Shown here piece after piece: positions 1-64,000 of a stretch of 64,000 nt of DNA (position 1 is its first letter; the number at the start of each line of letters is the position of its first letter). Source of the DNA: Ectocarpus siliculosus (lineage: Eukaryota; Sar; Phaeophyceae; Ectocarpales; Ectocarpaceae). Where the stretch lies: positions 5,412,515-5,476,514 of the forward strand of contig FN649729.1 of assembly GCA_000310025.1 (NCBI GenBank). The letters run 5' to 3'. The notes under the pieces are model-generated. The model was not told where the DNA came from. It was given only the letters and a program-made list of their open reading frames with translations, and did no database searches. Both the position numbers and the translations under genes were made by a program.

Positions 1-51
1 GACAGCACGCGTTTCCTGACTGGATGCCGGGGATCCCGTTGGAGCACACGT
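1..51 (-). CDS. Gene A Cys-rich module C14, cut by window edge
   Basis: First 51 nt of another Cys exon: acceptor CGGCAG|ACG, then [17 protein letters not shown]. The gene continues beyond the left edge. Confidence 0.85.
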
Positions 52-3000
52 CTGCCGGCAGAGACGAACAGCAACACACGAGGTAGCCAAGAGAGCGGCA
101 GCGTGAGACAATGCATGGTTTGCATCTTGTGGTGAGTTCAAATACGTCAACGACAGCCCAGATGAGCTCTGGGTCACGAACAAGACCTTCTTCATCAGCG
201 GTGGTACACACGTCGCCGATCTTTCGATGCATGCGTCGTCGGAAGAAGCGACCTTAGACAAGCCATTCCAATTCACCACAGCACGAACACGATTCCTAAA
301 TCCACCACGGCGGACGATGCTATGATGGAGAGGTAGACGGAAGCTATCAAGGGCTTGGGTCTACGACTACATCTGGACATCGGTACAAGGCAGAAAGAAA
401 TACACGAGTCAGGTAAGCAGCAACACAGGGCAACTCTGCGGCCGGTCAATCGAGGCAACGAATATAGGAAGTCCGCGGTAGACATCTCACCGGTGGCAGT
501 AGGCTCGGTGACAGGGGCGGTGGGCTCGGCGACAGGCGCAGTGGGCTCGGCCACAGGGGCAGTGGGCTCGCGAACGGGGGCAGTGGGCTCAGCGACAGGG
601 GCGGTGGGCTCAGCCACAGGTGCAGTAGGCCCGGCCACGGGGGCAGTGGGCATGGCGACCGGCGAAGGCGCAGGAGCGGAGCCTGCATCGCGAAACAGGT
701 ACGAGTGACAAAACGGGACCAACACGCATCACGGTTGGATCATGCAATGCAATTGGCTGGATCTGAAACATTGTTTCAGGCAGCAGTTCCTCGGCTGACA
801 AGGGCGGCACGGCCCATGGGTTGCTTGCGCCCGGGAGGGTGGAATGGGCACGTCCACACCAGCGACAAACTCTGCAGACACCGACATTACTTGACAACTC
901 GGACAAAACTGACGTGGCATGAACTAGTGTGTCGTGGTTTGGTAGAGCCGTCAACAAAGCACGTACTGTGCAACAAAGCCGTTAACACATTGCCTTACCG
1001 TCAACGACACACGGAGCCGCCATCGTAGCAGAGCAGAGCTCGCCGAAGTCTTCGATCTCGCTCTGGCAGCAGTAGTCCTCCCCGAGGCCGCCGCCGAACT
1101 CAGCACAGTCAGATCCGCCGCAGGCACCGCACTCCGCGAGACAGCACGCGTTTCCTGACTGGATACCGGGGATCCCGTTGGAGCACACGTCTGCCAGCGG
1201 CCATACAGAGCAACATCATACAAGGTGGCAACGTGAGATGTATCGTGCATAACGTGTTGGCACACAGCAACCTAGCACCTCGAGCGGAATTCCTGAGTCG
1301 GGAACCCGACTGTCTTCAGCAGAGTGCGGCTTGAGCGGTTTAAGGTGCCAACGCCACTACGTTCACTATCCGTAGAAGCAACTACTAACAGGTCGTCTCA
1401 ACCACCACTAAGTAGCACCGACAGGACTGCCGAAGAACCCACAAAGGCAGACGGTGCCGTGACGGACAGAGGGTAGATGGCTCGTGTCTAGTCTATGGGT
1501 TTACCCCTCGGTGCAAGGCAGAGAGCAACACATGAGCGGAAACTCCCGGGCATGTCTGCCGCCTGCCAATCGCGTTAACGAACGTGGAAGTTCGTGACGA
1601 TATCTCACCGGCGGGGGCCGTAGGCTCAGCGACAGGTGCGGTGGGCTCTCGAACGGGGGCAGTGGGCTCGGCGACAGGCGCAGTGGGCTCAGCGACCGGT
1701 GCAGTCGGCTCGGCAACAGGCGCAGTAGGTTCGGCGACAGGGGCGGTGGGCTCGGCCACAGGCGCAGTGGGCATGGCCACCGGCGAAGGCGCAGGGGCGG
1801 AGGCTGCATCGCGAAACAGGTACGAGTAACGACAATGAGGAAAGGGTTTGTACGGATATACCGCGCGACTACTGGCTTTCACCGCCAATTTATCGTGTTT
1901 GGACTTTGAATCTACGACTGATACACCGGTCGCAGAGGGTGTAGAGCAAGTCTACGCGAAGACTGGTCTGGCGGTACATGCAGGGATCTTGCGACGACTC
2001 AACCTAAAAAACGAACGGTTAACAGTCGGCGACGGAAAAGCAGGCAATGGTGCAGTAGGGTGACAAAAAGCAATAAAACCGGTGTCGAAGGTCTTACCGT
2101 CTACGACACATGGCGCCTCAAGCTTGATGGAGCAGAGCTCGCCGTATTCCTCGATGTCGCTCTCGCAGCAGTTGTCCGCCCCGAGGCCTCCCCCGAACTC
2201 ATCACAGTCAGACCCGCCGCATTCACCGCAGTCCGCGAGACAGCAAGAGACCCCGGACTGGATGCCGGGGATTCCGTTCGAGCACACGTCTGGTGGCAGA
2301 GACAAATTGCGACGTCACACGGCAGCAGGAAAGAGGGGGACGGCGTGAAATGATGCATCGCGTAAAACGTACGGAGATGCGTTACACAACACCATCGGCA
2401 CGGCAGTGAATCGGGTGCAAGACGGCAGTCAGCTTTATACGGTTGGAGCGGGTACGACACCAAGATTGATTGCATGTTAAACGCCGAAGGACGCACCAGC
2501 TGTCAACAAGCCGTCACAACTACATATGTACCGCCAGCAACAAGGACCCTCGAGAAAGACTACCACCCCGGACGAAGCTTAAGGCGAAATGGGGATGTCC
2601 CAAGCATTATCATCAACAGATGAGACGCACCAGTATTTGAGTAACAACGACGGTGACGCGACCATTCCAATTATCCAATGATCAGTTCGGCGCTCGCACA
2701 AGTCACATGTCTAACGTCTTCGCCTGGTTGATGTCCGCCATAAAGGTACGTCGTCTCACCGGTGGGTGCAGTAGGCTCCGTGACCGGTGCAGTTGTCTCG
2801 GCGACCGGTGCAGTGGGCTCGGCGACAGGTGCGGTAGGCTCGGCGACCGGGGCAGGTGTAAGGACGACGTCTGCCTCGCCAAGCCGATCGCAACGCCGGG
2901 ACAGGAATACGCGTCAGGGTTGCCAGACGGTCGATATACTGCGGACTCGAAACAGGATTGTAGTACACACTGCAGTCGACCTTCTATACACCAGCCTCGG

Positions 3001-6000
3001 GTCTGATTGTTAGCCTTCCCGGGTCGGGTCTTCGTTTCCCAGAGACCAAAAACAACCGAGCTGCTTCATGAGAAACAGAAACACATAGCCACCGCTACAA
3101 AGTGCTGTAGAGAGAACAAAAAAAAATTCACCCGACCCTTACTGGATCTACAACGCGTTTTGTGTCATGCTGCCGTCGTATCTCAGACTGCGAAAGACCC
3201 GAAAAACACCAGGACGATTTAGACAAACATGGGGCAGAATGCATGCATGACTAACCGTCGTCGAAGTCGAAAGAGAAGGACATCGAGACGGGCGATGGGG
3301 TCGGGGCTGGCGCGTCTGGGTATTTGGGCGGGAGTGAGAGAGCGGAGACAAGGCGGGAAAAACGAGAAGGCAGGGAGGTAATCAACGGTAAGAGTGACGC
3401 ACGTTGGCATTATTCTCGTCTCCCTGGTCGGACAGAGACGGGTTGGTAGTAGGCGATGCGGCAGACAAGGACAGAAGCGCCCATCCCATTGAGGACCTCC
3501 TAGCTGACACCACATGTCAAATATTTCGACCACAACCTCGCAGCACCAAGCGAGCCGAAAACAAACACGAACCGTAGTAACCGATGGTAAGGAAAAGAGC
3601 ATGTTTCGACCAACAGGCAGAATGGAAACGGCACTCATTCTCGCCGTGTCGGTTTTTCGCTTTTCTTTCCTAGTGAAATGAAATAAAACCATTCGAGGGA
3701 AAATCTGATACACATGAAAAAGCAGTAGCTGCCGCAGCGGTACACGAAACGGCGGTGGCGCTAACTATCGCCACGTACCGGCGAGTACACAGGGGGCCTC
3801 CCCCGTCTCGCTGCACGACGCTCCGGTGGAGAGGATGTCGGAGGAGCAGCAGGACTCGGGGCCGTAGTCGGGCATTCCCACGGTGGAGCATCCAGAACCG
3901 CCGCACATTGTACAGCCAGTCGGGCAACAGACCGCGCCGTCCGAGGACTCGATTCCGGGGATGCCGGTGCTGCAAGTTGGCTCTGTCGTGGGTGGGGTGG
4001 GGTAGGGGGAGGGGTGATGGGTGCTGTGTCGCAGGCCGCGAAGGAAGCGTGAGGACCATTTAGGTGAGTCCACACGCCGGCAAGCCCACCACTACAATCG
4101 ACTGCAATATGACACCTGTGGTGGGGGGATGCAACATCCGAAACGGGATAACGGCAACGACTGTCGTACAACTGGGACAAAGAGACGATAAAAACGGTTT
4201 CGGAAGGGATAGGGGTGAGTGAAAGACATCGGCAAGCGGGGCGGAGACTTGGATGCAGTGAGTATGAAGCGAGAGGTCATCACAGTACGCCTTAGGTAAG
4301 GGGTTGTGTACTACATTCTCGCTATCTCGTTGTCACTTATCTACCGTGTAAGCGCGCGAAAGGCGTCTCACCGGTGGGTGCAGTAGGCTCAGCGACAGGT
4401 GCCGTGGGCTCAGCGACAGGCGCAGTGGGCTCGGCGACAGGGGCGGTGGGCATGGCGACCGGCGAAGGCGCAGGGGCGGAGTCTGAATCATCCGAAGCGT
4501 ACGACAAAAAAAAAAAAATGAGGAACGGATGTTAGGGATGTATCGGACATTGGCTGGCTTGCAGGACATTTTCATCAATAACGGAGATTTGTGTAGGAGA
4601 AGAATAGCCACTACATCGGTTGCAGAAGGTATGCCAATCCTCGGCGAATGCGGTACATGCTGGAATCGCGCGACGACAAACACAGAAACTGACTGTAAAT
4701 AGTCGGCGACGAAAACGAGGTACACATCTGTGTCGCAGGATGCCCATACTACAACGTCGTCGAAACCGACAACACCGCCGTCAATCTTCTCACCATCGAT
4801 GTAGCACGGCGCCTCGAGCGCGATGGAGCAGGGCTCGCCGTGTTCCACAATGTCGCTCACGCAGCAGTTGTCCGCCCCGAGGCCTCCACCGAACTCATCA
4901 CAGTCCGACCCGCCGCATGCACCGCACTCCGCGAGACAGCACGCGTTGTCCGACTGGATACCGGGGATCCCGTTCGAGCATGTGTCTGGCAGCAGAAACA
5001 CACACCGCGCCATGTGGTAGCAAGAGTGCAACAAGTGAGGGTCCTGTAGAAAAATGGTCTTACGTCCCAGGACATCATGAGCACGGCACTCGAGTGGGGT
5101 ACCGGCAGCGTGCGGTTGGAACAGCCAAAAGCTGCCGAGCTCAGTGTCGTCTACCCGAAACACCGCCTGTCGCAGACCAGGAGTACCTCCTGCGACAGAA
5201 ACCTCAAGCCCCCATCACCACCAACAAAGCTACCACGGGTGGGGATATCACAGGTAAAATCGCCACCGAATGAACTTCATTGGCAGCGACAAAGAATGGG
5301 AGCATTCTGCTGATCACAACATGCCAAGAACTTGGTGCATCCATCATGAAAACGCGTGACGGGTCTCTCACCCGTGGGGGCGGTAGGCTCGGTGACAGGT
5401 GCAGTGGGCTCGGCGACTGGTGCGGTAGGCTCTCGAACCGGTGCAGTAGGCTCGGCCACCGGAGCAGTGGGCATGGTGACCGGCGAAGGCGCAGGCGCGG
5501 AGTCTGCATCACGAACACGTTCGAGCGACAACAATGATGAACGGGTGTCAACGACTTGTCGTGCGATGGCGTGCTTTCACCACCAGTTCATCCATGTTCA
5601 ACGACTGATAGAGACTGCAAGCGGATCAAGAAGGTGGAGCAAGCCAACGCCACTACGGGTAATCTGTCTGGTTATAAAAGCAGGGACTGTGCGACAACAC
5701 ACCCAAGAAAACGAACGCAAAACCAGTCGGCGACAAGCAGGCAATGGTGCAGTAGGGTGACAAAAAGCAATAAAACCGCTGTCGAATGTCTCACCATCTA
5801 CGACACACGGCGCCTCGAGCTTGATGGAGCAGAGCTCGCCGTATTCCTCGATGTTGCTCTGGCAGCAGTTGTCCGCCCCGAGACCGTCGCCGTACTCAGC
5901 ACAGTCAGACCCGCCGCATTCACCGCACTCCGCGAGACAGCACGAGACCCCAGACTGGATGCCGGGGATTCCGTTCGAGCACACGTCTGGTGGCAGAGAC

Positions 6001-9000
6001 AAATTGCGACGTCACACGGCAGCAGGAAAGAGAGGGACGGCGTGAAATGATAAATGATGCATCGCGTATAATGAAGGTACTGGGTAGAGAGAGATCGGAA
6101 CGGTTTTTATGTGAAGACAACAACAACGTATCGAGATGAACCATGGGTACGGCAGTCAGTCGGGTGCAAGACGGCTTTCAGCTTTGTATGGTTGGAGCGG
6201 GAAAGAAACCGAGATTTACTGCACGTTTAACGCCGATGGAAGCACCCGCTGTCGACTAGCCGTCACAACTACTGCCAGCGACAAGGGCCCTCGAGAAAGC
6301 CTACCACGCGCACCGCGGACGAAGGTACCGCGACATGGGGATGCCGCAAGCACTATCATCAATCCATGTACTATTGCAACAGTGACGGTGGCGCAAGAAC
6401 GGGACCATGCTTGATCAACTCGGTGCTAGCACAAGTCCTACATCTTCGCCTGGAAGTTGTTCACCATACGGGAACGTCATCTCACCGGTGGGTGCGGTAG
6501 GCTCGGCGACCGGTGCTGTAGGCTCAGCCACAGGCGCGGTGGGCTCGGCGACAGGTGCGGTAGGTTCGGCGACAGGCGCAGTGGGCTCGGCGACAGGCGA
6601 AGGCGCCGGCGATGAGTCTGCGGTGGCGAACAGGTCGTAGCAACATTGGGGCACGAGGTCAAGGATATATCGTACGCTGCTTGACATACGCACACCTTGT
6701 CATTGTTCGGCGTTCGTGTCGGGTGACCACCAACGAGAGCAGGCTCAAAAACCAGACAAACATTAGACTCGATATAACCGTCACATGCAGGAATCGTGCG
6801 ACGATACGCAGAAAACAGACATACGGACAGTCGGCGACGACAAGCAGGCACCTGTTCAGCGACGAAAACCGACACCGTTATCAAGAGTTCTCACCGTCGA
6901 TGTAGCACGGTGCCGCGAGCGCGATGGAGCAGAGCTCGCCGTGTTCCACGATGTCGCTCACGCAGCAGTTGTCCGCCCCGAGGCCTCCACCGAACTCATC
7001 ACAGTCCGATCCGCCGCACGCACCGCACTCCGCGAGACAGCACGCGTTTCCTGTCTGTATACCGGGGATCCCGTTGGAGCACGTCTCTGCCGGAAGGGAA
7101 ACACAGCAAGGTCATTGCAAAGAAAGCGGCGGCGTGGAAGTGATGCATCGTGTAGAAAACGTTGAGACAATCATTTTTGGCGACAACGGCGGGAAGTGAG
7201 AGGCCATTCCATTGCGCTAGGACACGGCCATGTCTGCCCTCTGATCCACGGAAAAGCGGTTCTTACCGGTGGGTGCAGTGGGCTCGGTCACAGGTGCAGT
7301 AGGCTCAGCAACAGGCGCAGTAGGCTCGGCAACAGGCGCGGTTGGCTCGCGAACCGGGGCAGTAGGCTCAGCGACAGGTGCGGTGGGCTCGACGACGGGG
7401 GCAGTGGGCTCAGCGACAGGGGCAGTGGGCTCGGCGACCGGCGAAGGCGCAGGAGCGGAGTCTGCAGTTGGGAAAAGGTGTTCGCAACAGCGAGTTCACG
7501 AACGTCAGGCGTTATACCTTCGTCCCGCTCTCTGGTGTGAACAGGTGGATCGCCACAGAACCATGTCTACAACTTGCGCCAACGAACCGTGACGAAAGCA
7601 GTTTGTGAAAAATAAACGAAGCGATGACGATTACTGGCACATCGGATCGTCCCACGATACACACGAACATACACTATCAACAGTCGCAACAAGTACGCAG
7701 ATGTGGCGAAGTACGACAAAACTCTATGTGGAACGGTCGAAACGGACGAAATCCTACAACGTTATCAAGAGGTCTCACCGTCGATGTAACACGGCGCCTC
7801 GAGCGCGATGGAGCAGAGCTCGCCGTGTTCCACGATGTCGCTCACGCAGCAGTTGTCGGCCCCGAGGCCTCCACCGAACTCATCACAGTCCGATCCGCCG
7901 CACGCACCGCACTCCGCGAGACAACACGCGTTTCCTGACTGGATACCGGGGAACCCGTTGGAGCACATGTCTGGCGGTAAAGATTAGTAGCAACACGACA
8001 CGCGGAAGCAAAGAGGGCGGCAACGTGAGACATGCATGCTCGCTGAGACATACCACGGAAGATCATGAGCAAGGCACCGTGTCAGCAACGAGACGGCCTA
8101 ACGCAGCGTGCGGTCAAAGCGGTGGCACGGTGGCAACCTTGATTTTTACATTCGAGGACTGACTGGTGCAAAGTAGCCGTCAAATATTCAACAGCCCAAG
8201 ACGGCCGACGAAGCTACCTCTGATGGGGAGGGATGGCACAACCAACATCGCCAGCAGTCACTGACGGCACAAGGAACAAGCTTCTAATGATGAGGCCAAA
8301 CGTCAACACGGGCAAGTCTGCTGGCTACTCGTGGACTCCACCACGGAAACGCAACGGATTTCTCACCGGTGGGTGCGGTAGGCTCGGCGACTGGAGCAGT
8401 GGGCTCGGCCACAGGTGCAGTGGGCTCTCGAACCGGTGCAGTAGGCTCGGCGACCGGCGAAGGCGCAGGGGCGGAGTCTGCATTGGCGAACATGGGGCCG
8501 CAACGGAAAGCCAAACGAGTCAGGATATACGCGGGCCCCGACTGTCTTGCACGGCACTCAGCCAATTGACCAATGTCGGCAATTAGCACCGACGACTAGC
8601 GACGAGGATGCCCAAGCCTTCACGCGGCGACCAGCAGGCAACTGCTGTACAGCAGGATCGAATAGAAAATGTCGGAACGGGAAAAACGGGACACTGCTAA
8701 CTAACGTCTCACCGTCTACGACACAAGGCGCCTGGAGTGTGATGGAGCAAAGCTCGCCGTTCTCCTCGATGTTACCCTCGCAGCAGTTGTCCGCGCCGAG
8801 ACCGCCTCCGAACTCATCACAGCCAGATCCGCCGCATGCAACGCACTCCGCGAGACAGCAAGCGAACCCTGACTGGACACCGGGAATGCCGTTGGAGCAC
8901 ACGTCTGCCGGCAGAGGCACGTAGCAACACCACACGGCAGTGGGAGAGAGGGGGGCGAAGTGAAGTGATGCGTGGTGTACAGCGTCATCAGAAATGCCAC

Positions 9001-12000
9001 TTAGTCGGGTACAAGACGGCCTTCAGGAGCGCGCGGTTGGAGCGGTGGTGGTGGTACATGACACCAAGGTCGAGATGTCCAAAGAAGAGATCGCAAAATA
9101 GTCTTTACGTCTACCGCCAGCAACAACAACCCTCAAGAGACCTTACTAACGCCAGGACAAGGCTGCCACAGGTGGAGATGGTGGCAAATATTGTCGACAG
9201 AAACAGATCAAGTTCAAGGAACACCGACGGTGACACAAGGAAGAAATTGTTCCATTCATCAGGACAGCGCTGCCATATAGCCAAGGCTCGCTCCTGATTG
9301 TTGACCCATCCACCATGAAATCGCGCGACAGATGTCTCACCGGTGGGTGCCGTGGGCTCGGCAGTAGGCTCGGCAGTAGGCTCGGCAGTAGGCTCAGGAG
9401 TGGGCTCTGGCGTAGGCTCTGGAGTTGGCTCGGGAGTTGGCTCGACAACCGGCGAAGGCGCAGGGGCGGCGTCTGCATCGCCGAACATGAGATATTGTAC
9501 AGTGATGACGATGAGCCACAAAAGTCAGGGAAACGTCGTAGAATATCAACGATTGGATTTCGCGTCGACGACTATGTTGCGACGCTAACTCAAGTTGACC
9601 AAGCGATATGTAGCGAATACGTCAGGGATCATGCAAAGACACGAAAAACTACACAGTCGGCGACGGATGCAGGCACATGTGTCGTAGCATGACAATCCAC
9701 AGTGCAATGCCGACGAAAATCAACATTGCCATAAAGAGGCTCACCGTCGATGTAGCACGGCGCCTCGAGCGCGATGGAGCACAGCTCGCCATGTTCCACG
9801 ATGTCACTCTCGCAGCAGTTGTCCGCCCCGAGGCCTCCACCGAACTCATCGCAGTCCGATCCACCGCATGCACCGCACTCGGCGAGACAACACGCGTTTC
9901 CTGACTGGATACCGGGGAACCCGTTGGAGCACATACCTGCCGGCAGGGAGAGACGTACAGCGAGAACGGGCGAGTTTCAGCATCGCGATGAATGTGTCTG
10001 GAGAGTTGAAGAACAATCATGAGCACGGCTCTTGAGCCTGGGAAAAAGGCGACCTTCAGCAACGTGAGGTTGGAGCACCCATCATACACCGAGAATACTG
10101 TATTGTCCGTCGGTCCGACAGCGTGTTCGCGGCAAACCGCTCGCTACAACTACCACCAGCAAGTAGAGAACCCGAGAGAGCCTACCACCACGCACCAAGC
10201 TACCACGGGTGGGGACGGCACAAGCAAAACCGCCAGCGCAGGACGTTCATTGAAGGTGACGACCGTGAAAATAAAAGAGCATTCCACTGATCCCTGTTTG
10301 CTGGTGTCGGCCCCATCATGTGCAAGTGTCACGTCTGATTGTTGAGTCGTCAACCATGAAATCACCCGACTGATTTCTCACCGGTGGGCTCGGTAGGCTC
10401 GGCAGTAGGCTCGGCAGTAGGCTCGGCAGTAGGCTCGGCAGTAGGCTCGGCAGTAGGCTCAGGTGTAGGCTCCGGAGTTGGCTCAGCAGTGGGCTCGGCA
10501 GTAGGCTCGGGAGTAGGCTCGGCAGTAGGCTCGGCAGTAGGCTCGGGAGTAGGCTCAGGTGTAGGCTCCGGAGTTGGCTCGGGAGTCGGCTCTGCAGTGC
10601 ACGCAAGGCGACCAGCGAAGGCGCAGGGGCGGAATATGCATCGCCAAACAAGTAGCAGCATGGACAAGTCACGGAAGTCAGGGGAATGTCGGGCCCTAGC
10701 TAGCTTGCAAAGTAGCATAATGGGGACATGAACGTTCCGGATTTCGCGTCGAAGACTACATAACGACGTGTAGCGACGTGACACCAACGTGACAAGGCTA
10801 TAGCGTTTACATGAAGGGATCGTGCGACGACACCAAAAACAAGAAAAAACGGGAAACATGTGGGGGACTACAAAAATTCCCTCTGCCGCAACACGGCAAA
10901 CTACGGTTCACCGCCGTCGCAACCGACGGAATCCAACACCGTTATCAAGAGTTTCACCGTCGATGTAGCACGGCGCCTCTAGTGCAATGGAGCAAAGCTC
11001 GCCGTGTTCCACAATGTCACTCTCGCAGCAGTTTTCCGCCCCGAGACCGCCGCCCAACGCATCGCAGTCCGATCCGCCGCATCCACCGCATTCCGCGAGA
11101 CAGCACGCGTTTCCAGACTGGATACCAGGGAACCCGTTGGAGCACGTGTCTGGCCGCAGGCAGGGACACGGGGCAACAACATGCGGCAGCAGCAACAAGA
11201 AGAGCGGCAACGTGAGACGATGCATCGTGTTGAGTTTTTTTATTACTCAGGGCTCATGTCCATAGGGTACTTTGCGGTGGGTACGACACGGTCTTCACCA
11301 AGATGTAAGTCTGAGACGGCTTATATTGTTGAGCCATATACCATGAAATCACCCGACTGATTTCTCACCGGTGGGCTCGGTAGGCTCGGGAGTAGGCTCG
11401 GGAGTAGGCTCGGCGGTAGGCTCGGCGGTAGGCTCGGCGGTAGGCTCGGGAGTAGGCTCGGCGGTGGGCTCGGGAGTAGGCTCAGCGGTGGGCTCGGGAG
11501 TAGGCTCGGCGGTAGGCTCGGGAGTAGGCTCAGGAGTAGGCTCGGGCGCAGGCTCTGGGGCACCACAAAACAAATAGAGGCACCGACGAGCCACTGAAGT
11601 CAGCGATATATGGTCCGTTGGCTTGCTTGCAAAGTTATATCACCACTATATCCGTTGTTGGATTTCGCTTCGTGAATTTCATTGCGACGTGGCATCAACG
11701 TGACTAGGCAATAGATGGTTCGTGCGACAACACAAGAAACAAAAAACACATACTACAGCACAAGTCGGCAACGACGAAGACAAACGTTCCCTTCTGTGTC
11801 GCTGCATGAAAAGCAGCAACACAACGCTGTCGTAACCGACAAAATACCAACAACGGTATCAAAAGTCTCACCTTCCAGGTAGCACGGCGCCTCGAGCGCG
11901 ATGGAGCAGAGCTCGCCGCGTTCCACGATGTCGCTCTCGCAGCAGTTGTCCGCCCCTAGACCTCCGCCGAGCGCGTCACAGTCCGATCCGCCGCACCCAC

Positions 12001-15000
12001 CGCACTCCGCGAGACAGCAAGCGTTTCCTGACTGGATACCGGGGAACCCGTTGGAGCACACGTCTAGTCACACAGACAAGAGGGAAACGACATGCGGCAG
12101 CAGCGACAAGGAGAGCGGCAACGTGAGATGATGCACCGTGTTATGTTTGGTGAGACGCTCGCGAGCTGAATAAGATGCAAGGTACGTACTCTGCGTCATG
12201 TACGAGACGGCCTTCAGCAAGATATGGTGTGGTTCCCCCCGTCAGATGCCGAGCATATAATCGTCGGTCCGACGCAGCGTCCACTAAATCAGCCGTTACA
12301 ACGACCGATAGCAACAAGAACTCTTGCGTGGGACGAAGCTACCACGGGTGGGGATGGCACAAGCAATATCGCTAGCGCAAGACTTTCATTCACGGTGATG
12401 ACAGCGCAAGGAAGCGACAGAGTTCCTACCGGTGGGCGCAGTCGGCTCGGCAGTCGGTTCGGCAGTCGGTTCGGCAGTCGGCTCGGCAGTAGGTTCAGGA
12501 GTAGGCTCAGGCGTAGGTTCGGGCGTAGGCTCGGCAGTCGGCTCGGCAGTCGGTTCGGCAGTCGGCTCGGCAGTCGGCTCGGCAGTAGGTTCAGGAGTAG
12601 GCTCAGGCGTAGGTTCGGGCGTAGGCTCGGCAGTCGGTTCGGGAGTAGGCTCCGGAGTTGGCTCGGGAGTGGGCTCCGGCGTAGGTTCTGGAGTAGGCTC
12701 TGCAATACGCCAAGGCCACCGGCGAAGGAACAGGGGCGGAATATGCATCACCAAACAAGTGGCGGCACCGACGAGCCACGAAAACAAGGGAAATATCGTG
12801 CCCTCCCGAGCTTGCCAAGTACAATCACCGAAACATCCATGTTCCGGATTTCGCGTCCAAGACTACATAGCGACGTGGAACGAAGGTGACGAAGCGACCA
12901 CAAATACATGCAGGGATCGTGCCACGACACGAACAAGAAACAAAGAAACTGGGAACAGTTGGCGACGACAAGCAGGCACCTGTATCACTGCATGATGCTC
13001 CATGAATTGCTGCAGTACACAACGCCGTCCGAACCGACGAAAACCAACAACGTTATCAAGAGGTCTCACCTTCCAAGTAGCACGGCGCCTCGAGGGCGAC
13101 GGAGCAGAGCTCGCCGTGTTCCACGATGTCGCTCTCGCAGCAGTTCTCCGCACCGAGACCGCCGCCGAGCGCATCGCAGTCCGATCCGCCGCATCCGCCG
13201 CACTCCGCGAGACAGCACGCGTTCCCTGACTCGATACCGGGGAACCCGTTGGAGCACACGTCTGGCGGCAGGCAGAGACACAAAGCAACAAGGCGAGTTT
13301 TTTCATCATCACGAACGCGTTTGGACAATCACGACCAAGGCTCTCGGGTCTAGGGTTTTAAAGGGAGACCCCGTCAGGTGCCGAGAAAATGGTCGTGGGT
13401 CCCAAACAGGGTCCGCTGCCAGTCGCCACAACAACCAACAACCACCAGCAAGCAGCAAGCAGCAAGCAGCAAGCAGCAAGCAGACCCCCCAAAAGAGCCT
13501 ACCCCCAAGCACAAGGCTACCTCGGGTGGGGACGGCACAAGCAATACCGCCAGATGATAAATTTCATTGAAAGCAAGCAAGACTTCGACTTCAGATGACG
13601 ACGGTGCATGGAAAAAAAGCTTCCACTGATCAGGTCAGCTTTAACCAACAACGGGCACGTCTTACTTCTGATTGTTTAGTCGTCAACCATGAAATTACGC
13701 GACAGTTTTCTCACCGGTGGGCTCGGTAGGCTCGGGCGTAGGCTCTGGAGTAGGCTCCGGAGTCGGCTCAGCGGTAGGCTCTGCAGTAGGTTCGGCAGTA
13801 GGTTCCGCAGTAGGTTCCGCAGTAGGCTCGGGCGTAGGTTCCGGAGTTGGCTCGGGCGTAGGCTCGGGCGTAGGCTCTGGAGTAGGCTCCGGAGTCGGCT
13901 CAGCGGTAGGCTCTGCAGTAGGTTCGGCAGTAGGTTCCGCAGTTGGCTCGGGCGTAGGTTCCGCAGTTGGCTCGGGCGTAGGCTCGGGCGTAGGCTCTGG
14001 AGTCGGCTCAGGGGTAGGCTCTGCAGTAGGTTCCGCAGTTGGCTCGGGCGTAGGTTCCGGAGTTGGCTCGGGCGTAGGCTCGGGAGTGGGCTCAGGAGTG
14101 GGCTCTGGGGTAGGCAAGGCGACCAGCGAAGGCGCAGGGGCGTATCACGACACGAGTGGCAGCACCGACGAACCACGGAAGTCAGTAAAATATTGTGCGC
14201 TGGCGGGCGTACACAAGTGTTATCTAAATCAATGGTCGGATTTCGCGTGGACGACTCTATTTGCGACGTGGTAGCAAGTTGGCCGAGCGATAGGGGAATG
14301 ATGCGAGACACCCACCCACAAACAAAAAACTACGAAGTTGGTGACGAAAAAACGCCCCAGTGCCGCAGGGTGAGAAACTTCATTACAACGCCGTCGGAAA
14401 CGACAAAACACCAACAACCCCGTTAATCTCACCCTCGACGTAGCACGGTGCCTCGCGCGCGATGGAGCAGAGCTCGCCGTGTTCCACGATGTGGCTCTCG
14501 CAGCAGTTGTCCGCGCCGAGACCGCCGCCGAGCGCATCGCAGTCCGATCCTCCGCATCCGCCGCACTCCGCGAGACAGCAAGCGTTTCCTGACTGGATGC
14601 CGGGGAACCCGTTGGAGCACACGACTAGTCATAGAGACACGGGGAAACGACATGCGGCGGCAGTACCAGAGGGCGGAAAGGTGAGGCGATGCATCCTGTC
14701 AGGTGGTTTACACGCTCAAGAGCTAATACGCAACGTACTTAGCGTCGTGTACGAGACGGCCTTCACCAACATGTGGTTGGAGCACCCATCAGATGCCCCA
14801 GTATTTTGTCTGCCCGAAGCCGGCCGGCTGCAATCTGCCCACCACGAATACCGCCAGCAACAAGAGTTCTCGAGAGAGACTACCACCGCCCACGAAGCTA
14901 ACACGGGTGGGGAAGGCACAAGCGAAATTGGGAGCGGAAAACTGCTGCTGACGAGGACGACGACGCCAGGGAGAGCCCATTCCACTGATCAGGTCAGCCC

Positions 15001-18000
15001 TTACAACATAGCACGCAAGTCTGACGTCTTATTTTGTTGAGTCATGTGCCACTTAATCACGCGACAGATTTCTCACCGGTGGGGTCTGCAGTAGGCTCGG
15101 GAGTAGGCTCTGGAGTAGGCTCTGGGGTTGGCTCTGGCGTAGGCTCTGGCGTAGGCTCTGGAGTTGACCCTATAGTTGACCCGGCGATCAAAAAGTAGTC
15201 ATTAGGATAAGGCACGGAAAACAGCGATACATTGTGCGCTGGCTGGCTCACACAGTGGTAATTCATAAAACAATATGTACGGTAGTTATTCAATGCTCGG
15301 AGTTGGCGTCAACGCCTAGAGACGAGAGCGGCTGCAGAAGGAAGACCAAGCCTTACGGACCGGCGTTCGTGCCACGACAGGCAGGTACAGGACGGCAAAC
15401 AACAACAACGTCGTCAGGGGACGGAAGAGAAACGTTGCTACAAGTATCCAAGGCTCACCGCCAATGACGCAAGGGGCCGATCCAACGTCGTCGCACATCT
15501 GGCCGTTGTCGACGATGGTGTCCGCACAGCATTCAACCTCGAGCTCTGGCCCAGTCTCGCACTCGCACTCGCACTACAAGTTAGAGTTGAGATGCGGAGG
15601 GGGGGGGGGTGGGTAGCTTTTGGCGCCTGCGAGAGGAAAATCAAGAATCGCATCTTCTTGAGACACCATGGTACACATTTAACCTCTCGGGGGGTCCTCT
15701 CTGGCACAACATCCTTACGATGTTTGTATGTATGGCAACTTGTTTTCCCGTCGAAATCGATCGCAATAACGCGGTCTCGTTTGACTTCGCTTGATAACCA
15801 CTGCTCCCCTCTAACGACATGGAATCGTGATCGTTTTTTTCACTGACGATCTTGGTGCATCAAACCTCTGCCCCTTTGTTAAATTCTCTGCATGGGCACG
15901 GCTTGCCCTCGTCCATGCACCCTCGTCTTCCCCTTTCGTCAAGCCAAGGTTCCGCACGCTTTCAGTTCCCATCACCTCTGACCCGGAGTCTGAGGAGCTA
16001 CTAGAGCGGAGCGCACGCCGCGTGTTGCAGTCGCAGTACTCCTCGTAATCGTCATCTGAGTCGTTGGAGTAGTCGTGCTCGTAGGTGAGGCGGCGACGGC
16101 GCCTTCGGGTCCCGCAGATGGTGTCATTGTCTGACGAGTCCCGCCCGCCAAGGCGGCGCCTGTCGCACCCGGTAGAGCAGCTTCCGCACTCGGAGGGGCA
16201 GCAAGCCTTGCCGTCGGAGGACTCGACGCCTGTAACGCCGTTGCTGCACATGCTTCCTCCTGCACATCGTTAGACGCATGGAACGGAGCGGTCGCAGCAC
16301 ACCGTCGCGGGGGGGCGTACTCTTTATGTTTTGCATGCCTTAGCGGCAAGACCGTTGACCACACGTCCTCGAGAGGACAGAGCATTGTCCATCTCTCATG
16401 CCCCAGGACACAGCTAAGCAGGAAGGAACGTATGTGTGTGGGGGGGGATGGAGCTCCTTGAGAAAAACAGTATTCTTGCAAGCCAAAGCGGGCGGCTGCC
16501 GGGCACGTACCGTCGTTGGAGTTGGAGTCGTCGCTCGAGCCACTGTCCCCGCCATGGTTCCAGGTCAGACGACGACTAGCGTCAGCATCGTTACCTGTAG
16601 GACCGTCCAGCTGTACGCTCTTGATCCAGTTGGCAGGTGAGAGATGACGTCGGAGTTTTTCGCGAAAGGTCTCTGGGGTGCCAGCGGCCTGAGCAAGAAT
16701 AGAGAACAATGCACGCCGGGAAAGACAGGATGGGGAAGACCGCGGTGCGTGCACACCAAAGGATTCAGTGTTAGAGAAAAGTTGACATGACGGGTACATT
16801 GTACATGGAAACGCGCTGTCATTCTCCAGGTTTGCCCTTATTTGGAGGAAACCACGCGTACGTGCATGTAACTGGCAGACATCGGCAGAGCGGTATCCGA
16901 CAACACTGACGACGAGGACGTTGCGATAACCACCAGGTAGACAAGGGCCCCGCCGGGAATCTCGTTTAAAAAAACAAAATGAAAAATACCGCTGGTGAAA
17001 CGCCTTCAATGAGGTCCATTCTTGATCGACCAAACTACAGTATAATATGGATACGCACTTATTTATGCTCTATTTCTCTTACTACACACGCTCAACGTGG
17101 AACAATGGGTCAGGTGCAGGACAGAAAGAAAGCCGGTACGTAAGACGTGAGCAGGCCGCAACGCGGACTTCATCGAAACGTTCGTGAAACATTCTGCATG
17201 CCCAGAAATAAATATAGGTGGACAGAAGAAATAACGACAAAATCGATCATATATATACAAATATATTATAATAGCACCAAATCTAACAATGCATAAAATT
17301 ATTGAGTGACACACAATGAATTTGCACTTTCATTGTCGATGAGTTTTTTTTTTGTCCCTGACGGGCGACGACCTTGTCTAGTATCGTTGCGTCCGGGCGT
17401 CAGAGGCGGGTATCAAAACGGCCCCCGCTTCTTGTCCGTTGTTTTGGTTCGGATGAACGCCGTACATAACAACACGTGCGTGATGCACTATAAGTCCAAG
17501 TAGAGTATGCATATTTCATCCACGAGCGCGTTCAAATGCTCCGTACGGTGCATGTGATGAGTTGCTCCTAAATCACGAAAAAAAAGGAAGGTTTGTTCGT
17601 CGAAGCATGTGATGAGTTGCTCCTAAATCACGAAAAAAAGTAGTTCAAGTTGTACACAGGCCACGTTGTGGTTTCGCCCCGCTCAAGCAAAAGCGTGAGA
17701 CAAAATTGTCCGCTCAGGGAATCTGCAGGGAAAGGAAGATGTGAGGTTACCCGAGATTTACACCTTATTTCCTTAGACGAGGCCCGTCCTGCCGCAAATG
17801 TAGCGCACTACACTGCGTTCGTTCGCGGATCTTACTCCCTATCACACGATCATCACGGCACGGTTTACTGACCGACTGGAATCCAACCGTTCAGCCCTTG
17901 ATTCAACTGCAATACTTATCACATTTATTCACTCGGAAAAACTTTCCCGCATCCAGTGCTCCTACTACGGAGGAACAATCTAGGGTGAAAATCCGTTGGA

Positions 18001-18484
18001 ACTTGGAAACGACCACATCCGACCCACCGCCTTGGGTGTGGGACAGAATTTAATGTCGGAGTTATGTATTCGCAATTCGCAAACGATTCTACAGCAGCAG
18101 GAGTAGAGTAGTATCCGTGAGGTGCGCGGGACAACGGTGGTTATCCCGAACCGATGTCGTTCCAGCGCAATCTGTAGAGAGGAGAAAAAAACAGGTGTGT
18201 ATGTAGTGTTGTCCAGGATTTTTCAGAACTACTTGCTGACGGGCTACCCTGTGTTCATACATACAGTAAATCCTCCCGGCAGACTGAAGATACAACCGGT
18301 CGAATGTACGAATCTGCTGTGCGCCTACAAACCGTGCTGCCCTCCCTTCCACCAAACATCATACCTGCTCGTTCGCATCTCGGGCAGCAGCAGCAGACTG
18401 CGAGGCGTTGGCATCATTCTTCCCGAGGACGAATGGCGCTACAACCCCCAGCAGCAAGAGGCTACTTGCTTTATGGCGCACCAT
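1..18484 (-). CDS. Gene A: giant modular secreted Cys-rich/Pro-Thr-rich protein (3' end beyond window)
   Basis: A single minus-strand gene of 4 N-terminal exons followed by alternating linker (L1-L14) and Cys-rich (C1-C14) exons, read from 18,484 down to the window edge. Every exon has GT..AG borders. The first exons join in phase 0, 1, 0 and all later junctions are phase 1, so the 5,716 coding nt in the window stay in one frame (about 1,905 residues). The product begins with a signal peptide and has no internal membrane helix, so it is probably secreted; an extracellular-matrix or wall role is inference. The ten-Cys domain resembles CC..C..CGG..C repeats that I recall from uncharacterised stramenopile secreted proteins; no function is known to me. 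Introns (about 0.2-1.7 kb) contain no other gene. Modules repeat about every 0.9-1.7 kb. The 3' end is not in the window. Confidence 0.85.
491..682 (-). CDS. Gene A linker L14 (APVAEPT type)
   Basis: 64 codons: [40 protein letters not shown] units, ending TATG at donor CCG|GTGAGA. Confidence 0.87.
999..1190 (-). CDS. Gene A Cys-rich module C13
   Basis: 192 nt, phase 1-1, ten cysteines. Variants: [34 protein letters not shown]; donor ACG|GTAAGG. Confidence 0.87.
1609..1803 (-). CDS. Gene A linker L13 (APVAEPT type)
   Basis: 65 codons: [19 protein letters not shown] units with one APVREPT, ending APAG at donor CCG|GTGAGA. Confidence 0.88.
2098..2289 (-). CDS. Gene A Cys-rich module C12
   Basis: 192 nt, phase 1-1, ten cysteines. 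[32 protein letters not shown] at donor ACG|GTAAGA. Close twin of C9, flanking introns included. Confidence 0.88.
2760..2870 (-). CDS. Gene A linker L12 (APVAEPT type)
   Basis: 37 codons. Unusual start [12 protein letters not shown] (acceptor GGCAG|ACGT), then [21 protein letters not shown], ending APTG at CCG|GTGAGA. Confidence 0.83.
3779..3982 (-). CDS. Gene A Cys-rich module C11, divergent
   Basis: 204 nt, phase 1-1, still ten cysteines but with 14 rather than 12 residues before CC and 12 rather than 11 before the second CC. Starts [20 protein letters not shown] and has [12 protein letters not shown] where other copies have Gly-rich loops; ends PCVLAG at donor CCG|GTACGT. ESSDG and the x14 spacing match exon 3, suggesting an older lineage. 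The flanking introns lack the shared module sequence. Confidence 0.82.
4372..4482 (-). CDS. Gene A linker L11 (APVAEPT type)
   Basis: 37 codons: [19 protein letters not shown] units, ending APTG. Confidence 0.87.
4794..4985 (-). CDS. Gene A Cys-rich module C10
   Basis: 192 nt, phase 1-1, ten cysteines. Variants: GIQSDNACC and a Pro in HGEPC; ends PCYIDG at donor ATG|GTGAGA. Confidence 0.88.
5372..5503 (-). CDS. Gene A linker L10 (APVAEPT type)
   Basis: 44 codons: [33 protein letters not shown] units, ending APTG. Confidence 0.88.
5795..5986 (-). CDS. Gene A Cys-rich module C9
   Basis: 192 nt, phase 1-1, ten cysteines. [41 protein letters not shown]. The exon and flanking introns are close copies of the C12 module, so this is a recent duplication. 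Confidence 0.88.
6486..6617 (-). CDS. Gene A linker L9 (APVAEPT type)
   Basis: 44 codons: [12 protein letters not shown] then uniform APVAEPT units, ending APTG. Confidence 0.88.
6895..7086 (-). CDS. Gene A Cys-rich module C8
   Basis: 192 nt, phase 1-1, ten cysteines. Acceptor GGCAG|AGACG gives [17 protein letters not shown]; ends PCYIDG. Confidence 0.88.
7267..7461 (-). CDS. Gene A linker L8 (APVAEPT type)
   Basis: 65 codons of APVAEPT units with single APVVEPT and APVREPT variants, ending APTG at donor CCG|GTAAGA. Confidence 0.88.
7779..7970 (-). CDS. Gene A Cys-rich module C7
   Basis: 192 nt, phase 1-1; a typical copy: [43 protein letters not shown]. Confidence 0.9.
8367..8477 (-). CDS. 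Gene A linker L7 (APVAEPT type)
   Basis: 37 codons: [12 protein letters not shown], then [14 protein letters not shown] units and APTG at donor CCG|GTGAGA. Confidence 0.87.
8713..8904 (-). CDS. Gene A Cys-rich module C6
   Basis: 192 nt, phase 1-1, ten cysteines. Variants: [34 protein letters not shown], ending PCVVDG. Confidence 0.88.
9341..9472 (-). CDS. Gene A linker L6, hybrid type
   Basis: 44 codons. Starts [12 protein letters not shown] like the C-terminal-side linkers, then switches to TPEP/TAEP repeats like the N-terminal-side ones, ending TAPTG. This is the transition between the two linker classes. Confidence 0.87.
9745..9936 (-). CDS. Gene A Cys-rich module C5
   Basis: 192 nt, phase 1-1, ten cysteines. 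First codon changed (acceptor GGCAG|GTATG gives GMCSN); contains [11 protein letters not shown] and ends PCYIDG. Confidence 0.87.
10382..10591 (-). CDS. Gene A linker L5 (TPEP/TAEP type)
   Basis: 70 codons of EPTP/EPTA ending TEPTG. Acceptor CTGCAG|AGCC. The older linker start (SAPAPS type, about 10,601-10,640) is still visible upstream but is out of frame and therefore intronic. Confidence 0.83.
10958..11149 (-). CDS. Gene A Cys-rich module C4
   Basis: 192 nt, phase 1-1, ten cysteines. Starts [16 protein letters not shown], with [11 protein letters not shown] and ending PCYIDG. Confidence 0.88.
11369..11554 (-). CDS. Gene A linker L4 (TPEP/TAEP type)
   Basis: 62 codons beginning [10 protein letters not shown] and ending TEPTG; acceptor CCCCAG|AGCC, donor CCG|GTGAGA. 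Confidence 0.85.
11872..12063 (-). CDS. Gene A Cys-rich module C3
   Basis: 192 nt, phase 1-1, ten cysteines. Contains [11 protein letters not shown] and VERGELC, and ends PCYLEG. Acceptor ACTAG|ACG. Confidence 0.88.
12430..12699 (-). CDS. Gene A linker L3 (TPEP/TAEP type)
   Basis: 90 codons of EPTP/EPTA repeats ending TAPTG; donor CCG|GTAGGA. Acceptor TTGCAG|AGCC. The intron side keeps a relic of the older linker start (ATATTCCGCCCC, about 12,710-12,748). Confidence 0.85.
13070..13261 (-). CDS. Gene A Cys-rich module C2
   Basis: 192 nt, phase 1-1, ten-Cys pattern intact. Starts [16 protein letters not shown], contains [11 protein letters not shown] and ends PCYLEG at donor AAG|GTGAGA. Confidence 0.88.
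13715..14104 (-). CDS. Gene A linker L2, longest linker
   Basis: 130 codons of TPEP/TAEP units, ending TEPTG. The DNA shows a higher-order repeat of about 120-140 bp in three copies, implying local expansion by slippage or unequal exchange. A relic of an older linker 5' end remains just outside the acceptor (about 14,115-14,150). Confidence 0.85.
14433..14624 (-). CDS. Gene A Cys-rich module C1
   Basis: 192 nt, phase 1-1, ten cysteines in the pattern C-x12-CC-x3-C-x2-C-x4-C-x11-CC-x10-C-x7-C. Variant features: [11 protein letters not shown], a His in [13 protein letters not shown], and the ending PCYVEG. The acceptor is TAG rather than CAG. Confidence 0.85.
15077..15169 (-). CDS. Gene A linker L1 (TPEP type)
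   Basis: 31 codons, phase 1-1, repeats of TPEP ending ADPTG at the donor CCG|GTGAGA. The acceptor TATAG|GGTC is the least certain of the linker acceptors. Confidence 0.65.
15459..15573 (-). CDS. Gene A exon 4: second half of split Cys domain
   Basis: 115 nt, phase 0 in and phase 1 out (acceptor TTGTAG, donor GCG|GTGAGC). Encodes CECECE, then [14 protein letters not shown] and SAPCVIG. This aligns with the [14 protein letters not shown] tail of the Cys exons. The matching gene B exon is 25,423-25,528. Confidence 0.8.
15976..16259 (-). CDS. Gene A exon 3: first half of split Cys domain with short acidic insert
   Basis: 284 nt, phase 1 in and phase 0 out. It opens with [18 protein letters not shown], matching the start of the Cys exons, continues through CPSEC-x2-C, then has an arginine run and an Asp/Ser/Tyr-rich insert ending YEEYCDC and a serine run. 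The donor is GAG|GTGATG. The second half of the domain lies in exon 4. The paralogous exon in gene B is 5.6 times longer because of SSKD repeats at the same place. Confidence 0.8.
16306..16360. mobile_element. Second copy of the 54-bp element, in gene A intron 2
   Basis: GGGGGGGCGTACTC, then TTTTGCATGCCTTAGCGG and AGACCGTTGACCACA, matching the element at 57.46 kb. No clear target duplication. Confidence 0.6.
16511..16688 (-). CDS. Gene A exon 2: conserved N-terminal segment
   Basis: 178 nt, phase 0 in and phase 1 out, acceptor CTCAG|GCC and donor ACG|GTACGT. Encodes a basic/amphipathic segment with the motif HLSPANW, then [11 protein letters not shown] and a Ser/Asp/Asn-rich tail. The gene B exon at 30,845-31,121 shares [16 protein letters not shown] and DADxxRRLxWN. 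I do not recognise the domain. Confidence 0.8.
17551..17639 (+). repeat. Direct repeat pair, 34 bp, in gene A intron 1
   Basis: CATGTGATGAGTTGCTCCTA followed by AATCACGAAAAAAA occurs at 17,551 and at 17,606, a period of 55 bp with no mismatch. Confidence 0.9.
18365..18484 (-). CDS. Gene A exon 1: signal peptide
   Basis: Forty codons from ATG at 18,484 to the donor CAG|GTATGA. The product has a basic start (MVRHK), a hydrophobic core ([15 protein letters not shown]) and then an Ala/Asn-rich stretch ending DANEQ: a classical secretory signal. The paralogue at 33,287 has the same [13 protein letters not shown] core, which supports this start. A splice-acceptor-like CAG ends 6 nt upstream of the ATG in both paralogues. 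Ends in phase 0. Confidence 0.85.
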
Positions 18485-20172
18485 GGCCTTCTGCGATACA
18501 AATCCAAACACAAACGGAACGGGGTTGTTCAGATTCCATGGATAAAAGTGGCGAACGCACGAGGTCACTCGCACCGTTCTATATGTATGTCTGCCCGTTG
18601 TCCTGAGATGGGTAGGCTCAAGGGTCTCTGTCCAACCAACAACCAATTACACTTCCAACTACTGTCAAAAAAGTACCATATTTTCGAAAACTTGCGAACA
18701 GAAGGTTGGAACACTTGACGAGAGAGTACGGTCATCTGTCCACGAAAATATGGAACAGAATAAAATAATTTTTCACCAATTTTTTTCGCATTCAACACAT
18801 CAGTTTGTTCAACTCGTGGTAAAATATCGGTCCACAGCGCTCGAAATCAATACACCGGTCGGACTCGACCACAGACGCATGCCGCAAGCGCGTGTAGCGT
18901 TTGACAGGACCAATAATACAAGGGGCGACACCTATACATGCATGCATGTAGGATTGCGTGGGCACTTTTGAATCCAGACTTTTTTCGCTGGTGGATCCTG
19001 TGCTGCTCTGTGCTCAATCAACCAACATTTTATTGTGGTGGCCTAGAGAGAGCATTCGTCCTAACACCCCTTCGAGTGGGCCGGTCTCGTCCATCCACTA
19101 CTGCACTCCTACAGAAAGTCTACACTCAGTTGCGTTCATTCCACATGGGGATACCAACTCCGTCATAAGACGATCTATGCCGCAGGCTCGGGAACATGTC
19201 AGATGGGAGAGTACGAACAGCATACAAACCGCGTTCTTCCTCTCACAAAACACAAAACCCGAGGTTCATCAACCATCAAGGTCTATAGTCTAGACTACAG
19301 ATCGATGTGGCTAGAGTTGAGTATGCACCCTCGCCCTGGTGTGTGCTCTTCTGAACGCCAAGTGTGTGGAGTTCTGGCATGACCGCGCAACTCTGCAGCA
19401 AAGCAAACCTCGGACAGATCGATGCTTGCTTGTTTGTATGCAGCATGGCTGCATGCTCCGACGACGACGGAGCGGGTTTGAAAAACAGCAAGTGACGAGC
19501 ACAGAAAATAACTCGAGAGAACACAAAAAGGATCTGCTGTCTGAAGCTTGCCTGTAGTACACCGGGCGGCTTGCCAAAGCGCAGCCTCGGGGGTGTGACG
19601 GGTGTGGTCGATGAAAATGGTGTGAGAGCGGATCACCTGCGGGCGGAAGAGAGGGAGCTACAGACGGAATGAAGAGGTGGGCTCGTCCGCAGCTGACCAG
19701 CTGTGCGTGGCGGATGTGAGAGCCAAGGTCGGATGACAGAACGAGCGGTGTACAACGGCGTCTCATCGGAGAACCCCGGCGACAAGCTGCGCGATCCTAT
19801 CTTTCTCCGCACGGAATTTCGAGCGTTGTTGTTTGTTGTTTTTCTTCGCATTAAACTCGTGTCAGTTGCTAATCCCAAAATCTAGCAAAGACTCGGCCCG
19901 TGGTCACAAAAATGCTAAAGCCATCAGAAGATCTAAAGAACACGCACACTATTAGCAAGAAAAGGGTACACAAGCCCGAGGAGGTACACCTACAATCCCT
20001 GCAGCACGTTTGCGTGCTCACAACTGAACTACACGCCCACACACTACAATTCGACTACAGCAGGCGGCATCACCCTCCTTGTCCCGCACTTCACCTGGAT
20101 CTTTTCGAAAAATCATGTTGTTTCGGATCCGTTGGAAATCTGCCCTAGGAAACCAACGTCTCTTCTCATTTC

Positions 20173-20212
20173 ATCCCGAACATATCATCCCGAACATCAT
20201 CCCGAACATATC
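20173..20212 (+). repeat. Short tandem repeat ATCCCGAACAT
   Basis: Three units of ATCCCGAACAT with 0-4 bp spacers, in the duplicated region upstream of gene A. Confidence 0.75.
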
Positions 20213-21928
20213 GGAATGAGCATCGCGTATGGCATCTAAACTACTACCATGGAACACCGCACCGATCTCCTTTGATCTCGTCGTCCGTGAGACGTCCGTG
20301 TGAGACAGGTGTCGCGTGTGGTTCGTGGGCACAGCGGGAACATACTCGGTCCCTCGCTCCCCGGTACTCACCCCTTCTTCATCATGTTGCAGCTTTGTGG
20401 TTGGGGATATAGACTACAGTCTATCTATGTTGACCAGTGCGGGGGGGGGGGAACTTCTTGGTAGAAAGGTGGTGGGAGGAACAATGCATGCGTACTGCTG
20501 TCCACATCACATCACCAAATTTGGTCGATCGTGTCTACCGACAGTGCAGAAGACACGACCATGCGACACGCTTGCGATAGATCGCGCGACCCGCGGCCTT
20601 CTCGGATTGCTGTATATCGCACGACCCGCGGCTTCTCTGGATGCAACGCAAATCTTGATTGCTGCTACGCTGTAATCTGCAACACCGCGTCTCGCGTGTG
20701 CAGGAGAGCTGAAGGAGCGACATGTTTCATAGTCTACGTGGAATCTACAGCAGCAGTCATGTACGTATGCATACGGCATGCAGCATATTTCTGGTGCAAA
20801 CAGCGCTGCTACAACCTGTATTCTACCGCCTAGACCAAAGCGTGTACTCCAGAGAGGTGGCAACAACATCACCCCGATTTATTGACCAGACGTTGCCCCT
20901 CGATCGTTCCGTTGCGCTCTTGGTAAATAACTTGCCGCATGATCAAGATGCCAAGCGACGCTGTTATGTATTTTTCTTTTGAATAGCCTGTTGAGTTTAT
21001 TGTATTGTGATCTACTGCACCAGTACAGCAAGTGGCAGACTTCCCCACGTTCCACGCAGCACAGCTTCAGCGGGATACTAACGTGTCCGTCATTCAAAAA
21101 CACAAATACTCCCTGGACTATAGGATCTGCGGACTAAATGCTGTACTAAGCCTCCCAATGGTGGTGCATACTATCAACCATTCATCCAGAAAACACCCCA
21201 CGTAACGACGTACAGAGAAATGTTTCTTTCCACTCGAAGTCATAGAAAAACTCAAGGGGAGGCTAAAGCGTCCTCCTCTCCGCCGTTTTGTGGTCTACTC
21301 TAGGGCTAATATTGGAAATAGTAAAGGAACGGTCCACGCAACATTGACGTATCAATGCTCCGGTGAGCCCCATCCAGCTGGTCAGCAAGAGATCACTATA
21401 TTATATTGCGCTACGGCGCGCTACTGAAAGTATGAAAACAAGTACTGCAGCTGTCGGGTGTACAAAATTAGTCAAACCTTGACTTACACCTGCTACATGC
21501 TGCAACATGTAGAGAGACTCGAGAGAGGAGCCCCTGCTTTTTGGGTCGGACGAGCGCTACTGGACTATCCCACTCGTTCGACGTAAAATAACCGGCTGGT
21601 GGTATTTAACGCCAAGGGACATGATGTAAATGAGAACCCTCCGCCTTCTCTGCGAACCCAACTTCTAGCGGACAGCTCCAGTCTCATGATAAGGCAGCAT
21701 CGCCTCTCCTATGCATACATGGTACAGAACTAATAAACACCATCAAGAGCAAACAATTACAGGCTAGGAAATATCCAAGTTCCCTACGTCTACTGTGTCC
21801 GTCCGTGTTCTCCAGCATTGGCACGTGCTGGATGGAGTGCAATGTCGGCCTCCTGCCGGAAGAGCTGCTGATGCCTCCTGGCACTCCGTGCTGTGCCCAT
21901 CTACTTCGTGAAATCCCGATCGAAAAGA

Positions 21929-21976
21929 TCACCTCGAAAGAACAGCGCGCAGAATGTTGGCGAACAGCCCAGGTAC
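21929..21976 (-). pseudogene. MAPEG exon 4 remnant
   Basis: 48 nt after acceptor TCTGTCAG, matching the intact last exon at 36,630-36,687 at both ends (GTACCTGG and TCGAGGTGATC) but lacking 10 nt, so the reading frame is broken. Confidence 0.65.
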
Positions 21977-22689
21977 CTGACAGAACATACAGGGTAAGGT
22001 TCACGACAGACGAGGTCAGCAGGAGCAGCTTCAAGCATGACGCAAAGTACGGCACTCGCAAGAATACGAACGAGTGCTGGCTGTGAGGCAACCACGACTA
22101 GTCCTAAGCTACGTATCATGAGGTTGGTCGGGCTAGGGCCTTCGGAAGCGAGAAGAAAAAGATGCTGGTGGCCCCCCTGTGGTAATAAAAAGGAATCTGC
22201 CGAAGTTGTCAAGATCGTGGGTTCCATCAAGTCCCAGAAGGACACCTTTGAAAAACACGTGTTCGTGGAAATACTATGTATCATTCGACGCGCGCAACCG
22301 TAGACGAGGCAACGAGGGTTGCTGGCCCTTCTCGAGAAAAACAAAGACAACGTGGGGACGTGGACCCAATACAAGGTTCATTGCTTGAAACTAGATCGTA
22401 CCACCTCTCGGTCAAGAAGGCAAGACGATGTGATGGGGCAAAACAAGTAATAGCAGCGGTGAATCGGACAACCAAACGATTGAGAAAGAAAAAAACGCAT
22501 GCCAGCGGCAAGTCCCCTCGCATGTTCTGCTACGATTCTTCAACGACTTCATCACGACGGAAGCCATACAAGTAGGTCTCGGCAGAACGGCTTCAGGCGA
22601 GCGCACGCGGTGTTTGCAAGGCGTATACCGCTTGACTGATCCAACGCCTCAAGACAACATCTGAGAGTGCCAGCGTACCCTAGGCTTAC

Positions 22690-22757
22690 CTCTGAGGCAC
22701 ATTCCCCCGATCTCGTCACCACGGCGTCCTAGTGCTTGTCGTCGTCAGCCGCGCCAT
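22690..22757 (-). pseudogene. MAPEG exon 3 remnant
   Basis: 68 nt between an acceptor (TTTACAG) and a donor (GAG|GTAAGC), in the position and orientation of MAPEG exon 3 (39,381-39,451). Intron sequence upstream is also homologous (TCACGAGTCGG, CGGGTTGA, GCAAGAA). In the MAPEG frame it meets a TGA, so it is dead. Confidence 0.65.
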
Positions 22758-23248
22758 CTGTAAAGGGTACGTCACGAGTCGGGTCGGGTTGATACGCAAG
22801 AACGAGAACACGACAATAGCGAGTACTCAACGATGCTGGCTCACTGGCACGAAGTAGGCAGCGGCCGATCTCTGAGTTCTTCCAAACTTTAGTCGTGCCG
22901 AGGGGGCGATTTTAACGCGGCAGGCGAGGAATGAGATGCAGCCTCAACCGCAGGTGTAGAGTACAAAAAACACGCGTGCCAAACAACCAATATTTCTCGG
23001 GGTTCCCTGTAGGAGTTGAAACGGTTGACCCATGGAAGCACACCGCAAAACAAGACAACGCAACCCGGGAACGTGCGGCAACCGTCGAAAGAAAAAAGAG
23101 CAAAACGAGAGGCCTGCATTAAGAAGGCGGCATCGGTGCTCCCCACAATCTCATGGCACGTGGTGGTAACGATGAATATTATTAAAAAGAAAAAACGTGT
23201 TTTCGCTCGCCCCGACCCACATAGCCACTACACTACCAATGGTCTCAC

Positions 23249-23440
23249 CGTCGATGTAGCACGGCGCCGCGAGTGCGATGGAGCAGAGCTCGCCGTATTC
23301 CTCGATGTCGCTCTCGCAGCACTTGTCCGCCCCGAGGCCTCCACCGAACTCACCACACCCGCGACCGCCGCATTCGCCGCACTCCGCGAGACAGCAAGAG
23401 ACCCCGGACTGGATACCGGGGAACCCGTTGGAGCACACGT
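23249..23440 (-). CDS. Gene B Cys-rich module b (last recognisable exon)
   Basis: 192 nt, phase 1-1, ten cysteines: [41 protein letters not shown] at donor ACG|GTGAGA. No further linker or Cys exon follows before the MAPEG-like remnant at 22.7 kb. Confidence 0.86.
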
Positions 23441-26400
23441 CTGGTGGCAGAGGTACAGATAGCAACATCACGCGGCAGCAGCGACAAAGAGAGGGGATGA
23501 TGTGAGACGATGCATCGCGTAGAGTGGTTGGGGTGCGCAAGAGCTGAGATGCAGGGCACTCTGCGTCGGCAACGAAGTGCCCTGCATCAGCTTGTGGTTG
23601 GAGAAGCCGTGCGCTGCCGAGCTGAGTATCGTCGGTCCGAAACAGCGCCTGCTGCACAACTACCACCAGCAACAAGAAACCCTGAGAGAGAGACACCACT
23701 GTGCACCATCGCGCACTGAGCTACCACGGGAGGGAATGGCACAAGGAACTATTGTCAGCAGATGGGTTTCATTGACATCGACGACGGTGCGACGAAGGGA
23801 GCATTCTACTGATCAGGTCAGCGCCAACCTTCCGTGTTATTGTTGACTCATCTACCATGAAAGCGTGAAATAGATTTCTCACCGGTGGGCTCGGTCACAG
23901 GGGCAACGGGCTCGGCGACCGGCGAAGGCGCAGGCGCGGAGGCTGCACAACGAAACACAGGTAGTGGAAACGTTGGGGAACGGAAGACGCGGGGTTACGC
24001 TGCGTTGGATGCCTTGCACCCTCAGATAAGAGATGGTCGGAGTATCGGATCAACGGCCTTGAACACAGTCATCGACGACAAGCAGGCACCTATGCACAGC
24101 AAGATGAAAATCAACAATGCGGTCGGAAGGGGCAAAGCAGGACACCGGTATTAAACATCAAGGTCTCACCGTCTACGACACATGGCGCCTCGAGTTTGAT
24201 AGAGCAGAGCTCGCCGAATTCCTCGATCTCGCCCTCGCAGCAGTTGTGCTCGCCAAGGCCGCCACCAAGCTCAGCGCAGCCAGACCCGCCGCATCCACCG
24301 CACTCCGCGAGACAGCAAGAGACCCCTGACTGGACGCCGGGGATCCCGTTGGAACACACGTCTGGAGGAAGAGACACATTACAACGTCGTGCGGCAGGTA
24401 GGAAAGATACCGACAGCGTGAAAATGATCCATCGTGTAGAATGTGTCAAGACCCGATATGAAACGCTGCTGTCATAAAGTTAACAAGACGACCTTTAGAA
24501 GGGCAGTGGTACGGTGCCAACCAAGACGGCCTTGAGAAGGGCGGTGGTACAGCGCCAAGCAACAGATCAGAGGAAGCGATGGCACAACCAACATCGTCAC
24601 GACATGTCTCTCACTGACGCCAAAGGGAAGACCACATTCAACTGATCGGGTCAGCGCTACCACGGCGGCGAATTCTGCCGCCTGATTGTTGACTCATCCG
24701 CCATGAAAGCACGCGACTGATTTTCTCACCGGTGGGCTCGGTCACAGGCGCAACGGGCTCAGCGACCGGCGTAGGCGCAGGGGCGTAGCCTGCATAACCG
24801 AACAAGTAGCGGCAACGATGAGCCACGGAAGTCAGGCATAGATCGTACGTTGACTGGCTTGCACAGTAACAAAGCAATGTTTGGAGCTCGCGTCAATGTT
24901 CAGCGACGAGAGAGGTCTCGGACGGGCGACCAAGCCGTAGCGACTACTGCACACATTGTTGCACTGTACAAACAAATTATCTAGAAAGAGGCGTACATAC
25001 AAGTTGGGCCATTGGACCATACTCTTACACCATGTCGCTAAATCAGCTCAAGATATCTTTGCTGGAGCTCTGTTTCCTGCAGGAGACAATGAACTCGGCA
25101 TGCAGGTCTACTAGATGAAGCATCACTTTAGAAAACCCCGAGTATCTCAAGCTCCATCACGTTAGTCGGGCTGAAGCAAGGCTATTCGATGAATTTCCGG
25201 CAAGCTCGTGGCTAGGTGGTTTATACTGAAAGGCATTTCAGAACAGTGCACCACGGATGGCCACAGCTAGCCAATCAGACGGGCGACACCAAAGAAGCCT
25301 TCCCGTATTCGACAAGCACCTGGAGCTGAAACCATTTCACAGCAACGCAGAACAAAACAAGAAAAAGCAAGGCAAGGCAAAAGGCTGTCACATCCGTGCT
25401 TTCGACGCTTCATGCACTGCACCTAGCACGCAGGGTGCCGATCCAAAGATGTCGCACATCTCGCCGTCTTCCACAATGGTGTCCGCGCAGCATTCGAGCT
25501 CGGGCTCGGGCTCGCACTCGCACTCGCACTGCAAGTAGGCGTTGGGATGGGGGGGGACGGGAACGAACGAGGTTGGCTACGTACGCGTCTTCGGTGGATG
25601 CGAGAACACCATCAAAACTCAATCCTTCGAGACGACAACCAATTGCTAACCCTCCCGAGACTTCACCACAGCGCAACACTTTCAAGGCATCCCTCGTCAT
25701 TATGTTCTGTTCGGTTGATGGGAACTTTGTTTCCTATACTGGCTACTGACCACTGCTCCTCTCTGATACATATATCTAGAAACCGTCATCATGCTTCTCA
25801 CTGGAGATACTGGAGTTCTGTTCTGCTTGCCTATCCCACACTGCGCATCTGAGCACTCCTGTAGGTTTACTACAGGCTGTCGAGACTTGTCTTGGGCTGC
25901 TGCCAGCGACCGCCTCACCTGGCCGTCACCAGAATCGGACGAATCAGAGGAGCCACCAGAGTCGGACGAATCAGAGGAGCCACCATAGCGAGGCGTGTAC
26001 CCGCCGGAGAGACTGCAGTCGCAGTATTCCTCGTAACCGTTGTCTCCATCGCCGGACCCGGAATCATCGGATGAGGAATCAGAACCCCGCCCACCGTCGT
26101 TCGAATCGGATGAGGAATCAGAGCCCCAGCCACCGCTTGATGAGTGATCGTTAGAGTCGGATGAAGAATCAGCGCCCCGGCCACCGCTTGATGAGTGATC
26201 GTCGGAGTCGGACGATCCGCTGTCGCTGCTGCCGCTGCCCCCCCACAGGTGACGACCGTGTTCGCAGTCGCACGACGCGTCACGCGAGTCGGAGGAAGAG
26301 CTACCGCCAGAGCGGAGCGCGCGGCGCTTGTATCCGGAGGGACCACAGTTGCAACCATCGCGGGAGTCGTCAGATGAATCCCTGGAAGAGGAGTCCTTGG

Positions 26401-29400
26401 AAGACGAGTCCTTGGAAGATGAGTCCTTGGAAGATGAGTCCTTGGAAGATGAGTCCTTGGAAGATGAGTCCTTGGAAGATGAGTCCTTGGAAGACGAGTC
26501 CTTGGAAGACGAGTCCTTGGAAGACGAGTCCTGGGAAGACGAGTCCTTGGACCCGTCGCGCCCGGAGGAGAGGCGGCGGCGGTGCTTCGGGGTATCGTAG
26601 GAGTCGTCAGATGAATCCTTGGAAGACGAGTCCTTGGAAGACGAGTCCTTGGAAGACGAGTCCTTGGAAGACGAGTCCTTGGAAGATGAGTCCCTGGAAG
26701 AGGAGTCCTTGGAAGACGAGTCCTTGGAAGACGAGTCCTTGGACGAAGAGTCCTTGGAGGAGTCCTTGGACCCGTCGCGCCCGGAGGAGAGGCTGCGGCG
26801 GTGCTTCGGGGTATCGTAGGAGTCGTCAGATGAATCCTTGGAGGATGAGTCCTTGGAAGAGGAGTCCTTGGAAGACGAGTCCTTGGAAGACGAGTCCTTG
26901 GAAGACGAGTCCTTGGAAGACGAATCCTTGGAAGAGGAGTCCTTGGAAGACGAATCCTTGGAGGAGTCCTTGGACCTGTCGCGCCCCGAGGAGAGGCTGC
27001 GGCGGTGCTTCGGGGTATCGTAGGAGTCGTCAGAGGAGTCCTTGGAAGAGGAGTCCTTGGAAGACGAGTCCTTGGAAGAGGAGTCCTTGGAAGACGAGTC
27101 CTTGGAAGACGAGTCCTTGGAAGACGAGTCCTTGGAAGAGGAGTCCTTGGAAGACGAATCCTTGGAGGAGTCCTTGGACCTGTCGCGCCCCGAGGAGAGG
27201 CTGCGGCGGTGCTTCGGGGTATCGTAGGAGTCGTCAGAGGAGTCTTTGGAGGATGAGTCCTTGGAAGAGGAGTCCTTGGAAGACGAGTCCTTGGAGGAGA
27301 GGCGGCGGCGGTGCTTCAAGGTCCCACAGGAGGTGCCGTTCTTGTCCGACGAGTCTGCCGAGGATGAGGAGTCGCCTCCGCTGTCGCTAGATGAGAGGCG
27401 GCGCTTCGACCCACAGCTGGTAGAGCACACCCCGCACTCGGCTGGGCAGCAAGCCATGCCGTCGGAAGATTCGACGCCGGGGATGTCGTTGCTGCACTTG
27501 ACCCCTCCTGAACGGGAAAAGAAAATCATGCAAGCGCCGCGAGGACGGGGGCATACGCACCTTCAGGGGCAGTCCTGCAACAAAAAAAGGCGTTGTTCTG
27601 CGGTAGGCACGCGCGCACCCGTACTGAAATAGCATGCTAGACCGTGGTGTGTGGTATCTTTCACGACATTTTCGTGTGTGATACAGTAGTTGTGTGTATA
27701 TCGGCATGCGAGACGTGTTCCAACGCGTGATCAACTACATGCATGTGTAGCGCTGCAAGTACATCTATCTGCATCGCCGTGAAAAAACAGCGTGTTTGTA
27801 GGAGCGGACGATTGTCCGGCATGTGTTGAAATGCAGCAGCAGGATAGCTTGCACACGTGCCCTCCAGTAGGATTAATGCAGTGAGGATAGGTACGCTTGA
27901 AATACATTTGATGTATCTGCTCCACCGGGAAAAATTACCGCTCTTGCTAGACGGCGATTTTGTGTTGGAATTGCAGGAGTAGCACAAAGGCACAGCTGCG
28001 ATGCACTTGCTGCGGGATCTTTGCAGAGAGGAAAGATACTTGGGTGTGTGAATGTATAGCAAAATGGAACGTCTCCCTCCGGAGTGGGGTAAAGAGAGCA
28101 CATTCGGCAAGGGGTGATGCAAGAACATGAAAGAAGCAGACAGAGGAACAAAAGACTTTCGTGTGCGAATATCGATAGACTACTTCCAAACGGGGTTGGC
28201 GGCATTTTCAGGAGCTCGGGGAGCTTTTCCTCCAATACAAAGATCCTGTAGGAATTTGGCTGCAAGAACAACCCGCGAACAAATGTTGTTGTTTTCGTCC
28301 TATTTAAAATGGTGACAGCCCCGCCATTTTTCGTGGTGAGACGTGTATTTTTTCGGACAACAATCCAGGGTCACCGGAGGGGGTAAACAAGGGGCTTTTT
28401 CTTACTCAGTATTTATTTTCGTTCCCCACCTTTCTCCTGTGGTGCGTGCTGAATTCTATGTTACCGCGAGAAGGGTCCAGCCGTCCCTCTCCCTCGTCAA
28501 CGGTGCTAACGTCGAAGTTTGGTATTCACGAGAGTTTGATCAGTATTTTCGCATTCACCCGCAAAGTTCGTAAATAATGCATGGGGATTCGAACTCACGA
28601 CCCTAGCGGTTTCGAGCTGTGATTTGAAGGGGTTCAACCGCATCTGTTTTTCAAACTGCTGTACCTGATGAACGTGTTCTTCGCTGTTCCACGTGCTACC
28701 GAGGTGGAAAGAACGTTACAGCTGCTGCAGAGAACATGAAAGACTCTCAAAGAACAGCTTCCCTGAAAAAGAAGGTGAAAGAATACCAAGAGTCAGTCCC
28801 CACCGCTAACGACCAGCCAGCACAATGTATGACCGTTCTTAGGTGACAGCACGGTTCAAGAATGTAGCAAGAGTGACATGTGTGTGTTGGTTGGTAATGG
28901 TAGCCGAGGAGCTAGGCATGCATCGGTTGATGTGTAAGTTTAGCGAAGAGATTGTACCACACAGAGACGACCAGAAAGGGTAGCGACCCTACATGGCCCA
29001 CTCCCCAACGTTAAGGGGGGGCAGAACAACGGTCTTGACGCTGGTTCTTTTTCTCATGCTTTAATCCAACATGAAAGAAAACAACCTTTCCGCCTGAGGA
29101 ACCTGGAAATAGACAACTACAATGATGTCGGAAACCTGAGACGCAAGACTTCACCCGTTGTTGCACTCTACAAACAAGACGATTTTCTCGGTGCTTCAGT
29201 CCGCGGCCGCCTTTGAAGACTTTTTTTTCGCCGGTCGTTGCTCGCTGGAGCGGGCCTGTCTCTGGATCACAGCGCCCCTGTCGCGAGCTCGAAACTCCAA
29301 AGGCGAGTAGAGTTACAGCACTGTGAATGCACGCAACCATTATTTTGCTTTAGTCATTGAGCTAGACGTTGTGGTGCTGTAAATTGGGTTTAATCGTTTC

Positions 29401-32400
29401 TAAATGGAGATTGAACATTTTTTTCGGCTGGCTTCGCCGACCTGGGCGTGCCAATCTTACGATCACAGCGCCCCTGTCGCGAGCTCGAGACTCCGAGGGC
29501 GAGCCGAGTTACAGCACCGTGAAGCCGAGTTACAGCATCCGGGCGCGTCTACGCAAGGGACTGTCACCTCTAAAGAATAACGCATCTCACTGGACAACAT
29601 TTCGAAGAACCCCGCGTGGTCTTTACTGCAGTTCACGAAGATATTGACTGCTGCCCGTATGTGGCATGTGTTGTAGGTGGTGCCCCCACGCTGCATCCAT
29701 GCATGCATGCTGTCGCTTTCTCTAGCGTAAGCAACTCTACCTGAAGTAATTACTTCCAAGTCCTCACGTGCACACGGAAATGTAAACATACCTGAACACA
29801 CACCCTCCAAGTTGCAAGTACAGGTCTACTGCTGTAGGAAGGAATTGAACAGGGTTTGTTTTTCTATTGTTGATGTGGTGCGCCACAGCTTGGTTGTGCT
29901 TTGACTTTTTCTTGTTGTTGTGGTACGCCAAGCACAGCCTTTGCTTGTGCTTTGAGTTTTTCGAAAACGCATGCACATCTCACGGAGGAACTGCAAGTTT
30001 GTTTGTCTTCTTCTGTAATACTGTCAACGACACGCTGTAGTATTGAAAGTGCTGCTGTGTCCTACACTGCACACCAGCTACTGCTGTAAACCCGCAGTTC
30101 AGGAGATTGGGGTCAGTGGCGGCGAGCACGAGCAATAGAAGACGCTGGGGGCCGGTCTGACTTGAGGACATTTTTTCGGAGATTGTAGGCCGATACAACG
30201 ACGCTCGATATCACCACAACAAAAGCGGATTTGAGCGCGCCAACACCCACCCCCCGCTGCTATAGGATGTCCTCTAGTTATATGAGTTGTTGTATGCACC
30301 AGGTTCATGGCAACACAGCCCTTGAGCGCCTACCGCTTTGGCTCTATTGACTTGAATTTAGACTGGTGGGAATATTTATCTTGATTTCAAAGACCCGTGA
30401 AAGGTGTGTTTTGAGAAGCCTCTACTGCCGGCCTGTCCGAGAATCAACGATTTCTGTTCTTCGCGATGCCTTCCGGCTGGTCGTGTGTCTCTCGCGTGCC
30501 ATTTCTGGTGCTCTTGCGTTTGTTTTCAAAATTGTCAATCAAAGTTCGTGTTCTGCCATCCCTTCAACCTCCTAAGACCTCGAAACCTGAGCTACAAGGC
30601 TCCGGGGGGCGCCGGCAGCCCAGTGAAGCAACAGTAACAGGTTCTCACATTTCGGGTCCAGTTTGTGTACCTCTTATGGCTAAGTTATCCTGTGACCACG
30701 GGAATCGACCGCGTCAAGTGTCGGGCTATGTAGTACGGACAGAAGGTACTGGGTAGAGAGAGCGGAACGGTTTATTTATGTGTACACACCAAAAACAACA
30801 ACACCAACGGCGACCCTTGGTCTGCAAGCAGCCTGATCACTTACCGCCGCCGGAGTCGTGGCTGGGGCCTGGTTCATCACCGCTGTCGCTCGAGCTACCA
30901 CTGTCGCTCGAACCGTCGCCGCTGCTGTCCCTCGAACCACCGCCGCTGTCGCTCGAACCACCGCCGCTGTCGCTCGAACCGTGGCCGTAGTTCCAGGACA
31001 GACGACGGTTGCCGTCTGCGTCGATGCCTGTGGGGCCGGCATTCTTGAGCCAGTTGGCGGGCGAGAGGTGGCGGTGGAGCTTCGCGCCAAAGGTCTCGAC
31101 TGCACCGGTAGCATCAGCGGCCTGTTTAAGAAGAAAACAAGCAGTGGGGAACGGCAAGGAACCGGAGCATGAAGGCATACATAACGCACCAATATCAGTG
31201 CATATGCTTTGTATCGTAGTCTATGTATTGGCTGGTGATACTACTGATGTAGACCGATTTGGCACGACCAAGCAGCCAGTCGCTTGTTGCCGTGTCACAG
31301 CAGCGCCTTCCTTGTGTATTGATAATGCAGCAGTGCGATATCACCGGGTGCGTACAATACACCTCGCTGCAGAGAAATGCCGCAGTGTGAGTCAACCGAC
31401 GATCGGAGGCACAGCAGTGCACTCTAGACTAATATTCTAATACGAGCACGCACAAGCACTGCAAGGTTGTGGGGAAGGGTGAAACCAACGGCAGTTTACA
31501 AAGCCTGGACTACATCCCGGACCATGATGAACTAGTTTCTAATTCTACATGCATGTATGTACCTTGTGCAAGTAGGCACAGCAGCACAACAGGAAAGATG
31601 TCTACCGCTGCCATCCCGCTCACCGCAGCAGGAAGTTATCTTGTGGTACCTCACTCGCACCGCCCAGCCGGCATTACAGCAGTCTATGCATGCATATGCG
31701 TTGCCTGTCATCCAGAAAACTGCCAAGTGCCTACAACTGCCTCTGTCCCTGCCCTACTGGTTGACGTATGTGGTGTGTGCAGCCAGCGCCAACGTGCCAG
31801 GCTGTGTGTGTGTTGCGAAGTTGCGAACCTATGTACTACCCAGCCAACCGCACAGATCACAGCCGACAGTCCCGTATTTAATAGAGACCCTATATAGTGG
31901 TTTGAAAAACACTGGGGATGCGGTACTACTCATCGAGGGCGGGTCGTGGCCGTGGCAATCGATTTCGAATCGTTTGTTTCGAATCCTCCTGATGCTCACC
32001 GCCCTACTGACGGGCCAAGACAGAGAGTACCAATCTATGAAGTTAGGAATCCAAGCCCGTGCGTGCGGACGGACATCTGTCCTTGGTTGAAAACATACAT
32101 GTAAAACCACGAACGCGGGGGGAAAAAAATGAAAAGGAAAGATACGCGCACAGCCTGTCCTTGACTGTCCATACGCATACCGCAGTACTTCCAGCACTAA
32201 TTACTACTGCTGTAGGACGGTTGCTGTATGGCATGCTGGGGGTAGGGTAGAGACAGATACGTGTACTAAGCGAGAGTGTATGGACAAAGACATAGATACC
32301 GCGGCATGAAGAACGTGAACAAACACCCTAGGGCAGAAGACCTCAGGGACGAAGCGGAACCGAAAAGGGCCTGACTGACGCGGGCCGCAAGCGGACTTAC

Positions 32401-33287
32401 TCGAGAAAAAAAGCAAGTCAACAAATACTTGCACTGGTCATGCAAGGGGCATGCCCCACACGTGGATAGTAGCTGTGCGCATGGGGGGGCATAGGTCGCC
32501 GAACCGAAACGAGCTACGAGGCTAGCTATGTGTAGATAGACAGACGTAGATAGACGGCGGGCCTGAACACGGATTCGAAAATAATTGCCCCACGGTTCGA
32601 TACGGTTCGATTCAACTTACCGAAATCTATGTATCATCCCAAGTGTGAGTGATTTCACGGATTCTTTGCAAGATCTAAATAGACCGTTCAATCAAGACCG
32701 ACCACGAAGGCGGGGAAAAAAAAGCGAAAGATACGAGAGCAAACTCTGCTGTTGCTGCAGAGAGAGGTGACGGATTGCCGTATGGTATGATGGGGTTAGG
32801 GTTTAGCGGCAGAAATGTGTCTCGCAAGACTCGATTCACACATAGACACAGCGCCATGAAGAACACGCGGAACACGGGAAAGCTGGGAAGAAGCGGGACG
32901 GAAAAGGGCAGGCCGCAATGCGGACGTACTTGAGAGAATCAATGCGCCGACAAGAAGAGGGACAACAAACAACAACAGGGCCCTACTCCGCACATGGACA
33001 AACAGCTTTGCGCATGGGGGGGTACAGGTCCCTGAAACGGAAACGAGCCATGTAAGACTACCTTAAATTGATAGACGGCAGGCCTGAGCCCACATGACAA
33101 AAATGCCCCACTGTTTGATCAACTCTTCTATTTTACCGAAATCTGCACAGCACCGTACCGTGCCTCCCCCCCCTTTGCTTACCTGCTGGTTCACATCTTG
33201 GGCAGCAGCAGACTTCAAAGCGTTGATATCATTCCCTAGCACGAACGGTGCTACAACTCCCAGAAGCAGGAGGCTGCGAGGAACCAT
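23249..33287 (-). CDS. Gene B: paralogue of gene A with SSKD-repeat acidic region
   Basis: Eight exons on the minus strand: 33183-33287, 30845-31121, 25919-27507, 25423-25528, 24730-24789, 24170-24361, 23883-23942, 23249-23440. They close in phase (2,581 nt, about 860 residues, ending in phase 1). Order: signal peptide, HLSPANW segment, split Cys domain with a huge Ser/Asp/Lys insert, then linker-Cys-linker-Cys. It differs from gene A in having only two modules and a long acidic repeat exon. The true 3' end is not established: the last Cys exon ends at a good donor, followed within about 270-500 bp by sequence homologous to a MAPEG intron, so the gene was probably truncated by tandem duplication. 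Reading through the last donor gives a stop after about 32 codons. Secreted matrix protein by inference. Confidence 0.78.
23883..23942 (-). CDS. Gene B linker b
   Basis: 20 codons, phase 1-1: [12 protein letters not shown], then VAPVTEPTG. Nearly identical to linker a. Confidence 0.83.
24170..24361 (-). CDS. Gene B Cys-rich module a
   Basis: 192 nt, phase 1-1, ten cysteines with the gene A spacing: [41 protein letters not shown]. Confidence 0.87.
24730..24789 (-). CDS. Gene B linker a
   Basis: 20 codons, phase 1-1: GYAPAPTPVAEP, then VAPVTEPTG. Much shorter than the gene A linkers. Confidence 0.83.
25423..25528 (-). CDS. Gene B exon 4: second half of split Cys domain
   Basis: 106 nt, phase 0 in and phase 1 out. 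CECECEPEPELECCADTI, then EDGEMC and SAPCVLG; acceptor TTGCAG|TGC, donor TAG|GTGCAG. Partner of exon 3. Confidence 0.8.
25919..27507 (-). CDS. Gene B exon 3: half Cys domain plus about 48 SSKD repeats
   Basis: 1,589 nt open exon, phase 1 in and phase 0 out (donor CAG|GTGAGG). Begins KCSNDIPGVESSDGMACC and CPAECGVC, as in the Cys exons. Then five blocks of SSKD/SSSKD repeats (about 48 KD, RD or QD units), each opened by a motif such as KHRRSLSSGRD or KHRRRLSS and closed by SSDDSYDTP. Then scattered Cys (CNCG, CDCE), Ser/Asp/Gly runs and YEEYCDC. Highly charged and disordered, resembling dentin phosphophoryn in composition only. Serines three residues before Asp fit a CK2-like phosphorylation pattern (inference). 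The antisense Leu-Glu-Asp-Glu-Ser ORFs here are shadows. Confidence 0.82.
26370..27310 (-). repeat. SSKD-coding tandem repeat (12-15 bp units in about 200 bp blocks)
   Basis: Nested repeat: a short unit (plus-strand form TCCTTGGAAGACGAG) iterated in five blocks, each bounded by a conserved segment with GTATCGTAGGAGTCGTC. Near-identity of the blocks implies recent expansion. Long-read assembly could misjudge the copy number. Confidence 0.9.
28190..28265. mobile_element. Fragment of foldback-element end
   Basis: Matches the outer arm of the element at 37.7 kb: CATTTT, GGAGCTCGG, then GATCC(TT)CTGTAGGAATTT and GCTGC in the same order and spacing. Only this end is recognisable. Confidence 0.5.
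28575..28650 (-). other. tRNA-like fragment (SINE candidate)
   Basis: On the minus strand, GTGAGTTCGAATCCCC resembles a pol III B box and T arm, preceded by a poor D/anticodon region. No acceptor stem can be formed, so this is not a functional tRNA. Confidence 0.3.
29264..29522 (+). repeat. Direct repeat pair, about 63 bp
   Basis: 29,264-29,327 and 29,460-29,522 share GATCACAGCGCCCCTGTCGC, GAGCTCGA and GAGTTACAGCAC with few differences, 196 bp apart. A third short GAGTTACAGCA follows the second copy. Confidence 0.75.
30845..31121 (-). CDS. Gene B exon 2: conserved N-terminal segment
   Basis: 277 nt, phase 0 in and phase 1 out (acceptor AAACAG|GCC, donor GCG|GTAAGT). HLSPANWLKN and DADGNRRLSWN match gene A exon 2; the tail is longer and dominated by SSDSGGG-type repeats. 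Confidence 0.82.
32120..33144. repeat. Tandem duplication inside gene B intron 1
   Basis: Two diverged copies, about 32,120-32,636 and 32,710-33,144. Shared landmarks in order: GAAAGATACG, GCGCATGGGGGGG, ATAGACGGC(A/G)GGCCTGA, ATGCCCCAC and a common end TTACCGAAATCT, which lies shortly before the exon 1 donor in the second copy. No coding sense. Confidence 0.7.
33183..33287 (-). CDS. Gene B exon 1: signal peptide
   Basis: 35 codons from ATG at 33,287: [18 protein letters not shown], then an Asn/Ala/Gln-rich stretch ending DVNQQ; donor CAG|GTAAGC, phase 0. The hydrophobic core is identical to that of gene A exon 1. Confidence 0.85.
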
Positions 33288-36200
33288 GGCTCCCTGCGAT
33301 GCGAAGAAAAAATACAGTGAAACGGGGATGGGGATGGGGATTCACCATGTGAGTACTGACTGGATGATGAGTACTAGTAGCATACAACAAGTTGCGACCA
33401 TGTATGAATGAGGTCAGTCGCTCGCGGCCTACTACTGTTCGAAGTTGTGGGCCCGTCGTCTTCAGGCACGCACAGTAGGCGCACGGCGGTGCTGTGTCCA
33501 GCTGATACGTCTGTGTGACACAGGACACGTGAGGAAGATAATTGGACCGACACCTGCTGCGCGGACCAACAGCAACTCATCAGCAAGAAACGAGCGGGGG
33601 ACTATACTGCCTGTAGACAGTTTCCACGACCGGAGAGCAGCCTTCTTTTGCCAACGGTCAGAATAAACATTGTAACGCGTGCAAAGTATCCACAGCTCGA
33701 AACAATGTGGGTGGGAATCAGCCAACGACGCTTGCTGCGCGTGAGAGTGCGCCAAAAAAGCGTGGCACTCAAGGGAGAAAGACAAGAGACGCCGGCGGGA
33801 AAATTCAAGATAATAAGGTGGTGCGTTGACACTTTCGCATCCACAAGTTTTCGAAGCATGGATGGATGACAAGATCGCGTGCTTGGCGGGCTCAACAATT
33901 TTGTCGCGTCGGACATCAGTGGTGCACATCTTCGTGTGCGTCTCGTCCACCCTCTATACTACAGAAAGCCTGCTTCAATTGTGTATTCCATTTGGTGCGC
34001 GCAGTATAATGGATAACGACCACAGACGGCACGGAATGTCATCGGATGGGAGAATTAATTACTGATGGACTGTACCCATACCCAAAACAACATCCAACCA
34101 CATTTGGATACTACTCCTCACAGGCAGAAGTGGGGGGACCTCATCCTATCCACCACGGCCAGCGGCAAAGAATGGTTCATGTTGTATGGCGCCTCTATTC
34201 ACACCAGCTATGTGCGGTTCTTGCAGGACCCCTCAGAAGAGGACAAGAAAATATGGGGGACGCTTTCGAAATATCTTGTGTTCATGCTCAAACCATTTAC
34301 TTCATTCATGACAGATGACAGGCAGCAATACATGTTGCAGTGTGGCGGCAGCGGTTCACTCAAGATCACTTCTATAAAGCTTGCCTGTAGTCCACCGAGC
34401 GGCGTAAACGAAGCGCAGCCTCGAGAGTGTGACGGATGGGTGGGGTGGATGAAATGGAGAGCGTGAGGAGGAGTGACCTGCGTGGAAGAAGACAGGGAGG
34501 GAGGGTGGAATGAAGGGGGTGGGCCGGGGGTGAGTGCCGCATCACCAACTGTGCTTGGCGGATATGAGAGTCAACGTTGGATCCAGCTGTTCAAGGACGT
34601 CTCATCAGAGAGCCCCCGACGACAAGTTGGGTCCGCCGACCCGGGCTTTCTCCGCACGGGATTTTTTGTGCGTCACGTAAATAAAGCGATTTGCTCTTCC
34701 GTGAATCCGTTGAGTTTATAGTCACCTCTTGCCATTTAGTGGGAAAAGCGCCGACCTCCGCATGCCTTATGCAAATATGTGTCATGCACGCAACGGCAGT
34801 ACAGCAGCAGCAGTGGACATATTGAATTCGTCCTTTCACTCCCTCAGTCTCATCCCCTTGACGTATACTTACCTCAGAAAACGCCCGCTGCTGCTGTGTA
34901 TTTGGGGATACACTTACCCGGGGGGGGGTGTCGCGAGGACTGCATGCAATACTACTGGTCAACCCTCCCTCAAATCGACCTCAAATCTAGCGGCTGTCCC
35001 GCTCTTGAATCCTCGCCCCTGTCAAATGCAGTACTAGGTATGCTGTGTACATGTTCCGTGTCGAGCGTCTCGGGCAGTAGGTGACGGGTGTTGTTGTGTA
35101 CGGCGCCACGCAAATGAATGCTGTGTATGGCGCTGGTACCCGTATTCTACCGCCGTACATTGTATCTACCCGTAGTCTACCGCCGTACCGTTCAATTTGC
35201 AGCAACAGCGCCGTTGCATCGACCAGATTCACGTTCTATAAGTCTACAACGGAGCGTGCCCTGCAGCAGCTTCGTCTAGACGAAACGTTGGGCACGTGCA
35301 CACCACGATTGATTTTGGTTTTGCAATACGATCGCCACCACGTCTTTGGCCACGCGCACTACGGGCCCAAGCTTTGCGCAAACTGCGCTTGGCAAAGGTG
35401 CAACGAGGTTAGTCTAGACTACGGAATATATTTTGACTGTCGGGGTTTCATTCAGAGACGACCTGCCGTATACAGCATAAAGCAGCAGCAGAGAATCTGG
35501 GTCAGGGCATTGATGACTTGATATAAGACACGACAATGGTAATGGTTGATCGAGCATCCGTGATGCGATCAAGTGGATGCACGGACACATGGCCCTGCGT
35601 GTCGTATGGTATGCATAGCGCTCAAAAAGGGCGGTGGGAACGTTGATACATCATAGGATATTCCCTACGACCCACATCGATCCATGACGACGAACGGTTC
35701 AAATCGATGGGTGCGTTGGTTCCTCCGCCTGTCAACGGTACGATATATGCATACAATATGTATCTGGGACTGCTGATGACGTGCAAAACGTATATCATAT
35801 CTAGAACTACAAGTGTCACATGCAGAGCGACATGCATCAAAACATATTTGACAGGTTCCACGCAGGTTTCAACAACAAATAGTGGGGCGGATTGCCTACA
35901 GGTAACGAACCGATTCTCCGGTGCGGTCCCATCCAGTTGGTCACCACACGAGAAACAATGGGTTGCACTGGCCGGTATATATTTCCTTACGTAGACCTCT
36001 CCGTGCGTTTGCGAAAGGCGAACCACGCTAAACGCGCACACACCAGGCAAGCAAAACACAAAACGGCCTCTGAACCGAGAAAACAATTACATTTACGGCA
36101 CAGTAGTTACACTCCGTAACCTTGAAAATCTACTGTTGTGCTGCATAAGCATACGGCTCTAGTCCAATCAAGTAACATACCAAAAATTCGGCGTGCACAT

Positions 36201-36629
36201 TCAAAACCTTCATCTACACCTGCCGCAACCCCCACCCAGCATACTTGTAGATAAACTTGGGAGATGAGCCCCGTCAGGCGAGCAACATCTCACACGTTCA
36301 GGACAAAACTGCGATTCAACACCCGGTGACATGATCTAAACGAATTCTCCGCCTTCATCGCAAACCCCACAACCCACGACGCCACTAGCGAAAGGGTCTA
36401 CTTCACACGCGGTGATACTCGATACTCCTAAGGCAGTACCGCTTCTGCGCCGGTGAAGCAGCACAGAGCTAAACAACTCGGCTAACTGTCAACTACTCCA
36501 TATTACTCCCATGTACGTCTGCGCTCTGCAGCAACGATTGGTGCTGGCGTGGAGTGTCGGCCTCCTGCCCGAAGACCTGCCGGCGCCTCTTTGCGCGCCG
36601 TGCTCATCATATGCATCCCGATCGAGCGA
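33288..36629. repeat. Segmental duplication, right copy: region between gene B and MAPEG
   Basis: Counterpart of 18.5-21.9 kb. Matching blocks lie at 33.94-34.05 kb (ACAGAAAG, TCGGATGGGAGA), 34.37-34.73 kb (AAGCTTGCCTGTAG, GGCGGATATGAGAGTC, TTTCTCCGCACGG) and 36.25-36.6 kb (CTCCGCCTTC, GTCGGCCTCCTGCC). No convincing ORF; presumably carries the gene B promoter and the MAPEG 3' flank. Confidence 0.72.
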
Positions 36630-36687
36630 TCACCTCGACCGAACAGCCCAAAGCATGTTGCCGACCAGATATATGATCACCAGGTAC
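36630..36687 (-). CDS. MAPEG exon 4 (end of helix 4, stop)
   Basis: 58 nt: acceptor TCTGTCAG, one base completing ATG, then YLVIIYLVGNMLWAVRSR and TGA. The phase fits exon 3 exactly and completes the last helix with a basic tail. Confidence 0.8.
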
Positions 36688-39600
36688 CTGACAGACCCAA
36701 TAGGTAAGCAACATTCACAGCAGAACGGGATAGGAGCAGCTTGAAGAATGGTGCAAAGACATTCACGGAAGAACGGGATATTTAGGAGTAGCTTGAAGAA
36801 TGGTGCAAAGCATGGTGCTCGCCTTCGGGATTGGACGACTAGTCTTACAGCTACCATAAGTTTCTTCAGGCTAGGGTCAGCGCAAGCCGAAGCGAGGATA
36901 AGCCCTCCCCCCACCGCTTTTTTTTGCCTTTGGGTGTTTTTTTTTGCGGTAACCATGAATGGTGGTCGAGTAGATTATGTTGTGCGGGGTCGAGAACCGT
37001 CACTCCGCGCAAGAGGGATGATCGCACCACGTTGTGTCAAAGATGGTCAAGCATCCTCGAGGCAGTTACACAGTGCTTATAACTGTCTCTGGAAGTGGAA
37101 GCACCAGAAAATAGATTAAGTCATACGCAGCTGTCGTCCGTGCGTAGGGAAGTAAGCACAAAACGCCGAACACCCTTAGCGGGATGCAGCGCACCCTCCA
37201 TGCGACTCGCCGAATATCTCACGGCGCTTCGCGCTCGGTGATGTGAGAGCCTGGTCCGGTGAGAACCCGGCGTACTCCGTCCTGGCTTTGTAGGGATGCG
37301 AGGTCAATGGTCTAACGACTACGGCATGAACGACTATGAGTACTGGTGAGTACACACACACCCCCCTTGATAGAAGTAGTAGATCGGACAACTCGAAACG
37401 CACCAGGGCGTACCAATGGCAAGTGTCTCGCATCTGCTACGATTTCCACACCGATTTCATCACAACGGAAAGTCACGTTCCAGCATAGGTGTCTGCAGAA
37501 CGGCTCTAGTGGAGCCCACGGTGATGCACAACGCCCACTAATGGACTGATTCAAGGACTCGAAACACCATCTGAGTGCGAGCATGCACATACATACCGTA
37601 GGGCTTGCCCCCAACTAGGAGGCAGGTACTCCCGATCCTATCTCAATAGACTATAGTGCGTCCCAGAAGGAGGTTCGCGCCATTTTGGGAGCTCGGCGTA
37701 AGCTTTTCGTCAAAAATGCAAGATCCTTCTGTAGGAATTTCGCTGCGTGTTGCGCAGTCGGAAAAATGGCCAGAAGAAAGACTTGAGACTTGAGCGGTGT
37801 GGAGCGGTGATTTCTCCAAGCAAACACACACGCTCTAAATGGCAACGAAGAACTAGACAACTGCGTCTCCAGCGTCCGAACGGTACGAGGTAGTGGCCGT
37901 AGCATCGCAGTGTCTCAAAATCCGGTGGGAATAGGCACGTTTTTCGAGCATAGGAGCGTGCACACAGCGCTGGATCGGGAGGAGGAGAGAGGAAGACACA
38001 ACAACAGGTCACCCAACAAGGTCATGATAAAAAAACAGACGACTTTCACTGTCAAAACAGTCAGGTTCCTGGTAGGAACAACAAGTACAAGTTGAAACTC
38101 AGACGGTTGTGTCGAATAACAACCGCACACAACCTTGGCACGGGCAGAGAAGCGCTGCAGCGTTCGCGCGTTTCCAGGGTGCAAACGGTAGGGCAGTGAC
38201 TGTACCATCATGGTGCCTCAAACTCTGGCGAGAAGAGCACATTTTTCAAGGTTAGAGCGTGTAGCACATCGCTGGATCGGGGAAAAGGCGAGAGGGAGAG
38301 AGAGAGAGCAGGTCACACAACACTGCTGTAATGCGAGATCAAGACAGCGTACGATATTTGTCTTCTTGGTCCAGAAAACACGGTGGGAGGAAAGCCATTA
38401 TCGCTGCAACCCAAGAGGGCGCAATACCGACAAACACTGTCAGATGACGAAATCAGGGAAGCGTTGGATGTCGGGGCTCTGGGTATGGCCTTGGAGTGTA
38501 GGGCGAGAGCAACACCCTTCGAGCAGCAAGCGGGGGAGCATTCTGCTCTCCACCCTCGCCCTGTATCAATACCAGCCCCGTGCACCACCAAACTGTGCCT
38601 CTTCTAGGCGGAGTTTGAGGCACCTTTGCGCTACGGTCACTGCCCTACCGTTTGCACCCTGGAAACGCGCGAATGCTGCAGCGTTTCTCTGCCCGTGCCA
38701 AGGTTGTGTCCGTTTGCTGGACGACAAAACCGTCTGAGTTTCAACTTGTTGTTCCGACCAGGAACCCGACTGTTTGACAGTGAAAGTCGTCTGTTTTTTA
38801 TCATGTCCTTGTTGGGTGACCTGTTGTTGTGTCTTCCTCTCTCCTCCTCCCGATCCAGCGCTGTGTGCACTCCTATGCTCGAAAAACGTGCCTATTCCCA
38901 CCGGATTTTGAGACACTGCGATGCTACGGCCACTACCTCATACTGTTCAGACGCTGGAGACGCAGTTGTCTAGTTCTTCGTTGCCATTTAGAGCGTGTGT
39001 GTTGTTTGCTTGGAGAAATCACCGCTCCACAGCGCTCAAATCTCAAGTCTTTCTTCTGGCCATTTTTCCGACTGCTGAAACAAGCAGCGGAATTCCTACA
39101 GAAGGATCTTGAAGGACGAGAAGAGCTCGCGTCGAGCTCCCGTTTTGTTTTACCTTTTAGTTTCGGTGATGTTCTCGCGGACCTCCCGATTGGAAATAGT
39201 CTTTTGCGTCCTAAACCCTTACACCGTAACCAGCCCTACCCTCAGTAATCGTGCAGGCGAAATCAGACCACCCGAGGTGGGCATGCTGCTACTGCTACAT
39301 GATGGTGTTCGTTGGTAGGCACCGTTGCAGGAAGCCGTCGTCATCCGAAGCATTAGAGGCGTGAGTTGAGGGTCACTCACATGACAGGGGTCACGAACAG
39401 AATCTTGCTACGGGGCCCCGCCCGCCCGCCTCCTCCGCTAAGCCACATGACCTGAATAGGGTAAGTCGCGAGTCGGAGAGGGTTGACATGCAAGAAACGA
39501 ATAATACTACACCTGGTGGATACAGAAATGGCCAATGAAGACGCGGCTGGCATGTTGGCATGAAGCAAGGCCAACCGCCGAAGGACGGCAGTTGTTCCTG

Positions 39601-40673
39601 GAAATAGTTCTTGCAAAGGGGGCGTTGCTAAGACGGCAAGTGTAGACGGTTCGAGCGGGGACAGCATTCCTTGTCTGAAACGTGCACGTGCAGTGTAGAA
39701 CCTCGAAACCAAACCAAGCCAGGAACGGGGACTACCTACCCCAGGAGGGACACATCGACTAACAATCATGAGGATCTCGGACGAGTGGTGGGTGCCCAAA
39801 TTTTTGGAAAAAAATTACTGCGCTCCGGACACATGTGTTGGTCGGAGCGAACGAGTAGATCGAAGTACTTACGGGATAGAGGGCCCGGAACACCACGTAG
39901 ATCCAACCGGCAATGGCAACACCGGTGTGGCTAGTCGCCCCGAGGGCAGCAAGGCCGATGTTTAGCCAGAAGAGAGTCAAGAACGGCATCGCTTGCTCGA
40001 GAAGGTTGCCCACTATCCTGTCCCAGGCGAGCATAGCCTTGTCCTTGACATTGTAGTACCGCTCGAACTGTATTTGGCGCCGATTCGCAAAAAGCAACAG
40101 GAATGCATGCGGTTGGGGTCATCAAGTCGGCGAAGGGGAGGGGGGGTCGTTGACAACCCAAACTAACTGTGGCCGCCGCCGATGTTCCAGAGCCAGATTG
40201 TGTGAATATCGCTTGGGGGTGATGCATCACACCAAGCCGGCAGTTGACTCAGCCAAACTCTTTTCTTCTTCGTGGTGCATGTATCATCCCACCAACGAGA
40301 AACAGTCCCACAAGACGGGCCCCGCTACCCTTTCACACCGCTACCCTGCAACATCTACAACTGGATGCTGCGTGATGGTTAGAGAATATCCTTACGCCCG
40401 CCACCAACTGACACAACCACTCACGACTCGCACGCGTAAACCCCGTACTAAATACGCACGACCAGTCGGGACACTTGTAACTCGTCATGGTATACGAACA
40501 CGCACCCTTTCGCCGCGCGCTCTGTAGGAAGCTGCAACCTTCCACTTGGCGCTGGCTTGCCCGATGATACAGGCGTAGAAAACTAAGACGTAGGCCGCCG
40601 TGACGTAAACCCCTTGGCGTATCGCGGGCTCTTCCATCGTGACAGGGCCGGACAGGTTGCAGAAGCCGCTCAT
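36630..40673 (-). CDS. MAPEG-family microsomal glutathione transferase-like membrane protein
   Basis: Four exons (40506-40673, 39873-40067, 39381-39451, 36630-36687), 492 nt, 163 residues from the ATG at 40,673, a normal length for MAPEG. Four predicted helices: GVYVTAAYVLVFYACIIG, MPFLTLFWLNIGLAAL, VAIAGWIYVVFRALYP and ILFVTPVMYLVIIYLVG. The family signature after helix 1 is clear: FERYYNVKD, then DRIVGNLLEQ (Arg, Asn and Glu-Gln in the usual spacing). MAPEG proteins are integral membrane enzymes of glutathione conjugation or eicosanoid/oxylipin metabolism; the substrate cannot be read here. The open frame extends upstream of the chosen ATG to a possible acceptor (CCAACAG), so an earlier 5' exon is possible. 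The last intron (2.7 kb) holds a foldback element. A broken copy of exons 3-4 lies at 21.9-22.8 kb. Confidence 0.85.
37670..39150. mobile_element. Foldback element (long inverted repeat)
   Basis: Arms of about 550 bp, 37,670-38,235 and 38,605-39,150, are reverse complements with roughly 90% identity by eye. Examples: GAGACGCAGTTGTCTAG on the right against its complement at 37,857, and CTGTAGGAATT near both outer ends. The roughly 370 bp spacer begins with a further partial copy of arm sequence. No transposase ORF, so probably non-autonomous. It lies in the MAPEG last intron and is absent from the corresponding place at 22.0-22.7 kb. Confidence 0.85.
39381..39451 (-). CDS. MAPEG exon 3
   Basis: 71 nt, phase 0 in and phase 2 out (acceptor ATTCAG|GTC, donor CAT|GTGAGT). 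Encodes VMWLSGGGGRAG and the start of helix 4 (SKILFVTPV). Confidence 0.78.
39873..40067 (-). CDS. MAPEG exon 2 (signature and helices 2-3)
   Basis: 65 codons, phase 0-0, acceptor ATACAG|TTC and donor CCC|GTAAGT. Contains FERYY, DRIVGNLLEQ, the WL core of helix 2, and GWIYVVFRALYP, the most diagnostic part of the family. Confidence 0.9.
40506..40673 (-). CDS. MAPEG exon 1 (helix 1)
   Basis: 56 codons, starting MSGFCNLSGP, with the first membrane helix and the basic loop KWKVAASYRARGER; donor AGG|GTGCGT, phase 0. Start could be further upstream. Confidence 0.75.
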
Positions 40674-43660
40674 GCAGTCGGGGTGCAGGATTGTCTGTTG
40701 GAGGTTGGAGGACTGGAGACGGAGTGACACACGAGCAAGAGCGAATGGATGGGTTCGTCAGTTGCGGTAAGTGGTCGATATTGTGGTTCACGTGATGAAA
40801 AGTTTGCGCCCGCCACCCGTGAAGTCTCACTGGGGAAAAACTAGTTTCCGTCGTCCCTAATGCCCTACAATGGCACAGTTATCACGGTATGTTAGGGCAT
40901 GCTACCGTCGAAGTACCCTCGGATCGCCAAGAAATCAGCGGTGGAATTTGGACTGAACGGAGCCAAAGCCATTCTCGCCTAGCTTTCTTCAAAAAGCACT
41001 CTTTCGATAGCAACCCTACAACACGCGTTGATTCAAGCGATTCAAGGGGCTCGAGATCCAGCGCGTACAACCAGAGGTTTGATCCTGACTAGAAAATAAA
41101 ATAGATCACTGGTGGCTTCTGGTGGTAGTCTTGGAACCACCAAGGGTTCGCTTGCGAACAGGCTTCGGGCGAGGAAAGTGCGAAGCCACAAGAGGCACCT
41201 CTATATCGTTGTGCCCAGCAGAGGAGGGGCGAGTATCACTATCAGCACTATATTGTGTTTCTATGTCACGAACCCGTTTGAAGTTTATTGGTGGACGTTC
41301 GTGTTTGTGTATCATGTTGTTGACGTTGGTTTCACTCCGAAAAACGGCTGATATCTTTCCTGCGCCCTCCTCGTTACTCTCACAGCAGACAAGATGACCT
41401 TGTTTGGTCACGATCTACCCCCCAAATAGGGTAAAAACAGAGTAAACTAGACCAAGAGAAGGTGTAGCACTAATGCACGGGAAAACAACGATCTTCAGGT
41501 AGGCGCAATCACGAGTCCAGGAGGACAAAACAGGGTGCACACGCAAAGGGCTTGAAAGTTCAACAAAGGAACTACTGTACAGCCTACCGCTCCAAACTCG
41601 TAATCTCAGTCGAAAACGAGGCACGCGCCAAAGAAGAAAAAAAAAACAGACAAAAAACAACCTCAAGTTTGCATATATGTTTATCATTGCACTGTGTGCT
41701 GCTGTGGAAAACTGCCTGCTGGTTTTCCTTTCAGATCCGAACAAGCGGAATCGACGGGCCGGGAGACCACGGGGGCGGTGGCGTAGCAAGGCACATACAC
41801 GATGAGGGTGGATGAAAGTACGGACGCCCACCACGGAAGAAGTTCTTCCTCGTGTTTTTCTGCTGTGCTGCTGTGCGCAGCAGCTCTTTCGTGGGGCTCC
41901 GTGGATATTTTATTGGGGAATATTGTTCAGAGATAGTCTTTCCCCAAGGGATTTGTAGGTATTCTACTACACCTGTCCCCGCTGTTCTGCTGATAAAAAA
42001 TTGTGCGTATCCTCTTATCATGCGTTGCGCTCGCATAAAGACGCGAACATCTCGGTCCCTGCCAAGGTGGTTGACACCACTGTTCAGGTCCGCGGCGTCG
42101 AGGTCTCGCTGGCCTCCATGATTAGGAATTTCATCATGCATTGGGAGGCAGGTTCATCATCTTTTTCGAGTCTCCCTTTGCGCCGCTGCTATCAGGTGAG
42201 ACTTGACCTGGCTCGATTTTCGCCGACTCTCACAGGCCAGCTAGTGAACAACATCATGCAGATCATGCATTCGTTCCGTGGTCCTTAGTCTCTACCGTGG
42301 TGGGGTATCGGCCGGATCGGCAGACCCTATCGTTCTCTGCCGCCCTAGGGGAAAGTTTCTTTTTAACAGCGGGAAATATCGCGCATGTGGAGCAGCAGAA
42401 AACAGCTTCAATCTCAGATGTGATCGCAACTGCTCTTCTCCCGTTCAAAGCAAAATCAAACGGAACAAACATCTTTTCCGATGGAGGGCATGGCCTGATT
42501 GGGGCAGCCGTCTACTTTGGTGGCAAGCCAAGTCTATGTGAGGAGCAGCACGAGGTGGTAAAAGAGCTGGGCTCAGCTACTGCTGTAGGTCCACACTGGG
42601 GAGGCAATGTAGCAAAAATAGGTTCCGCTAAAAACCGAGCCGTGAAGTTCGATATGTAGACTACTTTTCCCATGGATACTGCTGAAATGGGGAAAAACAC
42701 TTGTGGCAGGCGCCCCGAGCTTCGGCGCAGCAGCCCGTCATCAGGCTAGGTGTTCTTGGCTTGTAGGAGACTCAAATGTCGTGTACTGTTGTTACTGTAA
42801 ACTGTAGGTGAAATATCAAATGAATGCGGCGTTCCTCGGCAATCGCTTAAATTTTGCCTGGGCGGTGGGTAAATTACGGAAAATTCCCCGCTGCATCATG
42901 TTCCAAATTCATGCTCTTGCTCTTCACACGCGGTTTGTGCGGTATGTATCTCCTTCTTGAACCCGTTGTGCTCAGGTGCCACTATAATAGCCTACCCCGT
43001 CCAGAACAACAGCAGGCGCATACTCCGCCCTCCTTCCTCTGCGTGCAATACAGTTCCGTTCTGTTCTCTACTCCGATGCTGCTCTTAGAACTCACGTACG
43101 TGCAAGGGTTCACGATGTCCCTTCCCTCTGGCATGGTTCTCTATCACAACTCACCACAACAGCACCACTCGTAGCTTCTCTCTCACGTCCGAGGCTGAAG
43201 AAAGATGGGCAGAAACGGGGCGGTGCTTTGTCAGGCGCGTGTGGACGACGATTGACGAGTGACAAAGGTGTCACAGCATGCGGCGTAATAACATCACAAG
43301 CGGCGCATTTCTGCCGCCCGATTGCCCGAAAAGCAAGGAGAACCGGACAGGGACAGGGAGAGCGAGAGAGAATACAGCAGCAGTAGCGTTGGAAGAGGAG
43401 AGAGACACAGACACACCCAACGGCCTTGCTTCTCTCGCTCTGCGTAAATGCAAGGGACTAATTCCACGCAAATGTAATACGGTGTTGCGGCTGTGTGTCC
43501 GCCTGGTGTGTGTTCAGTGTTCAATTTTCTCACCGAACACGAAGGAGCAGGTGGTTCTCTGTCGCGACACCTGCAGCAGCAGCAGCAGGCAACAGGAGAG
43601 CAGAGTTGGGCCGATCCCTTGCTCCAGCGGAGAGAAACGCCAGTCTGGTCACTCGGCGCC
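40674..43660. other. Intergenic region between MAPEG and DEX1-like gene
   Basis: 3.0 kb. Contains one copy of a dispersed repeat (42.2-42.6 kb), a short CAG run (43,571-43,588) and no ORF I can tie to a family. The minus-strand ORF 41,106-41,411 looks protein-like but is unsupported. The last part should hold the promoter of the plus-strand gene starting at 43,661. Confidence 0.5.
42195..42660 (+). repeat. Dispersed repeat copy 1, with 120-codon ORF
   Basis: Homologous to 57,060-57,459. Shared in order: GCAGGCCA/ACAGGCCA, TATCGGCC, CTCAGATGTGATCG, GGAGGGCATG, TACTTTGGTGGCA and GAGGTGGT(G/A)AAAGA. An ORF (42,297-42,659) with a plausible globular composition crosses it, but the other copy has lost that frame. 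TE-derived by inference. Confidence 0.65.
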
Positions 43661-46600
43661 ATGGGTTGCACTGTACCTCGACGAACATTTGTAGCCACTC
43701 TGGCTCTCACAGCCCTGGCTGCTGCACAGGAAGAACAAATGGGATTGGGGTCGAGGGAATGCCCGCTGGATATATCGGTCTTGTGGACTGCTGAGGTGGA
43801 CTCGCCAGTGTACAGCACGCCGGTCATCCTTCCGTCTTCTGCCGGTGGGTACAAGCAGGTGCGGCAAGAACACCTCGTTGATGCGCAATACGTAACCCAC
43901 TGCTGTACTGTAGCTCTGAAGTGCACAGCCGCATGGCGTTGTAGTTTGCACATTATTAGTGATCCTGATTTAGCAACACGCTCATAAGCATTCATAGGCA
44001 TAGGCTAAATACTGCAGTCTTCCAAAGCGGACACGTCAAGCTAGAATCTGGGAAGGTAGTCCAATAATGGGGGGGTTGTTGGCACGCTGTCTCTCGTACC
44101 TTTCGATGTACCGTACAGTGTAGTCTAGACTGCTTGCAGCGCGGTGCCAATCGGCACCCAATTCCGCCGCTTCCTTCGGTGCGGTGGCACCACCCTGTTC
44201 GAACACTCGTATGCCATGTACATGCAGTATAGCATCAACTAAAAGACTTCCGTTCGATATTATTTAATTATGTTGTAAATGCGTTGTCTTACTATGGTAC
44301 TGCAGAATGTCATCGCACCGACATATCGGCTAGTCCACGCCACTTGCGCACTCCCCCTGCGTTTATATACGTGCCACAGAAACCGACGTACACGGCTTGC
44401 CGAGATTACAACAAGCCTGACGTAACCATTGCGTTTCCTCTCTTGCTTCCAAGCTGCCGAGGCACCCCACGCTGACGAAGCCCGTCACGCACAGCGGCTG
44501 TCCCTTTTCATGACGAGAAATACCCACCCGAACTAAAGGCAAACAGCCTCCAGCATCCCCAAGTCTCACCCGGTTGCAAGTCCTTGAACCAAGGCTTGCT
44601 GCTCACATCGTTGCGTGTTCATCCCTGTGGTTTGGGCCTACACCGCCTCCGCGCTTGGACGTGCGCGTTCGCAGATTGTCCTCGCCACGCTGCGCAACGT
44701 GGAGCTGATCGATGGCGACGGCTCGGTGCCTTACCCTTGGCCGATAGAGATGGACGACCACGAAAACTCAGCGTTCCTGGCGTCTCCTGCCCTACACGAC
44801 ATCGACGGCGATGGCGTGCAGGTGAACCACTCATATTGTAGCCCTATTTCAGAGCCACCTCTATTGTGCAACCACCCCCTGTATTTTTCCCAGCCAAATT
44901 AGATGTTGAGTCCAGACGCTATGTGTCGTGTTCCGTACGTCGTGCCCCGGTTGTTTGCGAGATCTCTCCCGCCCACGTGCGCGCTCCTATGAAGTGCCAT
45001 CATTTCCTATTTAGTCGCTTGGCTTCTCCGCAACCATCGCATGTTTGGTATCTGTTTCCATTCCCGTCTTTTTCCGAAGGACGTTTGCGTCGCGGACACG
45101 ATGGGGTGGCTTCGCTGGCTCACACCCGGAGACGGAGGTCCCTATCTTCCGGATTACCGCCAGTACCTGCCGCCCAGAAGGTGCGGAGTAGTGGCAGATT
45201 GCTCGATGTGAACTGTCGAGGCTTCCGTCTTGGGAAGTGTGCAGCTTCGCTTACGCACAATACGTCAGCCTGATTATCGACTGTCACTTTGAAGAAATGG
45301 CACCACGAACTGTCTGTTGCAAGATCGAGCGCATGTTTCTCGGACGGGGTTTAGGACGAAAATCTGACGTATCACACCCTGTTTTTTCCTTGTAGCGAGG
45401 ACAGCAGCGGCCTGCGTCCAGCCCTAAATGAGTGACATGTTTCAACTCTAGACGAGTTGCCGCTGTCTCCCCTAGCTCCTGGGATGAAGTCCAAGGATCG
45501 CTCAGATCGGGGTATGTGTGTATGCATATCTTCCGAAACCAAGATGACAGTGACGAGTCATGTCTTGTTACGGGACGCGAAAGCCACAGCGGTACACAAA
45601 GTCTCCAGTCCAGAAGTGCTGTAGCACTCAAGTACAGCGGCAGATATATGCCTCAGTGACAAGCGTACAGGAGCAGTCAAGCAATGCCACGGCAGAGGCA
45701 GAGCCCCGGGGAATTCGAAACACGCCTAGCAACATACCACGATCTGTTGAAGTATAGGGTTCATTCAAATTGTTATCCGAGTTATTTTTTTGTCAAACGG
45801 AGCGGAACATACGTGTGGCGTTCGCCTAAGCGTATCTGCCGATAGACCCTATTCGTACCCCTGACACAACCGACGCCACAACATGACCCCTCTGGTTGGT
45901 CGCTTGTGCTCCAGCTTGAAGAATGTGCAAGAGACCGAGGACAGCGGGGATGCCGACGCGGGTCTGCGGTCGCCCGGCAGGCGGCGGCGTCTTCTTGACG
46001 ACAACGAGGTGGGGGGAAATCCAAAACCTTGTTTCGTGCCCCGGCAGACCTCGAGGCGCGTTTGTGTGTGTTATGTTTATTGGGCCCCGAACAAAGTATG
46101 GGGACCGTTCTGAAGAAGGTTTCCTGCCATCACGCCAATCAACCCGAAACCTGGCGGCCGTAGAGTCGCGGGATACCGGCAACCAGCACGGTACGCGCGA
46201 CTGTCGGTGCTGATGGCTGAAGGTGTTGGTATTCCTACGGAGTACGCGTTGGGATTCGGTTGGACCAGGTACATAGGGTACTGTAGAGACGTTTGAGAAG
46301 AAGATCTTGGACGAATTTGTTTTGCCGGCTCGAAGCTTGATTCACACATCTTGATGTTTTTCTGGGCATCGTACTCCATGCGTGTATAAACGACAAAAGT
46401 TGCGTGCTGTCAGTGGTCGGTGAGGGAATCCACCACGCGAGCGGTTCGGTTCATGTTCGAAGGGCCTTCGAAAGATATGATGTTCTCCTTTAGAGAAGCT
46501 CCATCAAGAAGAACTCCGGCAATAGGTTGTCCCGCCTTCTACGTAGCCCGTGATCATCAGGGGGGGGGGAAGACCACCATCCAACGACGACGGGATCGGC

Positions 46601-47809
46601 TTATCACCGATTTCGTGATCAGTGTAGCTAAAAATCTCGCGCCTCCTAGATACCCGAGTCTGCCCGACCGCGATGAAGACCGTTCCGCGAATCGATCTCT
46701 GGACTGGACAGGCACAAGAACAACATGCCGCAAGCCCCAACCAAGGCGGTGATTCCGCCGCGCTAGGCAACGGCCAGATCGAGCACCAGTGGACGGGGGA
46801 TAGCTTCGAGGGAGGCATGTTTCAGGAGGGGGTGGACTCGGGGCTGGACGGCGAGAGCGCCTACGACACCGCGGCGGCGTACGCTGAGGCTATGCGGCGG
46901 TGGGGGGAGTACGGCACGGGACCCTTACCCAACGATGACGGCATCGGTTGGTGGGCGGTGAGTTAAAGCGAGGGAGGCGATGTCGCCGTTGAACCCGGGG
47001 GTATGGCGTTTGTTTTTTGTGTCGTGTCGGGAGACAAAACCGATTTCGTCTTTTTGAGATTGGTGAACAGTTCAAAGTTAAAATTTTCATCAGCCCAGCC
47101 GGGGGGTTGATTTTCTCAAGCATTGCGAAGACGTCGTCCTTCGGGTCCTGGCATCTTGGCTCGACGCGGTATAATTGTCAGGGATTCGAGTAGGTGGCTC
47201 AAGAAGTGGTTTGCTGCCAGGGTTGGTTGTTTTCCGTAGCCGTGTGTCGTGAGTAGCAACGGCCAAACCGAGTGGTCTCGACAACATCTTTTGGCCGCAA
47301 AACGCCTGAGAAGCGACAACGCGATGGCCAGTCGAAGTCACTTGTCGAAAAACGATTCGGTTGACACAACAATTTCAAAACTCTTTGAGTGACCCGACGT
47401 CCGTTACCACCAGTCGAATCAGTGCCGAGCGTTGATCTCCTGTTCGAACCTGTCGTCGTAAAACTGCTGCTGCTGCTGCTGCTGCTGTTGTGGCGCTGCT
47501 GCTGCTGCCGGTCGATCAAATCAAAACGGTTTCCCGGGGGCGGTTGACCAATCTTGACCAATCAAAATCGCGAATCGCTGCTGCGTAGAACTACGGAGAT
47601 GACTTCGATCTAATCGGCCTGGAAGAAGGTGAAGACTTCGGGAAGCGGCAGGCCGGGGAAGTAGTCGAGATCCAGCCGCATATCTCCGCCGCTCCCGTGT
47701 TCTTGGATGCTGAGGATGGCCAGGGGAAGCGGATGATCGTGACTGTCAGCTACTTCAAGAGCAAACGACGGTGAACTTGTACTTTACTATGTCGCTCCCT
47801 CCCTGTTAA

Positions 47810-47840
<31 letters not shown>

Positions 47841-50800
47841 CCGTTCTCTCCCGTTCTCTCCCTCCCTCCCTCTCTGTCCCCCCCCCCCCCCTCTATCTCT
47901 CCCTCTCTCCCTCTCTCCTTTTCTCACTTTCTCACTCACTCCCCCCCCCCTTCTCTCTCTCTGCCCCTTTCTACACTTATTTTTTTATTTTTTTATTCAG
48001 GTAGCCTCGTCAGAATTCTCGGTATTGCCTACACACCATCACTGTAGCAAAATACTTCCTTTTTTTTTATCGCCCCGAAACATTCTGCCGCGGGCAGTCA
48101 GGTGTGATGGCATGGCAATAATTTTCCCTCTTGTTTTCCATCGGACGCGGGAAGGTCTTGCTCACACGTCTATATGTCAAAGTTGCTTCAACATCGACGG
48201 AAATGCTGGTTCAGCCGTTCCACCGAAGGTACTGTAGTCACAGACACCTATTTTTGCTGACAAATGGCATCTACATTGTCTTCTGAACCCCAAGTCCTCT
48301 CTTTCTCATCCATCGTCCCCCTTCTCCCCTCCTCCACCTTCTTAAAATCTTCAAGATGCACGCCTTTTCGTATCAAAACCCCGCTGGTTGCCATTCCCCG
48401 TCCTGAGCACTGACTGGAAGTTTCATTTTTGTGGAAACCCTCCTCTTCCATATCCATATCCTATCCCCCCCCCCCGGCCGATACTTCCTTTCCAAACACA
48501 TTCTTGGCAGGTATTGGGGAAGCGGTACCCCCGCCACCGCAGCGGAAAAGGTGGTCGCCGGTTCTCTGGCGTGCTGGGATTTCGAGGACTCCAAGTGGCT
48601 GTGGATTCATGATCTCGGCGAGGTATCTGTGTTTCCTTGATTTCGCTCCATCCTTCACCCGCCCTCACCGCTCACTGGTTTTACTTGCAGTCCTAACTTG
48701 CCGAGTTGCTTCTTTGGTGCGGCTAAAATTAGAACTGCGGCAGGGTACCTCGCACGACCGGCTTTGTTCCCCGGAGCGCTGGTGTGTTGCAAGCCTGCAA
48801 GGCCACCTTTCAGTGGAGGAACTCGCGCAGGCGTGTGTGTAGGCCATTGATGGTGATTGTAGCGTACGCCAAACAAGCTCTTCAACTGTGTTTAAGCCAC
48901 CGTGCGAGACAAGGGTGTGCCGGAACAATTTTCAAGAGCCAGGAGAGACGAACAATTTTCAAGATGTGCAGGTGTTGCGAGGTGCTGAGCTGAGACCAGG
49001 ACGGGTTCTAGTGCCCAAGACATCAATACAACAACTTTGTGTACTTTGGCAACCCCCTCGTCGCCTCTCAACTCGAATCCCCACGTCCTCAACAGACGAC
49101 CTCGGGCGAGAAGAAACGAGGGGCTCCCGTGGACGCGTCCCCTACCGTGGGAGACCTCGACGGGGACGGGAAGCTTGAGGTGGTCGTGGGGACAGCTCGT
49201 GGAGGGCTCCATGTCGTAGATGCTAGCAGCGGGTGAGGGGCCAGCCTTGTCTTGGCGGGACCGGCGTTTCGCGTCGTGTACAGTACCGTAGGTTGTATAA
49301 GTGAGATACCACACCGTCCTGGACCGATCTTCACAGTTCGACTAGTCCACAGTGGCGGTGCCGGAAACTGCGGTGTTGGAACCTCCCAGTCGAGAGCGCG
49401 CGTTTCCGTACCGTATCCTTTTACTTTTTTCACCCTCTTCGTCGTGGAGAAATCGCGCTTTGAAAATCGATCCAGGGTGTGTGGGAGTATCTTACGCGAC
49501 CTACGTTCTGCGGGAACACGGCCGATATTTGGGCTCCTTTCTTAACTTGCTGGGTTAGTTCGAAGCAATCGGTCACATGAGCCTATGGGTTTGTGACGTC
49601 CTATTTTCGGTATGTGGCTTTCGGGGCGATATGGCAATGGTTTCTACAAGGCAAGGCGTTCTGTGAACAGACACCCTCATTTTCGTCGATGAAGTGAAGA
49701 ATCACCGCCGTCAACAATGGGTACGGTGTTCTTCATCGCACGCCTGCCTCGGCAGTACTTGGGACCATCAGGAGTCTGATGCCTCCCCACCCATGGAACC
49801 CCTGCGTTAACTTTTGTACGCTATGGATACGCGTCGTGTCGCATGATACGGCCGCCGATGCAGCTTGGCGCGAGAGGGATTCCCGTTAACCTACGAACCA
49901 ATCAGAGGACAGGTGAGCACCTAAAGGTCCCTTCTGATGGGAATAGGGCAACACCCCGTTGATCTCAAGGGTTGGCGCATGGCAGGAATAGTATTGCCGC
50001 TTTTGACACCCCTCCGTCGCGGACCGCACCATTTCGATGAGATGAAATCCCATTGCAACAGCAGTGAAGAGGGTATCCCTCTCCAAGGTCTTCGGTCCGC
50101 CGATTCACATACCTTTCGCTCTTCCTCGCCGTTGTGCAGATGATTCTTGAAACCGTATTGCACATTAACACTAGCAAGACAGCGGTTGGCAGCTGGGTGG
50201 CCGGCCCAGACGGAGCACGGGTAGGACTCAGCCGTCACCGTGTTGCCAAACAGTATCGATACTCGCTCTTTGTTCTTGTTGATCTCTCTTCCACCGAGCT
50301 CTGCAGCCGTAGTCACGTGGTCAATATACGTTCCGGAAAGCAGCAATACAAATGTAGCCCTCACGGGAAACGTAAAGTACAAGGGGCTGTCTCCCTCTCC
50401 TTCATGGCAGCCTTACAAGACGCCATTATTTTACCTGGTAGAGGCTCAGGTACGTGGGGACCCTTGTGTGCTGATCATGCCCCCAGTCGTTCGGCGGCGA
50501 CACTGCCCCTATGAGGTCCACGCTGCTGGCACTCCGCGGGTGGCGTCGCGAGACGTCAATACCTGCGAATCGTGTTATTGTGGGAAACCCGAGGGTGAGG
50601 CTTTTTTGCTCCCCCGGAGACGGGGACGTGTATGCCTGAACACCGGCCTTTTCCGCCTATTCCGACCTTTTTCTACACCGTACGAAGGCCCTTTGGAGGC
50701 ATCGTGTGTAGCATGGCATCCACCCTTGCCCTTTGGACGATCGTTTGACTTTCGGTTCCTTCTTTTTGACTGACGAGTCTATGAAGAGCGGCATGCCAGA

Positions 50801-53800
50801 AAACATGGACGCAGAACCTCACCCTGAGCAAAGTGTGCGATGCAATGCTTTGACACTTTGTTCACGCAACGACCGTCGTAGACTGCTGTGTTAACGACAC
50901 TCGAGCCGCAACAGAGTGGGTTCGTTCGCGTCCGTTTTTGCGATGGTTGGTGGTGTGTTGTCGTGTTGGTGAAGGTGGTGATTGCCGACGTCCACGGGGA
51001 TGAGCGGCTGGAGATGCTGCTCGCGGATTCCTCCGGAGCCGTGGTGTGCGTCAAGCACGACGGCAAGGAGTGCTGGAATAAGGCGCTTTCGGGTGCGTCG
51101 TCTCGACAGAAATAATTGAATAACGATTTTTCGTTTTGTTTTGTTGTTTCTGTCGCAAGCGTTTAGTCGAGCAGGTCACGCCGTACCAAAGAAAGGGAGG
51201 TCCGGCGGCTGGGGTATCGGGTATCATTATTGCGCGCTCGTCATGCACATGCCTGATGAGAGATACGTAAGGCTGCGATATTTTCACGAAGGCATGCGTG
51301 GCGCAGGCGTGTTATTGAATGCGCTCTTGCGTTCCTTAGCGCTCCCAAATACATTTTTTGCCGCGCGTTTGTTGCCCCGCTCTCCGGGACACTCAAATTC
51401 GTCCTTACAGCGGGAAAGTGTCCTCAACATCCCCCGCCTATTTCTTTTTTTCATTCGTCGGGGCACCCCGCCATGCTTCTGAAAAAACGGTGTCCTCGAA
51501 GCGGAGATTTCTGTACCCTCATCATCGGAAGTTGAAGAAGCCCCGTGATACCACTGCGCCCACCTCCCTATGCGGCAGGTTCAACAACCTCGATGCTGAC
51601 GCTGGGCGACGTGGACGGCGACGGTGCCCTGGATGTTGTAGCTGGCGTTACGACTGCCGAGGGCTCTGCGGAAGTGTGGGCGCTGAGCGCCGAGAGCGGG
51701 CTGCCTCTGCCCAACTACCCGGTCGCGCTCCGCAACCGGTGGGTGGGTCGATTCGATGGTCGGGGGCAGGTACTATATGTATATAGGACCCGGAACGGCT
51801 TTCTCGATGAGTTTTAACAACCGTACTTGTTCGCACATCGAGCCGTTGTATTGCACTCTGATGTGCAAGTTTCGTTTTTTTGCTTGTTATGTCACGACAG
51901 GAAGGGCATTAGCGCCCCCATCACGCTGGTCGACTTGCACCAAAGATCCGCCGGAAGCATGGGCGGGGGGGGGCCTGCCGACGCATCCAGCCAGGCCAAG
52001 GTACCACTGCTCTGATATGCATACCTCTCGGCACCCTCTTCTAGCAGTGTCTAGAGCCAACCTTCTAGCGACTCGCTGTGCCTTAAAACAAGACTAGGAG
52101 AATCACGTGCTCATTAGTGAGTTGACCCGAGTTACTTGCTATGTCCGGGCCACTTAAGAACCTGGGAGCTACGAGCGTCGGGCTCCTCAACGGGGATAAT
52201 TTTAAGAGCTTGGCGTTAAGAGGAGGTGTTCAGTTACCAATCGTACAGTATAACCTATCAAGTCCCTCTTGGATTATCCCCACGAGGAACGCAAGTAACG
52301 TGCCTGGGGGTAAACTGAGAGGTTATTTTACTGCTGGCACGCTGATTCGTTCTGCACTGACGTCACTCAGCACCCACGCGGGAGCTAGCTCGATTTCGGG
52401 TACACGATATAGCTGAAGACTAGGATGGAGGCACCAGCCAATTTCGTGAAACAGCGTTAAAGAAAACTGTCGGCAAGCGCCGAGCGTACCAGATGTTGGT
52501 GGCTTCGCGTTGTGTCGTCACAGCGTTGCCTTGAGTCAACACAGCTAGGGACAGCGATCGGCCTGTTTGCTGCACTTGCAGCAGCGGGTATGATGAGGCA
52601 AAGACAGACATGCGCACAGCAGGGTGAAGTAAATCTCCGACATACAAGCACCCGAGTTGCTTTTCCTGACCTTCACGGATAAGAAGGCATGGCTGGGTGG
52701 AGCCCACGCAACCGTAGAATGCTGTCACTTTCCGTTCCACAAACCCTCTAACATGCTGCACCGTGGTGATGGGATTACCACACCGCTGTTCTCCACATAT
52801 TTCCCACCAGCCCTCCAACATGCTTACCTTCTAGTGGTGGCTTTACCACACGGCTTGTCTCCACATATTAACAACAAACCCTCCAATATACTGCACTAAT
52901 GGTGTTGGCTTTCCTATGGTTAATTCACAACATGTGGAGCAAGTAATCAACTGCTGGTCGCCTCGACATTTGAGGCTCTCTGTTTTGAACAACCCAACCC
53001 TTGATTTGGCAGCGAAGAGGAAACGTTGCGCCAATCGGGGGATGGGGTGCGGGTTTGCATCTCCTTGCCCCGTCGGAAGACGGCCACGTGTACGTCATCG
53101 AGGGGGCGACGGCATGCGTGAACAAGATCGACCTAGGGGAGCGCGTGCGGAGCATGGTTCTGGCGGATGATGTCGACGGCGACGGGACCCTTGACCTTAT
53201 CGTGGGCACCATGAGCGGCGAAGTAAGGCATAGTGTTGTTGTTGTTGTTGTGGTCGTGGGTGTGGTAGCGCTGCTGCTACTGCCGCTGGCACGCCGTGTG
53301 GTTCTTCCTTATGATGGTAGCAGATTCGCCTTCCCTCCTCTCGTATCGCTTGCTTCGTGTTTTGTGGAATTTTTGCAGGTGGTGGCGCTGTCGGCGAACG
53401 TGCCGTACCACCCGCTGAACGCCTGGACTTCTCAAGTGCGGGGCCCCACCAATGGTTTCACGCACGGAGGCTACCAGGTGACTGTTGCAAGATCGAAGCA
53501 GCCTTGGTAGAACTTTCTCGGCCACGGGCTTTTGTTTCTGGGTTTCCGTGGAAGACGAGGAAATGGGAGGCTCTCGACATAGACGTCAGAAGCAAACACC
53601 GTTTCGGCAACAACTGCTGCGTACGTGTCGTGGTCCTGCCGCCAAGCCGTCCGGGCGTTATCATACGGAAGGTTCCCGCTGTCTGAGTAGTCCGCTGCGA
53701 TAGGCCCCGCCCAGCTGCCATAATCCCTCCCCCCTCCCCCAATATCTGATGAGCGTTGTGGAACGCGGACCGTCCGTCAATTTACGCCTAGGCTCTTTCG

Positions 53801-54911
53801 CGTTGCCACTCTCAGAGTCTTGTGGGCATGGCCGAGCTTCTCAACTGTATCAACCTAACCGCCACAGTATTTGGGCATCAGGTCATGCTGGTGCCCGCTA
53901 TAGGGCCGGTGTAAATCGTATTTTATTTACTCGTACTCTGAGCAGAGACGGCCCCTCTGCTCATACGAATTGCAAGACTATTGAGGGCCCCCGACTGTAC
54001 GTGGTCGGGGCAAAGTAACGCGACAAGACATGCCGATTACTTATTCTTCTTGGTGTTTCTGCACCATGCTGTTCTATTTCCCGGCCAACACGCTGGCTCG
54101 CAGGGGGTTTACTTCGTGGGGGCTGCGTCGGACTACGGCGAGATGGTTGGCCGGCATTTCGCTCTGACGTTTGAGATCGTCGACAGATCCACGAGAACTG
54201 CAACGCCGTTTCAGGTACCAGTGGCCCCGCGCAATGTGTGGCGATGAGACCTTTGCTGTGCGCTCATTGGTTCAGCTGCAGTTCGTTTTTTCTGTCATCG
54301 TCTGAGGTTCATCCAGTTTTTTGGGGTCAACATCGGTAAGAGGGGGCGGGCTCGTCCCGAAGTCCGGCGAAGCTGCAAGCGAACAAGGAAGGATACAGCC
54401 TCCTGCTTCCCTGTTCATATCGTGTAAATTACCGTGCTACCCCCTTTACTTGGCACACCCGACGAGCTTCTTCGCTAGGCCTGGCTGGTCCCTGCGCTGC
54501 TTTCAAGTTCGGGTATGGTCGGTGATCACTCCAAGCCCCTCGGTAGCGTGCCGAACCACAATCGATGATCTATCACTTCGTGTAATGATGTCTTGTCTTC
54601 TTGTGTGGACGGGAACAAAACAGATAACTATCTTCGCTGGGACGGAAGAGATATTCCGGCGAGACAACATGTACGGGGGTACCCACGTGGCGACCGTTTC
54701 ACTGGAAGCCCCGAGACGTGTACTGCTTCGCATCGAGATGACGAACAAGGCCCAACGGCTGGTGTTCGAGGACCATGTGTTTGTGGGCTACAACACCAAG
54801 TTCCACGTAGCGCTGAAGTGGATGACTGCAATCCCGATGGTGCTCGCCTCGCTGCCGTTTTTGTGGCCCGACCGGGGGTTCCGGGGCACCCGCCGGGGGC
54901 TACCTGGGTGA
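43661..54911 (+). CDS. DEX1: DEX1-like FG-GAP/integrin-alpha-type membrane glycoprotein
   Basis: Sixteen exons: 43661-43858, 44675-44821, 45080-45180, 45915-46008, 46712-46957, 47589-47770, 48511-48622, 49096-49232, 49864-49912, 50975-51092, 51579-51738, 51901-52000, 53013-53222, 53379-53477, 54104-54214, 54624-54911. They total 2,352 nt, 783 residues, and every junction agrees in phase. Signal peptide 1-21; calcium-loop repeats such as HDIDGDGVQ, GDLDGDGKLEVVVGT, GDVDGDGALDVVAGV and DDVDGDGTLDLIVGT; Arg/acidic middle (RSPGRRRRLLDD); one membrane helix at about 750-769 and a short basic tail. Order and local motifs (VSYF, REGFP, SMVLADDVDG, HPLNAW, GGYQGVYF) follow plant DEX1, a membrane/extracellular protein needed for pollen exine patterning (896 residues in Arabidopsis, from memory). 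The role in an alga is unknown; wall or adhesion is inference. Confidence 0.88.
47464..47488 (+). repeat. CTG trinucleotide run in DEX1-like intron 5
   Basis: Eight consecutive CTG units followed by TTG and more scattered CTG; intronic. Confidence 0.85.
47811..47965 (+). repeat. CT-rich microsatellite in DEX1-like intron 6
   Basis: Long (CT)n tract interrupted by poly-C runs; a pure pyrimidine stretch on the plus strand. Intronic and likely length-variable. Confidence 0.9.
49864..49912 (+). CDS. DEX1-like exon 9, 49-nt microexon
   Basis: Acceptor GATGCAG|C and donor CAG|GTGAGC enclose LAREGFPLTYEPIRGQ. This supplies exactly the REGFP segment expected between the VVGT..VVDASSG repeat and VVIADVHGDE, and restores phase (2 in, 0 out). 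Confidence 0.8.
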
Positions 54912-56068
54912 CCGCCAAGTAGATGAGCTTTTGGGCAAACTAAGCTCAACGGCGGCGACCTAAGTGCGGGATCACAAGGAGAGCAATAAATCTGTGTTTG
55001 CTGGAAATTTTACGTTTGAAGAGCCGTTGTTTTCAACTGTGGCTACCCAAAGAGGCGGTGGCGTTGGTTTTTGAGTCGAAGATGGTGCAACCCCCTAACC
55101 TGCTCCTGCTCCCACGAGGGACCGGCGGAGCTGTGGGCAGTCCATCCCTTCCGAACAAGGCCTTGAAGAAGGGAGCATGCGCTCTCTTGCGGCCTCACCC
55201 GTGCCCAGGTCGAGAATGACCTACATAGTGCAGGAACGATTATTCCATGTTTAGACGTCGCCATAGCAGGGGCAGGAGATGGTATGGGCGGGTCGGTGGT
55301 GAACGTGAGCGGAAGGAGGAGGTCCTACGTAGTAGTCGGGATGGACAAAATACTTCTCCTTGCGAAAGACGCGTACGTCTGAAACAGGGGTGAGGCATAG
55401 GGAGCGATGCAGGTCTTGGGACAATGCAGGGGACAGGTACGGTTTCGAGGGTTGCTGGCTGAGGATGGAAGGCCGTGCGAAGGGGTGGGAAAATAGCGGA
55501 AAGCTCCAAGTCGTATTACTGTATCACCAGGAGAAAAATGTCAATCTTCATTTGTGCACGCGCCATATACAGAAACGCTCATCTATTCATGAGCCGCCAT
55601 GGCGGCTGGCTCTGGAATTATATAACGTGCGCCATTCATTCCAGCTTGGAAACCCCCTGGATAGATGACGGCGATTCATTTCCACGTGTGTTTCCACTAA
55701 ATAACTAAAGACAAATGACTTTGCACTGCAGTAGTTTACATCACAGCAGAGACCTCGCGATCGAAACACAAGACGAACGAACGCTCAAACATGTGAATGT
55801 TGATCCCACATCTACGATGTCCGATGTGTTGACAAGCAGCCGCTAGCCTTTCTACCGTGCTGCCTCTCTGACCGAAGCACTCTGAATAGGGTTCACACAC
55901 AGCAGTGATGTGCAGCAGCAGCAAGCAGCTCTGAGGGTCCCGCAAACAATATTTATTTCCGGAGGGGGGCACGGCAAGACTGGTGGGAAAGCCCGGCTGT
56001 TGACCCATGTTGCAAGTTGCAAGTTGTTCCGCCCATTTCCATTGGTTCTATTCCCTCCAACTACGAAC
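54912..56068. other. Non-coding stretch after DEX1-like gene
   Basis: Apart from the possible poly(A) signal I see no gene, RNA or repeat here. Confidence 0.4.
54985..54990 (+). other. Possible polyadenylation signal of DEX1-like gene
   Basis: AATAAA 74 nt after the stop codon, followed by a T/G-rich stretch (TGTGTTTGCTGG). Plausible only, since brown algal signals are poorly defined. Confidence 0.4.
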
Positions 56069-56114
56069 ATGCCGAACGCGCAGGAGGAAGTGCCGCTGGT
56101 CGTCCGCCGAGCAG
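56069..56114 (+). CDS. Possible first coding exon of the small membrane protein
   Basis: ATG with 15 codons (MPNAQEEVPLVVRRA) ending at a strong donor, GCAG|GTGAGT, phase 1. The exon at 62,601 starts in phase 1, so the two could be joined, giving a soluble N-terminus before the first helix. The 6.5 kb gap is long and intermediate exons may exist; alternatively this is chance. Confidence 0.3.
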
Positions 56115-57059
56115 GTGAGTTTCCAACCAAACGCGCGTATCCTTTCCCAAAGCGAGACTAGACGAGCGACCAGTCGAAAACTCTGAAGAAATCATTCCGC
56201 ACCCACCAGAGCGGTAGTTGGCGAAGTTTACACATACACTTCATCCAGCACTCATCGCACATCACCCGTCGCTACATACAGTGAGGTCTATTTAGGTCTA
56301 CCCAACCGAAACTAACCCTCACTCACATCCAATGCACGGCCGAGCGGCCGCGAACTGGTCTCGGAGTGCGGAATGGGGAGAGGGCGCTGGAGAGGAACAG
56401 ACCGCCCGAACCGACGTTTGACCAATCAGAGGGCGTAAAAGCCCGTAGATGAAAGAGGCACCATCAGACCGTAAATACAACCACTAATGGCCAGTGCACA
56501 GGCGCACCAAAAAGAGCTGCACCATAACGCTGTCCACCACCACAACCCCAAGCAATTCATGAGCTTGGCCGAAGCGAACGAAAGCTTCAAGTAGACTGGT
56601 ATGTATGTACGATATTCTAGCATACATGTGCGCGCAATGGTGTGTGTCTTATTCGGACTGACCAGGGCGGGTTAATTGTTTTTTGGGTTGGAAAAATATT
56701 ACCTGCAGTAGCACACGTGTTGCCGCCTATGGAAAACTTGCCACTTATATTTTTTTCATGCAGACATTACTAATCCTGGAATCACAACCCGAGAGGCAGT
56801 CTTTCCGCGAGGGACTTAAAGTTTTTTCTGCTTCAACTCTCGCTGTGGTGCTGATCCCAAATCGTGCACATCATCTATGCGTTGCCCACATGTAAAGACG
56901 CACGCGCACCATTTTTTTTCTGATTTGGTTTAGGTTCGTCATTCAGCAAACGCGTTTTTAGTCCGTTGCGTGCTTCCATGGCTTGGATTTCTACATGCAT
57001 GATGTTTTCGGACGTAGACGCATGATCGTTTCTGGAGGCCACTTTGCTGACTACTGGAG

Positions 57060-57459
57060 TTTAGACTTGAATTTGGGCCGACTTTCGCAGGCCAACCGCG
57101 GACGCTGTAGTGGAGATCCCTAGTCGTGCACATCATGGGTTCGTTCTATGGTCTTTCATCTCTACTATTGGCCAAGTATCGGCCGAAACGGGGAACCTTA
57201 GTGTTTCAGCAAACCTCGGTGAAAGTTGGCTCCCAAGAGCTGAAACGGGTTGCACACAGCAGCAGACAGGTGGTCCAACTCAGATGTGATCGTGAGGCAT
57301 TTCTCGCGTCCACAGCAAATCAAAGGGTAGAAAAAGCTTTCCGGTGGAGGGCATGACCTGTTTGAGGTGCCCGTGTACTTTGGTGGCACGGCGAGGTCTA
57401 TGTGAGGAGCACGAGGTGGTGAAAGAACTGGGCTCAGCCATGTCCAATCTGGGGAGGGG
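57060..57459 (+). repeat. Dispersed repeat copy 2 (decayed)
   Basis: Second copy of the repeat at 42.2 kb with several small indels; the long ORF of copy 1 is not open here. Ends at the target of a small insertion. Confidence 0.6.
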
Positions 57460-57513
57460 GGGGGGGGGCGTACTCGTATGTTTTGCATGCCTTGGCGGTT
57501 AGACCATTGACCA
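57460..57513. mobile_element. 54-bp insertion with 15-bp target-site duplication
   Basis: The 15-mer CAATCTGGGGAGGGG occurs at 57,445-57,459 and again at 57,514-57,528. Between them lie a G run, CGTACTC, TTTTGCATGCCTTGGCGG and TAGACCATTGACCA. The homologous repeat at 42.59 kb has a single CACACTGGGGAGG, an empty site. Its reverse complement starts like a pol III A-box region. A related sequence is at 16,306-16,360. Confidence 0.7.
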
Positions 57514-58469
57514 CAATCTGGGGAGGGGATGAAACATAATTGACCCCGCTGAAACCAGCGGCGTGATTTTCTGTCCGTACTTTTTTCAATTTAAAAAAAC
57601 ACAGCCTTTTGCTGCGTCGTGCCGGGTAACTTGGTGGCCATTTCACCATCTACGGACCAAGTCACGAGCCAACCTATGTGCCCACCAAGCAACATTTTGC
57701 CCGAGCTGTCCCAACGGCTACCTTTTTATTCCATGGTCGATGCCTCGAGCATGCACAATATCTGTGCCGAACAAACATGTCGGATTCACGCGTCGCCGAG
57801 ACCGAGGAGGAGGCTTGTTTGGAACACGGTTCAGAACTCCTCTCTCTGTCTGCCGCTGCTGTGGTAACCGGCTCGTAACACATACTATCATTAGCGAGCG
57901 GCGGTGAGCACAGCGCCGGGCAACACAGAGAAATGGTCGCGCTTGCATCCGATCGAGCAGCTCACAGACAGGAGATATGCGACTGAGCGAGTTCACAAGC
58001 CCAGTTGTTGTTGTTTACGTATGTTTGTTGGTGAACGGGTTGTTCGGCCAATTGTTGGTTGTTGCCACCAACCAACTGGGAGACAAGAGATGAGCTGTAC
58101 ACCAACACGCTCTACGCACCACGATTGACGATGCATGTAATGCTGTACACCTCTCTACACTTGCGTGCGAGGGTCTTGTGTGCGACCCATGCCTTCCCTG
58201 CTAATCTGGTCACCTATCACACGCTTTCGTGAGCTGCCTCTCAGAGTACCAAATAACACCAATGAATTCGGTGTACTGACTGAGAGGCAGAGGGGTGTTT
58301 TTTTTGTTGAGCTAGCTGATGGCCACCTCCTCTCTGAGAATCACCGGCGCCCCCCAGAGCTTAAAACGCACGAGCCTACCACACGTGTCGCCGCCTATAG
58401 GAACCCCCTGTCTCTGAACATTTTTTTTAACAAAAAAAAAAAAATCACCCCCACCGGGTCGCTCTGCAA

Positions 58470-58520
58470 AATAAAGAAACAGTATTAGCATCGACCGCGC
58501 TAACCGGCTGAACCATGAAA
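58470..58520 (-). other. tRNA-like 5' half
   Basis: Minus strand GGTTCAGCCGGTTAGCGCGG resembles a D arm/A box, followed by an anticodon-like GCTAATA. No matching T arm or acceptor stem follows, so it is a fragment or a chance match. Confidence 0.25.
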
Positions 58521-61500
58521 ACACGCCAGTCTCACGGTTGAAAACGAAACAACACTTCCAAATGCCAGGAACTGGGACCGGTCATAGGGGAGGCTAAGCT
58601 GTTCTCCGCATGGAAAAACAGAAACGGTAGCAACAGAACGACACGTGTCTACCGAGTCTGCTAACTCGCACCCGAGTTTGTTTTGGAGTGCTTTCACCAT
58701 CACCCTTCGTGCTTTCACCACCACACACTCTGATCGCGATTATTCGAGCTATTTTGAGGCAATTCTTCTTTGGGCCTGCGTCGTTTGTTGTGAAGAAAGT
58801 CACCCGGCTCGAAGCTCTTACTCTGTTCCACTCGATGCTTCCCTCCTCCATCGCTGTTGTGGCCGTTCCCTTGTACTCCCGTATCCTCTCCTCCTTCGTT
58901 GCTACCAAATGGATTCCCCTCAATACCACACTTTGTCCGCACTACCGAAGTCCCAACCTAGTAGTTGGCTTTGGTGGAACTTGGTCGATCAGTAACTCGT
59001 TGCGTTTGAACACGTCGCGAGGTCGAACTGAAAAGCGAGCTAGTGTGCGCGTGCGTGTGTGTGCAGCCGCTGCCGCGTCCTCTTGGTGGCAGTTGAATGT
59101 AGTGGTAGAGTCATTATGATGACCTCTTACACGTTTCCCGGTGTCTCTCCGTATCGTTTCCGGTGCGCTACGTCCAAATCATTCCCGCTAAAGTAGCTTT
59201 CTCCACTGCCTTCAAGCACACACACATACAGTCGTAGCAGAGAACAGAGGGGCCGGGTCCAAAACGTTTCACACAGCGGTCAAATGCTAAAAGACAGGGG
59301 AAGCAAAGGCGCGTACGTTTCAAAGGGCCTGTTGCCAATCCGCCACATACGCGCTGATTTGCCATGTAAGTTGTGTGTGCTATGTAGCTCTGCTGTTGCG
59401 TTTTTCGCACTGCAGTGGCTTTAACTTACTTCCAATACACCATCTAGGCAGATGGGTGTATGCGGTATAGTCCAAGCGAACAACATTTGTTCACCTACTG
59501 TTTGGGGTCTGTGAATAGCAAGAATGCCCTACTTTTTCGATGCGGTGAAGGCGGCGTAATTGACTTCGAAACACAGCAAAAATGTCGGTAGCACAAGCTT
59601 GGGTGACATGTATGAGAGAAGGACCGTGTCAAGACTTTGACGCCTCTCCGTTCACCTCTGCTCCAATTTTTATCGCAGGTACAGCAATATGGTGGTCACG
59701 GTGTGATGTTCCGATCCATTCGCCCGATCGCACAGCAACCAGGTTTATCGACTCGCGAAAGGAATCGATAAATTGCTGTGCTGCTGTGCAGACTACAACA
59801 CCCCGCTGATTATCCCCCCCGTTTTTCCATCCGAGGTTGAATGATTCGGCGTGGAAAAGACAACACAACAGCAGCCTCAGTGGATGCCGCCACTAACCAC
59901 CATCAGACACCCGGCTGTTTATAGTCTCCCTGTTGGTGACAGGGTTTCACTTGAACAACCTGCTCTTTCCTTACACTAATTTAGAGTCTGCGTCTATGCA
60001 CGCGTATAGTCTACAGCAGTGCTGTAGTTCAACGCTCAACACCAACATGAGACATGTGCACACACGTTGTATTTCGCGCAGCGGAGGGGAGGGGCAGGAG
60101 GACAACACAAGCACGAAAATCGCAAACCTACAGAGGACGTAGAATTGCCGGGGGGCTACACGTATCAGGTACATCTCGTGCGAGGAAGGAGGAACAACTC
60201 AGGCGGAGGACTCCCGTCCCCTCCCCTGGTGACTGCTTATCTATCGTACGATACTCTGTCGGAGTGTCTCCCCTGTGTCTTGCAGGGTAGGGGGTGGAGC
60301 ACACCACTACCTTAACAAATATAACAGTCTCCCGCGCACGAAAGCGGGCAAAATTGGAAATATTCATTCACACGTTGTGTATTCTGGGCTGATGATGTAG
60401 TCCAGGCTTCGTAACTCGCGACCGGCGTGCTTTACATGCAGTACCATGACATGACACCATGCCTGCGCGGTCAGGCAGCGAGGCTGTTCTTGTCGCTCTC
60501 CTCTTGTCTACGGTATCTGTTTGTTTCGGCTCTGTTTCTCTCGCTTTTTCTGTTTTTTTTTTCCAACAACGTCAAAAGGTCGACCTCCGATCGTTGGAGA
60601 GCCAGTGGTGGTGTAGAAACACATGGCCATTCCAACGCCCTCTCACCACCAGGAAGAAATCACGCGCTACTAGTTGTTGCGGGCCCTACATACACGCGAG
60701 CGGTCAGCCCTTGTGTCCTCCAATCCGCTTGCGGGAACAACAGTGATAAGCGGTCAATTGATCTTGCCCTCATGGGTCTTACCATAGGCGGATTTCCTGC
60801 CGGTTGAGGGCTCACGAAATGCAGCGTTGGCAATCCTGGCTGTCTCGTGGCTCTAGAGCCCCCTTTCTGCGGTTTCTCCGCCCCTAGACCTCCGTTCGCC
60901 GCGAGAATTGCGCCTGCCGATAGCCCTGGGCCGCGAAGGCCTTGCCCGTGGGCGGCTCGCTCTCGGGGCGGCCGTCACGAAGCGCTAGCGAAGGCAGAAA
61001 GTCGCGTCTCAGAGATCTACCACAACTCCACCAATCACAGCCTGGTTGATTTACAACGACCAGGCCATTCCTGTATTCGGCAAGCGGCTGACGTGGCGCG
61101 TCTGTGCTCTGACTACACACCCTCGCCACACGCGACAACCAGGAAACCAAGTCTCCGGATGACACGAGACAAAGCCCTCTACTGCTGTAGTGCGTTTCCC
61201 TTTCGACCCCAGCGAAAGCGGGGAGTTTTGCGCCCGGTGTCCTGCACTCAGCACAGCAGTCTGCAAAGTGCATGGGGCTGGGTGCAAATCCTGGCGCGGT
61301 CCATTATGTTTTTTTCCCGAGAAAACCCTTTGCCTAGAGTTGGCTACATCGAGGGACAGGCTCCACAATCTACCAACACTCGCACTTCTAGAGTCATCTG
61401 ACCCCCAATACCCTCTGGCAGAGCATGTGATATAGCAGTGTTGCTGCTGTGGGACGAGGGGCTTTCGCCTTTCTGTGATACGGCACATTTTTTAGTTCGA

Positions 61501-62600
61501 AGCACATCCTCTGTGTGGTAGTTGCTGGGACGGTGTAAGAGATCATCATGTAGGCTATGTGTGATGTACAGTTTTTTTTTTCCCTCCTCACACCGCGTAG
61601 ACTTTGGCATGGTCTACATGTAAACATTTGTGCACATTTTCCGGTGTTGGGGCACATACACACGTTCAGTTCGGGGCGTATGGTCTCCGTATAACCAACA
61701 AGTGTATATAGATGTTGTTCTGCTTTGTTGTTTCTTGCCACACCTATCTGCATATTTCATTTGCTGTCCTCCGGTCGTCGCATATCCACTCACTTAACCC
61801 TCCTTGTACCCAGTCCCTCCGCAAAAACAAATGTCCCAAACCATTTGTCAGCCATTGGTCGAGGGGCTGCAGTCCCTCCAAAGAATCTGAGCTCCGCTAC
61901 AGAAGGGGTGACTTGGCTTCAGTATTAAAAGTGTCCAGCACGTGGGGACGCTTTTCATACTGAAGCCAAGTCAGCAAGTTTTTCCGGACCCAGGCGATGT
62001 ACAGTTTGACGACCTAGGGGGCACGCGGGTTGGGAGATGTGTACAGCAAGTCAGAGGCGCAGAAGAGGCGCCACACAGTATATCACACAGCCTGCCACCT
62101 CAGCCAAGCATGATAGACCAAGGGTTCTCACGATCATTGCACGTAGCAGAGCCTAGGGTGACTACAGTGCGGAATATAGCCATTTGAGTGCTGTGACCCC
62201 AAAGTGTCCCCATTTGGGCTTCCAGAACTAGGACGGTAAATTCTTTGCGGGTGTCCGCTCTCGAACAAATGATCACAATTTTCAAATACAAATTCCTCTT
62301 ATCTCAATACTCAACCCGCACACCCTTGCCATCGCCATACAGCCTACGCGCGTAGCGGCGACCGCCGATAGCGGTCGTCCGAGAATCGCCTTTGTGTCTC
62401 AAAATATTTTTGTCTCCAAAAAAGGTTAGATATTTATTGCGATTTTCTCTTTTGAACGTACTTCACGCACACACGCGCAGTAGCGCGCACACACATTCGC
62501 ACGTAGTTGTATCTGACCATTCTTGCTCCTCCTCTCTCCCTGCACGCCCTCTTCGCGTTTCGTCTTCGTCTTCTTGTCGTTTCGTTTCCTTTCCTCGTAG
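58521..62600. other. Region without recognised genes, 58.5-62.6 kb
   Basis: Apart from the hairpin at 61.9 kb I find no convincing ORF, RNA or repeat. Reading frames here are short and lack conserved motifs. It may be an intron of the gene ending at 62,953. Confidence 0.4.
61909..61973. repeat. Near-perfect hairpin, about 29-bp arms
   Basis: TGACTTGGCTTCAGTAT at the left is the reverse complement of the right end, with only a few mismatches along the arms and a short loop around AGCACGTGG. Could be a MITE tip pair or a small-RNA hairpin. Confidence 0.75.
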
Positions 62601-62953
62601 AAACGGGAGGCATGGGAATCCTGGCCATGCGTCTATTTCTGATTGCATCAACAGTCATGATCTATGTTCAAACGGTTATTGCCATCGTTGGGCATGGATG
62701 GCTTTGGCCGCTTGTTTACTTTCCGGACCTGACCACAAAGGACTGGCGCTCTCAATTCAACTCCGACTTTCTAGTTTATTTGACATTGTCTTCGTGTTGG
62801 ATTGTTTGGCGCGAAGGAAGTACGATAAAATCGTATTGTAGTGGCTTTTTGAACATCTTCCTTGGGGGAATGTTCGGCTTCCCCTACTTGCTGATTGCCA
62901 CCTACAGCGCAAAGGGTGACATGAAAAAAGTGGTGCTTGGCGTCCATGCTTGA
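62601..62953 (+). CDS. Small multi-pass membrane protein (DUF2834/DUF1475-like?)
   Basis: Open from an acceptor (CCTCGTAG) to TGA at 62,953. From the internal ATG at 62,612 it encodes 113 residues with three hydrophobic segments: RLFLIASTVMIYVQTVIAI, FLVYLTLSSCWIVW and FLNIFLGGMFGFPYLLIAT. Between the first two is a loop with WPLVYFPDLTTKDW, and the tail is basic. Size and layout recall small three-helix domains of the DUF2834/DUF1475 kind, but I cannot confirm that. The frame enters in phase 1, compatible with the exon at 56,069. Confidence 0.6.
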
Positions 62954-64000
62954 ATGCAGCTTGGTGTCCCCTTTGGATCGCAGAACGTACTTTCAGCTTT
63001 TTCAACATGTAGCAGCTTTGGAACAGATCGCTGCAATTTTAGGTTTGGGCTCTACGCAGTGGTCGGTGATACGGATAGAGTGGCCATTCACTTTCTAGTT
63101 CCGAACCAGAGCCCACATAACCCGATTTCCGCTGGAAGCGAGTCATTAGCTGGAATCGTTTTGGGCAGGTGTGTCATTGTGTTCATGGAAGGGTTACGTA
63201 CCTGGTGTTTGAAGGATGTTGCTTTGGCCGTTGGGTTTCATAGCCGCTACCATCGTCGCTCGTATCGCTAGAGAAGCAAGTTCGCCTAGCCCTATTCATG
63301 CTTTCTCTGCAATTTTCTCGATGTTGGCCTGTATTCCTTAGAAGCTTGCACGACGTCTGACCTTCCCATTCGGTTTGCCGATTGGGCGAGCCTTTCTACG
63401 GCGAACCGTGCTTGTTTTTCGCGAACGTTACGACCACCGATGCCTCAGCCTCTTGGCGTTTCTTTTTTGTTACCTTGCGGCGCTGCGATCCACAACAAAC
63501 ACCAGGGGCGACGTAAACGCCCGCTTTTGTCATTGTGAGCACCACCGTGGCATCCTCGCTGCCCGAGAGTGTCGATTCGTCAAGAACGCGAAGAAATCAT
63601 CACTTCTGGTGTGATGTGACTCAAGCCATGGTACCACGGCAGTAGCACATGCACCTGGCACTAAGCAACCACTACAACAATCACGTGAGAACAGAGGGCA
63701 CCGCCTACTTTACCACGCCACTTGTTGGGGGTCTGTAGGAGTGCCGTTATGAGGTAGACACGCAGCAGCGTTTCAGGGCGTGAACGAGCGCGGGGAAGTA
63801 GCCCTCGTTGACAGCACGCGCGACGCGTGTTCTCTAAATTGAACACAGACACGCAACAGCCTTTCAGGGCGTCAACACACTTGTTTGTTCTCCCATCACT
63901 CACCCTGTAGTGAACAAACATTAACAGACAGGGGGTGGAGTTCAGTATTCCCCTTGCAATCTATAAGGCCGGCATCACCTGGGCGAACAACTATGAACGA
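62954..64000. other. Right-end region without recognised genes
   Basis: 1 kb with no supported ORF. Contains one direct repeat pair (63,756-63,785 and 63,847-63,876). Confidence 0.4.
63756..63876 (+). repeat. Direct repeat pair, 30 bp
   Basis: AGACACGCAGCAGCGTTTCA and AGACACGCAACAGCCTTTCA open the two copies; both continue GGGCGT(G/C)AAC, 91 bp apart. Confidence 0.75.

Follow-up and report, generated by a model that had tools for sequence, protein, structure and literature searches.

Complex multicellularity arose independently in brown algae, and little is known about the proteins of their matrix. In animal matrix proteins, Cys-rich domains are carried by class 1-1 symmetric exons, and the Wsc1 sensors of yeast have a WSC domain on the N-terminal side, followed by an S/T-rich stretch, a transmembrane segment and a cytoplasmic tail. 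Chimeric AGP-like proteins are identified by a signal peptide, a backbone with at least 50% P/A/S/T and hydroxyproline-linked arabinogalactan; such proteins were reportedly found in brown algae by Herve in 2016. Two further gene types are said to have been described there, the ROCO-LRR genes by Zambounis in 2012, as cited by Teng in 2024, and the NB-ARC-TPR genes, with one repeat per exon, by Teng in 2023. Single-exon, phase-locked repeats have already been published for the brown-algal ROCO-LRR genes, where each 72-bp, phase-2 exon encodes an LRR of a GTPase and diversifying selection is reported (PMC11378527). WSC-bearing wall proteins are known in brown algae as well (PMC8307928).

Judged from its sequence, the ten-Cys array in the 64,000-nt stretch of DNA analysed here (the window) has the appearance of a single, very large gene whose product would be secreted and of the cell-wall type. 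The model comprises 58 exons encoding 3,650 residues without a stop, starts at 18,484 on the minus strand and runs to at least -14,082, about 14 kb past the left window edge, giving a length of 32.6 kb. It holds 26 ten-Cys modules and a C-terminal WSC domain; all of its 57 introns are of the GT-AG type except for one GC-AG intron, and a single transcript would presumably span it. For the encoded protein, which contains 274 Cys, the computed mass is 360 kDa and the pI 4.05. The initial annotation had placed an exon-modular protein at 1-15169, a locus that is real but covers only 47% of the modelled gene and 14 of the 26 modules, and it did not recognise the exons of the N-terminus, the split modules, the WSC domain or a paralogue at 33.3-23.2 kb.

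All features of the gene lie on the minus strand. Exon 1 (18365..18484, phase 0-0) carries the start codon and a hydrophobic N-terminus, is 76% identical to the corresponding exon of the paralogue, and likely encodes a signal peptide, as judged by inspection; the secreted protein proposed earlier is thus supported by inference. Exon 2 (16511..16688, phase 0-1) encodes the N-terminal region and is 63% identical to the paralogue exon 31112-30984. Modules 1 and 25 are each split over two exons, and for module 1 these are exon 3 (15976..16259, phase 1-0), with the first half and an inserted S/D/R-rich stretch, and exon 4 (15459..15573, phase 0-1), with the second half. The alternating array starts in 13715..15169 with a linker at 15169-15077, Cys2 at 14624-14433 and a linker at 14104-13715. 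It continues within 6486..13261 with Cys3 to Cys9, 192 nt each, starting at 13261, 12063, 11149, 9936, 8904, 7970 and 7086, between linkers that read (PTPE/PTAE)n and then (EPTAPVA)n. Cys10 and Cys11, again of 192 nt, start at 5986 and 4985 and lie with their linkers in 4372..5986, and Cys12 (3779..3982) is a 204-nt subtype that occurs also at the paralogous locus C11. Two linker exons then follow in a row in 2760..3315, at 3315-3256 (60 nt) and 2870-2760 (111 nt). Within 1..2289 are Cys13 (2289-2098), a linker (1803-1609), Cys14 (1190-999) and a linker (682-491), and the window edge cuts the 192-nt Cys15, which runs from 51 to -140. Cys16 to Cys26 and the WSC domain lie beyond the left edge, and the gene extends as far as window position -14082 (genome C4:5398432) or further.

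The exon lengths given in the initial annotation hold up: the window has 13 complete Cys exons, twelve of 192 nt and a longer one, at 3982, of 204 nt, while its edge truncates a 14th. The module spacing of 0.88-1.69 kb agrees with the 0.9-1.7 kb given before, and all linkers are indeed multiples of 3 (93, 390, 270, 186, 210, 132, 111, 195, 132, 132, 111, 60, 111, 195 and 192 nt). The proposed alternation of at least 14 linkers with 14 Cys exons describes a real array, but there are 15 linkers in the window and the alternation breaks once, after the 204-nt module. Across Cys2 to Cys24 the exon length is 192 nt in 21 of 23 cases, the others being 195 and 204 nt, and all 23 are in phase 1-1. In the full model phase 1-1 applies to 50 of the 58 exons, and the proposed modular protein on phase 1-1 exons is supported. 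Linker exons number 26 in the whole gene and contribute 1,653 residues, or 45% of the protein, of which 72% are P+A+S+T.

Because Cys and linker exons had first been picked with a phase filter, splice sites were chosen again without regard to phase, using simple hand-made scores for sites up to 45 nt from those modelled for the 50 phase 1-1 exons and omitting the other eight. The modelled donor scored highest in 50/50 cases and the modelled acceptor in 45/50, and 47/50 acceptors kept the phase. An origin of the array by chance is ruled out, since no stop interrupts the 3,650 residues of the 58-exon frame and splice-site choice without regard to phase agrees with it.

None of the ten Cys varies among the 22 modules compared (Cys2 to Cys24 without Cys12) or among eight diverse modules. 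The domain is without a match in any library or paper that we searched. A Pfam scan of five modules returned nothing for them, and the scans of these modules and of the N-terminal and C-terminal parts gave WSC, one match far below its cut-off and nothing else. The WSC domain (PF01822) itself is clear, with an E-value of 6.7e-14 and 52.3 bits against a curated cut-off of 27.8. A profile search of the PDB had hydrophobin as its sole match, at a chance-level E-value of 0.85, and we rejected it. Prediction from 15 sequences gave no usable fold for the module, with a mean pLDDT of 42 and a pTM of 0.21. Single-protein searches, which reach close relatives only, gave no match in phages, and in the viral contigs and the prokaryote genome collection none of the pattern matches (71, 228 and 14 stretches) was confirmed by such searches. 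Among the literature matches listed, none describes the domain.

Exon duplication apparently enlarges the gene, since some modules and the introns beside them are recent copies. Such units of 0.76-2.15 kb are 93-96% identical (791 nt at 96.3%, 758 nt at 93.4% and 2,154 aligned nt at 93.6% with a 1,090-nt offset), and introns are 98-99% identical on both sides of modules 22/23 and on one side of 16/18 and 23/24. The likeness of adjacent modules exceeds that in every one of 20,000 shuffled orders. Introns beside the 30 most similar pairs of modules, however, mostly reach an identity of only 0.63-0.79, compared to 0.65 for shuffled introns, and most duplications are therefore old. The exon duplication that the initial annotation called ongoing is supported as duplication of whole exon-intron units, recent in places.

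We regard it as reasonably probable that this is a single giant gene of a brown alga for a secreted, multivalent, glycosylated wall-matrix protein. The combination of a WSC domain with a proline/threonine-rich chain suggests a place in the cell-wall matrix, which narrows the earlier statement that no function is described. Following the signal peptide, the 26 modules would probably be disulphide-bonded, with P/A/T/E-rich linkers, themselves likely O-glycosylated, between them, and the WSC domain at the end of the known part probably binds wall polysaccharide. The protein could then act as a bead-on-string multivalent cross-linker whose module number sets its length and valency. Unequal crossing-over in introns and minisatellite-like linkers may add or remove modules with the frame intact, as almost all modules and linkers are phase 1-1 exons. 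That germline exon duplication in this way tunes wall-protein length, with module number varying between individuals and changing wall mechanics or serving as a self/non-self surface tag, is a speculative extension that we think improbable. No transmembrane part was found in the model, the known part of which ends in WSC. A membrane anchor may still lie beyond it, in a further exon that we did not find: the C11 paralogue matched the WSC part but offered no convincing candidate for what follows.

Other readings of the locus have to be weighed against these data. The modules could belong to a recognition or defence protein in which duplication diversifies binding surfaces, as proposed for the brown-algal ROCO-LRR and NB-TPR genes. 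The genomic style is alike, with one repeat per exon in locked phase (PMC11378527), and brown-algal PR-1 proteins carry WSC and lectin-type domains (PMC12879055). We think this unlikely given that the array is under purifying selection: pN/pS is about 0.32, with pN<pS in 230/231 module pairs, so that the modules as a whole are conserved and not diversified, and 28 of 63 alignment positions are invariant among the 22 modules. Moreover, LRR, TPR, GTPase and ROC/NB-ARC gave no match in the parts scanned with Pfam (five modules, N-terminal and C-terminal). The youngest group, Cys21-24, does have relatively many amino-acid changes; its nonsynonymous codon differences outnumber the synonymous ones (33 vs 28), compared to 16 vs 73, 30 vs 74 and 23 vs 52 in three other groups, and these copies may thus be less constrained.

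There is likewise only a small chance that the array consists of several shorter tandem genes. A boundary between genes might lie at 3.98-2.76 kb, where two linker exons follow the 204-nt module, an internal start of unrelated sequence is conceivable, and a clear separate paralogue adjoins the gene. This tandem paralogue (23249..33287, minus strand) has a signal-peptide exon with a start codon at 33287, a second exon at 31112, a split module 1 (starts 27505 and 25486) that contains an (SSSKD)n insertion, and 192-nt modules at 24361-24170 and 23440-23249 with short linkers; tblastn gave no WSC for it over the 94 kb searched. Within the 32.6-kb gene, searches with the signal exon and WSC nevertheless find a single copy of each, at its ends, with 57 phase-compatible introns between them. 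Least probable is a secreted adhesive, for instance of holdfast or spores. Cys-rich beads, an acidic chain and probably disordered linkers would suit an adhesive on general grounds, but the C-terminal WSC suggests retention in a polysaccharide matrix.

The ten-Cys module is not confined to this locus, and at least 121 matches in at least 56 clusters are found in the genome. A WSC match lies within 6 kb on the same strand in 7/56 clusters, the giant gene included, whereas about 0.003 per cluster would be expected under a crude uniform model; the other 49/56 have none within 6 kb. Locus C11 combines modules, P-rich linkers and WSC matches, and eight modules lie within the 10 kb read at locus C207. 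The EsV-1-7 family, which is expanded in brown algae, is also present in this genome, with 150/150 scored matches over the cut-off from 880 candidates, and none in 14 control genomes. These matches support, by inference, the stramenopile origin assumed earlier, most likely a brown alga. Taken as a concrete candidate matrix-protein family, the module offers a 26-module wall-type gene, a ten-Cys domain without a Pfam match and at least 56 clusters in one genome, and since some units are near-identical with their introns, exon duplication becomes directly measurable between strains.

Compared to known systems, the giant protein resembles the brown-algal chimeric AGP-like proteins in having a P/A/S/T-rich backbone joined to other domains; its linkers have 72% P+A+S+T, and its signal peptide, judged by inspection, is putative. 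With WSC-domain proteins it shares a chain with WSC and an S/T/P-rich stretch, but its WSC, unlike that of the yeast Wsc-type sensors, is C-terminal in the model, it has 26 ten-Cys modules, and no transmembrane part was found up to WSC. Symmetric phase 1-1 exons with Cys-rich domains recall the class 1-1 modules of animals, although the domain and the lineage are different and separate linker exons stand between the modules. In structure the gene resembles the ROCO-LRR and NB-ARC-TPR genes, in which a single exon, constant in length and phase, makes up each repeat and exons are duplicated in tandem. The giant gene differs from the ROCO-LRR genes by a 192-nt phase-1 ten-Cys exon that alternates with linkers, by WSC after the array and by purifying selection.

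The array of ten-Cys modules and linker exons lies on the minus strand and runs past the left edge of the window, which spans C4:5412515-5476514, and with 30 kb of sequence added on that side it can be modeled as one gene of 58 exons over 32.6 kb, from window position 18,484 down to -14,082 (C4:5398432-5430998; negative positions lie left of the window). Its spliced reading frame is open over 3,650 residues, 50 of the 58 exons are phase 1-1 and 56 of the 57 introns are GT-AG. The sole GC-AG intron follows the first half of module 25 (C4:5400817-5400901). The Cys and linker exons had initially been selected with a phase filter, so splice sites were re-picked ignoring phase, within 45 nt on either side of the modeled sites of the 50 phase 1-1 exons. 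All 50 donors were identical to the model, as were 45 of 50 acceptors, and 47 of 50 acceptors retained the phase. A rival reading is that the array is several shorter genes. No exon was found downstream of the WSC domain, where the model stops.

Of the 26 ten-Cys modules in the protein, modules 1 and 25 are split by an intron, and module 1 contains an S/D/R-rich insert. Each of the other 24 is encoded by a single exon, which is 192 nt long in 21 cases and 186, 195 and 204 nt long in one case each. Within the window this gene has 13 complete ten-Cys exons on the minus strand, a 14th truncated at the left edge, and 15 linker exons of 60-390 nt. The initial annotation had described twelve 192-nt Cys exons and a single 204-nt one, along with at least 14 linkers whose lengths are all multiples of three; exon calls and splicing bear out the former, and all 15 linkers agree with the latter. 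The alternation of the two exon types that it proposed holds throughout the window array apart from one break, where two successive linkers follow the 204-nt module.

The ten Cys are invariant across the 22 modules compared (Cys2-24 without Cys12). Five modules scanned against Pfam gave no match even at E 10, and a profile from eight modules found no credible relative among solved structures. In the C-terminal part the Pfam scan identified WSC (PF01822, E 6.7e-14). The 26 linker exons make up 1,653 residues, or 45% of the protein, are 72% P+A+S+T, and carry minisatellites that keep the reading frame, among them ones with periods of 12, 21, 84 and 96 nt (after Cys15, an 84-nt unit in 5.9 copies at 99% match).

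Self-comparison gave 34 matches of at least 350 nt, nine of them at 80% identity or more, some within linkers or gene 2. Three repeated stretches span modules and introns, one of 791 nt with 96.3% identity, one of 758 nt with 93.4% and one of 2,154 aligned nt with 93.6%. Judged from the introns, a few duplications are recent and most are old, since identity reaches 98-99% for modules 22/23 on both sides and for 16/18 and 23/24 upstream of the exon, and the other pairs listed are mostly close to the shuffled baseline of 0.65. Adjacent modules have a mean identity of 0.897 versus 0.826 for shuffled orders, a value reached by none of 20,000 shuffles (the divergent 204-nt Cys12 was omitted, with Cys11 and Cys13 treated as neighbors). 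A 29-exon tree likewise clusters neighbors (Cys2-5, Cys15-19, Cys23-24), with strong support on only 4 of 25 inner branches; in it Cys21 and Cys22 are identical. The 204-nt type groups with that of another locus, on C11, which suggests that the 204-nt and standard types predate the split of the two loci.

By codon comparison the array is overall conserved, not diversified: over 231 pairs of 22 modules (without Cys12) mean pS is 0.37 and mean pN 0.12, with pN below pS in 230. The youngest copies may be under weaker constraint, because the raw pairwise counts of nonsynonymous and synonymous codon differences are 33/28 in Cys21-24, versus 16/73, 30/74 and 23/52 in three other module groups.

Gene 2 (33.3-23.2 kb of the window) is a tandem paralogue of the 5' part of the main gene, and its first ten-Cys module holds a long (SSSKD)n stretch (26383-27298, minus strand; 204-nt units, 4.2 copies, 90% match). 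On the plus strand at about 43478-54911, two of six frames scanned gave matches, one to FG-GAP above the cut-off and another to the DEX1 beta-sandwich below it; these frames could possibly be one DEX1-like surface-protein gene adjoining the wall-type gene.

A single-module query of the genome (189 Mb, 492 contigs) returned at least 148 matches with E no higher than 10 and at least 121 at E ≤0.001. The latter form at least 56 clusters over 34 contigs, and eight of the clusters hold three or more; these are lower bounds because only 150 of 171 candidates were scored, and haplotype duplicates may account for some of the small contigs. In 7 of 56 clusters, the main gene included, a WSC match lies on the same strand at most 6 kb away, where a crude uniform model expects about 0.003 per cluster. 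Four further loci were read by a script seeking only phase 1-1 sites. At C207:22500-32499 eight ten-Cys exons of 186-189 nt fit, about 1 kb apart in 10 kb, and look like an independent expansion of another module subtype. At C11:2180500-2190499 three 204-nt modules alternate with two of standard type (189 nt provisionally, the acceptor being weak). This stretch repeats a unit of about 3.1 kb that holds one module of each type, and it also has WSC matches. C26 has one ten-Cys exon of 195 nt, and at C21 none with phase 1-1 sites could be fitted. P-rich linkers are present at C11 and C207 too. Single-protein searches of viral, prokaryote and phage collections found no relative. The genome is probably that of a brown alga. 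The EsV-1-7 family is expanded in brown algae; here all 150 scored matches (880 candidates) were above the cut-off, with none in 14 control genomes.

The anatomy of the gene and its evolution are matters of observation; its function we infer. A likely signal peptide would take the protein into secretion, Cys-rich beads spaced along probably glycosylated linkers would make it multivalent, and the C-terminal WSC would bind polysaccharide. Together these suggest that it is most likely a multivalent, polysaccharide-binding wall-matrix protein; in rival readings it would be a recognition protein or an adhesive. Brown-algal wall proteins include WSC proteins and AGPs (PMC8307928). The literature listed gave no earlier description of the ten-Cys domain, of linker exons alternating with it or of the WSC end, and as far as that literature shows these are new. 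The phase-locked, repeat-per-exon architecture is already published for brown algae: ROCO genes likewise carry one repeat per phase-locked exon, but of 72 bp in phase 2 (PMC11378527), whereas the ten-Cys exons here are mostly of 192 nt in phase 1-1.
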